Assembly: GCA_019454045.1 (NCBI GenBank)
Contig: SKCR01029101.1
Span: 186,001 to 250,000, forward strand
From: Zanthoxylum bungeanum
Taxonomy: Eukaryota; Streptophyta; Magnoliopsida; Sapindales; Rutaceae
Reading direction: 5' to 3'
Length of the DNA stretch: 64,000 nt
Below, piece by piece: positions 1 through 64,000 of this stretch. The notes below the pieces were generated by a model, which worked only from the letters and a program-made list of their open reading frames with translations, made no database searches and was not told where the DNA came from. Both the position numbers and the translations under genes were made by a program. Numbering within the stretch: the stretch's first letter is position 1; each line of letters opens with the position of its first letter.

Positions 1-425
1 GATATCTATTTACTTTGAATGGCGGTGCTGTCAGTTGGAAAAGCTCAAAACAGTTAACTACATCGGACTCCACCACTGAAGCCGAGTATATTACGGCATC
101 TGAGGCAGTTAAAGAAGAAATCTAGATAAAGAAGTTCATCACGGAACTGGAAGTGCTTCCCACGATAAAGAATGGCATCACGATGTACTGTGACAACACA
201 AGCGCCATTGCTCAATCAAAAGAACCAAGGTCCCACCAGAAATCCAAGCATGTACTCAGGCGATTTCATCTCATCAGGGAGATTGTTGAGAGAAAAGAAG
301 TTATTATAGAGAAACTACCCACAGAAGATAATCTTACAGATTCTCTGACTAAAGGGCTGACACAACAAAAGCATGATAGGCACACCCGAGAGTATGGTGT
401 CCAGATCCATACTAGTTGGCTATAG
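1..425 (+). pseudogene. D1 copia polyprotein, RNase H C-terminal part (5' cut by window edge)
   Basis: This is the last part of a Ty1/copia Pol protein, the RNase H that removes the RNA strand during reverse transcription. Reading frame 3 gives a continuous match in order: [12 protein letters not shown], then DSTTEAEY with the catalytic Glu, then YCDNTSAIAQ with a catalytic Asp, and the usual copia tail KHVLRRFHLIREIVERKEV. An in-frame TAG at 123-125 replaces a Trp codon (EEI-stop-IKKF), so the gene is dead. The stop codon ends at 425, 14 bases before the LTR, as normal for this family. The same domain lies in D2 on the other strand at 25119-25690. Family assignment is firm; the rest of D1 lies outside the window. 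Confidence 0.9.
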
Positions 426-428
426 TGC

Positions 429-438
429 AAGTGGGAGA
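429..438 (+). promoter_or_regulatory. polypurine tract of D1
   Basis: AAGTGGGAGA lies directly before the LTR start. It is the usual plus-strand primer site of copia elements and agrees with the PPT of D2 (reverse complement at 25105-25116). Confidence 0.85.
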
Positions 439-439
439 T

Positions 440-2415
440 TGTTAGGGATATGTCTTATACCCAACTTGTGGATGGGCTATATGTACATGTATTTGTAATA
501 TTTTCATTAATTAATAAAATGGCAATCTTTATTATACGTGTCTTACATATCTTATATGAATCATCAACACTACAATAAAGCCGTTGGAGTAATAAGACAA
601 TGGCTTCCACGCCTTACGAGAATCATTACTCTTAAATATTTCTACTCATAGTTTTGTGAATAATCTGGGCGTTCACAAAGCGGAGAGACTAGCATGATGA
701 TATGATCCGACCGTAAGTGGGGTAGCCGATCTTATAGGCTACTAGCAGAGATCCGTCCGCTTGGTGTATCACATGGATGCATGAGTTGCTCGTATCCATC
801 GAACTGACCACCAGAAGTTTTCATATGGAGTGTTTATCCCATGTGTCTATGAGAAATTTCATGTATCGATTATATGACTAGTCATTAGACTTGAGATCTT
901 TAAAATCTTATGTGTGGATCAAATAACTTTGACATTCTCCTTCCCCGGTTCAAAAGATTCGGTCATAAGGGTATGATTGGGTCATTTGTTGAAACACAAA
1001 AAGTTTGTAAAGATACAACAGAGAGTCGCCACTCTCTCGGATAATATTTTCTTATAAGAGTAGTATTCCAGTTCACGGGTTGATATGTGTGATCAGTGCT
1101 TGAGACTGTGGCCACAGCGGAAGAATCATGTGAGATTCTTGGGTTAGCACGATTCATGACACTATCAACATCATACCTTTGACCATATGGGTAGACACTT
1201 TCCGTACCCTAGGTCAATAGGTGGGGATATAGTGAGGCGATGGACCGTATCATATGTAAATCGCATACAAAATAGGTATATATATCTTTCATTCTCATTT
1301 GGGGGCATTGTCATGTTGCTAGATGTCAACCTTGGTCATTGAAATCGAACGACCATCTGATCGGAGGATAATTTATGTTCGATTAAATTATCACGATTCA
1401 TTTCATGTCCAACTTGAGGGGAACCCAAAAGGTCACACACAACAAAGTCGAAATCAATGGTTAACAGTGCACAGTACATATTTAACAGCATATACGATTG
1501 CTGTAGGAATTGTTCATAAATGGTTCAATGTGTTTAATTATTGAACATATCATTTATGAGGTTCCATAGTGGCTTAGGGATTGGTGAATGACGATAGGGG
1601 CACTTTAGGAATTGGAATAAATAGAATAAAAAAATATTATTTACATGAATAGTAACACATGAATAGAACTGCTTGAATAGTAAAAAAAATTTTATTTATT
1701 TTTGTTATTTGTTTAGAATTCCAATTCGGCCCAAACTCTTATTAGGATTTTATAATCTCATTAAACCACTAAATTAAGATCCAATGGCTAAGATTAAATT
1801 GGCTTTTATCCCACATCGGATTCTTAATTAATTTTATTGTCTTTGGAGCATTATATAAACCCAAAGAATTCTTCACAAATTTTTGCACCAAACCTTTCAT
1901 ATCTTGGGTTTATATAAGTGAGCAACTCTAAATTTTAAGAGTAAGCCACTGATTTTGAGGATCCTTAAGTCTAATTGACTTGAGGAACCTCGAGTTAAAG
2001 TTTTGAGGTATTTGCCTAGGCTAGCACCAATGGCAAAATACCCGTGCACTCAAGGCGAAGTCTTGCCATTGAGTTTTGGCTTTGGTGTGTGCATCTTTGG
2101 AGGCCACACACTTGGGTGGATCTTTGGAACATGGAAGAACTTGCTGAGTAAGAGAAAATCTTGTATATTTTAGGGAGGACTGGAGGAGTCTACGGTTCAA
2201 ATAAGTCTTTTTCTTTCTTTATTTTTATTAGAGTTCTTATGATAATTAGCATGTTTAGGTTTATGTTCTTTGCATGTTTTATGAGTTTTATGCTTAGAAT
2301 ATATAGTAACATGTCTAGGCTTGTAGAACAATAAAAAAAAATGGGTCTTGGGCAAAGGGAAAGCGACATCATAATTTTTAATTTTCCACTGCGCACTCGC
2401 GGCCGCTTCCCTACA
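440..2415 (+). mobile_element. 3' LTR of D1 (copia, about 1.98 kb)
   Basis: The LTR starts TGTTAGGG right after the PPT and ends TTCCCTACA at 2415, where the sequence changes abruptly to the antisense pol of element F. The following 5 bases (AATAT, 2416-2420) would be one target-site copy; the other lies outside the window. The whole sequence recurs in D2: 48113-48899 plus 32418-33545 for the 5' LTR, and 24382-25104 plus 11253-12467 for the 3' LTR. That proves that 440-1157 and 1158-2415 belong to a single LTR. Small ORFs inside it, such as 1323-1544, are not conserved as proteins. Confidence 0.9.
1852..1859 (+). promoter_or_regulatory. probable TATA box of the D1 LTR
   Basis: TATATAAA lies about 1.4 kb into the LTR, after a long U3-like stretch. 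A second similar box (TTTATATAAG) lies near 1910. The position is plausible for the U3/R border, but the transcription start is not shown by sequence alone. Confidence 0.45.
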
Positions 2416-3125
2416 AATATATACCGTTCTGATGCTCTAGAAATCTTCATTCCTAAGATTACATCAGCTACTCTTAAATCTTTCATATCAAATTTGCGGG
2501 TTAACACTTTCTTGGTAGACTGAATCATTTTATGATTACTACCAATTTTCAGTATATCGTCTACGTAGAGACACACAATGACATATCATTTTTGAGTTGA
2601 TTTGGTGTATACAAACTTATCATACTCATTGATTTTGAACCCACTTGACAATATATCTTTGTCAAATTTCTCATGCCATTGTTTAGGTACTTATTTTAAT
2701 CCGTACAAGGATTTTACAAGTTTGCACACCTTCTGTTCTTATCTAGTAACATTGAAACCTTATGGTTGTTTCATGTAAATCTCTTCATCTAGTTCACCAT
2801 TTAAGAATGCCGTCTTTACATCCATTTGATGTATTTAAGACCAAATACAGTTGCTATGGCTATTAGCATTCTTATAGAAGTGATACGAGTCATTGGTGAA
2901 TAGGTATCAAAGTAATAAATGCCTTCTTTTTGTCTATAACCTTTTATGACAAGTCTTGCCTTGTACTTTTCTATTGATCCATCTGGTTTCATCTTCCATT
3001 TGAAAATCCATTTGTAGCCCAGTGGCTTACAACCTGGAGGAAGGTCAACCAACTCCCAAGTATGGTTTTGTAGGATGGAATCAATTTCACTATTTATAGC
3101 CTTTTTCCACAAAGTGCCTCTGATG
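2416..3125 (-). pseudogene. F reverse transcriptase, broken and truncated
   Basis: Copia RT (RVT_2 type) makes cDNA from the element RNA. At 3112-2816 the frame reads the start of the domain: WELVDLPPGCKPLGYKWIF, KYKARLVIKGYRQKEG, then TSIRMLIAIA. After frameshifts at 2820-2580 the frame resumes with the catalytic box YVDDIL and then MKDLRVADVILGMKISR at 2576-2420. The reading then runs into the end of the D1 LTR, which marks the insertion point. Without D1 the rest of RT and RNase H would follow. Confidence 0.88.
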
Positions 3126-3389
3126 AAGACATTGATTCTTTATAGCTTTGAGGCTCATTTTCTAACAAGTATGTCAGAAAATCGGGTCCAAATGACTTAG
3201 ACGTTCTAGCTCTCTTGCTACGTCTAGGTTTAATTGCCTCAACATTTTCATGTTGATCCGACTCTTGGTCTATCTGACCATTATCTTTGACAGTATCAAT
3301 AGTTCTTTTGAGAGACTCTATTCTTTGTCTTTCCTTACAATAAATGTCTATTAAAAAAATTTCATATTCATTGACTCAATTATCATATT

Positions 3390-4260
3390 CAGATTGATGT
3401 CAGGAATTTCAGACTTATGTACCAAGAATCGATACGCACTACTGTTGCGAGCATATCCAATGAATATACAATCAACAGTTTCTGGTCATATTCTAACCTT
3501 CTTAGGATTAGGAACCATTACTTTGGCAAGACACCCCACACTTTCAGATATTTATAGGAAGATACGTGATTTTTCCATTATTCATATGGTGTCTTGTCCA
3601 ATCTTCTGTGAGGTAGCTTGTTCAGAACGTAGTTGGCGGCAAGCAAGGCTTCCCCTCACAAATTCTGGGGTAAACCAGAGCTTGTCAACATAACGTTCAT
3701 CATTTCCTTCAATGTTCGGTTTTTACGCTCAACAATCCCGTTTTGTTGAGGCGAATATGAAGCAGTAGTTTCATGAATAATTTCATGATTGGAACAATAT
3801 TCACCAAATAGTTACATATATTCACCACCTCTATCACTCATGATTCTTTTGATTTTCTTGCCAAGTTGATTTTCAACTTCATTTTTATAGTGTATAAAGC
3901 TCTCAATAGCTTCATCTTTGCTCCTCAACAAATACACATAACAAAATCTTGTGTTATCATCGATAAAAGTGACGAAGTACTTTTTACCACCTCTTGTTTG
4001 CACAATATTCATATCACACACATCAGAGTGTACAAGTTCCAAGGGTTCAGAACTTCGTTCTATGGAATGAAATGATGCTCTATGCATTTTTACTTCAATA
4101 CATGCCTCACATTTATGTTGGTTATCAATTGTAAATTTAGGTATAAGGTCCATGTTAATTAATTTACGCATCGTATCATAATTAACATGTCCTAACCTCC
4201 CATGCCATATATTTTGTGACTCAATAATATAAGCGGAAGTTGTAGCTTTATTATTAGCAT
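3390..4260 (-). pseudogene. F integrase with zinc-binding pre-integrase part
   Basis: Integrase inserts the cDNA into the genome. The stretch at 4171-3812 reads the pre-integrase Cys motif (KCEACIEVKMHR), then LVHSDVCDMN and FVTFIDDNTRFCYVYLL, and ends at MSDRGGEYM. These contain the first two acidic residues of the D,D-35-E core. The next frame (about 3790-3390) continues with a PQQNGIVERKNR-like stretch carrying the Glu, and a LWGEAL/KTPYE-like C-terminal part. Several frameshifts and stops break it, so it is inactive. Confidence 0.85.
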
Positions 4261-4680
4261 TGTGTCGATTGACAGTTATTACATTGAACTTAAAAAGGCC
4301 CTCAGTGAGGTATCATTTTCCTACATAAACATCATTTTTTGTCAATACAAACTTGTCAGAAACAAATACAAGCTTAAAACCATTTTTGCTAAGGAGAGAG
4401 CCCGAGACCAAGTTCTTCCGAATATCAAAAATTGTAAAACAATCTTCAATGTAAGCTCTTTTCCGGATGTCATCTTCAGAACCCATGTGCCTTGTCCAAC
4501 CACTCTAGAGGTAGACGAATTTCCCATTGTCAGATGATCGCCACTATCGACTTTCTGATACGAGGAAAACATCTTGCTATCAGCACAAATATGACGAGTA
4601 GCCCCAGTGTCTATCCACAATTCTCTCTGATTCCCAACCAAGTTAGCTTCTGTTACCACTATTGAGAGGTTCATTTCTGA
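4261..4680 (-). pseudogene. F aspartic protease
   Basis: The frame 4674-4342 reads WIDTGATRHICADSKMF, in which DTGA is the active-site motif of retroviral-type aspartic proteases, followed by LTMGNSS and VGQGTWVLKMTSGKELTL. This enzyme cuts the Gag-Pol polyprotein. The frame is lost near 4380, before the pre-integrase part. It lies directly between the gag zinc knuckle and integrase, the normal copia order. Confidence 0.88.
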
Positions 4681-5035
4681 GATCTCATCAATTAGCTGCT
4701 CATCTTTAGTGACCTGGGCCTCATTTTTCTTTTTCTTGCATTTGTTCTGAGACTTCTTGTTTCAGCAATCATTTGCCATATGACAGCTTTTTTCGCAGTT
4801 GTAGCACTTCCCCTTGAACTTTTTTTTAGTTTGGGAAGAATCAGCTCCACTGTTCTTTCTCTTTTTGCTACCCTTTCCATCCTCGATGATGTTGTCCTTA
4901 GACTTCATAGTCTTGTAGCTGGCATTCTCGGACTTCCTATTGTCATCTTAGATCCTCAATCGAACCCCAAGGTCTTCAAGATTCATCTGCTTCTTTTTTT
5001 TTATTTCAGATAGCTCCTGAAGTCTTTCTATGATA
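4681..5035 (-). pseudogene. F gag, C-terminal part with zinc knuckle
   Basis: Gag forms the particle and binds RNA. This part reads DLGVRLRIEDDNR, a basic stretch, then CYNCEKSCHMANDC, which keeps the CX2CX4HX4C spacing with Cys in place of the usual Gly before His. A stop follows the knuckle. The upstream end at 5035 is where the CACTA element entered. The bases left of it continue the sentence of the N-terminal gag at 7473 (a WKDF-like codon run, with TGG changed to TAG). Confidence 0.85.
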
Positions 5036-5062
5036 TATCAATTTTTTTCTACTAGTAGACCC

Positions 5063-5847
5063 ATATTTTTTGCTGATCCTCATCTCTGCTTCTTATACCG
5101 AGGGTGGTTACATAACTTTCAACTTGTTAGGTCAATATCATCACTCCAATATATCATACAACCATTATTACAACAGTGAATTTTTTCTACTGGTAGACCC
5201 AAGCCTTCAATTAACTTATTTGTGCTATAAAATTTATCAGTCATTACATTATCCTATGGAATAATTTCATGAATAAATTGACAAATATCGTCGTAACACC
5301 TTTCCGAAAAATGGTGTTCCGCCTTCAAATTCAGGAGTCTAGCCACCGCTGATAACTGCGAATGCCTGTATGGGTTTCCATGCCAAATCTCCTGCTCCGA
5401 TGCTCTAAGCATGTCATAAAGTTTTCATGTCGCGGTATTTGGAGTCTCTTTACTATCATTTTGAATGAAAGTAAGTCCTGCATCATACAATACCATTTCT
5501 TGAATTGCGTTGTTCACTTGGGTATACTCGACTTCTGGACTTTGACTAATATCATGTTCCGAGATATCTCGTTGTTCAGTCTCCCCATGTTTATACCATA
5601 AATAATAGTTTGGTACAAATTCGTATTTTGCAAGATGAAGTCTCACAATATCAGGGTCATAAAAACTTCGATTTTGACACCTACGTTGGTTACATGGACA
5701 CTTAATTTTCATTTCGTCCATAAATGTAGGATGACTTTCTGCTAACTGGATAAACTCCTCAATACCCGTAATAAACTCATTCGTCAAATACCCATCTCTT
5801 AACCTAGCATTGATCCACTGCCGATCTGATCTGATCTTATCTTTCAT
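5063..5847 (-). pseudogene. CACTA transposase (TPase), N-terminal part
   Basis: The protein starts at the ATG at 5847. It reads a transposase-associated domain: DRQWINARLRDGYLT, then the Cys cluster IKCPCNQRRCQN, then HLAKYEFVPNYYLWYKHGE. It continues past 5425 in a shifted frame with SQLSAVARLLNLKAE, DKFYSTNKLIEGLGLPVEK, a CCNNGCMIYW stretch and LCNHPRYKK, which resemble the start of the Transposase_21 domain. In-frame stops interrupt it (IIP-stop-DNVM; DLTS-stop-KLC). The catalytic core and C-terminus are missing. It would cut and join the transposon ends if whole. A 3' splice-like CAG lies just upstream near 5872. Confidence 0.85.
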
Positions 5848-7080
5848 TACGGTTGTATGTGATACTGGCAACTGATGAAAATATAAATAGTGACTTTATT
5901 GGTAAAAATTATGACAGAGTTCATTAAACTCAACTCTTGGCATACAATAGAATAGACGTAATAGAAAAACATGATTCACAACTAACTTGCAATTCCTTTC
6001 GAGTTCTATTCTACTGCTTATTCAACATAAATGAGAAAATATATTATTTTATTGCCTTCATCAATAACTATACAACCAATATATTTTGAATACAAACCTT
6101 ATTTTTTAGCTTAATTTTGGATCCTATTGACTAAGTTCTACCTTGAGGTTTGAATTAATCACTGAAAAAACTTATTACCTTATATGAAAATTAAATTCAC
6201 TTTTCACACACATCTAAGTAAATTGTCAAGTCCTTACCCTATTGAATCATGCTCTGGAAAGTTTTTACAAACAAGCAACTAAACAAATATCAAACACACG
6301 AAAATGAACAAAAATCAAAACTTAAACATAAACACAAACCCTAATAATCAACCGAAAAAAGGGAAAAAGAGACCAGCTGAATCAAGCAAAATACAGAAGA
6401 ATTACAATAGGGATCTTAAAAACGTTAAATGGTCAAATAAACAAGCCTTCAATCAAAAAGCTAAGCACGGAGGAAAAACTCAAATGTGCCGAGAAAAAAT
6501 GAGTTTCTTAGATTTTCCTGCATTTTCTTAGCATCCAAACAGAGTATTTCTGATGTATTCTTAGTTTATAAGGTGCTCATATAATAAATTTTCTATTATT
6601 GAAGTCTAAATTTAATTAATCAGATTCGGATATTAAATTCATAGTTTATTCATTTAATGTCAGCCTAATTTCACAAAAGAAACAAAAAATAGGAGCCCAG
6701 CGAATCTTTACAATAACAGCATGATTATTCACATCCACTGCAACAATCAACAAACGAACGAAAACATTTTCCTTTATTCTCCTGCATTATCTCAGGCTCT
6801 CGTGCATATCAAAATTTCATTTACGAGATGAAAGAAAATGAACAGAATAAAGGAAACCCAGAAATCAAAGGAGAGATTGAAGGGTTTACGAGATGTTACC
6901 TTGGTCTAGGGTTTTGGTGTCGGGAAAATGATTTGGGTGAGACTACGCCAAGAGAGAGGGCCCCTTGTTTGTTCTTCAGCGACGTTGATCAGGTTTTGCT
7001 TTGCCCTTCGATTGAATATAGAAGAAGCGATTAATTTTCCTCTGCACAATTTAAAAGTTCTATATTAAATATATCACCTA
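5848..7080 (-). other. CACTA non-coding 5' part (probable intron and untranslated leader)
   Basis: AT-rich sequence without a recognisable protein on either strand. On the minus strand, 7035-6790 holds pyrimidine-rich stretches and an AAACCCTAGACC-type context that looks like a plant 5' untranslated region. It lies between the subterminal repeats and the transposase, where the CACTA promoter and first exon belong. The short plus-strand frames at 6304-6531 and 6828-7034 show no family features. Captured host sequence is possible but not shown. Confidence 0.4.
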
Positions 7081-7472
7081 TATTTAGCGACGGAAATCCA
7101 TTCCGTCAATAAATATAGCGACAGAATGTATTTCCGTCGCTAATATAGAGACGGATTTCTCATTTCCATTGCTACATTAGCGACGGATATACATTCTGTC
7201 ACTATCTTTAGCGACGGATTTCTCATTTCCATCGCTATATTTAGCGACGAAAATCCAATCTGTCGCTATATTAGAGACGGAAATCCATTCCGTCGCTAAA
7301 TACAGCGACGGAAATGACAAATCCATTTCTATTCCGTCGTTGTTGTTCCCCCTATTCCATTTCCGCCTCAATTACAGAATTTTCTTCCGTCGTTAAATTT
7401 CGTCGCAAATATTGTAATCTATTTCAATTCCGTCGCTAATTTCCGTCGCTAAATCTGTATTTTCTTGTAGTG
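7081..7472 (-). repeat. CACTA subterminal repeats and terminal inverted repeat
   Basis: About seven alternating units of TTAGCGACGGAAATCC and its complement (TTCCGTCGCTAA) fill 7081-7455, then the CACTA terminus ends at 7472. Such subterminal arrays are the binding sites of the transposase DNA-binding protein in this superfamily. Units vary by single bases, which fits an old copy. Confidence 0.85.
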
Positions 7473-7977
7473 ATAGATGCAACTTTTCAATGATTGTGGC
7501 AACTTGAAACGTCTCACAGAGTTTCATTACTTCATCCAATATTTCATGAATGATCAATCGTAGTTCACCCAACTGAGACATTACCGTTCTTGAATCTATC
7601 ATTTTGTAGTCCATGAACCTACCCACAACAAACTTCTTTTGTCCGGTATCCTATGTTTTGTACTTTTTCTCAAGAGATTCCTATAGAATCTTTGCAGGAG
7701 CCATGCCTTGATATACATTGTATAGGATATTGTCAAGCCCTCTCAAGAGGTAGTTTTTGCACAAGAATTCGACTGACGACCATGTCTCATCTCGCAGTTG
7801 TTTGGCTGTTTCAGTTTCTCCTTCTATAGGACTCGGAGGATCTTTGAGATACTTAGCCAACTACAGTGTTGTCAGGTAAAACAATATTTTACTCTGCCAA
7901 TGTTTGAAATTTGCTCCACTAAATTTATCTGGTTTCTCACCGTGAACGACCGGTACTTTGATATTTCCACTTGCCAT
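7473..7977 (-). pseudogene. F gag, N-terminal part
   Basis: The ATG at 7977 opens MASGNIKVPVVHGEKPDKF, then FSGANFKHWQSKILFYLT, a typical copia Gag start in which a conserved Trp sits after an FxGxNFxxW pattern. A stop follows LTTL, and further breaks lie before the frame 7626-7473 (MDYKMIDSRTVMSQLGELR, ILDEVMKLCETFQVATIIEKL). The reading then enters the CACTA terminus at 7472 and would continue at 5035. Confidence 0.85.
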
Positions 7978-9107
7978 GTGTAACTGGAAATAAACAGTAA
8001 TCAATAAGTCTACAAAAGACAAATCACACAATGATTAACTATATGATCTTGTTTAAGTGATACACTAAGAATTCACTTGTTGTTATTTTGGACAGTAGTA
8101 CCAAATAACACAAGTCCTTGAATTTATGACTAAGATTGCTTATGATAAGTGAATAAATGAAAATTCCCAGAGGATGAGGGGGGTCCGGTGTAACCACTTA
8201 AATCCCTGCCCACTTAGGCTCTTATCGCCTTGTTGACAGAATTTCCTTAAACACATTCTCAATAAAATATCTTAGACGTTCAATCTTAGTATTACACTTC
8301 AATTTACAAAAACAATAATATTACAAATATAAATATAATATCCAATCAAGCTTGGATGGAATTACTTGTGTATTTCTACACTTTTAATTCTCAACCAAGT
8401 ATGCAACATATAATTAACAAATAACTTTCAACTTTATCACAATAAAACTAGTTGTATGCTTGTGATAATTGAATATCCTAATATTAACTTAAACCTGTAC
8501 TACCAAGTTTATAAAATTCAGTATATGATTTTACTAAGTTAATATAATCACATATATTCTATAATGTTAATTGCATTTTCAATAACATGTATATTATACT
8601 ATAATATAAATTTAAGTCTATATTATTATTTCAAAATACTAATATCAACCTTATCACTTATCACTTATTATTTTAATAAGTGATAATTGAAAATACTTTA
8701 ATTAACTTAAATATATAATAACCAAGTTTATAATTTCATTATATGATTTTCTAAGTTAATTAAACTCTTTATGAATAATGTATAAGAATCATGCATGCAA
8801 AATATGATGTACTTAAATAATTATAGGTACATATACCGTGCATAAATAATTAAAATAATAATAATAAAAAATGAAGTGACATATATATAAATATATATAA
8901 TTTATATGTTTATGTTCAAATGTCACAACCCTTTAAATAGAATAATGTTGCTTCAACTTTCAAATGGTATGCAAGCATCAAATAAAAAATCTATCCCACT
9001 GCTCTTAGTACTTTGGGGCATTCTCCTCGTAGATGCGGAGAATCTTGCAAAAAGCCTACTTGTACTACCAGCAGCCTAATTTCCACTGCGCCACCATTTT
9101 TTTTGTT
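7978..9107 (-). other. F leader between 5' LTR and gag
   Basis: Non-coding, very AT-rich (long A/T runs at 8280-8960), with no ORF of note. A short stretch at 8160-8245 (GCCCACTTAGGCTCTTATCGCC) resembles the leader of D2 near 31640-31700, so the two copia lineages may share this leader part. No clean tRNA-Met primer site was found. A GGTGGCGCAGTGG-like stretch at 9075-9094 sits where a primer site would be expected. Confidence 0.5.
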
Positions 9108-9910
9108 TTTATTTCCAGAAATCGTTCCTTTCTTCTTCTTTTTTCCCCTTTTTTATTTCAGAATTCATTTTGGTAAATAAATTTTGTTTGTTTGGACAAA
9201 TTTTCAGGGCTTGCCTCTAATATGTGCATTTTCCAGAAACAATTTTTTCAAGAATTGTTATTTATATTTTCTTAACAAGTGAAAAATATAATTAGATCTC
9301 AAATGATGTTTCCAATAATATCAAGTATACGTGAATGATGCATATATTAAATTATACAACACAAATAATAATAAGTTCTTAAGATTTTTAGGTGGATTGT
9401 GTTGATATTTTTTGGCATGCATCACTCAATCAAAATATCAACTATAAAACATAAACATGGAACTTGAGAAACAGAAAAACCTGGAAATGCGTTGAAGAAA
9501 ATGATTATCTTAAACCAAGTCGAGATGTTCTCTGTCCTTATGAACTTATTAGCCCTGCCTTGGTGCACTACGGATCTTGTGGCTAATGTTCTCCCAGAAT
9601 TCTTGGCAACTTCTTGATTTAGGAGCACTCCTTGAATCAAGAACACGAACTTGGACAAAATGGTACAGTTCTCTCAATATAGAAGAACCTTAGACTTTCT
9701 AAGAGAATGAATAGGAAAAAAATAAGTAAAAAATGAAATCAATAAAATGAGAACCTTATGTCTTTATTTATAGACATAGAGGGTTGCCTTCTAAAGGTAC
9801 CATTATGTCAAAGTGTACACCCCTAATATCAATTCCTAAAAGAATATCATGCCTATTCATTCATATATATTTACATGCACATTTTTATATTTAGGAAATT
9901 TACCTTAACA
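9108..9910 (-). mobile_element. probable 5' LTR of F
   Basis: On the minus strand it begins TGTTAAGG at 9910, has a TATA box about 140 bases in, and is followed by polyprotein leader and gag in the right orientation. The inner end (about 9108, ending in ACA) is only a guess from the TG...CA rule, as the matching 3' LTR is outside the window. The ORF at 9422-9658 shows no family features. Confidence 0.5.
9765..9772 (-). promoter_or_regulatory. probable TATA box in the F LTR
   Basis: TATAAATA on the minus strand, about 140 bases from the TGTTAAGG start, in the context CTATGTCTATAAATAAAG. Distance and sequence fit a plant copia LTR promoter. Confidence 0.5.
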
Positions 9911-10825
9911 TCCCCGATCTGGAAGATGCTACCGGTAGGGAATAGGTCGTACTATTCCCATGAGCCTCTGTCCTTCTAACTATAACTGTACTACTTCTTT
10001 TTTCTCAATCAAGTTCTTATATATATGGAACCAAAGCCCAAACTGGACAACATGAAAAACAAGTTCATTTTTAATAACTGTATACTCGTAAACACTTATT
10101 TTTACAATGACTACACATGACTCGATTACCAGTACATGACTTTCACTTGACTATGACTTACTCCAATTGGACTTTTTCTCTTTGACTTAGACTGGTGGGC
10201 TCCAAACCCTAGTGACTGCAACAGTATCAATCCTACTGAGCTCGTCCTCCGAGAATAACTACAAAACAAGGAAACTAGGAGGGGGTTAGACCGTTATACG
10301 ATCTAAGTGAGTGGACGGAAAAACTAAAATACTATTGTAAATTCATTTGGGTCTAAAACCAAAAATTCAAGAAAAACTTTGTATCAAAACTCTTTTTTGT
10401 ATGAAATATCTGGGCTTCTTTCTGAAAACTAATCTTTTCTAAGACCTCTCGGAAAAAATTGTTCTGAAAACTTTCCATGTACATGTTTTCTGAAAAATGT
10501 CTCTGAAAAAATGGCTTCTTTTTCTGAAAACTATTCTCTGGAAGTTTGGTATCGGAAAACTGATCTGTAACTGAAAAACTTGACGTATCACCATCCCCTC
10601 ATACACCTATATGGAGCCAGGAATGCAAAATCATGACTTTGGGGCGTTACGTATCGCCGTCCCCCAAAGCATGCCACTCATGTCCCTGAAACCGGCGGTC
10701 TTGGGGCGGTACGTATCGCCGTTCCCCAAGCCACTGAACTAGAGCCGTTAGTGCTGATCCATGCTACTACCTGATCCTGAAACTAGAGTCAAGGGGCGTT
10801 ACGTATCACCGTCCCCCTAGCCCTG
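9911..10825. other. unclassified non-coding sequence, probably LTR or leader of an older element
   Basis: This sequence flanks F on one side and the LTR piece L on the other, so it is older than both. No protein domain is visible in any frame. It contains four copies of a GC-rich motif (separate entry) and a region of repeated CTGAAAA words at 10420-10580. It could be part of an unrelated LTR retrotransposon. I cannot name it. Confidence 0.4.
10581..10819. repeat. four imperfect copies of a hairpin-forming motif
   Basis: GGGGCGTTACGTATCGCC followed by GTCCCC occurs at about 10641, 10703 (GGGGCGGTACG...) and 10793, with a weaker copy at 10581. Copies lie 60-90 bases apart. The outer GGGG and CCCC can pair, so each copy can form a stem around TACGTA. 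The function is unknown. Confidence 0.7.
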
Positions 10826-11252
10826 TGTTAGTGTCTTACACATGCCCAAGATCCCTAAACAATGATTTGTGTGTGAATAATCAAGATAAGTTGCGAAAAT
10901 ACTTACAATGATCGGTTGAGAATTTTTTTTAAAAAAAATCTCTTTGGATGTAGAAGTTCCAAGCTTTAAGAAGAGTTTTAAACCCTTGGGTGAGTTTCCC
11001 TATCACCTTATTTGACTCCCAAAGTGCTAGCTTTAGTGAAAAATTTGAAGCAAAATTCTTCCTCCAAAAGAGAAGCAATTCGGTAAAATGGGAGAGAGGA
11101 GAAGATAATGAATAGTAACTTCCAAAGTTGGTTGGTGTGTAAAGTAATTAATCCAATTTATTGTAGCCAACTACTCACATCAAGTGTCAAAAAGTTGATG
11201 TAAGTAAAACGGGTCCCACCACTTTAATTTCCAAATTTAAGTTGGCTTACAT
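10826..11252 (-). mobile_element. LTR piece L (second copia family), left part
   Basis: The stretch with TTCCAAGCTTTAAG, GGTGAGTTTCCCTATCACC and AGTGCTAGC matches in order the 3' parts of LTRs E1 (16850-16940), E2 (28250-28370) and K (34850-34920), in the same antisense orientation. The end at 10826 (TGTTAGTG) is tentative. L was split by D2: it resumes at 48905 with GGGCCCGGGTTCG and a palindrome also found in the H LTR. It is an old and diverged copy. Confidence 0.65.
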
Positions 11253-12467
11253 TGTTGGGAAGCGCCGCGAGTGCGCAGCTGAAAATCAAAATTATTATGC
11301 CATTTTCCCTTTGCCCAAGACCCATTTTTTTTGATTATTCTACAAGCCTAGGAATGTTACTATATATTCTAAGCATAAAACTCATAAAACATGCAAAGAA
11401 CATAAACCTAAACATGCTAACTATCATAAGAACTCTAATTAAAATAAAGAAAGAAAAAAACTTACTTGAACCGAAGACTCATCCAGTCCTCCCTCCAATC
11501 TACAAGCTTTTCTCGAACTTATCAAGCTTTTCCACGTTCCAAAGAGCCACCCAAGTGTGTGGCATCCAAAGATGCACACACCAAAGACAAAACTCAGGGG
11601 CAAGACTACGCCTTGAGTGCACGGGTATTTTGCCCTTGGTGCTAGCCTAGGCAAATACCTCAAAACTTTTAACTCGAGGTTCCTCTAGTCAATTAGACTT
11701 AAGGATCCTCAAAATCAGTGGCTTACTCTTAAACTTTAGAGTTGCTCACTTATATAAACCCAATATATGAAAGGTTTTGGTGTACCAAATTTGTAAAGAA
11801 TTCTTTGGGTTTATACAGTGCTCCAAAGACAACAAAATTAATTAAGAATCCGATGTGGGATAAAAGCTAATTTAATCTTAGCCATTGGATCTTAATTTAG
11901 TGGTTTAATGAGATTATAAAACCCTAATAAGAGTTTGGGCCGAATTGGAATTCAAAACAAATAAAAAATTTTTTTTTACTATTGACGTAAATAATAATCT
12001 TTTTTATTCCAATTCCCAAAGTGCCCTCATTGTCATTCACCAATCCCTAAGCCACTATGGAACCTTATAAATGATATGTTCAATAATTAAACACATTGAA
12101 CCATTTATGAACAATTCCTACAGTAATCATATATGCTGTTATATTTGTATTGTGCACTATTAACCATTGATTTCGACTTTGTTATGTGTAACCTTTTGGG
12201 TTGCCCTCAAGTTGGACATGAAATGAATCGTGATAATTTAATCGAACATAAATTATCCTCCGATCAGATGGTCGTTCGATTTCAATGACCAAGGTTGACA
12301 TCTAGCAACATGCCAAGGCCCCCAAATGAGAAGGAAATATATATATACACATTCTGTATGTGATTTACATATGATACGGTCCATCACCTCACTGTATCCC
12401 CACCTATTGACCTAGGGTACGAAAGGTTTCTACCCATATGGTCAAAGGTATAATGTTGATAGTGTCT
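11253..12467 (-). mobile_element. D2 3' LTR, distal part
   Basis: This is the reverse complement of D1 LTR 1158-2415, ending in CGCTTCCCAACA (minus strand) at 11253. At 12463-12467 the LTR is cut by element C, with GTGTC duplicated. The LTR continues at 24382. The 132-residue frame at 11252-11650 is not shared as a protein by the other LTR copies and is taken as chance. Confidence 0.88.
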
Positions 12468-14396
12468 ATTGGACAATTATGACCCATAACGTCACTATTT
12501 GTAAAAGACATTGTGGTTTTTGTACAAATTAACTATGTGACAATGGAAATTGCATTTTATCATTTTGTAATTTGATTACTTAAATATATAAATGATGAAA
12601 GTCCTTATGATTAGTTCCGGATTATAAGATATGGGACTGTATCAATCCATAACGGTTTAATCATTAAATATCCCTAGTCGTTGTATTATCGAGATTGGAC
12701 ATCGATAATACGGAATAGACTAGTATTGCACTTGTGCGTGTTATGGAAGCATAACAATATAGTTCTCATATATTTAAGTATTGGATACTTATGTGTGATA
12801 GGAGGTCGTGTTTACCGATGGTACGAAAACAGCTTCACTCTAGATAGACCCCGTGAAATCCCATTGGTAGTATGACTATGTGTCTATGGGAATCCGCATC
12901 AGGGTAAGTGTAATTGGTCTTAACCTGAGACTTGCATCGCTAGTACTTACGACAATCAATACGCTTTGGTTTTGGTCCTCCAGGACTTTAACAGGTTCTG
13001 TGTACGCCTCTTCTGGGTTTATTGAGAATCGTAGTGTATTGGGTGTGATGTCAAGACAGAAGTATCACTTCAGTCATATGGAGATGACGATCACGCAGGG
13101 ATACATAATGGGTACTCTAATTGGTTGCAACCATCAGGATAATATGATAAGGTCATGATTATCCGATTAAAGAGACTAGTTGCTTGTAATATGATATATG
13201 CTTCGTACGGGGCAGACACTATTCCAGCTACAGGCCTTGCATGTGACATCCGATACTAGATCGTAATACGCAATACTACGTATACTACGCCTGACATAGA
13301 TTATATAATCCTTTAAGAATATTTCTGGAGAATTGGGTAGGCACGGTGCTTTGCTCGAAGCCAACCATGTCTCGTAAATCGATAAAAACGTGGTATGAGG
13401 TACGCACATGTTCGGATAGTCCGACGACTGGATTTACTCCCAACATATCCAGGGATCTCATGGGTCGCTTCCCGAAGATTCACCGATGACGTATGATTTG
13501 AACATAATTAATCTAGGATTAATTGTGGAGAGATTTTATCTGGGATAAAATACTATTTGAAGAGAGAGAACGATTAATTTGGAATTAATAGATAAAATGA
13601 TATATTCGATATATTAAATGAAATTAGATTTCGACGCGGAATTAAAATTGGATTTTAATTCGGGCTAACGAATTGATTTAGAATTAATTCACGAGCGACG
13701 TGAATAGTAATTTTGCTAGGCATAATTATTTAATTAAATTTGATTTAATTACGTCGCAACAGAAAGTTTGTTAATTCTGAATTAACGAACCCGAGCCCGG
13801 AATGTGTTTGCGGGCCCACTCGCGTTTTGAATTAAAGTGGGGCCCACAAGTCACATCGTAAGTCACATCGCCTGTCACTTTAGTGATGGAAGTCATGTCA
13901 CCTTTTTTGTGATTGACAACCAGTCACTATTCATGTTGGGAGTAGATGAAGGCATTGAATGCCATTTTCCCTCCATTTTGCTTTATGTTTTTTGGAAAAG
14001 CATATACCAAAAGTGTGAAAAAAAATTTGGTATTAGGTTTTTAGAAAACAAAAACAAAAGAATTGAAACTCTCTCTCTCTCTCCATAAGCTCAGTGCCGT
14101 GAGCTTCTTCACCATTAGAAGGAAAATTGTTTTCTTTCTTATCTTGCTAGCACATTCAAGGAATAATATCAAGGTTTTAGGGAAACTAATCTCTTGAGCT
14201 TGGAATCAATATCAAAAGCTTGGAGCTTGGATTCAACATTCAAAAGGACACCTTGGCCAAAACTTCAATGAGGAAATTTTTGTGTTCAACGCATCCTAAA
14301 TCCGTTCTTTGTTAGTATGATTCCCCCATTCTTATTTTCGTATTCACATGATTTCATTGCTTTATATGATCTTGGAAATGTCTTAGAGACCAAATA
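12468..14396 (+). mobile_element. 5' LTR of C
   Basis: 1929 bp, matching 22447-24381 along its whole length. Both terminal dinucleotides are mutated: the start is TA instead of TG, and the end is TA instead of CA. It contains the palindrome ladder (13500-13800) and a CT microsatellite near 14070. Frames such as 12880-13158 and 13837-14088 recur in the other LTR simply because the LTRs are copies of each other. Confidence 0.92.
13500..13800 (+). repeat. palindrome ladder in the C 5' LTR
   Basis: About nine short inverted repeats with arms of 6-10 bases and usually 3-base centres follow one another. Examples are ATTAATCtagGATTAAT, ATTTTATCtggGATAAAAT, GAAATtagATTTC and ATTAAAATtggATTTTAAT. The same ladder is present at 23484-23780, 17280-17560, 28760-29060, 35370-35710, 43680-44030, 55070-55480 and 62930-63340. 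Confidence 0.85.
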
Positions 14397-14397
14397 A

Positions 14398-14411
14398 TGG
14401 TATCAAGAGCC
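14398..14411 (+). promoter_or_regulatory. primer binding site of C
   Basis: TGGTATCAAGAGCC begins two bases after the 5' LTR. It matches the copia initiator tRNA-Met site TGGTATCAGAGCC apart from one extra A. Element H has the canonical form at 56024. Confidence 0.85.
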
Positions 14412-16539
14412 TTGATGAGCATGAAATTGAACTTATGGTTTATATTCTTGATTTGGGTCTTTTTAATTTGAGCATGTTTTAATCAAATTGTTTGTTTGAG
14501 TATGCTTGTATGTTAATAACTTGGAGTTATGCATGATCAATTTGTAGAAAAATTAATTAGATTAATTTTCCCAAATATGTTAGGCTTGGCCGAATACTAT
14601 ATGCCCTAAAAGTCATGGTATTTTTTGTTTTTTGATCATTGGATGAGTTGAAAGACATGGGAAATATTGATTTGAGATTCAATCATATTGAAATCGGAAT
14701 CGGATAAAAAATCCCTACTAATGCCGTGAGCTTTAAGCATGGAATGAGATGATTTTTTGTTTCAATAATGTTGGACATGTATTGATGATGAATAATCATG
14801 ATTAATTGATTAGATTAGTATTTTGGAAATGTTAATTTAAATAGTTAATCATGGTTAAACACTTTAATTAATTAAATCATGATATTTGGAATATTAAAAT
14901 TTAATTAATTGGGCTTAATTTAGAATTGGGCTTATAATGTTGTATTTGGGCCTAATGGGCTTGGTTGGGCCAAGTTTTTTTAGGTCAATTGGATTGGATC
15001 CAAATTGGGCCTAAATCATTCCATTAAGTCCAAATATGACAAATGGGCCTTTTATGTTTAATTGGGCCTAATGGGCCGAAATTGGTTTCTTGGCAAATAA
15101 GGTGATTCCTTAATTAGGCTTTGGTATTTGGTTTGACCCATATTGACCAAAGTCCATGCCTTAAGAAATTAATTGAAAGCCCATTGGACTTTAATTAAAT
15201 GACATTGGATGTTAATTGGGCTTTGAGACCCATTTAGATTAGATTTGGAATCTAAGTCGTAAAGGCGCATTTAAAAGTGTAATTATTTAATTTGGAATTA
15301 AATATAGAATTAGTATTGAATACGAATTAAATTAGATTTAAATTGTAGTTCGATATAATTGAAGAATTCGTACTTTGAGTACTTATTCTTAAACGAGTTG
15401 GACTCGCGCAAATCAAAACGTTGTTTGAACATTGGATGATCATTTTATTCAAAGATTAATTAATTGGATTAGATTGATTGAATAACATGCTTTGTGTGAA
15501 TACATGGATGTGTTGAATGAATAATGTATATCAGATGGATATTAGAAGGGAAATGGCAATTTTGGAAATTGTTGTAAATTTAGAATTTTTTAAATTGGAC
15601 CTGCGTGTCGAGCCTTATCTCTCTCGATTCTTTGTAATTCTCTTCTCACCTAATTCCCCTCATTGTTAACGAGGTTTCTTTAACTGTATTATGTAATTGG
15701 GTAGAAGTTAGAATAGTGCTAGCCGGGGAGAGGAAAATGAGTGATTTGTTCTAGGAACAATCTGTGAGATATCCATCCGCATATCATTATTAATTTATTT
15801 ACCTCGCCTTATTATGCTTTTAGAATGCATGCTTAAGGGTGTATGATGAGACCTAACAAAGATAATAAATTGGTTGCCAATTTACGCGAAAAACCCTCAA
15901 CAAATATTAAGTGTTTTCCTTCCCTTGAGTGATTCTTACTCAAGATCCAAGATTGGCACTGGTTTGTTGGCCAAAGTCAAGACCTTTGTCCATCGCGGAT
16001 GTGTTTGAATCATGAAGGCTTTGTTCCATATCGTATGTCTTGTCCAAGTTGTGATTTGTTGGACAAAGTCAAGATCACTTCTTGTGCATCGACATCGATT
16101 ACGAAGCTTTCCAAAGTCAATGGATTCCGCTTAACTGGAATCATTAAGCTTGTTGTGCCAAAACCAAGGCTTAGTTGATTCAGAGGAAAAAGGTTAGGAA
16201 AATATATTGGATATATTGGCATATATATTGTATATATGTTTCGAACTTGGAGGTCCACCTACCGGATCTAGGAATTGGATGAGATCCAATTGTTCTTAGA
16301 GATCTACCTAGTTAAATATCATACAACTTGTTGGCCAAAGTCAAGGTTGTGTGTTATTTAATGGGATCCTAGCCCACTAGGAAACTAGGTTTCCCAAGTA
16401 CTCAACAGAGGGTTAGAGGCTCGCCAAGAAATAGTGGGAGGCTAGTATTGAATTTGCAATTTCGTTCAAATACTTAGCTCTACGCGCTTTCAAATACTTT
16501 CGTCAATTATTTTTTATTAGTTGGACTATTGCGGTTAAG
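14412..16539 (+). other. C leader between PBS and gag
   Basis: 2.1 kb of non-coding, AT-rich sequence rich in TTGGGCCTAATGGGC-type words (14940-15240). Close to gag it carries three copies of TTGGCCAAAGTCAAG or a one-base variant at 15967, 16059 and 16331. The same arrangement is present in I, H and K. No protein is supported: the 82-residue frame at 16010-16258 runs antisense and is not conserved. Confidence 0.8.
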
Positions 16540-16693
16540 ATGACAGGAAAGTTAAGCATTAGGGATATTGTCATGGGTGATAATGTCTTTAACGGCACAA
16601 ACTTTCAAGACTGGGATATAAATCTCAGAATTGTTCTCGGATCCGAGAAGTTACTCTACACTATAGAGAGACCTCTTGGGCCTAAGCCCCGAC
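16540..16693 (+). pseudogene. C gag, N-terminal fragment
   Basis: The ATG at 16540 opens MTGKLSIRDIVMGDNVFNG, then NFQDWDINLRIVLGSEKLLY and IERPLGPKP. This is the standard start of copia Gag, with the N-F-x-x-W pattern and the LYxIERPLGPKP box. At 16693 it is cut by the solo LTR E1. The reading resumes at 18616 after the duplicated CCGAC. Confidence 0.9.
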
Positions 16694-18610
16694 TGTTGGT
16701 TTCTATTATATGTCCCAAGGAAAGATTAAGCATATGAAATACAACAATGAATATATATTAAAAGATGAAGTATGGCGGAATCATACTTACAAAGCTTTTG
16801 TGATGAGAAGTGATGAAGAAAATCTTTGAATCTCCAAGCTTCAAGTTTCGGCCAAGGGAGGAAGAAGAGTTGAAGCTCCAAGCTTTGTGTATTCCAAGCT
16901 CTTTGATGGTTTCCCTATCACCTCCTTTGATCCTTCAATGTGCTAGCAAATGGAGAAAAGAAAATCAAATCTTCTTTTCCCTAATGGAAGTCACGGCATT
17001 GTGAGAGAGAGAGGAGAGTTGTATTGATCTTTGTTACAAAAATCAATTTATATTTATGCCATAATATTTATTAAATTAATAATAAACTTATGACACAAAT
17101 CATGCAATGGCTTAGACTGTCAAACACTCAAACTCCATGCAAAACCATTGAGTGTATTGTACACTATCACCATGCAATGTATTAACAATTAAATAATGCA
17201 TATAATGACATGTGTCATGTGGGCCCCACACGTTTCCAAATGAAAGTGGGCCCACGTGCACTCACGCGTTCGGGTTTGATATTTCCGAAATACCGAACTT
17301 ACGTCGCGACGTTAATTAAATCGAATTTAAATAAATAATTGCGCCTAGCGAAATTATTATTTACGTCGCTAACGAATTAATTCTAAATTAACTCGTTTGC
17401 CCGAATTAAAATCTAATTTTAATTTCGCGTCGAAATCGAATTTCGATTATTATATCGAATATAATAATTTTATCGATTAATTCTAAATTAATCGTTCTCT
17501 CTCTAAATAAGGCACTTTATCTCCAAGATAAAGTTTCTCCGCAATTAATCCAAGATTAATTAAGTCCGAATCAAATATCATAGGTGAATCTTCAGGAAGC
17601 GACCCAAGAGATCTCCGGATATGTTGGCAGTAAATACGGTCGTCGGATAATCCGAATACGTACGTACCTCGTACTACGTTCTTACCGATTCTCAAGACAA
17701 GGTTGGCTTCTAGCAAAGCGCCATGCCTACCCAATTCTCCAGAAATATTCTTACTGGAATATTAGATCTATATCAAGCGTAGTATACCGTAGTATTGCGT
17801 ACATCGATCCAGTATCGGACGATCACATGTTAGGCCTGGGGCTGGAAATGTGTCTGCCCCGTACGAAACATATATCGGACATCAAGCAACTAGTCTCTTT
17901 AAATCGGACAATCCTGACCTGGTCATATTGTCCCGGCGGTTGCAACCTTTTATAGAGTACTAGTTCTGTGTCCTGCGTGATCATCACCTCCATATGTCTG
18001 AAGTGATACTCCCATCTCGACATCACATCCAGTACACTACGATTCTCGATAAACCCAGAAGAGGTGTACACAGAACCGGTTAAGGTCCCCAACCACCAAA
18101 ACCAAAGTTTACCGATTGTCGCAAGTACTAGCGATGTAAGTCTCAGGTTAAGACCATATACACCTACCCTGATGCGGCCTCCCATAGACACGCAGACATA
18201 CTACCAATGGGATTCCGCGGGGTCTATCCAGAGCGAAGCTGTTTTCCGTACCATCGGTAAAACAGAACCTCCTATCGCACTTGCATAAGTATCCAATACT
18301 TAAATATATGAGAACTATGCCGTTGTGCCCTCACAACGTGCACAAGCGCAATACTAGTCTATTCCGCATTATCGATGTCCGATCTCGATAATACTCCGAC
18401 TAGGGATATTTAATGATTAAACCTTTATGGATTGATACTGTCTCATATCATCTCAATCCGGTATTAATCATATGGACTTTCGCCATTTATATATCAAAGA
18501 AAATAATATTACAAAACGACAAAAGGCAATTTCATTATCACATAGTTAATTTTGTACAATAATACAATATCATTTACAAACAGTGACGCTATGAGACATA
18601 ATGCCTAACA
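16694..18610 (-). mobile_element. solo LTR E1, nested in C gag
   Basis: On the minus strand it runs from TGTTAGGCATTATG (18610) to AAACCAACA (16694). CCGAC flanks both sides (16689-16693 and 18611-18615). No internal region is present, so it arose by recombination between two LTRs of one element. It is closely related to E2 and more distantly to the LTRs of C, H and K. Frames such as 17584-17955 (+) and 17823-18191 (-) lie inside it; see the rejected list. Confidence 0.93.
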
Positions 18611-18615
18611 CCGAC

Positions 18616-19340
18616 CTGATCAGTTGCTTCAGCTAGAGCTTTGGAAGACTCATAGCGATGACAACGCGACTGCTCAATCGGTAATACTTACTGTATGACT
18701 CCGCAATTCCGTCGTCAAAACAATTGATTGGATCCATATGAGATGATGGCGAAGTTACATGATCTTCACCGATCTAATTTTAGATTGCAAAGATATTAGT
18801 TACAGAAGAAGCTCTTCCACGCTTGCATGTCAGAGGGTACGTCTATTGAGCACCATGTGTCACAGATGATTGCTGACATTGAGCATCTTGGACAGATGGG
18901 CATCATCTTCGAGGCTGAGACTTCAGTAGATTTGATCCTACAGTCTCTCCCCGACACTTGGAGTGGGTTCATCATGAACTACAACATGTTGAACCAAGAC
19001 CAAACTTTTGGAGAGTTGATGTCTACTCTGCGCGAAACAGAAAAAGAGCTCCTTAAGGGCAAGAAGCGCGAGGCGCACTTCGCTTCAACATCTCAGACTC
19101 CGAGGGCTTGGCCCAAGGCGACTAGAGGTGTAAAGAAGAAGAAAAAGAAGAAGAAGAAGAAGAAAGGCAAGGCCAAATCGTCAAAACCTTCTGGGAAGGG
19201 TAAGGACAAATCCCAAGATGTATATTTGATGTGCGGGAAGCGGGGTCACTGGAAGCGTGGCTGCCGCGAGTACAAGGCACACATGAAGGAAATCAAAGCG
19301 GGTAAGACACCGTCTTCATGTATGTTTGTTATAGAAATAA
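18616..19340 (+). pseudogene. C gag, C-terminal part
   Basis: Gag continues after E1. From 18827 the frame is open: the central helical part (SIEHHVSQMIADIEHLGQMG, LILQSLPDTWSGFIMNYN), a Lys-rich stretch with eleven consecutive Lys codons at about 19130-19165, then the zinc knuckle YLMCGKRGHWKRGC. The first Cys of the CX2CX4HX4C knuckle is Tyr, so zinc binding is probably lost. A stop lies upstream near 18797. The N-terminal part is at 16540-16693. Confidence 0.88.
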
Positions 19341-19900
19341 ACATGTCTACTACTAGTTGTAAAAATTGGATTTTTGATTCTGGTTGTGGTAATCAAATAT
19401 GTACTGATGTACAGGATCTGCAGATTAGCAGGAGACTGGCCTCAGGAGAGATTGAACTCCGCGTTAGAAATGGGAAACGGGTCACCGTTTTGGCCGTTGG
19501 CACTTTTGTTTTGGAACTTCCCTCGAGGCATGTACTTAAACTATCAGACTGTTATTATGTACCTAGTTTGACTAGGAATATTATTTCTGTATCTATGTTA
19601 GCCCAATGTGGGTATATTTTTATATTTAGAAACATTGGGTGTTTTATGTATAAAAATGATATGGAAATTTTCACTGCTGATGTAAATAATGGTCTTTATA
19701 TTTTGAATATGAATCAATCTCAAACATATAATGTAACAAACAAAAGGCTTAAAGTAAGTAACAAAGATGAAACTTATGTGTGGCATTGTCATCTGTGACA
19801 CATAAACAAGACACGTATATCCACACTTTCGAAGAGTGGGTACTTCGACGGATTTGATCCAAATTCATATGACGTCTGCGAATCTTGTTTATTAGGCAAG
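19341..19900 (+). pseudogene. C aspartic protease and pre-integrase part
   Basis: In the same frame as gag it reads NWIFDSGCGNQICTDVQDL, with DSG as the protease active-site motif, then NGKRVTVLAVGTFVLELPS, DCYYVPSLTRNIISVSML and NNGLYILN. The frame reads WHCHL and then hits TGA at 19796-19798, where a Gly codon is expected before the His of the pre-integrase zinc motif. Beyond it, HINKTRI and CESCLLGKMPKTP follow. Confidence 0.9.
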
Positions 19901-20640
19901 ATGCCTAAAACACCTTTTAGCAGAAATGGTGCACGTGCCACCGAACTGTTAGCCCTCGTTCATAGTGATGTATGTGGGCCCATGTCTAGCCAGGCTAGAG
20001 GTGGATATGAATACTTCGTAACCTTTACGGATGATGCATCGGGTTATGGTTATGTGTATCTTATGAGACAAAAGTCGGAAACCTTTGAGAAATTCAAAGA
20101 TTTTCGAAACGAAGTAGAAAAACAGACCGGAAAAAGTATTAAGACATTACGGTCAGACCGTGGTGGCGAATACTTAAGCAATGAGTTTCTTGATTACTTG
20201 AAAGAATATGGTATTCTTTCATAGTGGACTCCTCCCAGAACACCGCAATTAAATGGTGTGTCCGAACGGAGAAACCGAACTTTGTTAGACATGGTAAGGT
20301 CTATGATGAGTTGCACAGAGCTACCTATTTCCTTCTAGGGATATGCATTGAATAGTGCAATATGTTTTTTGAATAAGGTTCCGTCAAAGTCTGTTCAACA
20401 GACTCCGTATGAAATATGGATAGGAAAGAAACCGGGTTTCTCATTTCTGAAGATTTGGGGTTGCTGGGCATACGTCAAACATTTGGAAGGTACCAAACTA
20501 GAACCCAAATCGGATAAATACCTATTTGTGGGATATCCTAGGGAAACCAAAGGATATTACTTCTATCACCCACAAGAGAACAAAGTATTTGTTGCTCTAC
20601 ATTGCTGTTTTCCTTGAGAAGGAATTCCTAAATGCAGTGA
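19901..20640 (+). pseudogene. C integrase
   Basis: The frame 19901-20221 reads LALVHSDVCGPMSSQARGG, YFVTFTDDASGYGYVYLMR and LRSDRGGEYLSNEF, with the first two acidic residues of the catalytic core. A TAG at 20222 replaces a Gln codon. After it come a GVSERRNR stretch with the catalytic Glu, a second stop near 20337, and NSAICFLNKVPSKSVQQTPYE with KIWGCWAYVK (20348-20617). A frameshift at about 20600 ends the frame. Confidence 0.9.
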
Positions 20641-21900
20641 TAAGTGGGAGGAAAGTAGAACTCGATGAAAATCATAGTGATACTATTCCTGGCACGGAAT
20701 CCTTAACGGAACAAGAACAGTCCATCAGGGATGAGACTGTACCACAATCTTCGAATACACAAAGACCGCGTAGGTCGGAGAAAGTCAGAAAACAACCTGA
20801 GAGGTATGGGTTTCTGATCTCACCCCATGTGGATATTAATCTTATTGAGGAAGACGAGCTGGCTAGGTATGAGGAAGCGATACAAGGTATCGAATCTGAT
20901 TTATGGCAAGATGCCATGAATTCCAAAATGGATTCCATGTACACCAACCAAGTTTGGACACTGGTTGATGCACCAGAAGGCGTAAAGCCTATTGGTTGCA
21001 AATGAGTCTTTAAGAGGAAGACCGACATGGATGGCAACATACAAACGTACAAAGCTAGGCTTGTAGCGAAAGGGTATCTTCAACGACATGGTGTCGATTA
21101 CGACGCGACTTTTTCATCAATTGCCATGATTAAATCCATTCGGATAATGCTTGCTATTGCTGCATATTTCGATTACGAGATATGGCAGATGGACGTCAAA
21201 ACCGTTTTCCTTAATGGAAACCTTTTGGAGGATGTTTATATGCAACAGCCTGACGGTTTTGTCGTACCAAGACTTGCAAACAAGGTTTGTAAGTTAAATC
21301 GATCTATTTATGGATTGAAGCAAACATCGCGTTTTTGGAACCAATATTTTGATGAGATCATAAAAGAATATGATTTCGTTCAAAACGAGGATGATCCTTG
21401 TGTATATAAGAAGGTTAGTAGGAGCGCACTGACATTCATTGTCCTTTACGTTGATGATGTATTGCTTATTGGCAATGATATTCCCATGTTAACATCGGTG
21501 AAAGCTTGGCTTTCATTAAAATTCTCCATGAAGGATCTGGGAGAAGCAACCTTTATTCTAGGAATAAAGATCTACCGGGATAGATCTAGAAAGCTGCTTA
21601 GACTCTCCCAGAGCACGTACATTGACAAAGTGTTGAAAAGAATCAATATGGATCAGTCCAAGAGGGGACTGTTGCTAATGTCACACGGCGTCACTCTATC
21701 TAAGGATACATGTCCTAAAAATCTAGATGAGAGAGACAACATGAGTCAGATTCCATTCGCCTCGGTAGTCGGATCGATCATGTATGCCATGATATGTACG
21801 CAACCTGATGTCTCGTATGCTTTGAGCATGTGTAGTCGCTATCAGGCCGATCCAGGTGATGGTCACTGGATGGTGGTTAAGAATATCCTTAAGTATCTTA
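20641..21900 (+). pseudogene. C reverse transcriptase
   Basis: The frame 20526-21005 holds the linker and RT start (RKQPERYGFLISP, WTLVDAPEGVKPIGCK). A TGA at 21003-21005 replaces the usual Trp. From 21027 the frame is open for 359 codons: YKARLVAKGYLQRHGVDYD, WQMDVKTVFLNGNL, LNRSIYGLKQ, then the catalytic box LYVDDVLLIGND and MKDLGEATFILGIKIYRD, on to TQPDVSYALSMCSRYQADPG. The active-site residues are intact, so RT is the best-preserved enzyme of this family in the window. Confidence 0.93.
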
Positions 21901-22390
21901 GACGAACTAAGGATGCTTTCTTAATATATGGAGATGAAGAACTTGAGGTAACTGGGTATACCGACACAAGTTTCCAAACCGATAAAGACAACTGCAAGTC
22001 GCAATCTAGGTACATATTTTGTTTGAATAATGGAGCAGTAAGCTGGAAACTTCCAAGCAAGAGACTGTTGGCGATTCAACAACAGAAACAGAGTACATTA
22101 CTCTAGCTGAAGCAGCAAAAGAGGCATTTTGGATCCGTAAATTCCTAATTGGATTAGGAGTAGTTCCGTTAGCTGCTGAGCCCGTTCCATTGTATTGTGA
22201 CAATAACGGGGCTATAGTGCAGGCTAAGGAACCGCGGTCTCATCAATGATCCAAACAAGTTCTTCAACATTTCCATCTGATTCGTGAGATCATACATCGT
22301 GGCGATGTGAAGATCGAGAAGGTCGCATCAGAGGACAACATTGCAGATCCGATGACGAAAGCTATTCCTCAGCAAAATTTTGAGTGATAT
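21901..22390 (+). pseudogene. C RNase H
   Basis: Continues from RT: YGDEELEVTGYTDTSFQTD with a catalytic Asp, then NNGAVSWKLPSKR. A frameshift near 22060 destroys the DSTTETEY part, which is readable in the next frame. LYCDNNGAIVQAKEP, with the catalytic YCDN, follows at about 22190. The end reads HRGDVKIEKVASEDNIADPMTKA. The PPT lies about 45 bases further on. This copy keeps the 25 bases that are deleted in I, H and K. Confidence 0.9.
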
Positions 22391-22435
22391 GTACATAGTT
22401 TATGTGTTAGATGCTTGAGTGACAGGCTATAGGCC

Positions 22436-22445
22436 AAATGGGAGA
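22436..22445 (+). promoter_or_regulatory. polypurine tract of C
   Basis: AAATGGGAGA directly before the 3' LTR (start 22447). H has AAGTGGGAGA at the same place. Confidence 0.85.
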
Positions 22446-22446
22446 T

Positions 22447-24381
22447 TGTTGGACAATTATGACCCATAGCGTCACTATTTGTAAAAGACATTGTGGTTTT
22501 TGTACAAATTAACTATGTGACAATGGAAATAGCATTTTATCATTTTGTAATTTGATTACTTAAATATATAAATGATTAAAGTCTTTATGATTAGTTCCGG
22601 ATTATAAGATATGAGACAATATCAATCTATAACGGTTTAATCTTTAAATATCCCTAGTCGTAGTATTATCGAGATTGGACATCGATAATGCGGAATGGAC
22701 TAGTATTTCACTTATGCGTGTTATAGAAGCGTAACGTCATAGTTCTCATATATTTAAGTATTGAATACTTATGCAAGTGTGATAGGAAGTTGTGTTTACC
22801 GATGGTACAGAAACAGTTTCGCTCTAGATAGACCCCGCGGAATCCCATTGGTAGTATGACTATGTGTCTATGGGAATCCGCATCAGGGTAGGTGTATTTG
22901 GTCTTAACTTGAGACTTGCATCGCTAGTACTTGCGATAATCAATACGCTTTGGTTTTGGTCGTCCAGGACTTTAACAGGTTCTGTGTATGCCTCTTCTGG
23001 ATTTATTGAGAATCGTAGTGTATTGGGTGTGATGTCAAGACGGAAGTATCACTTTAGTCATATGGAGATGATGATCACGCAGGGATACAGAACTGGTACT
23101 CTAATTGGTTGCAACCATCTGGATAATATGATAAGGTCATGATTATCCGATTAAAGAGACTAGTTGCTTGTAATCCGATATATGCTTCGTACGGGGCAAA
23201 CATTATTTCAGCCCCAGGCCTTACATGTGACATCCGATACTAGTTCGTAATACGCAATACTATGTATACTACGCCTAACATAGATTGTATATTCCTTTAA
23301 GAATATTTCTGGAGAATTGGGTAGGCACGATGCTTCGCTAGAAACCAACCATGTCCCGTAAATTGGTAAAAACGTGGTACGAGGTACGCACGTGTTCGGA
23401 TAGTCCGACGACCGGATTTACTGCCAACATATCCAGGGATCTCATGGGTTGCTTCCCGAAGATTCACCGATGATCTATGATTCGAACATAATTAATCTAG
23501 GATTAATTGCGGAGAGATTTTATATAGGATAAAATACTATTTGAAGAGAGAGAACGATTAATTTGGAATTAATCGATAAAATGATATATTCGATATATTA
23601 AACGAAATTAGATTTCGACACGACATTAAAATTGGATTTTAATTCAGGCTAACGAATTGAATTAGAATTAATTCGCGAGCGATGTGAATAGTAATTTTGC
23701 TAGGCATAATTATTTAATTAAATTTGATTTAATTACGTCGCAACGGAAAGTTTGTTAATTCGGAATTAACGAACCCGAGCCCGGAATATGTTTGCGGGCC
23801 CACTCACATTTTGAATTAAAGTGGGGCCCAGAAGTCACATAGCAAGTCAGATCACCTATCACTTTAGTGATGGAAGTCATGTCACCTTTTTTATGATTGA
23901 CAACCAGTCACTATTCATGATGGGAGTTGATGAAGGCATTGAATGTAATTTTCCCTCCATTTTGCTTTATGTTTTTTGGAAAAGCATATACCAAAAGTAT
24001 GAAGGATTTTTTGGTATTAGGTTTTTAGAAAACAAAAACAAAAGAATTGAAACTCTCTCTCTCTCTCCATAAGCTCATTGCCGTGAGCTTCTTCACCATT
24101 AGAAGGAAAATTGTTTTCTTTTTTATCTTGCTAGCACATTCAAGGAATAATATCAAGGTGTTAGGGAAACTAATCCCTTGAGCTTGGAATCAATATCAAA
24201 AGCTTGGAGCTTGGATTCAACATTCAAAAGGACACCTTGGCCGAAACTTGAAGGCGGAAATTTTTTGTGTTCAACGCATCCTAAATCTGTTCTTTGTAAG
24301 TATGATTCTGCCATTCTTACTTTCGTATTCACATGATTTCATTGCTTTATATGATCTTGGAAATGTCTTAGAGACCAAACA
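22447..24381 (+). mobile_element. 3' LTR of C
   Basis: Begins TGTTGGACAATT and ends GACCAAACA. It is followed by GTGTC, the second copy of the C target duplication. It is 1935 bp, with the palindrome ladder at 23484-23780 and a CT repeat near 24060. Unlike the 5' LTR it keeps the TG...CA termini. Confidence 0.93.
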
Positions 24382-25104
24382 GTGTCATGAATCGTGCTAA
24401 CCTAAGAATCTCACATGATTCTTCCACTGTGGCCACAGTCTCAAGCACTGATCATACATATCAACCCGCGAACTGGAATACTACTCTTATAAGAAAATAT
24501 TATCCGAGAGAGTGGCGATTCTCTGTTTTATCTTTAAAAACTTCATGTGTTTCAACAAATGACCCAATTTTACCCTTATGACCAGACCTTTTGAACCGGG
24601 GAAGGAGAATGTCAAAGTTATTTGATCCACATATAAGATTGTAAAGACCTCAAGTCTAAAGACTAGTCATATAATCGATACATGAAAGTTCTCACAGACA
24701 CTTGGGATAAACACTCTATATGAAAAATTTCGGTGGTCAGTTCGATGGACACGAGCAACTCATGCATCCATGTGATACACCAAGCGGACGGATCTCCGCT
24801 AGTAGCCAATGAGATCGGCTACCCCACTTAAGGGCAGATCATATCATCATGCTAGTCTGTCCGCTTTGTGAACGCCCAAATTATTCACAAAACTATGACT
24901 GTGAACATTTAAGAGTGATGATTCTTATAAGGCGTGGAAGCCATCGTCTTATTACTCCAAAGGCTTTATTACAGTATTGATGATTCATATAAGTTATGTA
25001 AGACACGTATAATAAGGATTTCCATTTTATTAATTAATGAAAATATTACAAATACATGTACATATAGCCCATCCACAAGTTGGGTATAGGGCATATCCCT
25101 AACA
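24382..25104 (-). mobile_element. D2 3' LTR, proximal part
   Basis: Reverse complement of D1 440-1157, starting TGTTAGGGATATG at 25104. It ends at the C insertion, where GTGTC is duplicated. With 11253-12467 it makes one LTR of about 1.93 kb. Confidence 0.9.
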
Positions 25105-25116
25105 ATCTCTCACTTG
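25105..25116 (-). promoter_or_regulatory. polypurine tract of D2
   Basis: On the minus strand GCAAGTGAGAGAT lies directly before the LTR. It differs by one base from the D1 tract, where GGG is present instead of GAG. Confidence 0.8.
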
Positions 25117-25118
25117 CA

Positions 25119-25690
25119 CTATAGCCAACTAGTATGAATCTGGACACCATACTCTCGGGTGTGCCTATCATGCTTCTGTTGAGTCAGCCCTTTAGTCAGA
25201 GAATCTGCAAGATTATCTGCCGTGGGTATTTTCTCTATAGTAACTTCTTTTCTCTCAACAATCTCCCTGATGAGATGAAATCGCCTGAGTACATGCTTGG
25301 ATTTCTGGTGGGACCTTGGTTCCTTTGATTGAGCAATGGCGCCCGTGTTGTCACAGTACATCGTGACGCCATTCTTTATCACGGAATGCACTTCCAGCTC
25401 CGTGATGAACTTCTTTATCCAAACTGCTTCTTTAGCTGCCTCAGATGCTGCAATATACTCGGCTTCAGTGGTGGAATCCGCTGTAGTTGACTGCTTTGAG
25501 CTTTTCCAACTTACAGCACCACCATTTAAAGTAAACAGATATCCTATTTGCGATATGCTGTCATCCTTATCGGTCTGAAAGCTCGCATCATAGTAACAAT
25601 GACTTTTATCTCAGAACAATCTCCGTATGTCAAAAACACATCCTTAGTTCTTCTTAAATACTTGAGGATTGTTTTGACAGCTGCCCAGTG
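25119..25690 (-). pseudogene. D2 RNase H
   Basis: The frame 25391-25119 reads NGVTMYCDNTGAIAQSKEP, with the catalytic YCDN, then KHVLRRFHLIREIVERKEV and NLADSLTKGL. Upstream (25690-25400) the domain start is present with frameshifts; [15 protein letters not shown] and ASEAAKEA-like stretches can be read in other frames. It is nearly the same as the D1 copy at 1-425, confirming one family. Confidence 0.9.
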
Positions 25691-26800
25691 TTGCTAACCA
25701 TGATTTGCCTGATACCTGCTCGTTATGCTAAGAGCATAAGAGACATCAGGTCTTGTACATAGCATGGCGTACATGATCGATTCTATTGCTGAAGCATAAG
25801 GGATCATACTCATACACTCTCTATCTGAAGGAGTATGTGGACATTGCTCCTTAGATAATTTGATTCCATGACAAGTAGGTAAATTACCTTTTTTGGAATC
25901 TTCCATTTTGAATATTTTCAAAACTTTATCTATGTACGTAGATTGAGAAAGTCCTAACAACCTCTTAGATCTATTACGGTACATCTTAATGCCGAGGATG
26001 TAGGCTGCTTCTCCCAAATCTTTCATGGAGAAATTCTTAGATAACCATTGCTTGGTGGCTTACATCATGGGAATATCATTCCCGATGATTAATATGTCAT
26101 CGACATATAATATAAGAAATATAACAACACTCCCACTACTTTTCATGTAAACACAAGGCTCATCTACATTTTTGATGAAGTCAAATTCTTTGACTGTCTC
26201 ATCAAATCGTATATTGCAACTTCTGGAGGCTTGCTTGAGTCCATAAATGGATCTTTTAAGCTTGCATACTTTATTATGATCATCCTTAAATGCAAACCCC
26301 TCAGGTTGTGTCATATAGACTTCTTCTACGAGGTTCCCATTAAGGAAAGTTATTTTAACATCCATCTGCCAAATCTTATAATCAAATTGTGCAGTTAGTG
26401 CCAGTAAAATGCGAATGGACTTTATCATTGCAACAGACGAGAAGGTTTCGTCATAGTCAATTCCTTGGATTTGTCTATAACCTTTCGACACCAATCTAGC
26501 CTTATAGGTTTGGATGTTGCCTTCTACATCAGTTTTATGCTTGTAAATCCACTTGCAACCTATGGGTTTTATCCCTTCAGGTGCATCTACCAAGTCACAG
26601 ACTTGATTCTAATACATAGAGTCTATTTCAGATTTCATGGCCTCAAGCCACTTGACTGAATCAATGTCACGCATTGCTTCGTCATAACTGGTGGGATCGT
26701 CATTATCAATGACCTAATCATGTTCCTTATTAATATGGAAACCATATCTTTCAGGCTCATGTCTTCCATACCAGACCTTCTGAGTTCATAACCTTGTGGT
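25691..26800 (-). pseudogene. D2 reverse transcriptase
   Basis: Frame 26593-26060: VDAPEGIKPIGCKWIYKHK, YKARLVSKGYRQIQGIDYD, IWQMDVKITFLNGNL, LKRSIYGLKQ, and the catalytic box LYVDDILIIGND. A stop after IPMM is followed by the frame 26026-25694 with MKDLGEAAYILGIKMYRN, LSQSTYIDKVLK and TRPDVSYALSITSRYQANHG, again closed by a stop. The catalytic residues are kept, but the frame has at least two stops. A stretch at 26600-26800 holds the linker before RT. Confidence 0.92.
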
Positions 26801-26858
26801 TGTTTCGTCGCTGCCTTTTGGGGGGCCTGAGGTTTAGTTCTATCTTAGTTTGTTCTTC

Positions 26859-27600
26859 TCATATCTCTTTGAGGTCAAGTCTACTCCTACTATATTTCTT
26901 GAGAATGAATGCATTCTCTAGAAATTTAGCATTTCGTGAGACAAATGTTCTTTGTTCATTTAGGACGTAGGACACGTATGCTCTTGAGTTCAAGGCATAT
27001 CCTACAAACTTACATTTAACTGCCCTATCATCCAATTTGTTAGTTTGTGTGAGCTTGACATATGCGTCACATCCCCAAACTTTTAGATAACTAAGACTAG
27101 GACGTTTCCTAGACCATAACTCATATGGTGTTTGACTAACAGTCTTGGAAGGAACTTGGTGTAGTAGTAGTGTTACAGTTTCTAAAGCAATACCCCAAAA
27201 TGAAAGAGGTAGATCCATCTCTGACATCATTGATTGGACCATATCTAATAATATCTGATTTCTCCTTTCGGAGACCCCATTATGTTGTGGAGTTCCCAGA
27301 GGAGTCCACTGAGAAACAATGCCATTTTCTCTCAAGTAATCTTGAAATTCGTTGCTTAAGTATTCACCACCTCGGTCACACCTTAGTGACTTAATACTTT
27401 TATTAAGCTGGTTTTCTACTTCAGCCTTGAAGTCTTTGAATTTCTCAAAGGCTTCAGATTTGTACCGCATAAGGTACACATACCCATATCGTGAATGATC
27501 ATCGATAAAGGTAATGAAGTAGGAGAATCCACTTCTAGCGGTGACTGACATTGGTCCGCATACATCAGAGTGTATGAGTTCTAATGTCTCCGCTGCATGC
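26859..27600 (-). pseudogene. D2 integrase
   Basis: An open frame of 230 codons (27551-26859): FITFIDDHSRYGYVYLMR, LRCDRGGEYLSNEF, TPQHNGVSERRNQ with the catalytic Glu, LPLSFWGIALETV, VPSKTVSQTPYELW and LKVWGCDAYVK. The LIHSDVCGPM start, with the first Asp, lies just upstream, separated from the pre-integrase frame by stops near 27600. The core is the longest intact enzyme stretch of D2. Confidence 0.92.
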
Positions 27601-28112
27601 TATCATTTACCTTTGAAGGGTAATTTGGTCATTTTACCAAGTAAACAAGACTCACAAGTTCTATAAGGTTTATTTTTGAAGGGTTTGAAATATCCATCCC
27701 TATGTAGCTTAGTTAATCTTGTTTCATTGATATGACCTAAGCGACTGTGCCATATAAGTGATTCATTGAGATTATTCGAGTTAACGTTGTATATATTAGA
27801 GGTTGAACATTCTTTATTAGTTTGTAGGACATAGATACCATTATTCAAAATACCATCTCCATATTTTATTTCATTGAAATAAATAGAACATTCATTACAA
27901 CTTATTAGGCATGAAAAGCCTTTATTACATAAAGAAGAAATTGAAATGATGTTCTTTACTAGAGAAGGTACATAAACACAATCTTCTAAGTCTAAAACTA
28001 AACCATTCGGCAAAGCTAATGAATAATTCCCCACACACAATACAGCCAGTTTTGCTCCATTACCCATGCGTAAGTCAACCTCCCCATGACGGAGTCTCCT
28101 CTGACTGTTTTT
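27601..28112 (-). pseudogene. D2 protease C-terminal and pre-integrase part
   Basis: Frame 28067-27603: MGNGAKLAVLCVGNYSLAL, CVYVPSLVKNIISISSLCN, NNGIYVLQ, then the pre-integrase zinc part LIWHSRLGHINETRL with CESCLLGKMTKLPF. The active-site half of the protease lies at 30105-30200, on the other side of solo LTR E2. Confidence 0.9.
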
Positions 28113-28117
28113 CTCAG

Positions 28118-30099
28118 TGTTGGTTACTATAATTAGTCCCAGGAAAGATTAAGCTTATGAAATACAACAAAATGAATATATATAATAAACTTGAAGCATG
28201 GCGGAATCATACTTACGAAGCTTTTGTGATGAAAAGATGACAAAGGTTGAAGCTCCAAGATCCTTGAAGTTTCGGCCAAGAGGAGAAAAGAGTTGAAAGC
28301 TCCAAGCTTTGTGTATTCCAAGCTCCAAGGTGGTTTCCCTATCACCTCCTTTGATTCCTTGCTTGTGCTAGCAAAAATGGAGAATGAGAAAACAATTTTC
28401 TGCCTTGTTGGTGCAGCTCACGGCGTGAGCAAGAGAGGAAGAGAGGAGAGTGTTTCACTTTTGATTTTCTTTCCTTTGCATGCCAAAAAAACGTGAATGA
28501 CCAAGGAAAATGAAAAGTGAAGTGATATCTAATACCAAAAGAATTTTTTAATGCAAAAATTCTTCCAAAACCGTGCATGGCTTTCCCTCCAAAATGAATC
28601 CATCATTTGCTATCATTACCATACTTTGAGATTAGAGACAATGCATCATCCCTCAAAGGTGACTAGATACATTTACTATCTATTCGTATTAAGTAATGAG
28701 ATATCGCGATGTGATTTGCGGATATCACTCGATTCAAAATAAGAATGTGTCCGCAAGAACTTTCGGGCTCGGTTTCGTTAATTCCAAATTAACGAATTTC
28801 CGTCGCGACGTGAATTAAATAATTACGCCTTGCGAAATTACTATTCAGTTCGCTAATGAATTAATTCTAAATTAATTCGTTTGCCCGAATTAAAATCCGA
28901 TTTTAATTCCTCGTCGAAATCTAATTTCGTTTAATAATATATCGAATATATTATTTTATCGATTAATTCCAGATTAATCGATCTCTCTCTCTCTCCTAAT
29001 AAGGCATTTTATCCAAGATAAAGTTTCTCCGTTATTAATCCAAGATTAATAAAGTTCGAATCAAACATCATAGGTGAATCTTCAGGAAGTGACCCAAGAG
29101 ATCTCCGGATATGTTGGCAGTAAATACGGTCGTTGGATAATCCAAACACGTACGTACCTCGTACTACGTTTTTACCGATTTACAAGACAAGGTTGGCTTC
29201 TAGCAAAGCGCCATGCCTACCCAATTCTCCAGAAATATTCTTACTGGAATATTAGATATATATCAAGCGTAGTATACCGTAGTATTGCGTACATCGATCC
29301 AGTATCGGACGATCACATGTTAGGCCTGGGGCTGGAAATGTGTCTGCCCCGTACGAAACATATATCGGACATCAAGCAACTAGTCTCTTTAAATCGGGCA
29401 ATACTGACCTAGTCATATTGTCCCGACGGTTGCAACCTTTTATAGAGCACTAGTTCTGTATCTTGCGTGATCATCAACTCCATATGTCTGAAGTGACACT
29501 TCCATCTTGACATCACACCCAGTGCACTATGATTCCTGATAAACCCAGAAGAGGTGAACACAGAACCAGTTAAGGTCCCCCAACCACCAAAACCAAAGTT
29601 TACCTATTGTCGCAAGTACTAGCGATGCAAGTCTCAGGTTAAGACCATATACACCTACCCTGATGCGGCCTCCATAGACACGCAGACACACTACCAATGG
29701 GATTCCGCGGGGTCTATCCAGAGCGAAGCTGTTTTCCGTACCATCGGTAAAACACAACCTCCTATCGCACTTGCATAAGTATCCTATACTTAAATATATG
29801 AGAACTATGCCGTTGTGCCCTCACAACATGCACAAGTGCAATACTAGTCTATTCCGCATTATCGATGTCCGATCTCGATAATACTCCGACTAGGGTTATT
29901 TAATGATTTAAACCTTATGTATTGATACTGTCTCATATCATCTCAATACTGAATTAATCATATGGACTTTCGCCATTTATATATCAAAGTAAATAAATTA
30001 CAAAACGGCAAAAGGCATTTCATTATCACATAGTTAATTTTGTACAATAATACAATATCATTTACAAAACAGTGACGCTATGGGTCATAATGTCTAACA
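28118..30099 (-). mobile_element. solo LTR E2, nested in the D2 protease
   Basis: On the minus strand it runs from TGTTAGACATTATG (30099) to AACCAACA (28118), with CTCAG flanking both sides (28113-28117 and 30100-30104). It is 1982 bp and belongs to the same subfamily as E1. The D2 protease reads on across it: VQGL on one side, and the MGNGAKL part about 45 bases beyond the other. It contains the palindrome ladder (28760-29060). Confidence 0.93.
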
Positions 30100-30104
30100 C
30101 TCAG

Positions 30105-31036
30105 GCCCTGCACATTGTTACACAAGTGAGTCCCACAACCGGTGTCAAGCACCCAAGTAGAAGGTTCAGAGTTTTGAGAATATAGTTCAATCATATACAA
30201 CATACCTGAAGCATTGGGCTTCTTGGCCTCTTAGGCTTCCCTAGCTTCCTTAGCTTTCAAGGATCTGCAGTCTTTCTTCCAATGACCCTTCTTTCCACAA
30301 AAGAAATATTTCTCTTTTCCCTTTTTCTTTTCCACCTTACCATTGGGCTTTCGGTGATCTAGAGCCTTGGCCTTGCCCTAATTTTTCTTTGGGCCTCGTG
30401 GCTTCAGGTCCTTACCCGTAAGCATGACGAAGGTTTTAAGCTCCGATTTCAAGTCCTTCTCTGCTTGCTTTATCAGATTGTGCAATTCTACTAAAGTAGC
30501 TTCATTATCAGACAGATGAAACTACATAATAAAGTTAGAGAATTATTTTGGTAAGGACTGAAGAATTAGATCGTGACCTATCTCATGATTCATGATGAAC
30601 CCGAGGTTGGCCAATTTTTCAATGTGGCCAATCATCTTAACCACATGTCCACTAACATATCCTTCCTTATACCTTGTTTGGAATAAGGCACATGATATAT
30701 GAAATCTCACGGTATGAACGGAAGTTGCATACAACTCCTTCAAGTGAAAGATGATGGTTTGAGCATCCATATCTTTGTGAGCTTTTTAAAGTTCGTCCGA
30801 CATAGAGCCAAGCATTATGCAAACTGCTTGTTCATCATCATCGACATGTTTTTTCCAAGCATCAAATGTATCTTGGTCAGCATCTTCTATGGGTTCAAGG
30901 GAAATGGTCTTTCAAGGACATAGAAAATCTTTTCTTGTCGTAAGACAATTTTAAGGTTTCTAAACCAGTAATTATAGTTGTCCCCTTTGAGCTTATGCTC
31001 ATCAAGGATGGAACGAAGTGATACTCTGTTTTCCAT
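30105..31036 (-). pseudogene. D2 gag and protease start
   Basis: The ATG at 31036 opens MENRVSLRSILDEHKLKGDN, then NYWFRNLKIVLRQEK and VLERPFPL. The central part (30770-30543) reads AHKDMDAQTIIFHLKELYAT-like sequence, GHVVKMIGHIEKLANLGF and DLILQSLPK. The zinc knuckle CGKKGHWKKDC lies near 30270-30310, with Phe at the first Cys position. The protease motif WVLDTGCGTHLCNNVQGL ends at the E2 insertion. Several stops and frameshifts break gag. Confidence 0.88.
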
Positions 31037-32400
31037 TTGAATGTTTGTGAAATATTTTAACCCACCTGTTAAGAGAAAATGTTAAAATTAGGAATATATT
31101 TTCATTAATGTTTCATAATAACATGGGCTTTTAATATTATGAAGTTTCTCTCACTCAATTATTTTAAAATTTTAAGCAAATCGCATCAACCCCAATATGA
31201 TGGATTTCTTGTGGGCAAGGATCCCATTATCATCATTTCATAACTCCGACTAGGGCCGGTCGTTATAAAATATGATAATTAGGTAGGTTGCCAACCAATT
31301 TATGATATAAATCATAATTCCTTGATCATTGGGTTGGGAAATCAAACATGCCACAGCTTATGCTAGTCCTTGTGGACACCCAATCTTTGCCACTAAGTTA
31401 TAAGACCACGCCTAAGGGTCGCTGCGTCTTATGACTCAGAAAAGTGAAACCATTGTCAATAGTACGATTTAGGGACAAATTGGTATTGGTCAGTCTGGTA
31501 AAGCCTAGTCCTGCCAATACGGTTTAAGCCCTTTGGGTCTATACTCTACAATAGGAGGCAAATTTTAGACTTGAATTATTATTGAGGATTTTAGAAAGTT
31601 TAAGTGAATAACTGTCAAATGGATTCCTCCATTGAAAATCCTCAGATGGAGGGTGGAGCAAACTCTCTTAAATACCCTTATCTCTTAGGCTCTTATTGCC
31701 TTGGTGACAAGAATAAACAATAGATCCTCCAAATTAGTCCAACACTTTAAATATGCTTTAAGGTAAGCTTTGAGTAAATGATTATCTAGATGTCTTCACA
31801 ACTTTTCCTTTTGGCTATAAAAAGGTAGTGAGTGAAGGAATACACCAAATCATTATCTAACACTAGAAATACCTTTGGTTAAATTAACTTTAGTTTGGAA
31901 AGTTTTATTAACCCCTTGGTCCCAACCCACTTGTATCTTTTATAATGTCTTTTATTATAAACAAGTGATTTATATTTATTAGCCTTAAAGGTAATAAATC
32001 TCTAAGTTCATCACGAAATAATTACTTAGCTAAGGGATAAGCAATACACTCTCTATTTCTTAGAAAGTCTCTAGATGCTTGCACCCTAAAATAATCATGC
32101 CAATTCTAATCATATATAGAATCATCAAGCATATGAGTTTTAATATGTTGGAATTATTTTAAGAATTAAATAACTTTGATTAATATTTAATTATGATATT
32201 GCAATTTATTTTATTCGAATAAATTTAATATTCACGTTTTTCTAACGACGTGTGAACTTTAAATGCAATTTCACAATTCAAAACATAACCAAATCATGCA
32301 AAACTTGTTCCTAAAATTAAGTTCAGGGTGTTAGCTTTCCAACGAGATTTTAAACAACCAATTTCGAGTTCAAATGAGAGAGAACTAATCAAAACAAAAA
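31037..32400 (-). other. D2 leader between PBS and gag
   Basis: 1.36 kb of non-coding AT-rich sequence. A stretch at 31640-31720 (ACCCTTATCTCTTAGGCTCTTATTGCC within it) resembles the F leader at 8190-8240. No ORF is supported. Confidence 0.75.
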
Positions 32401-32417
32401 CGGCGCACTGATACCAC
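32401..32417 (-). promoter_or_regulatory. primer binding site of D2
   Basis: On the minus strand GTGGTATCAGTGCGCCG follows the 5' LTR end directly. It starts like the tRNA-Met site (TGGTATCAG) and then departs from it, so the primer tRNA is not certain. Confidence 0.75.
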
Positions 32418-33545
32418 TATTGGGAAGCGGTCGCGAGTGCGCAGCAGAAAATCAAAATTATTTTGCCGTTTTCCCTCTGCCCAATACCCATTTGTTTTTA
32501 TTATTTTTTAAGCCTAGGCATGTTACTATATATTCTAAGCATAAAACTCATAAAACATGCAAAGAATGTAAACCTAAACATGCTAACTATCATAAGAACT
32601 TTAATTAAAATAAAGAAAGAAAAAAAACTTACTTGAACCGAAGACTCCTGCAGTCCTCCCTCCAATCTACAAGATTTTCTCGAACTCAGCAAGCTCTTCC
32701 ACATTCCAAAGAGCCACCCAAGTGTGTGGCCTCCAAATATGCTTACACCAAAGCCAAAACTCAATGGCAAGACTACGCCTTGAGTGCACGGGTATTTTGC
32801 CCTTGGTGCTAGCCTAGGAAAATACATCAAAACTTTTAACTCGAGGTTCCTCTAGTCAATTAGACTTAAGGATCCTCAAAATCAGTGGCTTACTCTTAAA
32901 CTTTAGAGTTGCTCACTTATATAAACCCAAGATATGAAAAGTTTTGGTGTAGCAAATTTGTAAAGAATTCTTTGGGTTTATATAGTGCTCCAAAGACAAC
33001 AAAATTAATTAAGAATCCGATGTGGAATAAAAGCTAATTTAATCTTAGCCATTGGATCTTAATTTAGTGGTTTAATGAGATTATAAAACCCTAATAAGAG
33101 TTTGGGCCGAATTGGAATTCAATTGGAATAAAATTTTTTTTACTATTCATGTGAATAGTAAAAGTTTTTAAATTCCAAAGTGCCCCTATCGTCATTCACC
33201 AATCCCTAAGCCACTATTGAACCTCATCTGTTCAATAATTAAAGACATTGAACCATTTATGAACAATTCCTACAGCATTAATATATGCTGTTATATTTAT
33301 ACTATGCACTATTAACCATTGATTTCGACTTTGTTGTGTGTGACCTTTTGGGTTCCCCTCAAGTTGGACATGAAATGAATCGTGACAATTTAATCGAACA
33401 TAAATTATCCTCTGATCAGATGGTCGTTCGATTTCAATGACCAAGGTTGACATCTAGCAACATGCCAAGGCCCCCAAATGAGAAGGAAAGATATATATAC
33501 CCATTCTATATGCGATTTACATATGATACGGTCCTTCGCCTCACT
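32418..33545 (-). mobile_element. D2 5' LTR, distal part
   Basis: It matches 11253-12390 closely (same strand) and the reverse complement of D1 up to 2415. The terminal CA is changed to TA. At about 33545 (CGCCTCACTG) it stops at the G insertion and continues at 48113 (CCCCACCTATTGACC). ORFs such as 33232-33453 are also present in D1 (1323-1544) only because the LTRs are copies. Confidence 0.88.
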
Positions 33546-33882
33546 GTTTCTGTGGGACACAGAAACTGGGCGATGCATGCTGTTCCGGGCTCGCGGCCCG
33601 GTTGGGAGTACGGAGTAGCCCATGGGGGACTAAACCGGAGAATAATGGAGTCGCCACCCGGTGTGAACCGGGACAAAGATTTAAGGCCACACTCACCCCT
33701 CGCAAGGGAAGACCTCAAACCATTGGGTTCAGAATGGTCTCTTACTTATGTCACTTGTAATAAATGATTTGTGCAATAATTCAACCAAGCCTAAGCAACA
33801 TATTTCCAATGATAATTTACTCTTAAGTTCGCATGCATAAGTACAAGGCTCATATCTAAGTTCACATGTAACATATCTTCAT

Positions 33883-33967
33883 ATTTGCATACAACCTATT
33901 TGCGTATAATCTATGTCCAAATTTGCATACAACCTATTTACATATAATCTATGTCCGAATTTGCATG
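33883..33967. repeat. 38-bp tandem repeat, about 2.2 units
   Basis: Units start ATTTGCATACAACCTATTT at 33883 and 33921, with a partial third unit near 33959. Units differ by three bases. The 143-residue minus-strand frame at 33879-34310 runs through it and has no family features. Confidence 0.75.
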
Positions 33968-34293
33968 CATAAAGATAAATTGACATACGGCAAGCATACA
34001 ATGTCATAAGCACATTACATTTGATCATAGGCATGCCAGTAGATAATAATTGTACAATCACGCATGAAAGCAAATCGGGATAATGGCAAACATATAGCTT
34101 CATGAACATGTTGAATGGATGGATGCGGAAGCATAAGTAGATAACTATTGTGTAAACATGCATCATGGAAACGAACATGTGACCCTTTGAACACAATAAA
34201 TGACTAGGTGTGAGAACATGAACAATAAAAAAGGCAAATGAAAAAACAAGTAACCATGCATGAGAGATGATGAAAGAGGGCCTGTTTACCGTG

Positions 34294-34419
34294 GGCGTTC
34301 GTAACTGCATTCGAACGGTAAACAGAAGGTTCTGGTTCGAGTAGCGTTCATAAACGCGTTCGAACGAACTGAGACAGAAAACATGCGTTCGTGCGGCATT
34401 CTGGAACGCGTTCGAACGG
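34294..34419. repeat. three copies of a GCGTTCG...CGTTCGAACG motif
   Basis: At 34294, 34344 and 34385, GCGTTC is followed within 10-25 bases by (G)CGTTCGAACG, a perfect palindrome in the last two copies. It is the only such cluster in the window. Confidence 0.65.
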
Positions 34420-34503
34420 GGTTACAATAGTGACCTCTAAAATGCATGACACATACGTGAACGGATGAATAGATAACACCTAATAAATAATAACGGGCTA
34501 AAA

Positions 34504-34612
34504 GGCGCGGCGAAGTATCATGGTAAAGGTAGACCGTAGGCTTTTTATCCCTCCAAATGGAGGACCTTTAATCCGACTTACTAAGCCCATGCGCAATGCA
34601 ACATGATACATG
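34504..34612 (+). repeat. 177-bp tandem array of G, first unit (cut by K)
   Basis: GGCGCGGCGAAGTATCATGG to TACTAAGCCCATGCGC is the first unit. K is inserted after ACATG. The unit continues at 45088. See the main array at 45083-46278. Confidence 0.85.
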
Positions 34613-36764
34613 TGTTGGAGTTCAATCAAGGTCCCAATGATCACAAATCATGCATAAAAACCGCATATGAACACATCAAGGAGTAAGGCGGAAACATAAC
34701 TCACATTGATTGGTTTTGATGAAATGAAGAAAACGTTTTTTTAAGCTCCCTCCAAGCTCGGCAATGGCTTCTGGAACTGCAGTGGACGCACGGTTTGGGC
34801 TGTGAAAATCTCCTCCATTTTCGGCCATTGATGAGCACCATTGAAGCTCAAAGCTTCAAGCTTTCCAAGCTCATGAAGACACTTCCCTATCACCTATGTA
34901 TAACTCCTAGAGTGTGCTAGCACAAATCATCTTCCTTGCATCTCCATTTTCTCGGTGAAACCAGAAAAAAGAAGAAGAAACGGCAGTGAAGCCGTGAGAT
35001 GAGAGGAGAGAAAAGAGAGGGAAGAGAGAAACCGTATGCCTTGCATGTGAGAGAGAGAAAAAGATTTTAATATATATATATTTTTTTATTTCATTTACCA
35101 AGTAAAATCAATAAAACATATATATCTTATCTTTTTAATTCAAAAGTCAAAAGTTAAAAACAATAAAGCTTTTTCATCATTTCAACTTTTAACTTTAAGT
35201 CACATCACATCTATTCACTTTAATAAAGTGACATGTTGTCAAGTCACATCACTCAAAGTGACAATTGATTTGACGATTGACGCGACTAGCGATTTGACGC
35301 TTGATGTGACTTGCGTGCCGCGCTCGAATTCGAAATGCGAATGCGCTCGCAATCACTCTCGGGCTCGGGTTCGCTAATTCCAAATTAACGAATTTTCCGT
35401 CACGTCATAATTAAATGATTTCGCCTAGCGAATTCACTATTCACGTCGCTAACGAATTAATTCTAAATTAATTCGTTTGCCCGAATTAAAATCTAATTTT
35501 AATTCCGTGTCGAAATCCAATTTCGATTAATATATCGAATATATTAATTTTATCGATTAATTCCAAATTAATCGTTCTCTCTCTTTAATTAACATTTTAT
35601 CCCAGATAAAATATCTCCGCAATCAATCCCAGATTAATTTTCTCTCTCATCGAATTAATCCCAGATTAATTCTATCTCTCTCTTCTAATTAATCCCAGAT
35701 TAATTAAAGTACGAGTCATACATCATCGGTGAATCTTCAGGAAGCGACCCATGAGATCTCCGGATATGTTGGCAGTAAATACGATCGTCGGACTGTCCGA
35801 ACACGTAAGTACCTCGTACTACGTTTATATCGATTTACAAGACAAGGTTGGCTTCTAGCAAAGCGCCATGCCTACCCAATTCTCCAGAAATATTCTTACA
35901 GGAATATATAGATCTGTATCAAGCGTAGTATACCGTAGTATTGTGTATATCGGCCCAGTATCGGATAATCACGTGCTAGGGCTGGGGCTGGATAAGTGTC
36001 TGCCCCGTCCGAAGCACATGTCGGATGTCTGGTAACATAGTCTCTATAATCGGATATACATGACCTGGTCACAATATCCCGATTGGTTGCGCAACACTCA
36101 AGAGCACTAGTACCGTATCCTGCGTGACATCAACTCCAATATGACTGAAGTGATACTTCCGTCTTGATATCACACCCAATACACTACGACTCTCTGATAA
36201 ACCCAGAAATGGTGTACACAGAACCCGTTTAAAGTTCCCTACCACCAAGACCAAAGTCTATCGATTATCGTAAGTATTAGCAATGTAAGTCTCAGGTTAA
36301 GACCATACACACCTACCTTGATTTCGGCCTCCCATAGACACATAGTCATAATACCAATGGGATTCCGAGGGGTCTATCCAGAGCGAAGCTGTTTCCCGTA
36401 CCATCGGTGAAACACGACCTCCTATCGCACTTGCATAAGTATCCAATACTTATATATATGAGAACTATGCCGTTGTGCCCTCACAAACGCTCACAAGTGC
36501 AATACTAGCCTATTCCGCATTATCGATGTCCAGTCTCGATAATACTACGGCTAGGGATATTTAATGATTAAACCTTCGGGGACTGATACTGTCTCATATC
36601 ATTCTCAGTCCAGGTACTAATCATAGGGACCTCTCTTCATTTATATATCTATGGTGCTCTAATCACAAATGATGAGAGTGCAATTTCCTTGTCACATAGT
36701 TAATTTGCTACAACAACACAATGATCTGTGCAAATAGTGACGCTATGGGTCATTTTGTCCAACA
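34613..36764 (-). mobile_element. 3' LTR of K
   Basis: On the minus strand it starts TGTTGGACAAAATGACC at 36764 and ends ACTCCAACA at 34613. It contains the palindrome ladder (35370-35710) with three or so TTAATCTGGGATTAA units. Small frames (34907-35101, 35729-35911, 36069-36254) recur in the other LTR as copies. Confidence 0.93.
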
Positions 36765-36777
36765 ATCTCCCACTTGG
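36765..36777 (-). promoter_or_regulatory. polypurine tract of K
   Basis: On the minus strand CCAAGTGGGAGAT directly precedes the LTR. It is the same as in H (61965-61976), which fits a cis element kept by selection or by recent copying. Confidence 0.85.
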
Positions 36778-36819
36778 CACATAGCCAGTCACTCAAGTGT
36801 CCCACACCTGAACTATGTA

Positions 36820-37260
36820 CGGTTCGCTCAAATTGCTGAGGAAAGGTTTTCGTCAGCGGATTTGCTTAATTATCGTCTGACGCGATTTACACGATCATCA
36901 CATCGCCACGATGTATGATCCGAACGAATCAGATGATATAGAAGTATATATCTGGATCGTCGATGAGACCTTTAATTCTTTAGCCTGTGCTGACGCCTAG
37001 CTCAGCTGCTAACAGAACTATATCTAATCTAATTAGATTTATTATCGATCCAAATGGCTTCTATTACTGCCTCAGCTGCAGCAATAATCCGCATTTGTTG
37101 TTAATTCGGCAACAGTTATCTTGCTCGGAAGATTTCCAGCTCACTGTCCCAGTGTTCAAACTTTATAGTACCGCAATATTTACCGGTTTGGAAACTTGCA
37201 GCAGTGATCCCAGTCACTTCAAGTTCTCAATCTCCATAGTTTAAGACAACATCTTTAGTT
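36820..37260 (-). pseudogene. K RNase H remnant
   Basis: DNA-level similarity to C 21900-22390 is clear on the minus strand: SWKSS-like sequence, then GCCGAATTAACAACA where C has GATTCAACAACA, then AGAAGCCATTTGG. A one-base deletion after the TAT codon and a 25-base deletion (37000 region) shift the frame and remove the YCDN catalytic motif. I and H have the same two lesions. The 37-residue tail with CCGCTGACGAAAACC is still present near 36860. Confidence 0.85.
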
Positions 37261-38330
37261 CTCTCAGATACTAACAGATGTTCTTAATCTTCAATCCAGT
37301 GACTATCACTTGGATTGACCTGATTGTGACTCCATATGCTCGAAGCGTATGAGACACCAATACAAGTACATTTTAAATGTACAATTTCTCAGAGAGTGTT
37401 ACCAACTCCAAATCTAGCCCAGTAGATCTTTATTCCTTGAATAAAGGTTGTTACTCCCCAGAATTCTACGGAGAATTTCTATTGAAAGAATATTCATGAA
37501 AGCCAAGCTTTCACCAATTATTTTATGGGAATTTCATTGTCAGTGCCCTCTCCCACTAACCTCCTTATATACACAAGAATTATTTCGTTTTGAGTTAAAT
37601 CATAAACTATTATGATTATTTCAAAACGTCAGTTCCAAGAACCCTATGCTTGCTTCAATCCAAACATGGATCGAATAACCGGTAAACCTTGTTTGTCGGT
37701 TATACAAAATCGTCAGGATGTTGAAAGCATCCTCCAAAAGCTTTCCTTTTCAGGAAAGCGATTTTGATCTGCAACTGACACATTTCATAAATGAAATATG
37801 CAGTTATCAACAAGCATCTTCAAAATGGATTTACCATGGCAACAGGTAAAAGGTTGAACCGTTATTAACATAATGTTGATAACGATACCTTTCCGTCAAA
37901 AGCCTAGCTTTGTACGTTGGTCTGTTGCCATCCATGTATGTCTTCCTTGAAGACGTATAAAGTACCAATAGGCACAATGCTTTGTGGTACAACAACTAGT
38001 ATCCATAATAGTCGTTATACATGGAATCCATTTCGGACTCATGGCACTTTGCCATAACAGGGAGTCGATACCTCGTATCACTTCCTCAAAACGTAGTCGG
38101 TGGATATACCTTCATAAGATTGACATCTTAATGAGGTTAGATCAGAAACCCATGCCCTAGGTTGTTTTCTGACTCTATCCGATCTACCCGATTTCTTGTG
38201 TATTTGAAGATTAATGGTACAGATTCATCATAGATGAATTGTTTGTGTTCCATTAAGGACTTCGTGCTTTGAATAGTATTACTCTGATTTTCATCGAGTA
38301 TCACTATCCTCCTACTGACCACTGCATATC
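37261..38330 (-). pseudogene. K reverse transcriptase remnant
   Basis: DNA similarity to C 20641-21900 runs through in order (for example PERYGFLI at about 38150, and CTTGTTTGTCGG near 37690). At about 37530-37545 the sequence passes from GGGCACTGACAATG straight to AAATTCCC. This drops about 40 bases that in C encode the YVDD catalytic box. Stops occur in all frames; the longest pieces are about 60 codons (38081-37896, 38322-38137). No RT activity is possible. Confidence 0.85.
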
Positions 38331-39110
38331 GGTATTCCTCTCAGGAAAACCGCATGGTGAGCAACAATCACATTGTTCTCATTTGGGATTTATAAGTACT
38401 ATACTTATGGTTTCCCTTAGGATAACCTATATTGGCACTAATCCAATTTGGGTTCTTAGTTTGGTATCATCCAAACTTTATGCCTGGCATACCCAAATTA
38501 TCAGGAATGAGAAACCTCGTTTCTTTCCTGTTCATATCCTATATGATATCTGTCAAACAGATTTACATGGAACCTTATTCTAAATAAGTTTTGCACTGTT
38601 AATACATATCCTGTTGAAGGAAACAGTAGCTCAGAGCGACTCGCGAAAAACCTAATCATGTCCAACAAAACTTGGTTTTTTAGTTCTGACACACCGTCTA
38701 TTGACGTGTCTCGGGAGGAGTCCTCATATGAAAGAATACCGTACTCTTTCATGTACGTATGAAACTTACTGCTTAAGTATTTACCATACGGTCTTACCGT
38801 AGCGGCATAATACTACAGCCGATCTGTTTGTATACTTCGTGTCGAAACTCAAAGTTTCGTATTTGTGTTCTTCAAAAGAAACACATAACCATAACGTGAT
38901 GCCTCATCCGTTAAGGTCACGAAATATTCATGTACACATCTAGCCAAGCTAGATATGGGCCCACTTACTTCACCATGAATAGGGCTAACAGATCGGTGGC
39001 ACTTACACTATTACCTAGTAAATAGTATTTTAGGTACTTTACCTAGTAAACTAGATTCGTAGACCTTATTTGAATAGTCAAATCAGTCCTTGTACCCACT
39101 CTTCAAAAGT
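38331..39110 (-). pseudogene. K integrase remnant
   Basis: Order and DNA similarity to C 19901-20640 are clear. The frame 38752-38501 includes MKEYGILSYEDSSRDTS and GVSELKNQVLLDMIR, where the catalytic Glu context is partly kept. The GDVSGPIS-type start and GRYGKYL-like stretch lie at 38940-38760. There are many stops. Confidence 0.8.
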
Positions 39111-40440
39111 GTGGATATACGAGTCTTGTTTAATTGTGTCCCAGACAACAATGCCACAAATAAGTCTCTATTGATCAAATCAATATGAGCTATTTATTTG
39201 TCATTTTATATGTTTGAGATTTTATTTATATTCAAAATATAAATTCTGTTATTCACATCTAATGTGTTTATCTCGGTATCATCTTTATATAATAAAACAC
39301 TTAGTGTTCTAGAATATAAAGGTTTTATCCGCAATGGATTAAACACTGATATAGAGATAATGTTCTAGTCAAACTAGTTACATTATAACAGTTCCTAATT
39401 TAAGTACGCACCCAAGGGTAGTTCCTAAACTTAGGTATCTACGGTCGAAACAGCGACTTTCGTCCCGTTTCCGATTCGCAGAGAAATCTCAGCTTGAAGT
39501 CAGTATCCTGCTCAAAGCAGATTCTGAATATCAATACATATATATTATGTACCACACTAAGTATTTAAAATCTAATTTCAATACTAGCTGTGAACATAAC
39601 TAAGACAAACATTTTTAAAGTTAGAGCCTCGCCCTTTCTTTAATTCCTTCGTGTCTTCCATATCCAAATGGTAGTCACTTTGGGATATGTCAATTATCCT
39701 TTTCAATATTTCACAAACCTTTGGCCAAGCCTTGGGTTTCGGAATATCGAAACGATATGCACCTTGTGCTACATGCCCAATTGCAAACTTTGACTTTCTC
39801 CCACTAGAATAGTCAATTAATTCTCCAAGAATTATTAATTGCAATTTTAATACTTTTAAATCTAAAGATAGATTTATTATAAGTATATTAATTAAGCATT
39901 AAAGTCATCATCACATAAATCTTCCAAAGATTTTATGCTCTACTATTTGCTTAATTTTGGGCGTAACGTATAATAAGTTATTTTATCAAATAAAGTAACC
40001 TATTATTTATTCCCAATTTGAAAATTAAATCATTTAAAATATTTTAATCCCAGATTATATTTTAAATATTCAACTTTTCAATCTCTTATCTTGATTACAA
40101 TAATCCAACTATTTAATCAACGATTAGTGGTACTATATATATTATAATGATTATAATAGTCCAACTATATAATCAAATATAATCCAAATTAATTAACCTC
40201 AATTACATTGATTACTATAATCCAATTATAAAATCAACTGTAAACTGAAATTAATTAATTCAAATATATTGATTAATATAATCCAATTATATATAATCAA
40301 GTATAATACAGTCCAACTGTTTATTAAAACAACAATTTAAATATTAGTTCAACTAACATTTAATATTACGACGAAATAATTTAAATGAGCGTGTTTAGCG
40401 AGTAATTGAACGAATGTTGCAAATTCAATACTTGCCTCCC
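39111..40440 (-). pseudogene. K protease and gag remnant
   Basis: On the minus strand, a LRIGNGTKVAVST-like protease stretch lies at about 39440-39490. The frame 39844-39584 holds the gag end (KPKAWPKVCEILKR). Where H and I have the zinc knuckle (CLNCGKRGHWMRDC in I), K goes from TATCCCAAAG directly to TGACTACCATTTGG, so the knuckle is deleted. Further upstream the sequence is AT-rich and only faintly similar to gag. Confidence 0.75.
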
Positions 40441-42916
40441 ACTATTTTTCGTCGAGCCTCTAACCCTCTGTGGAGTACTCGGGAAACCGTGTTTCCTAGT
40501 GGGCTAGGATCCTATTAAATAACACACAACCCTGACTTTGGCCAATAAAAAGCTGTATGCTATTTAACTAGGTAGATCTCACAGATCAATTGGATCTCAT
40601 CCAATTCCTAGATCCGGTTAGGTGGACATCCAGTCCGAAACATATGTATAATGTCAATCTATCCATTACATTTTCCTAACCCTATCCTCTAAATCATCTA
40701 GGCCTTGGCTTTGGCCAAAAACAAACCTAATGATTCCAGTTAAGCTGGACCCATTGACGAGGAAAGTTTTGTAATCAATGTCATTGGACAAAAAGTGATC
40801 TGACTTTGGCCAATAAAAATCACGATTTGGACAAGACACCGATATGCAACAAAACTCTCATGATTCAAGTACATCCTTGATTGACAAAGGTCTTGACTTT
40901 GGTCAATAAAAACCAATGCCAACTTCGGATCTTGAACAAGAATCATTCAATGGAAGGATATTTTGCTTAATATAAAACGAGGGTTTTTCGCGTGCAAATT
41001 GGCTACCAATTTAATTATCTTTGTTAAGGTCTCATCATCATACACCCTTAAACATGCATTCTAAATACATAATAAAGCGTATATGAAAATAAAATAATAA
41101 TGATATGCGGATGGATATTTTACATTGATCCTAGATCAAATCTCTCACTTTCTCTCTCCCGCTAGCACTTGTATTACTTCTACCCGTTACACTACACTTC
41201 TAAAGAAACCTCTTTTACATGGAGGGGAATAGGTGAGAAGAGAATACAAAGAAATAAGAGATAAGGCTGGACACGCAGGTCCAATTTAATAAATCAAATT
41301 TATTACAATTTCCAAAATCGCCCAACCCGACTAATATCCATCCGATATACATTATTCAAACATCACAACCATGTATTCATACAAGCATGTTATCAATCAA
41401 TCAATCAAATTAATAATCTTGATTATTAGTGATCATCCAATGTTCAAACAAAGATTTGATTTTTGTTCGAGTCAAACTCGTTTTTGTGAACACGTACTCA
41501 AAGTACGATTTCTACGAATTAAATTAAACTACATAATTAAATCCAATTTAATACGTATTTAATTCTAATTCATTATTTAATTCTAAATTAAATATTACAC
41601 TTTTATTAACGAACCTTTACGACTTAAATTCCAAATTTAATCGCAACGGGTCTCAAAGCCCGATTAACATCTAATGTTTTATTTAATTAAAGTCTAATGG
41701 GCTTTTAATTAATTTCTATAGGCGTGGACTTTTGGTCAACTCGGGTCAAACCGAACAACCAAAATCCAATCCGGGAGTTACCCCATAAGCCTTTAAATTA
41801 ATTTTGGCCCATTAGGCCCAATTAAATAATTAAGGTCCATTAAGTCATAATTGGACCTTTTGGATTCGGTTTTGGGCCTAATTGGATCCAACCAATTTTG
41901 CCTAAACCCAACTTTGTTACAACAAAAAGCCCAAAAGCCCAATTACAACCTAACAAGCCCAATTTCCAAAATCAAGCCCAAATTAATTAACTTATAAAAT
42001 TCCAAATTTCACAATTAATTAACCTAAGTGTAATACACAATCAATTACCCAATTAACATTTCTAAAATATCAATTAGCCTAATTAATCATGCACTTTAAC
42101 AACCAAATAGTGTCCAACACAATTCAATTGAAATCAAACCCAATTAACATGCTATTAAGTCTCGGCAATTAGGGGTTTTTCAATTCGATTCGGTTTCAAT
42201 CCAATTGAGTCCACAATCTTAATTTCCCAAATAAATACAATTCATCCAATGAATTAAAACAAAAAATCACAATAAATTTCATGTTCCTAAGATTCGGCCA
42301 AGCCACTTTAAAAGGGAAAAATGTTCCAAATCAAAATTCAATCCAATTGAACTTCAAAACAACATTAACCAATTGTTTTAAGTCATCCAATGATCAAACA
42401 AAACAAAATTACCAAGACATTAGGTTCTTCCAATTTTCGGCCAAGCCTCCAATTTGGGGAAAATTGAATCCAATCCAATTTCATGAAATTGATCACACAC
42501 AATCTCAATTAAACATGTTCTAAGCATACTTAAACATCCAATTAGATTAAAACATGCTTAAACACATTTTTTCCAATTGCAAGTTTCATTTCAACCTAAA
42601 GAATTGGGGAAAATTGATCTAATCCAATTTTCTTGAAATTGATCATGCACAACTTCAATTCAACCTCATTCAAGCATAATGCATCAAACAATTCAACCAA
42701 ATCATGCCTAAATCGAGTTTACCCAAATTAAAGTTTTGACAAAAATAAGCAAATTGGGGAAAATTAATCCAATCAATTTTTTATCAAATTGATTACATAC
42801 AACTCAAATTCAATCATATATAATCATCCTCAAACAATCAATTAGACAGAATCAAGCTAAAATAAAAAAGCCCCAAATTTGCTCAAGAACCCTAATTCGG
42901 TTTTCATGCAACAAAA
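40441..42916 (-). other. K leader between PBS and gag
   Basis: Non-coding, AT-rich and well preserved relative to C, H and I. It holds the three-fold TTGGCCAAAGTCAAG-type motif in antisense at about 40542, 40800 and 40892, GGGCC-rich words at 41700-41960, and a 150-bp tandem array near the PBS (42380-42850). No ORF is supported. Confidence 0.8.
42380..42850 (-). repeat. 150-bp tandem repeat in the K leader, three units
   Basis: TTGGGGAAAATTG (or TTGGGGAAAATTA) starts at 42454, 42604 and 42754, exactly 150 bases apart, with similar sequence around each. H has an unrelated 37-bp array at the corresponding place. Confidence 0.8.
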
Positions 42917-42928
42917 GCTCTGATACCA
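42917..42928 (-). promoter_or_regulatory. primer binding site of K
   Basis: On the minus strand TGGTATCAGAGC begins one base after the 5' LTR, a canonical initiator tRNA-Met site. Confidence 0.9.
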
Positions 42929-42929
42929 T

Positions 42930-45082
42930 TGTTGGAGTTCAATCAAGGTCCCAAGGATCACAAATCATGCATAAAAACCGCATATGAACACATCAAGGAG
43001 TAAGGCGGAAACATAACTCACATTGATTGGTTTTGATGAAATGAAGAACATGCGTTTTTAAGCTCCCTCCAAGCTCGGCAATGGCTTCTGGAACTGCAGT
43101 GGACGCACGGTTTGGGCTGTGAAAATCTCCTCCATTTTCGGCCATTGATGAGCACCATTGAAGCTCAAAGCTTCAAGCTTTCCAAGCTCATGAAGACACT
43201 TCCCTATCACCTATGTATAACTCCTAGAGTGTGCTAGCACAATCATCTTCCTTGCATCTCCATTTTCTCGGTGAAACCAGAAAAAAGAAGAAGAAACGGC
43301 AGTGAAGCCGTGAGATGAGAGGAGAGAAAAGAGAGGGAAGAGAGAAACCGTATGCCTTGCATGTGAGAGAGAGAAAAAGATTTTAATATATATATATTTT
43401 TTTATTTCATTTACCAAGTAAAATCAATAAAACATATATATCTTATCTTTTTAATTCAAAAGTCAAAAGTTAAAAACAATAAAGCTTTTTCATCATTTCA
43501 ACTTTTAACTTTAAGTCACATCACATCTATTCACTTTAATAAAGTGACATGTTGTCAAGTCACATCACTCAAAGTGACAATTGATTTGACGATTGACGCG
43601 ACTAGCGATTTGACGCTTGATGTGACTTGCGTGCCGCGCTCGAATTCGAAATGCGAATGCGCTCGCAATCACTCTCGGGCTCGGGTTCGCTAATTCCAAA
43701 TTAACGAATTTTCCGTCACGTCATAATTAAATGATTTCGCCTAGCGAATTCACTATTCACGTCGCTAACGAATTAATTCTAAATTAATTCGTTTGCCCGA
43801 ATTAAAATCTAATTTTAATTCCGCGTCGAAATCCAATTTCGATTAATATATCGAATATATTAATTTTATCGATTAATTCCAAATTAATCGTTCTCTCTCT
43901 TTAATTAACATTTTATCCCAGATAAAATATCTCCGCAATCAATCCCAGATTAATTTTCTCTCTCTCATCGAATTAATCTCAGATTAATTCTATCTCTCTC
44001 TTCTAATTAATCCCAGATTAATTAAAGTACGAGTCATACATCATCGGTGAATCTTCAGGAAGCGACCCATGAGATCTCCGGATATGTTGGCAGTAAATAC
44101 GATCGTCGGACTGTCCGAACACGTAAGTACCTCGTACTACGTTTATATCGATTTACAAGACAAGGTTGGCTTCTAGCAAAGCGCCATGCCTACCCAATTC
44201 TCCAGAAATATTCTTACAGGAATATATAGATCTGTATCAAGCGTAGTATACCGTAGTATTATGTATATCGGCCCAGTATCGGATAATCACGTGCTAGGGC
44301 TGGGGCTGGATAAGTGTCTGCCCCGTCCGAAGCACATGTCGGATGTCTGGTAACATAGTCTCTATAATCGGATATACATGACCTGGTCACAATATCGCGA
44401 TTGGTTGCGCAACACTCAAGAGCACTAGTACCGTATCCTGCGTGACATCAACTCCAATATGACTGAAGTGATACTTCCGTCTTGATATCACACCCAATAC
44501 ACTACGACTCTCTGATAAACCCAGAAATGGTGTACACAGAACCCGTTTAAAGTTCCCTACCACCAAGACCAAAGTCTATCGATTATCGTAAGTATTAGCG
44601 AAGTAAGTCTCAGGTTAAGACCATACACACCTAGCTTGATTTCGGCCTCCCATAGACACATAGTCATAATACCAATGGGATTCCGAGGGGTCTATCCAGA
44701 GCGAAGCTGTTTCCCGTACCATCGGTGAAACACGACCTCCTATCGCACTTGCATAAGTATCCAATACTTATATATATGAGAACTATGCCGTTGTGCCCTC
44801 ACAAACGCGCACAAGTGCAATACTAGCCTATTCCGCATTATCGATGTCCAGTCTCGATAATACTACGGCTAGGGATATTTAATGATTAAACCTTCGGGGA
44901 CTGATACTGTCTCATATCATTCTCAGTCCAGGTACTAATCATAGGGACCTCTCTTCATTTATATATCTATGGTGCTCTAATCACAAATGATGAGAGTGCA
45001 ATTTCCTTGTCACATAGTTAATTTGCTACAACAACACAATGATCTGTGCAAATAGTGACGCTATGGGTCATTTTGTCCAACA
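42930..45082 (-). mobile_element. 5' LTR of K
   Basis: Nearly identical to 34613-36764. Observed differences include one base at about 43237, one at 43820, two extra bases near 43960, and single changes around 44260, 44397, 44600 and 44633. It ends at 45082 and is followed by ACATG. Confidence 0.93.
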
Positions 45083-46278
45083 ACATGATTATGCAAGAAG
45101 ATGACATACAAAGAAAAGCGAATAACGAAATAAAAGGGCGCGGCGAAGTATCATGGTAAAGGTTCTTTAACCCCTCGAAATGGAGGACCTTTAATCCAAC
45201 TTACTAAGCCCATGTGCAAATAACACAATACATATATAAAAAGTAAAGACAATGATATCAGACTTCGTGTATCCGATTGAACATATCTAACATCCAATCG
45301 AATATACATTATCCGGCGCGGCAAAGCATCGTGGTAAAGGATTTTAACCTCTCAAAATAGAGGACCTTTAATCGCACTTACTAAGCCCATGCGTAAACAA
45401 CACAATACATATATAAAAAGTAAAGACAACGATATCGGACTTCGTGTATCCGATTGAACATATCTCACATCCAATCGAATATACATTATCCGGCGCGGCA
45501 AAGCATCGTGGTAAAGGATTTTAACCTCTCAAAATAGAGGACCTTTAATCGCACTTACTAAGCCCATACTCTAATAACACGATGCATATAAGAAATAAGG
45601 ACAACAATATCGGACTTCTTATACCCGATTGAACATATCTCACATTCAACCGAATATACATCATCTGGCGCGGCAAAGCATCGTGGTAAAGGATTTTAAC
45701 CTCCCAAAATAGATGACCTTTAATCGCACTTACTAAGCCCATGCGCAAACAACACAATACATATATAAAAAGTAAAGACAACGATATCGGACTTCGTGTA
45801 TCCGATTGAACATATCTCACATCCAATCGAATATACATTATCCGGCGTGGCAAAGCATCGTGGTAAAGGATTTTAACCTCTCAAAATAGAGGACCTTTAA
45901 TCGCACTTACTAAGCCCATACTCTAATAACACGATGCATATAAGAAATAAAAGAAACAACAATATCGGACTTCGTATACCCGATTGAACACATCTCACAT
46001 TCAACCGAATATACATCGTTCGGCGCGACGAAGCATCGTGGTAAAGGATTTTAACCTCTCAAAATAGAGGACCTTTAATCGCACTTACTAAGCCCATGCG
46101 CTAATAACACAATGCATATAAAAGATAAAAGAAACAACAATATCGGACTTCGTATACCCGATTGAACACATCTCACATTCAACCGAATATACATCGTCCG
46201 GCGCGGCGAAACATCGTGGTAAATGATTTTAACCTCTCAAAATAGAGGACCTTTAATCTCACTTACTAAGCCCATGCA
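45083..46278 (+). repeat. tandem array of about 177-bp units in G
   Basis: Units begin GGCGCGGC(A/G)AAGCATCG at 45137, 45315, 45492, 45667, 45844, 46022 and 46200, that is 175-178 bases apart. Each has GGTAAAGGATTTTAACC, GAGGACCTTTAATC and TTACTAAGCCCAT. With the first unit before K this makes eight. Neighbouring units alternate between two subtypes: CACAATACATATATAAAAAG and CACGATGCATATAAG. The 102-residue minus frame at 45545-45853 is made by the repeat period and is not taken as a gene. Confidence 0.92.
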
Positions 46279-48112
46279 CTTTACCTCGTCATTACTCAAA
46301 CAAATAACATGCGGAAATCAAGTAGCGAATAATAAACAAATCAAAAAAACATAAAACAAAATATGCACTATTTACTCAAGTGGTACGTGGAGTTGTATCC
46401 CGAGTACAGATCATACTACCGTCCATTCGAAATCGGCTATGAAATTTATGTCTGGGTTTCCATCCTATATACCACGAGAGGCGACACATTTTTCATTTTA
46501 TTCAAGGGCCACAACATACATCACTTCATAATACATCTATCTACTCAAGGGCCACAACATGCATCACTCCATAATAATCATGCAAACGAAACTCAATAAA
46601 CGTTAAAAATATAAATAAAAATGAATGTGAAAAGTACCCTCAGGTGTAACCTTTTATGTCGACTTTCGGACTCGCGTTTCACGGTGATCGGAAAGGCCAA
46701 AGCTCCGCAGCTTTCTGGTTCAATGGTTCAACGCTTTAGCTCACTGTTTTACTGTTTAGGCCGTTTTTTCGCTCCGTTTCGCTGCTGTTTTTGCTGATGT
46801 TTGTGTTGTATTTTCTGGTCACTGTTTTAAGACAATTAAGGGGCTATTTTGGGGCAGTTTGTGGGATGGTTATTTAGTTGGTTTCGGCTCACTGGATTTA
46901 GTTCAGTGAAGGCTATTTGGTGGTCAAGGACTATATTTTCAGTGTAGTTTCGATGGTGTTATACGGCAGTGGGCTGGGCAGTTTTTGACGTGAATAGATA
47001 GGGCTGTTTTGGCTAGTTGTTTGTATGGTTCACGTGAATGGAAAACAAGGGTTAGGGTGGCTGTGCATTCTTTGAAGGGTTTAGGAGGCTGGATGAAGGC
47101 TATCTTGCTCTCGGTTAATAGTCAAATGGGCAGTTCTGTGGCTAATGGCGTTGTGGTACTTTTGTCGTGCATGGCTTTTTGGGTGGCTGTCGGTGCGTGG
47201 AGGGTTTGTGGATGGTTTTAGCTTGTGGAGAAGGTTTGTGGCGTGCTGGGCAGAGGGCGTGCTGGGAAGCTACGTGTTGGACGTGAGGCCTTTTTTAGGG
47301 TTTTTATGTTTGAGAGAGAAGATAGATGCATTTGTTTAGGGTTTCATTGTTTTGTGTATGGTGAGAGGAGTGAGCTGCCGTAAGGTCTGAGGAGTTAAGT
47401 TTGTGTTATATTTTATAGTGAGAGGGTAGGGTTTGCATGGATTTTAAGGAAAGAGATCAAGTAAATAAGGCATGTGTGGTATTTGATTTAATTAGTTTAG
47501 GCAAGGATATTTATTTTGGTGGGTAATATCTTTAATTGATGAGTGATTTATTAAAATTTGATTTTAATTTGGATTTGATTTAGTTTAATTTAGGTAGGGA
47601 TATATTTAGATTAGGAATTTAATTTATTTAATTTAGGAATTTAATTTTGGTGTTAGATTTAATTTAATTGGTTTTTGTTTAATTAGTTTTAGTTTAATTA
47701 GATTTTAAATTAATTTAATTTAGATTTGATCTCGATTTAGTTTAATTTCATTTAATTTCAATTTAATTGGTTATTTAATTTGATTTCAATTGTATTTTAA
47801 TTTAATTTAATTGAATTAGCTTTAATTTAATTTAATTTAATTTGTGACATGTATTTTAAATGTTTTAATTATTTTTTAGATTGGGCTTGGGTGAGATGGG
47901 CTTGGTGTGTGTCTTATGGGATTTGGGCTAAGGGTGTGTTTTAAAACGGAGGTCCAACAAGTGAGCCTGGAGCTAAACAAGCGAATAAAATTTAACGAAA
48001 TACCGATTCCCTTCCGACGACCATTTCCCGCAACTTCCTCGACTAAAAAGGTAGTGTCTCCAAATGAGACTCATCACAGAGACTCACATGCAAAAATACA
48101 GTGCCTACAATT
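46279..48112. other. right part of G, no gene recognised
   Basis: Contains a two-copy 42-bp direct repeat (CAAGGGCCACAACAT at 46503 and 46545), a GT-rich stretch with short plus frames (47009-47221, 47145-47339) that show no family features, and a 400-base low-complexity run of TTTAATTTAG words (47480-47870). The last 200 bases before the D2 LTR are mixed in composition. It may be the other end region of an unidentified element. Confidence 0.6.
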
Positions 48113-48899
48113 TCCCCACCTATTGACCTAGGATACGGAAAGTGTCTACCCATATGGTCAAAGGTATAATGTTGATAGTGTCATGAATCTTGCTAACCCA
48201 AGAATCTCACATGATTGTTCCGATGTGGCCACAGTCTCAAGCACTGATCACACATATCAACCCGCGAACTGGAATACTACTCTTATAAGAAAATATTATC
48301 CGAGAGAGTGGCGATTCTCTATTTTATCTTTACAAACTTCATGTGTTTCAACAAATGACCCAATCATACCCTTATGACCAGACCTTTTGAACCGGGGAAG
48401 GAGAATGTCAAAGTTATTTGATCCACACATAAGATTGTAAAGACCTCAAGTCTAATGACTAGTCATATAATCGATACATGAAAGTTCTCACTAACACATG
48501 GGATAAACACTCCATATGAAAATTTCGGCGGTCAGTTCGATGGACACGAGCAACTCATGCATCCATGTGATACACCAAGCGGACGGATCTCCGCTAGTAG
48601 CCTATGAGATCAGCTACCCCACTTAAGGGCTGATAATATCATCATTCTAGTCTCTCCGCTTTGTGAACGCCCAGATTATTCACAAAACTATGACTAGGAA
48701 CATTTAAGAGTAATGATTCTCATAAGGCGTGGAAGCCATCGTCTTATTACTCTAAGGGCTTTATTACAGTATTGATGATTCATATAAGTTATGTAAGACA
48801 CGTATAATAAAGATTGCCATTTTATTAATTAATGAAAATATAACAAATACATGTACATATAGCCCATCCACAAGTTGGGTGTAGGGCATATCCCTAACA
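48113..48899 (-). mobile_element. D2 5' LTR, proximal part
   Basis: It continues 32418-33545 and ends at 48899 with the LTR start TGTTAGGGATATG on the minus strand. It shows the intact site ATAGTGTCATG where C inserted in the other LTR. TACAC follows as target copy. Confidence 0.9.
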
Positions 48900-48904
48900 T
48901 ACAC

Positions 48905-48965
48905 AACACGACTTTGGGCCCGGGTTCGTTTAATCCGATTAAACGAATTTTCCGTCGCTAAATAA
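48905..48965 (-). mobile_element. LTR piece L, right part
   Basis: GGGCCCGGGTTCG, then a palindrome GTTTAATCcGATTAAAC, then CCGTCGCTAAATAA, in antisense to the LTR. This agrees with the H LTR (55440-55490, reverse complement). It stops at about 48965, where leader sequence of I in the opposite orientation begins. Confidence 0.65.
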
Positions 48966-50530
48966 ATTGACATTGGATGTTAATTGGCTTTGAGACCCGT
49001 AAAGATTAGATTTAGAATCTAAGTCATAAAGGCACATTAAAAAGTGTAATTATTTAATTTGGAATTAAATAAAGAATTAGTATTGAATAAAAATTAAATT
49101 GGATTTAATGTTGTAGTTTGATATAATTCGAGAATTCGTACTTTGAGTACTTATTCTTAAAACGAGTTTGACTCGCGCAAATCAAATCGTTGTTTGAACA
49201 TTGGATGGTCATTAATTTCAGATTAATTAATTGTATTAGATTGATTGATAACATGCTTTGTGTGAATACATGGATGTGATGTATGAATAATGTATATCGG
49301 ATGGATATTAGATGGGTGAGGGCAATTTTGGAAATTATTGTAATAAATTTAGAATTTATTAAATTGGACCTGCGTGTCCAGCCTATTACCTCTTGATTCT
49401 TTGTATTTCTATTCTCACCTATTCACCTCAATGTAAATGAGGTTTCTTTAGAAGTGTTATGTAATTGGGTAAAAGTAAGATTTGTGCTAGCGGGAGAGAG
49501 GAAATGGAGAGATTTGTTCTAGGAACAAGTTGTTTTAAAATATTTATCCGCATATCATTATTAATTTATTTACCGCTCCTTATTATGCTTTTAGAATGCA
49601 TGTTTAAGGGTGTATGATGAGACCTAATCAAAGATAATTAATTGGTTGCTAATTACCCGAAAAACCCTCAACAAATATTAAGCGTTTTTCCTTCCATTGA
49701 ATGATTCATTCTCAAGATCCAAGATTGGCACTGGTTTGTCGGCCAAAGTCAAGACCTTTGTCCATCGCGGATGTGTTTGAATCATGAAGGCTTTGTTCCA
49801 TATCGCATGTCTTGTCCAAGTTGTGATTTTTGGCCAAAGTCAAGATCACTTCTTATCCATCGACATCGATTACGAAGCTTTCCAAGGTCAATGGGTCCCG
49901 CTTAACTGGAATCATTAAGTTTGTTGTGCCAAAGCTAAGGCTTAATTGATTCAGAGGAAAAAGGTTAGGCAATATATCATATATATTGGTATATATTAGA
50001 TATATGTTTCGGACTTGGTTGTCCACCTACTGGATCTAGGAATTGGATTAGATCCAATTGATCTTAGAGATCTACCTAGTTAAATATCATACAGCTTGTT
50101 GGCCAAAGTCAAGGTTGTGTGTTATTTAACGGGATCCTAGCCCATTAGGAAACAAGGTTTCCCGAGTACTCAACAGAGGGTTAGAGGCTCGCCGAAAAAT
50201 AGTGGGAGGCAAGTATTAAATTTGCAATTTCGTTTAGATACTTGCCAATACGCGCTCATTTCAATTTTTCGTCATTACTTAAATATATATTAGTTGGACT
50301 AATATTTAATTGTTGTTTTAATTAAACAGTTGGACTGTATCCAAACTACTTCAATTTATTGTTGATTATATAATTGGATTATAGTAATCAATATATTTGC
50401 ATTTAACAAATCAAATTATAGTTGATTATATAGTTAGACTATAGTAATCATTATATTCAATAGTACCCGAAATCGTTGATTGGATAGTTGGACTATAGCA
50501 ATCAAGATAACTGAGAGATTAGCGTTTAAA
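48966..50530 (+). other. leader of element I (5' truncated)
   Basis: From TGACATTGGATGTTAATTGG it follows the leaders of C (15200-16530) and H (56900-58460) closely. It has the three TTGGCCAAAGTCAAG-type copies at 49739, 49830 and 50099, and ends with GTGGGAGGCAAGTATT-type sequence before gag. Its own 5' LTR and PBS are missing. Confidence 0.8.
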
Positions 50531-51800
50531 ACATAATCCTGGGAGAAAATGTCTTTAAACGGCTCCAATTTTCAGAATGGGAATAAAACCTCAAGATAGT
50601 CATGGGAACTAAGAAGTTACTCTATTTGATAGAGAAACCTCTTGGGCCTAAGCCCGAAGTTGAGCAAATAGTAGAACATGATATTTGGAAGATTCATGTG
50701 ATGATAACTTTAGTGCTCAATCATTTATACTTACCGCAATGACACTTTAATTCCGTCGTCAAAATTAAGGATTAGATCATTGTACCATGATGATGAAATT
50801 AAAGATCTTCATAGATCTTCGTAGATCTATTATTAGATCTTAAAAGTACAAATTGCAAAAGAAGCTCTTTCGCTCACGTATGTCAGAGGGTATATCTGTC
50901 GAGCACTAGGTGTCACAGATGATTGCCGACATTGATCAACCAGGTTAGCTGGGCATTACCTACGTGGCCGAGACTACCAAAGATTTGATCTTATAGTCTC
51001 TACCTGAAAGCTGGGGCAGATTCATTATGAACTAAGAGAAAACTCTTGGAGAGTTGAAGGCTATGCTCAAGGAGGCAGAGCCAGAGCTTCTAAAAAGGGC
51101 AAAGGCAAAATCATTACAGCCTTCTGGGAAGACAAATGACATATCCCAGATGTCTGCCTAAACTGTGGAAAACGGGGTCACTGGATGCGTGACTGTCGTA
51201 TGGACAAGGCAGACATGAAGGAAGTGAAAGCGGGGCAAGGCTCCGGCTTCAAGTATGTTTGTCATAAACATTTTCACTATTAGTTTCAAAATTGGATTTT
51301 TGATACTAGATATGGTACATAAATATGTACTGATGTGCGAGATCTGCTGATAAGCAGGATACTGATTTCAGTTGAGATTGATCTGCGAATTGGAAACGGG
51401 ACTAGAGTCGCTGTTTTAACGGTAGAAACCTAAGTTTGGGAACTACCCTTTTGGTAAGTATTTAAATTAGGAAACTGTTATAATGTACCTAGTTTTACTA
51501 GAAACATTATCTCTATATCTATGTTTAACCCGTTGTGGGTATACCTTTATATTCTAGAACACTAAAGTGTTTTATTTTATAAAGATGATATTGAGATAAA
51601 CACATTAGATGTAAATAACAGTATTTATATTTTGAATATAAATGAATCTCATACGTATGACATGACAAACAAATAGCTCATACTGAATTAATCAGATGAG
51701 ACTTATTTGTGTCATTGTTGTCTGGGACACATTAAACAAGACTCGTATATCCATAATTTCGAAGAGTGGATACTAGGACAGATTTGATTCTATTCAAATG
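50531..51800 (+). pseudogene. I gag and protease remnant
   Basis: Aligns by DNA to C 16560-19900. LLYLIEKPLGPKP can be read at 50610-50655. The zinc knuckle CLNCGKRGHWMRDC at about 51154-51196 is complete, better than in C. The protease region (WIFDT-like at 51293, LRIGNGTRVAVLT at about 51380) is broken by stops and frameshifts. Confidence 0.8.
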
Positions 51801-52555
51801 ATGTCTACGAATCTAGTTTATTTAGGCAAAGTGCCTAAAACACCTTTTACTTGGTAAAAGTGCAAATGCCATCGATCTGTTAGCCCTCGTTCATAGTGAC
51901 GTAAGTGGACCCATATCTAGCTAGGCTAGAAGTGGATATGAATACTTCGTAACCTTTACGGATGTGGCATCGCGTTATGGTTATGTGTTTCTTTTTTAAA
52001 CACGGATCGAAAACTTTGATAAAATTCAAAGAGTTTCGACACGAAGTATAACAGACAGATCGGCTAAAGTGTTAAACCATCACGATTGGACCATGATGAA
52101 AATACTTAAGCAATAAGTTTCTCAATTACTTGAAAAAGTATAGTATTCTTTCACTGTGGACTCCTCTCGGAACACCTAAATTTGACGGTGTGTCCAAACT
52201 GAGAAACCAAATTTTGTTAGACATGATAAGGTTAATCATGAGTCGCTCTGAGCTACCATTTTCCTTATAGGGATACGCATTAAACAGTGCAATACTTATT
52301 TTGAATAAGGTTCCATAAAAATCTGTTTGACAGACTTCATATTAGATATGAACAGGAAAGAAACCAGGTTTTCTCATTCCTGAAGATTTGGGAATGTTAG
52401 ACATATGTTTGGATGATTCCAAACCAGAACCCAAATCAGATAAGTGCCTAATTTGTAGGTTATCCTAGGGTAACCAAAGTAAAGTACTTATACAATTCAC
52501 AAGAGAACAATGTAATTGTTGCTCTCCATGCGGTTTTCCTAAGAGGAATACCAAT
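51801..52555 (+). pseudogene. I integrase remnant
   Basis: Similar in order to C: an SLVHSDVSGPIS-type start near 51880, GYEYFVTFTD at about 51940, a degraded D-x-G-x-E box near 52095, and GVSKLRNQILLDMIR near 52190. Many stops; the catalytic core is not readable in one frame. Confidence 0.8.
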
Positions 52556-53640
52556 ATACAGTGGAAAGTGGGAAGAAAGTAAAACTCGATGAAAATCAGA
52601 GTAATACTATTCCAGGCACCGATTCCTTAACAAAACACAAATATTTCATCAGGGATGAAACTGTACCACAATATTCGAATACACAAGAACCGCGTAAGTC
52701 GGAGAGAGTCAGAAAACAACCTGAAAGGTATGGGTTTCTGATCTCACCTCGTGAAGATGTCAATCTTATTGAGGAAGACAAACCAACTACGTATGAGGAA
52801 GTGATACAAGGTATTGACTCCCTATTATGGAAAAATTCCATGATATCCGAAATGGATTCCATGTATACCAACCAAGTTTGGACACTGGTTGATGTACCGG
52901 AAGGCATTGTGCCTATTGGTACTATATAAGTCTTCAAGGAAGACATACATGGAAGGTAACATACCAACGTACAAAGCTAGGCTTGTAGCGAAAAGGTATC
53001 GTTATCAACATTGTGTTGATTACGACGAAACCTTTTACTCGTTGCCATGGTTAAATCCATTTGGAAAATGCTTGCTAAAGCTGTATGTTTCATTTATGAA
53101 ATATTGCAGCTGAATGTCAAAATCGCTTTCCTTAACGGAAACCTTTTGGAGGATGTTTACAACATCGCAAACAAGTTTTGCAAGTTAATTCAATCCATTT
53201 ATGGATTGAAGCAAGCATTGCGTTCTTGGAATTATCGTTTTGATGTAATCATAATGGTATATGATTTAATTCAAAACGAAAATTATTCTTGTGTATATAT
53301 AAGAAGGTTAGTGGGAGCGTACTGACAATGATTGTCCTATATTTAATGATGACATATCATTTCTTGGAAATGACATTCCCATAATACAATCAGTGAAAGC
53401 TTGGCTTTCATGAAAATTCTCTGTAGACTACTTGGGAGAGACAACCTTTATTCTAGGAATAAGGATCTACTGGGATAGATCTAAAAGTTGTTGGCAGTCT
53501 CTGAGAACTCGTACATTGAAACATATGTACGCGACCTGATGTCTCATACGCTTTGAGCATATGGAGTCACAATCAGGCCAATCCAAGTGATAGTCACTGG
53601 ATTGATGTTAAGAACATCCTTAAGTATCTTAGATGAACTA
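52556..53640 (+). pseudogene. I reverse transcriptase remnant
   Basis: The frame 52561-52929 reads SERVRKQPERYGFLISPRED and QVWTLVDVPEGIVPIGT. The frame then breaks; LNVKIAFLNGNLLEDVY and QSIYGLKQ follow at 53107-53230. At the catalytic site the DNA reads CTATATTTAATGATGAC, where C has CTTTACGTTGATGATG, so YVDD is lost by a frameshift. A deletion also removes most of the sequence between STYIDK and RPDVSYALS (about 53515). Confidence 0.82.
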
Positions 53641-54025
53641 AGGATGCCTTCTTAAGCTACGGAGAAGGAGAACTTGAAGTGACTGGGTTCACTGCTGTAA
53701 GTTTCCAAACCAACAAAAACGACTATAAGTCGTAATAAGGGGTACTATATAGTTTGAATAACGGAACAGTGAGCTGGAAATCTTCCAAACAAGATACTGT
53801 TGCCGAATAAACAACAAAAGCGGAATATTTCTGCAGCTGATGAAGCAATAGAAGCCATTTGGATCTATAATAATCCTAATCAGATTAGGTGTAATTATGT
53901 TAGCAGCTGAGCTAGGCTATAGCATAGGCTAAAGAATTAATGGTCTTATCAACGATCCAAGTATATACTTCAACTGTTCATCTGATTCGTTCGGATCATA
54001 CATCGTGGCGATGTGATGATCGAAT
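53641..54025 (+). pseudogene. I RNase H remnant, first part (split by H)
   Basis: Similar to C 21920-22330 with [11 protein letters not shown] sequence, the GAATAAACAACA stop, the one-base deletion after TAT, and the 25-base deletion of the YCDN motif (near 53912), all also found in H. It stops at CGAAT (54021-54025), where H is inserted, and continues at 63885. Confidence 0.85.
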
Positions 54026-56022
54026 TGTTGGACAGTTATGACCCATAGCGTCACTATTTGTACAGATCATGGTGTTGTTGTACAAATTAACTATGTGACA
54101 AAGAGATTGCACTCTTATCATTTATGATTAGATCACCTAGATGTATAAATGATAGGAGGTCCCTATGATTAGTTACTGGATTGAGATGATATGAGACAAT
54201 ATCAGTCCTCGAAGGATTAATGATTAAATATCCCTAGTCGTAGTATTATCGAGATTGGACATCGATAATACGGAATAGACTAGTATTATACTTGTGCGCG
54301 TTATGTGAGATCATAACGGCGTAGTTCTCATATATTTGGGTATAGGATACTCATGCAAGTGTGATAGGAAGGTTGTGTTTTACCGATGGTACGGAAAACA
54401 GCTTCGTTATGGATAGACCCCTCGAAATTCCATTGGTAGTATGACTATGTGTCTATGGAAGTCCGAAATCAGGGTAGGTGTATTTGGTCTTAACCTGAGA
54501 CTTGCATCGCTAATACTTGCGACAATCGGTATGCTTTAGTTTTGGTCGTCCAGGGCTTTAACAGGTTCTGTGTACGCCTCTGCTGGGTATATCGAGAATC
54601 GTAGTGTATTGGGTGTGATGTCAAGACGGAAGTATCACTCCAGACATAGTGGAGATGATGTCACGTAGGATACGGTACTAGTGCTCTTAAGTACTGCAGT
54701 CATCGGGATATTATGACTAGGTCATGTATGTCCGATTACAGAGACTAGTTACAAGACATCCGAGATGTGCTTCGTACGGGGCAGACACATTGCAGCCCCA
54801 GGCCTAGCACGTGACATCCGATACTGGATCGCAATACACAATACTACATATACTACGCCTGACATAGATTATATATTCCAGTAAGAATATTTCTGGAGAA
54901 TTGGGTAGGCACGGTGCTTTGCTAGAAGCCAACCATGTCTTGTAAATCGGTAAGCACGTGGTACGAGGTACGCACGTATTCGGATAATCCGATGATCGTA
55001 TTTACTGCCAACATATCCAGGGATCTCTTGGGTCGCTTCCCAAAGATTCACCGATGATAGTTGATTTAAATTAGAATTAATCTGGGATTAATTAAGAGAG
55101 AGAATTAATCTGGGATTAATTAAGAGAAAGAAAATTAATCTGGGATTAATTGAGGTATTATTGAATCTGGGATTAAATGTGTTCGGAAGAGAGAGAACGC
55201 GATTAATTTGGAATTAATCGGTAAAATAAATTTAATGGTTAAATTTGATTTTTCTATTTAATTTATTCATATGGGCTAAAATTAATATATTGGATATATT
55301 AATATGAATTAGATTTCGTTACGAAATTAAAGTCGGACTTAATACAAACGAACGAATTAATTTAGAATTAATTCGTAAACGACGTTCGTAATATATTTGC
55401 GAGGCATCGTTATTTAATTAAATTAGATTTAATTATTTAGCGGCGAAAGTTTGTTTAATCGGATTAAACGGAACCGAGCCGCGGTAAATGTTCGTAGAGA
55501 CATTTTGAGTTTTGAATTCAAAATGGTGGGGCCCACTTCACACATGTCACACATGGGAAGTGGTGGTTGGAAAGTGGTTGGTATTTATGCCAAAACCACT
55601 TACTTTCCAACCACTTGGTTTAGGTGAAACCAAATTACCCCAACTACATGGTTTTGGGTAAAAGAGTAAAACCCTTTAACAAAACCAAAAAGCCTTCTCT
55701 CTCTCTTCACTCTACACACTTGTAACACATTTTGGAAAATGAAAACCCTAATACTCTCTACAATGGGCGTGAGCCTCTTCCTCCCTTCTCTTTGATTTTG
55801 TTGCAAAATCAACAAAGCTAGCACTTGGAGAAATCAACTAAGGTGATAGGGAAACTACTTCAAGAGTTGGAATCATCACTTAAAGCTTGGATCTTGGAGA
55901 TCTCTTCTCAAAATTTTAAAGCTCAAATTCGTTCATTGTAAGTATATTCCGCAACTTATTTTGAATTTATGAACACTTTTTCTTGCTTATTAGATCCTTG
56001 GCATGTTCTAGGAACACTAACA
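54026..56022 (+). mobile_element. 5' LTR of H
   Basis: 1997 bp from TGTTGGACAGTTATG to AGGAACACTAACA. It contains the palindrome ladder (55070-55480), including four TTAATCTGGGATTAA-type units in tandem with GAGAGA spacers (55078-55180). Confidence 0.93.
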
Positions 56023-56023
56023 A

Positions 56024-56037
56024 TGGTATCAGAGCCA
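56024..56037 (+). promoter_or_regulatory. primer binding site of H
   Basis: TGGTATCAGAGCCA, one base after the LTR: the canonical initiator tRNA-Met site. Confidence 0.92.
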
Positions 56038-58470
56038 ATGTTAAGCATGAAAATTTTAGGGTTCATGAGACTAAAATTTGGGGCTTTTATGTTTTGAGCA
56101 TGATTTCTTCAAATTGATGATTTGAGCATTCTTAGATGATGCTAACTTAGAGTTGTGCATGATTAGATATGAAATAAATTGATCGGATCAAAAATTAAAA
56201 AAATCTTAGCATGGCCGAATTCACTGCAGTGGACTGCATGTTTTTTAATTTTTTGTAACATGAAGTGATGTGTTTAAATGCATGTTTAAATGTTGATTGT
56301 TGGTTTGATTAGATTAGAATCAAATTCAATAAATTTTATGTTAAAATCAAAGAGCATGTTGAGCATGAAATGATGAATTTAGGATTCAATTTGTGTTGAG
56401 CTTGAAATGATGTGTTTTGGCTTCAATTTGTGTTGAGCATGAAATGATGTGTTTTGGCTTCAATTTGTGTTGAGCATGAATTGATGGATTAAGCATGATT
56501 AATTAAGTTAATTGGTATTTTGGAAATATTCAGTTTAATTATTTAATCATGGCTAATACACTTTAATTAAAATAATTGTGATATTTGGAATATTATAATT
56601 ATGTTAATAAGCCTTTAATTATGAATTGGGCTAAAAGTCTGTATTTGGGCTTAATATGCTTGGTTTAACTAAGTTTGGTTTTGGACTTTTGGATTGGATC
56701 CAATTGGGCCCAAAACCAATTCCATAAAGTCCAAATATATCACTTGACCCTTTAAAGATTTTAATTGGGCCTAATGGGCCTATATTGATTTGTTGGCAAT
56801 AGGGTAATTCCTATTGGGCCTTGGAATTTTGGGTTTGATCCATTATGGCCAAAGCCCATGCCTTAAGAATTAATTAAAAGCCCATTGGACCTTAATTAAA
56901 ATGACATTGGATGTTAATGGGCCTTTGAGACCCATTAAGATTGGATTTGGAATCCAAGTCTTTAAGGAAAATAAATAAGTGTAAATATTTAATTTTGAAT
57001 TAATTGGAATTAGTATTGAATACAAATAAATTGGATTTAAAGTTGTAGTTCAATATAATTCAAGAATACGTACTTTAAGTATTTATTCTTAAACGAGTTG
57101 GACTCGTGCAAATCAAATCGTTGTTTGAACATTGGATGGTCATTAATTCAAAGATTAATTAATTGGATTAGATTGATTGAATAACATGATTTGTATGATT
57201 ATATGAATGTGTTGTATGAATAATGTATATCAGATAGATATTAGAAGGGCAAGGGCAGTTTTGGAAATTGTAGTAAGAATCTTAGAATTTATTAAATTGG
57301 ACCTACGTGTCCAGCCTTTTATCTCCTCTCTCATTGTATTTCTCTTCTCACCTATTCCCCTCAATGTAAATGAGGTTTCTTTATTGTATTTTTTAATTGG
57401 GTAGAAGTTAGAATAGTTCTAGTCGGGGAGAGGAAATGGAGTGATTTGTTCTAGGAACAATTTGTGACATATCCATCCGTATATCATTATTAATTAATTT
57501 ATTTATACGCGCTTTATTATGTATTTAGAATGCAGGTTTAAGGGTGTATGATGATGAGACCTTAACAAAGATAATAAATTGGTTGCCAATTTTCACGCGA
57601 AAAACCCTCACAACATATTAAGCATTTTTCCTTCCGTTGATTGATTCTTACTCAAGATCCAAAGTTGGCATTGGTTTGTTGGCCAAAGTCAAGACCTTTG
57701 TCAATTGCGGATGTGTTTGAATCATGAGAGTTTTGTTCAATATCGGTGTCTTGTCCAAGTTGTGATTTGTTGGCCAAAGTCAAGATCACTTCTTGTCCAT
57801 CGACATTGATTACGAAGCTTTCCATGTCAATGGGTTCCGCTTAACTGGGATCATTAAGTTTGTTGTGCCAAAGCCAAGGCTTAGTTGATTCAAGGAAAAA
57901 GGTTAGGTAATATATTTGATATATTGGCATATATAAGATATATGTTTCGGACTTGGATGTCCACCTACTGGATCTAGGAATTGGATGAGATCCAATTGAT
58001 CTTAGAGATCTACCTAGTTAAGTATCATACAATTTGTTGGCCAAAGTCAAGATTGTGTGTTATTTAACGGGATCCTAGCCCACTAGGAAACATGGTTTCC
58101 CGAGTACTCGACAGAGGGTTAGAGGCTCGAAAAAAATAGTGGGAGGCAAGTATTAGATTTGCAATATTCGTTTAGTTACTTGCCATATGCGCTCAATCAA
58201 ATATCATTCGTCAAATAAATATATATAGTTGGACTAATATTTATTGTTGTTTTAATTAAACAGTTGGACTGTATTCAAAACCCTTCATTATAGTTGATTA
58301 TATAATTGGAATATAGTAATCAATATATATGAATTTTAACCAATAAAATTGTAATAAGTTTAATAGTTAGACTATAGTAATCATTACATTAGATTGTACC
58401 TGAAATCGTTGATTAAATAGTTGGACTATTAGAATCAAGATTAAATTGAAAGATTAGTGTTTAAAACATT
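56038..58470 (+). other. H leader between PBS and gag
   Basis: Non-coding. It has a 37-bp tandem array near the PBS, GGGCCTAATGGGCC-type words at 56640-56940, and the three TTGGCCAAAGTCAAG copies at 57679, 57770 and 58037. Well aligned with C and I except for the tandem array. No ORF is supported. Confidence 0.8.
56358..56490 (+). repeat. 37-bp tandem repeat in the H leader, about four units
   Basis: TGTTGAGC(A/T)TGAAATGATG recurs at about 56358, 56394, 56431 and 56468. The second and third units are almost identical. It is absent from C and K at this place. Confidence 0.85.
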
Positions 58471-59650
58471 GTCCTAAGGAAAATGTGTTTAAACAACTTT
58501 AATTTTCAAATTGGGAATAAAATTTCAGGATGGTCCTGGAAACTAATAAGTTACTTTATTTGATAAAATAACATATTAGGCCTAAGCCCATAGTTAAGCA
58601 AATAGTAGAGCATGATCTTTGGAAGATTCATGTGATGATAACTTTAATGCTTAATCCATTATGCTTGCCATAATGACTCCTTAATTTCTTAATCAGAAGT
58701 AAGGATTAGATCCTTAAAGTATGATAATGAAATTGAAGGATCTTCATAGATCTATTCTTAGATCTTAGAAGTATTGAATTGCAATAAACAATTCTTGGAG
58801 AGTTAATGACTATTCTCAATGAGACCATAGTCAAAGTTTGCAATAAGGCAAGAAGCGCAAGGCGCACCCTACTTCGATATTCTAGAAGGCTAAGGCTTGG
58901 CCAAAGACTTCTGGAATATGAAAAGGGCAAAGGCAAAATCATTATAATCTTCTAGGAAGATAAAGGACATATCCCAAGATGTCTGCCTAACTTGTGGCAA
59001 ACGAGGTCATTGAAGCATAACTGCCGTATGGACAAAGCAGACATGAAGGAATAAAAGACAGGACAAGGTTCTGACTTCAAATATGTTTGTCATAAATATG
59101 TTCACTACTAGTATTAAAATTGGATTTTAGATACTTAGTGTGATACATAAATATGCATTGATGTGCAGAATCTTCTGTGAGCAGGATACTGACTTCAGAT
59201 GAGATTAATCTGCGAATTGGAAACGGGACGACAGTCGCTGTTTCAACCGTAGATACCTAAGTTTAGGAACTACCCTTTGGCTGTGTACTTAAGTTAGGAA
59301 ACTGTTATAATGTAACTAGTTTGACTAGAAACATTATCTTTATACCGTGTATAACTCGTTGCGAGTGTGTCTTTATATTCTAGAACACTAAAGTGTTTTA
59401 TTATATAAAGATGATGTTGAGATAAACACATTAGATGTGAATAACAATATTTATATTTTGAATATAATTAAATCTCAAACATATAACATGACAAACAAGT
59501 AGCTCAAACTGATTTGATCAGATGAGACTTATTTATGGCAGTGCTGTCTGGGACACATTAAACAAGACTCGTATATCCACACTTTTGAATAGTGGATACT
59601 AGGACGGATTTGATTCCATTCAAATGATGTCTACGAATCTAGTTTATTAG
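58471..59650 (+). pseudogene. H gag and protease remnant
   Basis: DNA similarity to I and C. The knuckle reads CLTCGKRGH followed by a TGA stop (about 58984-59016) in place of the Trp codon. The protease stretch LRIGNGTTVAVST lies at about 59210-59250. Compared with C, a large central part of gag is missing around 58780-58800. No frame longer than about 78 codons remains. Confidence 0.78.
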
Positions 59651-60379
59651 GTAAAGTACCTAAAACACCTTTACTTGGTAAAAGTGTAAGTTCCACCGAT
59701 CTATTAGCCCTTGTTCATATTGACGTAAGTGGGCCCATGTCTAGCTAGGCTAGAGGTGGATATGAATATTTCATGACCTTTACGGATGTGGCATCGCGTT
59801 ATGGTTGTGTTTCTTTTGAAGAACACAAATCGGACACTTTTGGAGTTTCGACACGAAATAGACGAACAGATCGGATAAAGTATTAAAACATCATGGTTTG
59901 ACCATGATGAAAATACTTAAGCAATAAGTTTCTCAAATACTTGAAAGAGTATAGTATTCTTTCAATAAGGACTCCTCCTGGAACACGTCAATTTGACGGT
60001 GTGTCCGAACGGAGAAACCAAATTTTGTTGGACATCATAAGGTTAATCATGAGTCGCTCTGAGCTACCACTTTCCTTCAAAGGATAAGCATTTAACAGCG
60101 CAATACTTATTTTGAATAAGGTTCCATGAAAATCTGTTTGACAGATTTCATATTAGATATGAACAGGAAAGAAACTAGGCTTTCTCACTCCTGATGATTT
60201 GGGAATGCTAGGCATACGTTTGGATGATACCAAACTAGAACCCAAATTGGATAAGTGCCTAATGTAATTGGTTATCCTAAGGAAACCAAAGTATAGTACT
60301 TATACAACTCACTAGAGAACAATGTAATTGTTGCTCACCATGCGGTTTTCCTAAGAGGAATTCCGATATGCAGTGGTAA
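59651..60379 (+). pseudogene. H integrase remnant
   Basis: Same order as C and I: VHIDVSGPMS-like start near 59715, RGGYEYFMTFTD at 59752-59787, a degraded region, then FDGVSERRNQILLDIIR at about 59992-60042, where the catalytic Glu context is readable. Interrupted by stops. Confidence 0.8.
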
Positions 60380-61490
60380 GTGAGAGGATAGTAAAACTCG
60401 ATGAAGAATCGGAGTTATACTGTTCAAGGCACCAAGTCCTTAATGGAACACAAACAGTTCATCAAAGATGAAACTGTACCAGTAATCTTCAAATACACAA
60501 GAACCGCGTAAGTTGAAGAGAGTCAGAAAACAACCTGGGTATGAGTTTCTAATCTCACCTCATAAAGATGTCAATCTTATTGGTGAAAACGAACTGACTA
60601 CGTATGAGGAAGTGATACAAGGTATCAACTCCCTATCATGGCAAAGTGCCATGAGTTCGAAATGGATTCCATGTATATCAACTATGTTTGGACACTAGTT
60701 GTTGTACCGCAAGGTATTGTGCCTATTGGTACTATATAAGTCTTCAAGGAAGACATACGTGGATGGCAGCATACCAACGTACTGAGCTAGGTTTTTAGCG
60801 GAAAGGTATCGTTATCAACATTGTGTTGATTACAATGAAATCTTTTACATGTTGCCACGTTAAATCCATTTGGATAATGCTAGCTGATGCTGCATGTTTC
60901 ATTTATGAAATATGGCAGCTGAACCGAAAAAAATCGCTTTCCTGAAAAGGAAACCTTTTGGGGGATGTTTACAACATCCTGGCGGTTTTGTCGTACCAAA
61001 ACTAGCAAACAAGGTTTGCAGGTTATTCGATCCATGTCTTGATTAAAGCAAGCATTAGGTTCTTGGAACTATCATTTTGATGTAATCATAATGGTGTAAG
61101 ATTTGATTCAAAATGCATATGATTCTTGTGTATATAAGGAGGTTAGTGGGAGGGCACTGACAATGATGTCCTATATAATGATGATATGTCATTTCTTGGA
61201 AATGATATTCCCATATTATAATCGGTGAAAGCTTGGCTTTCATGAAAATTCTCCGTAGAATTCTTGGGAGTAACAACCTTTATTCTAGGAATAAAGATCT
61301 ACTGAGTTAGATCTATAGGTTATTGACACTCTACGAGAACTCGTACATTGAAAAATGTACGCAACCTGGTGTCTCATATGCTTTGAGCATATGGATTCAC
61401 AAACAGGTCAATCCAAGTGATAGTCACTGGATTGATATTAAGAACATCCGTTAGTATCTTAGAGAACTAAGGATGATGTCTTAATCTATG
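60380..61490 (+). pseudogene. H reverse transcriptase remnant
   Basis: The frame 60513-60698 reads KRVRKQPGYEFLISPHKDV and YEEVIQGINSLSWQSAMSS. The catalytic region at about 61170-61200 reads CTATATAATGATGATATG, where C has CTTTACGTTGATGATGTA; this would be YNDD rather than YVDD, and the surrounding frame is broken. A deletion joins about 61355 directly to a RPDVSYALS-like stretch, as in I. Confidence 0.8.
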
Positions 61491-61964
61491 GAGAATGAGA
61501 ACTTGAAGTGACTGGTATCACAGCGGCAAGTTTCCTAACCGATAAAAACGACTTTAAGTCGCTAAACGGTATTATACAATTTGAATAACGGTACAGTAAG
61601 TTGGAAATCTTCCAAGCAAGATGCTGTTACCGAATAAACAACAAATGTGGGTTATTGCTGCTGCTGAGGCAGTAATAGAAGCCATTTTGGTAGACGATAA
61701 ATCTTATTAGATTACATATAGTTCTGTTAGCAGCTGAGCTAGGCGTCAACATAAGCTAAAGAATTAATGGTCTCATCAACGATCCAGATATAAACTTCAA
61801 CTATTCATCTGATTCGTTCGGATAATACATTCTAGCGATGTGATGATCGAATAAATTGCATCAGACGATAATCATACAAATCCGCTGACGAAAATCTTTC
61901 CTCAGCAGTTTGAGCGAACCGTACATAGTTCGGGTGTAAGACACTCGAGTGACTGGCTATAGGC
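61491..61964 (+). pseudogene. H RNase H remnant
   Basis: Shares with I the TAA in GCCGAATAAACAACA (about 61630), and with both I and K the one-base deletion after TAT and the 25-base deletion that removes YCDN (about 61740). The tail with ATCCGCTGACGAAA is kept, and the PPT follows. Confidence 0.85.
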
Positions 61965-61965
61965 C

Positions 61966-61975
61966 AAGTGGGAGA
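61966..61975 (+). promoter_or_regulatory. polypurine tract of H
   Basis: AAGTGGGAGA just before the 3' LTR start at 61977. Confidence 0.88.
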
Positions 61976-61976
61976 T

Positions 61977-63884
61977 TGTTGGACAGTTATGACCCATAGT
62001 ATCACTATTTGTACAGATCATGGTGTTCTTGTACAAATTAACTATGTGACAAGGAGATTGCACTCTTATCATTTGTGATTAGATCACCTAGATGTATAAA
62101 TGATAGGAGGTCCCTATGATTAGTTCCTGGATTGAGATGATATGAGACAATATCAGTCCTCGAAGGATTAATCATTAAATATCCCTAGTCGTAGTATTAT
62201 CGAGATTGGACATCGATAATGCAGAATAGAATAGTATTATACTTGTGCGCGTTATGTGAGATAATAACGGCATAGTTCTCATATATTTCGGTATATGATA
62301 CTCATGCAAGTATGATAGGAGGTTATGTTTTACCGATGGTACGGAAAACAGCTTCGCTCTGGATAGACCCCTCTGAATTCCATTGGTAGTATGACTATGT
62401 GTCTATGGAAGTCCGAAATCAGGGTAGGTGTATTTGGTCTTAACTTGAGAGTTGCATCGCTAATACTTGCGACAATCGGTATGCTTTAGTTTTGGTCGTC
62501 TAGGGCTTTAACAGGTTATGTGTACACCTCTGCTAGGTATATCGATAATCGTAGTGTATTAGGTGTGATGTCAAGACGGAAGTATAACTCCAGTAATAGT
62601 GGAGATGATGTCACGTATGAGACGGTACTAGTGCTCTTAAGTAGTGCACATTCCAGCCCCAAGCCTAGCACGTGACATCCGATACTGGATCGTAATACGC
62701 AATACTACGTATACTATGCCTGACATAGATTATATATTCCAGTAAGAATATTTCTGGAGAATTGGGTAGGCACGGTGCTTTGCTAGAAGCCAACCATGTC
62801 TTGTAAATCGGTAAGCACGTGGTACGAGGTACGCACGTATTCGGATAATCCGATGACCGTATTTACTGCCAACATATCCAGGGATCTCTTGGGTCGCTTC
62901 CCAAAGATTCACCGATGATAATTGATTTAAATTAGAATTAATCTGAGATTAATTAAGAGAGAGAATTAATCTGGGATTAATTAAGAGAAAGAAAATTAAT
63001 CTGGGATTAATTGAGGTATTATTTAATCAGGGATTAAATGTGTTCGGAAGAGAGAGAATGCGATTAATTTGGAATTAATCGGTAAAATAAATTTAATGGT
63101 TAAATTTGATTTTTCTATTTAATTTATTCATATGGGCTAAAATTAATATATTGGATATATTAATATGAATTGGATTTCGTTATGAAATTAAAGTCGGACT
63201 TTAATATGAACGAACGAATTAATTTAGAATTAATTCGTAAACGACGTTCGTAATATATTTGCGAGGCATCGTTATTTAATTAAATTAGATTTAATTATTT
63301 AGCGACGAAAGTTTGTTTAATCGGATTAAACGGAACCGAGCCACGGTAAATGTTCGTAGAGACATTTTGAGTTTTGAATTCAAAATGGTGGGGGCCACTT
63401 CACACATGTGACACATGTGAAGTGGTGGTTGGAAAGTGGTTGGCATTTATGCCAAAACCACTTACTTTCCAACCACTTGGTTTAGGTGAAACCAAATTAC
63501 CCCAACTACATGGTTTTGGGTAAAAGGGTAAAACCCTTTAACAAAACCAAAAAGCCTTCTCTCTCTCTTCACTCTACACACTTGTAACACATTTTGGAAA
63601 ATGAAAACCCTAATACTCTCTACAATGGGCGTGAGCCTCTTCCTCCATTCTCTTTGATTTTGTTGCAAAATCAACAAAGCTAGCAGTTGGAGAAATCTAC
63701 GAAGGTGATAGGGAAACTACTTCAAGAGTTGGAATCATCACTTAAAGCTTGGATCTTGGAGATCTCTTCTCAAAATTTTAAAGCTCAAATCCGTTCATTG
63801 TAAGTATATTCCGCAACTTATTTTGAATTTATGAACACTTTTTCTTGCTTATTAGATCCTTGGCATGTTTTAGGAACACTAACA
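61977..63884 (+). mobile_element. 3' LTR of H
   Basis: Matches 54026-56022 but is shorter because of one internal deletion of nearly 90 bases at about 62648 (compare 54694-54790). It ends CACTAACA, followed by CGAAT. The palindrome ladder at 62930-63340 is intact. Confidence 0.92.
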
Positions 63885-64000
63885 CGAATAAATCGCATCA
63901 GATGATAACTTTGCAAATCCGCTGACGAAAGCTGTTTCTCAGCAGAAATTTGAACGACCAGTACATAGTTCAAGTGTAGGACACTTGAGTGATTAGCTAT
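63885..64000 (+). pseudogene. I RNase H remnant, last part
   Basis: CGAATAAATCGCATCAG... continues the reading of I after the H insertion, with CAAATCCGCTGACGAAAGC (a NPLTKA-like tail), AGCAGAAATTTGAACG and the final AGTGATTAGCTAT. It aligns with C 22325-22435 and H 61850-61960. Its PPT and 3' LTR should follow outside the window. Confidence 0.85.

Follow-up and report, generated by a model that had tools for sequence, protein, structure and literature searches.

The window analysed here is a stretch of 64,000 nucleotides of Zanthoxylum bungeanum DNA. Positions 34613-45082 of its minus strand are occupied by element K, an LTR retrotransposon of the Ty1/copia type with a length of 10,470 nt, whose coding part is destroyed. 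The 5' LTR (42930-45082, 2153 nt) and the 3' LTR (34613-36764, 2152 nt), both on the minus strand, have the ends TGTTGG...CCAACA. The element is flanked by a 5-nt target-site duplication (TSD), ACATG, with its left copy at 34608-34612 and its right copy at 45083-45087. A 177-nt satellite array is found at the insertion site. The PBS TGGTATCAGAGC (42917-42928, minus strand), which we take to be of the initiator tRNA-Met type, lies a single base inward of the 5' LTR; the PPT CCAAGTGGGAGAT (36765-36777, minus strand) adjoins the 3' LTR. The initial annotation had described the target duplication as perfect and the PBS and PPT as intact; the two copies of the duplication are identical, and the PBS and PPT are present.

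Between the LTRs, and also on the minus strand, are a long non-coding leader (40442-42916), a gag remnant (39578-40441) and a pol remnant (36980-39577), in which protease, integrase (IN), RT and RNase H follow in order with many frame changes and stops. In tblastn comparisons the IN remnants (39133-38343) precede the RT remnants (37947-37179) on the minus strand, which is the copia order of pol. By its LTRs, TSD, PBS, PPT and pol order, K is a Ty1/copia LTR retrotransposon. None of the three ORF pieces of K examined with Pfam matched a copia domain, and the coding remains were therefore compared by DNA alignment and tblastn.

The two LTRs of K differ by 13 substitutions (6 transitions and 7 transversions) over 2151 aligned sites, or 0.60%, and by two indel events of 1 nt and 2 nt. 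The high identity previously noted is thus confirmed, although the counts given with it, about ten substitutions and three small indels, have to be corrected. Four of the 13 substitutions fall in a stretch of only 6 nt (34732-34737) and could stem from a single event. This divergence is far below the lesion load of the interior, as the initial annotation had proposed to check. Stops are found at 27 of the 1035 codons examined, and some 2.9 kb contain about 45 indels that shift the frame: 9 occur also in the related elements D and E, 13 are found also in D only and 23 are private to K. The LTR age predicts 0.32 stops and 1.3 indels since insertion. This excess over the expectation supports the view that the enzymes were dead before K landed.

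The motifs reported missing from K are indeed absent. The YVDD segment of RT is removed by a gap of about 40 nt found only in K (junction 37544-37545, minus strand), most of the gag zinc knuckle by another gap confined to K, about 39 nt long, and the YCDN of RNase H by a 26-nt deletion (junction 36998-36999, minus strand) common to K, D and E. The first two losses belong to K's own branch, while other gag deletions are common to K and D. It had been overlooked that many lesions of K, the YCDN deletion among them, are also present in D and E. All three elements have an RT-thumb deletion of about 165 nt at one position (junction 37373-37374 in K, minus strand), with only K and D falling within the matching tolerance of the lesion-matching comparison.

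Element C (12469-24379, plus strand) is a relative with a mostly readable gag-pol, and it matches the Pfam families RVT_2, rve and Retrotran_gag_2. Its LTRs are 6.1% apart, from which 4.15 stops and 1.87 frame changes are expected; 4 and 2 are found. Its decay is no greater than its LTR age predicts, and C serves as an internal control by which damage older than an insertion can be told from damage that followed it. Of the three stops of C that fall within the codons examined, two coincide with stops of E or of both D and E, so that C may already have carried one or two stops when it inserted. The pol identity of K and C, the sole such relative at hand, is only 72%, so that C is not an established close-enough helper. 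No autonomous donor was seen among the sequences compared. A search of viral contigs with the C RT gave no matches, and a pattern search of genome contigs gave 12 pattern matches and no relatives.

Two further members of the dead lineage lie on the plus strand of the window, D (54024-63885), the sister of K in pol, and E (48959-54023). The 3' LTR of E is the 5' LTR of D, and the present E copy has neither a 5' LTR nor a PPT. Since E and D stand in a tandem array with one LTR in common, they may not represent separate insertion events. The pol topology is ((D,K),E), with lesions that are mostly nested among these three copies. Those common to K, D and E comprise the RT-thumb and YCDN deletions, lost catalytic Asp residues, frameshifts and stops. 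Eight stops are common to E, D and K against 0.15 expected by chance, and 14 to D and K against 2.3. In the main lesion comparison four frameshifting indels go against the tree (2 E+K, 2 E+D). The nesting held when C, E, D and K were aligned in four other ways, with 21, 18, 15 and 18 frameshifting indels uniting K and D, against 6, 5, 6 and 7 conflicting ones (E+K or E+D).

According to the motif table, the zinc Cys of IN, the Asp of RT (WQMDVK), the Asp of RNase H and YCDN are either changed or missing in all three elements, E, D and K. On the simplest reading of these motifs, the catalytic residues would already have been gone in the K/D/E ancestor. The suggestion that K was only nearly defective when it moved is then not needed. 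In addition, two public proteins, P0121 and P0122, which are protein strings from contigs of 605 and 552 nt, carry frameshifts of K's own branch, as read from protein and not from DNA. Together with the nested lesions, these frameshifts indicate that the lineage was dead before these copies spread. The argument from common lesions needs no LTR dating and would stand even if the K LTRs had undergone gene conversion.

The codon-position bias was not significant on the K (p 0.23), D (0.25), DK (0.64) and E (0.57) branches; it was significant on the E/D/K stem (p 0.004) and the C branch (p 0.003). In pairwise form the test gave 9e-24 for C and element F and 0.061 for D and K. In these tests the frame of C was imposed on gapped alignments; in columns without nearby gaps K gave p 0.074 and D 0.097, with position 3 the highest in D. 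Since the split, the K interior has changed at 164 of 1855 sites and the D interior at 90 of 1781, with 41 and 9 indels, respectively. The U3 of K is slower than its interior (41/718 vs 164/1855, p 0.009), while other reference elements gave 45/693 vs 147/1650 (p 0.057). The leader was considered as a conserved packaging region and rejected, as the K-branch rate in its 3' part (70/815) is not slower than that of pol (164/1855, p 0.88). The ratio of transitions to transversions in the K interior (122:112) is below that of the C LTR pair (78:40, p 0.017) and not below that of the D LTR pair (35:28, p 0.67). As to methylation-type deamination, which would point to dormancy, no firm conclusion can thus be drawn. 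The observed/expected CpG ratios, 0.81 for K pol, 0.81 for C pol, 0.66 for D and 0.50 for F, are suggestive only.

These observations allow us to propose, with a probability of about 0.9, that K belongs, as a non-autonomous copy, to a copia-type lineage whose gag-pol was lost in the ancestor from which K, D and E all descend, and that it was moved, recently in this case, by the proteins of a related element. The recent movement of K when its enzymes were already dead, as the initial annotation had concluded, is supported by the LTR age set against the lesion load, by the control C, by the lesions common to K, D and E, and by P0121 and P0122. K would have kept the LTRs, PBS and PPT, and a related autonomous element presumably supplied in trans the proteins for the packaging, reverse transcription and integration of its RNA. 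Such passenger transposition would have occurred more than once in the lineage, with K as its most recent product. The U3 of K would have been kept by selection.

On its own branch the interior of K has moved about 9-11% away from the state of D and E, between LTRs 0.6% apart, which is what would be expected if a long-dormant dead copy had been transcribed and rescued a single time to give K, with no continuing dead lineage. However, the older lesions are also present in D and E, and lesions of the K branch in P0121 and P0122, indicating that the damage preceded the making of several copies. The interior of K also mutated faster than that of D over the same time, and we regard a single rescue as improbable. 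An old K that decayed in place could look young through gene conversion between its LTRs, to which their identity alone is no bar, but this would require the end-to-end homogenisation of both 2.15-kb LTRs with a clean TSD. Moreover, the lesions that K has in common with D, E, P0121 and P0122 point to movement of defective templates regardless of the LTRs, which makes this explanation very improbable. Spread of the copies by segmental DNA duplication would agree with the tandem arrangement of E and D, but K has its own TSD at the satellite array and duplication of DNA does not reset LTR identity; this is the least probable of the alternatives.

Template switching in a mixed particle could have placed an old interior between the LTRs or leader of another element, which is compatible with trans-mobilisation. 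This would account for the slow U3 of K, and it has a parallel in Arabidopsis, where old Onsen members are described as re-entering transposition cycles by recombination (PMC5668417). In the leader tree D is joined to C (0.905) and not to K; this conflict with the pol tree means that recombination may have contributed. K and D are also 75% identical over the whole LTR and 85% in pol. On the other hand, K and D are grouped both in the LTR tree (support 0.998) and in four pol segments (0.97-1.00), and no donor LTR was found within the window. Template switching is therefore possible but unlikely.

The proposed trans-mobilisation may tentatively be taken further. The K lineage might be an obligate passenger timed by transposition cycles and not by host years, in which RT errors are free in the interior and leader, and selection acts only on the promoter-side LTR, the PBS and the PPT. 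This is suggested by the K pol, which has about 1.8 times the substitutions and more than four times the indels of D in the same time with no acceleration of U3, and by a transition share lower than that of the C, though not the D, LTR pair. If so, dead lineages of this kind would delimit the smallest set of cis sequences with which trans-mobilisation works in nature. More generally, the neutral interiors of dead lineages could reveal which cis sequences trans-mobilisation needs.

It remains to compare K with known systems. A LARD has a large interior without recognisable coding remains, and K does not belong there, as its gag, protease, integrase, RT and RNase H remnants are recognisable by tblastn. 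A TRIM is a very short element of about 1 kb or less, while K is 10,470 nt long. The recombinants of Onsen resemble K in that old members are back in transposition, but the account (PMC5668417) concerns observed recombination among members in one burst, whereas the K interior would reflect long neutral decay in a mobile lineage. The pol-less Athila families of Arabidopsis are described as defective families that replicated for more than 2 million years with enzymes in trans; several of their copies, however, keep ORFs under purifying selection (PMC2410132), and none such is shown in K, D or E. BARE2 of barley is likewise a defective copia element thought to use the proteins of a relative (PMC9744471). 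Only its gag is disrupted, while in K all of gag-pol is affected. As the motifs of RT, IN and RNase H are also lost, K is not a gag-only parasite of the BARE2 type.

The closest likeness is to RLC_Angela, a Copia family of wheat. Its non-autonomous copies are described as having about the length of coding copies, with a highly degenerate CDS in which frameshifts and stops abound, and as forming a monophyletic clade that kept moving with autonomous partners (PMC9744471). K is similar in its full-length size with many stops and frameshifts, and the three defective copies of the present lineage form one clade in pol with mostly nested lesions, as in non-autonomous copia elements with a degenerate CDS. 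In wheat, however, whole sub-families, autonomous partners and their LTR pairing are reported, while the K case consists of few copies and no partner. The non-autonomous copies of wheat are also more than 85% identical to autonomous ones (PMC9744471), against the 72% of K and C in pol. The likeness of K to Angela is one of description. By this analogy K may be assigned to the same kind as the non-autonomous RLC_Angela copies. The principle of a mobile, enzyme-dead copia element has thus already been described in wheat, and the present window shows such a lineage that kept transposing, without reliance on LTR dating.

Element K, a Ty1/copia-type LTR retrotransposon whose gag-pol is destroyed, is located at positions 34613-45082 on the minus strand, with LTRs at 34613-36764 and 42930-45082. 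The two LTRs had been estimated by eye to differ by about ten substitutions and three small indels; this scale is right, and the exact figures obtained by aligning them are 13 substitutions in 2151 aligned sites and two indels, of 1 nt and 2 nt (0.6%). Four of the 13 differences are found inside 6 nt (34732-34737 compared with 43049-43054) and may represent one complex mutation. Plant substitution rates are about 0.7-1.3e-8 per site and year, which places the insertion of K roughly 0.2-0.5 million years ago. The target duplication ACATG is perfect and the PBS and PPT are intact in their proper places, as the initial annotation had stated; both match those of the related element D, and those of C, another relative, are close. 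The LTRs and the target duplication show that K was copied and integrated. Satellite units of 177 nt are present on both flanks, so K lies in, or at the edge of, a satellite array. The array at 45137-46277 has 6.4 copies of the unit, with more units to the left of K near 34489-34611, and its observed/expected CpG ratio of 1.55 is higher than that of every element part measured. The 5' leader of K contains a degenerate 150-nt tandem repeat (42454-42844).

The relatives of K in the window include three elements on the plus strand: C (12469-24379), whose gag-pol is mostly readable, D (54024-63885) and E (48959-54023). The order within 48959-63885 is E interior, LTR, D interior, LTR, the middle LTR serving both elements. 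The present copy of E has no 5' LTR, no first part of the leader and no PPT at its LTR. The within-pair LTR difference is 6.1% for C and 3.3% for D, although the latter value may not date one insertion because the 5' LTR of D is common with E. F, a more distant copia element on the minus strand (11252-12466 and 24381-33550) with a CpG-poor pol (0.50), is apparently older and interrupted by a solo LTR and by C, which appears to have inserted into it. The solo LTRs S1 (17210-18611, within C) and S2 (about 28707-30102, within the gag region of F) are 92% alike and belong to the K/C/D family. The 3' leaders of C, D, E and K each contain two to four copies, counting close variants, of a motif around GGCCAAAGTC, often spaced about 90 nt from one another (in K at 40530-40910, minus strand); this motif is a candidate packaging or regulatory signal. 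Repeats of 31/63 nt, tandem and inverted, occupy 7078-7320; no match to the K family was seen in a comparison within the window.

The decay of K is far greater than its LTRs would predict. Stops are found in 27 of the 1035 codons examined, while the LTR divergence predicts a gain of about 0.32 stops and 1.3 indels after K inserted; the two LTR indel events compared with 27 K-private indels of any length give a binomial p of 2.6e-9. By the same reckoning C has 4 stops and 2 frame changes against 4.15 stops and 1.87 indels predicted, and its decay is no greater than LTR age predicts. Three stops of C fall within the codons examined; one is at a position where E also has a stop and another at a position where D and E do, so C was possibly not intact on arrival. 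When K landed, it was far past the level of decay of C.

The lesions common to K, D and E form an argument independent of LTR dating. The RT thumb has lost about 165 nt at the same place in all three, with ends within a few nt (the script tolerance scored this deletion as D+K only), and the same 26 nt bearing the RNase H YCDN are missing as well, while C and F retain both segments. The absence of YCDN and YVDD from K, proposed earlier, is thus borne out: YVDD is deleted outright in K, and in D and E its Val is replaced by Asn. All three also carry changes in the integrase zinc cysteines, in the RT Asp of WQMDVK and in the RNase H Asp. When indels and stops in the aligned pol of C, E, D, K and F were sorted by carriers, 9 frameshifting events were assigned to E+D+K, 13 to D+K and 23 to K only; 31 of 101 indel events, in patterns unassigned to any clade, were excluded from these counts, and four frameshifting events among them conflict with the tree (two E+K, two E+D). 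Four other alignment settings for C, E, D and K gave 21, 18, 15 and 18 frameshifting K+D events, 31, 36, 36 and 34 K-private ones, and 6, 5, 6 and 7 conflicting E+K or E+D groupings. Eight stops are common to E, D and K compared with 0.15 expected by chance (384 stop-prone codons), and 14 to D and K compared with 2.3. With the excess of lesions over LTR age, this sustains the earlier proposal that K moved recently while already defective.

Two public protein strings, read as other copies, carry frameshifts of the K branch. A K fragment of 103 residues matched one of two candidates, P0121, which contains YGILSYEDSSRDTS, the shifted frame of K at a point where D, E and C keep the coding frame. 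A second fragment of 71 residues matched its single candidate, P0122, which reads through a frame change common to D and K and the next K-private one, where D needs two frames. Their source contigs are 605 and 552 nt long.

Substitutions tallied by codon position in the frame of C are strongly uneven between C and F (282, 216 and 469), and uneven on the C branch (p 0.003) and the E/D/K stem (p 0.004), both conditioned on agreement with F. No significant bias was found on the branches of K (p 0.23), D (0.25) and E (0.57) or the D-K stem (0.64). Position 1 is low, without third-position excess, on the K branch in columns without nearby gaps (p 0.074) and for the D-K pair in all columns (p 0.061); the D branch without nearby gaps has position 3 highest (p 0.097). 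The simplest reading is that gag-pol function was lost late on the stem, before E split from D and K.

D and K group together in four pol segments (support 0.97-1.00) and in the LTR tree (0.998), the latter with long branches and K-D identity of 75% over the whole LTR. In the leader tree, however, C pairs with D (0.905), and because of this disagreement it is likely enough that these elements recombined or switched templates in the past for this to be kept as a rival. It need not exclude the reading that the K lineage was enzyme-dead before K moved. With D and E as references and gap-free surroundings, the K branch changed at 164/1855 pol sites and the D branch at 90/1781 (p 4e-6), with 41 and 9 private indels in pol, respectively (p 6e-6). 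The 3' leader of K (70/815) evolved at its pol rate (p 0.88). U3 was slower on the K branch with D and S1 as references (41/718, p 0.009), and with D and C the values are 45/693 compared with 147/1650 (p 0.057); no such slowdown was found for D (p 0.63). On the K branch the LTR changed fast on its other side (27/169). These rates fit free mutation of the interior and promoter selection across repeated cycles, and they would fit an exchange of LTRs with a partner as well.

Since no gag, integrase or RT gene of K is usable, we infer that another element supplied the proteins. The LTR promoter of K probably gave an RNA carrying PBS, leader and PPT, and the proteins of a related coding element would probably have packaged, copied and integrated it. 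A search with the RT of C shows that open relatives exist in plants, none of them tied to K; the best among the matches listed is P0037 (84% identity over 81% of the query). At least 120 matches were listed, and Hibiscus, Lolium and Paspalum are among the sources named. The particular family of K was not found described in a literature search. K is a clean case of a principle already known. An account of wheat RLC_Angela (PMC9744471) describes monophyletic non-autonomous sub-families with highly degenerate CDS, which are similar in length to the autonomous ones and move together with them, and by this description K belongs to the same kind of element.
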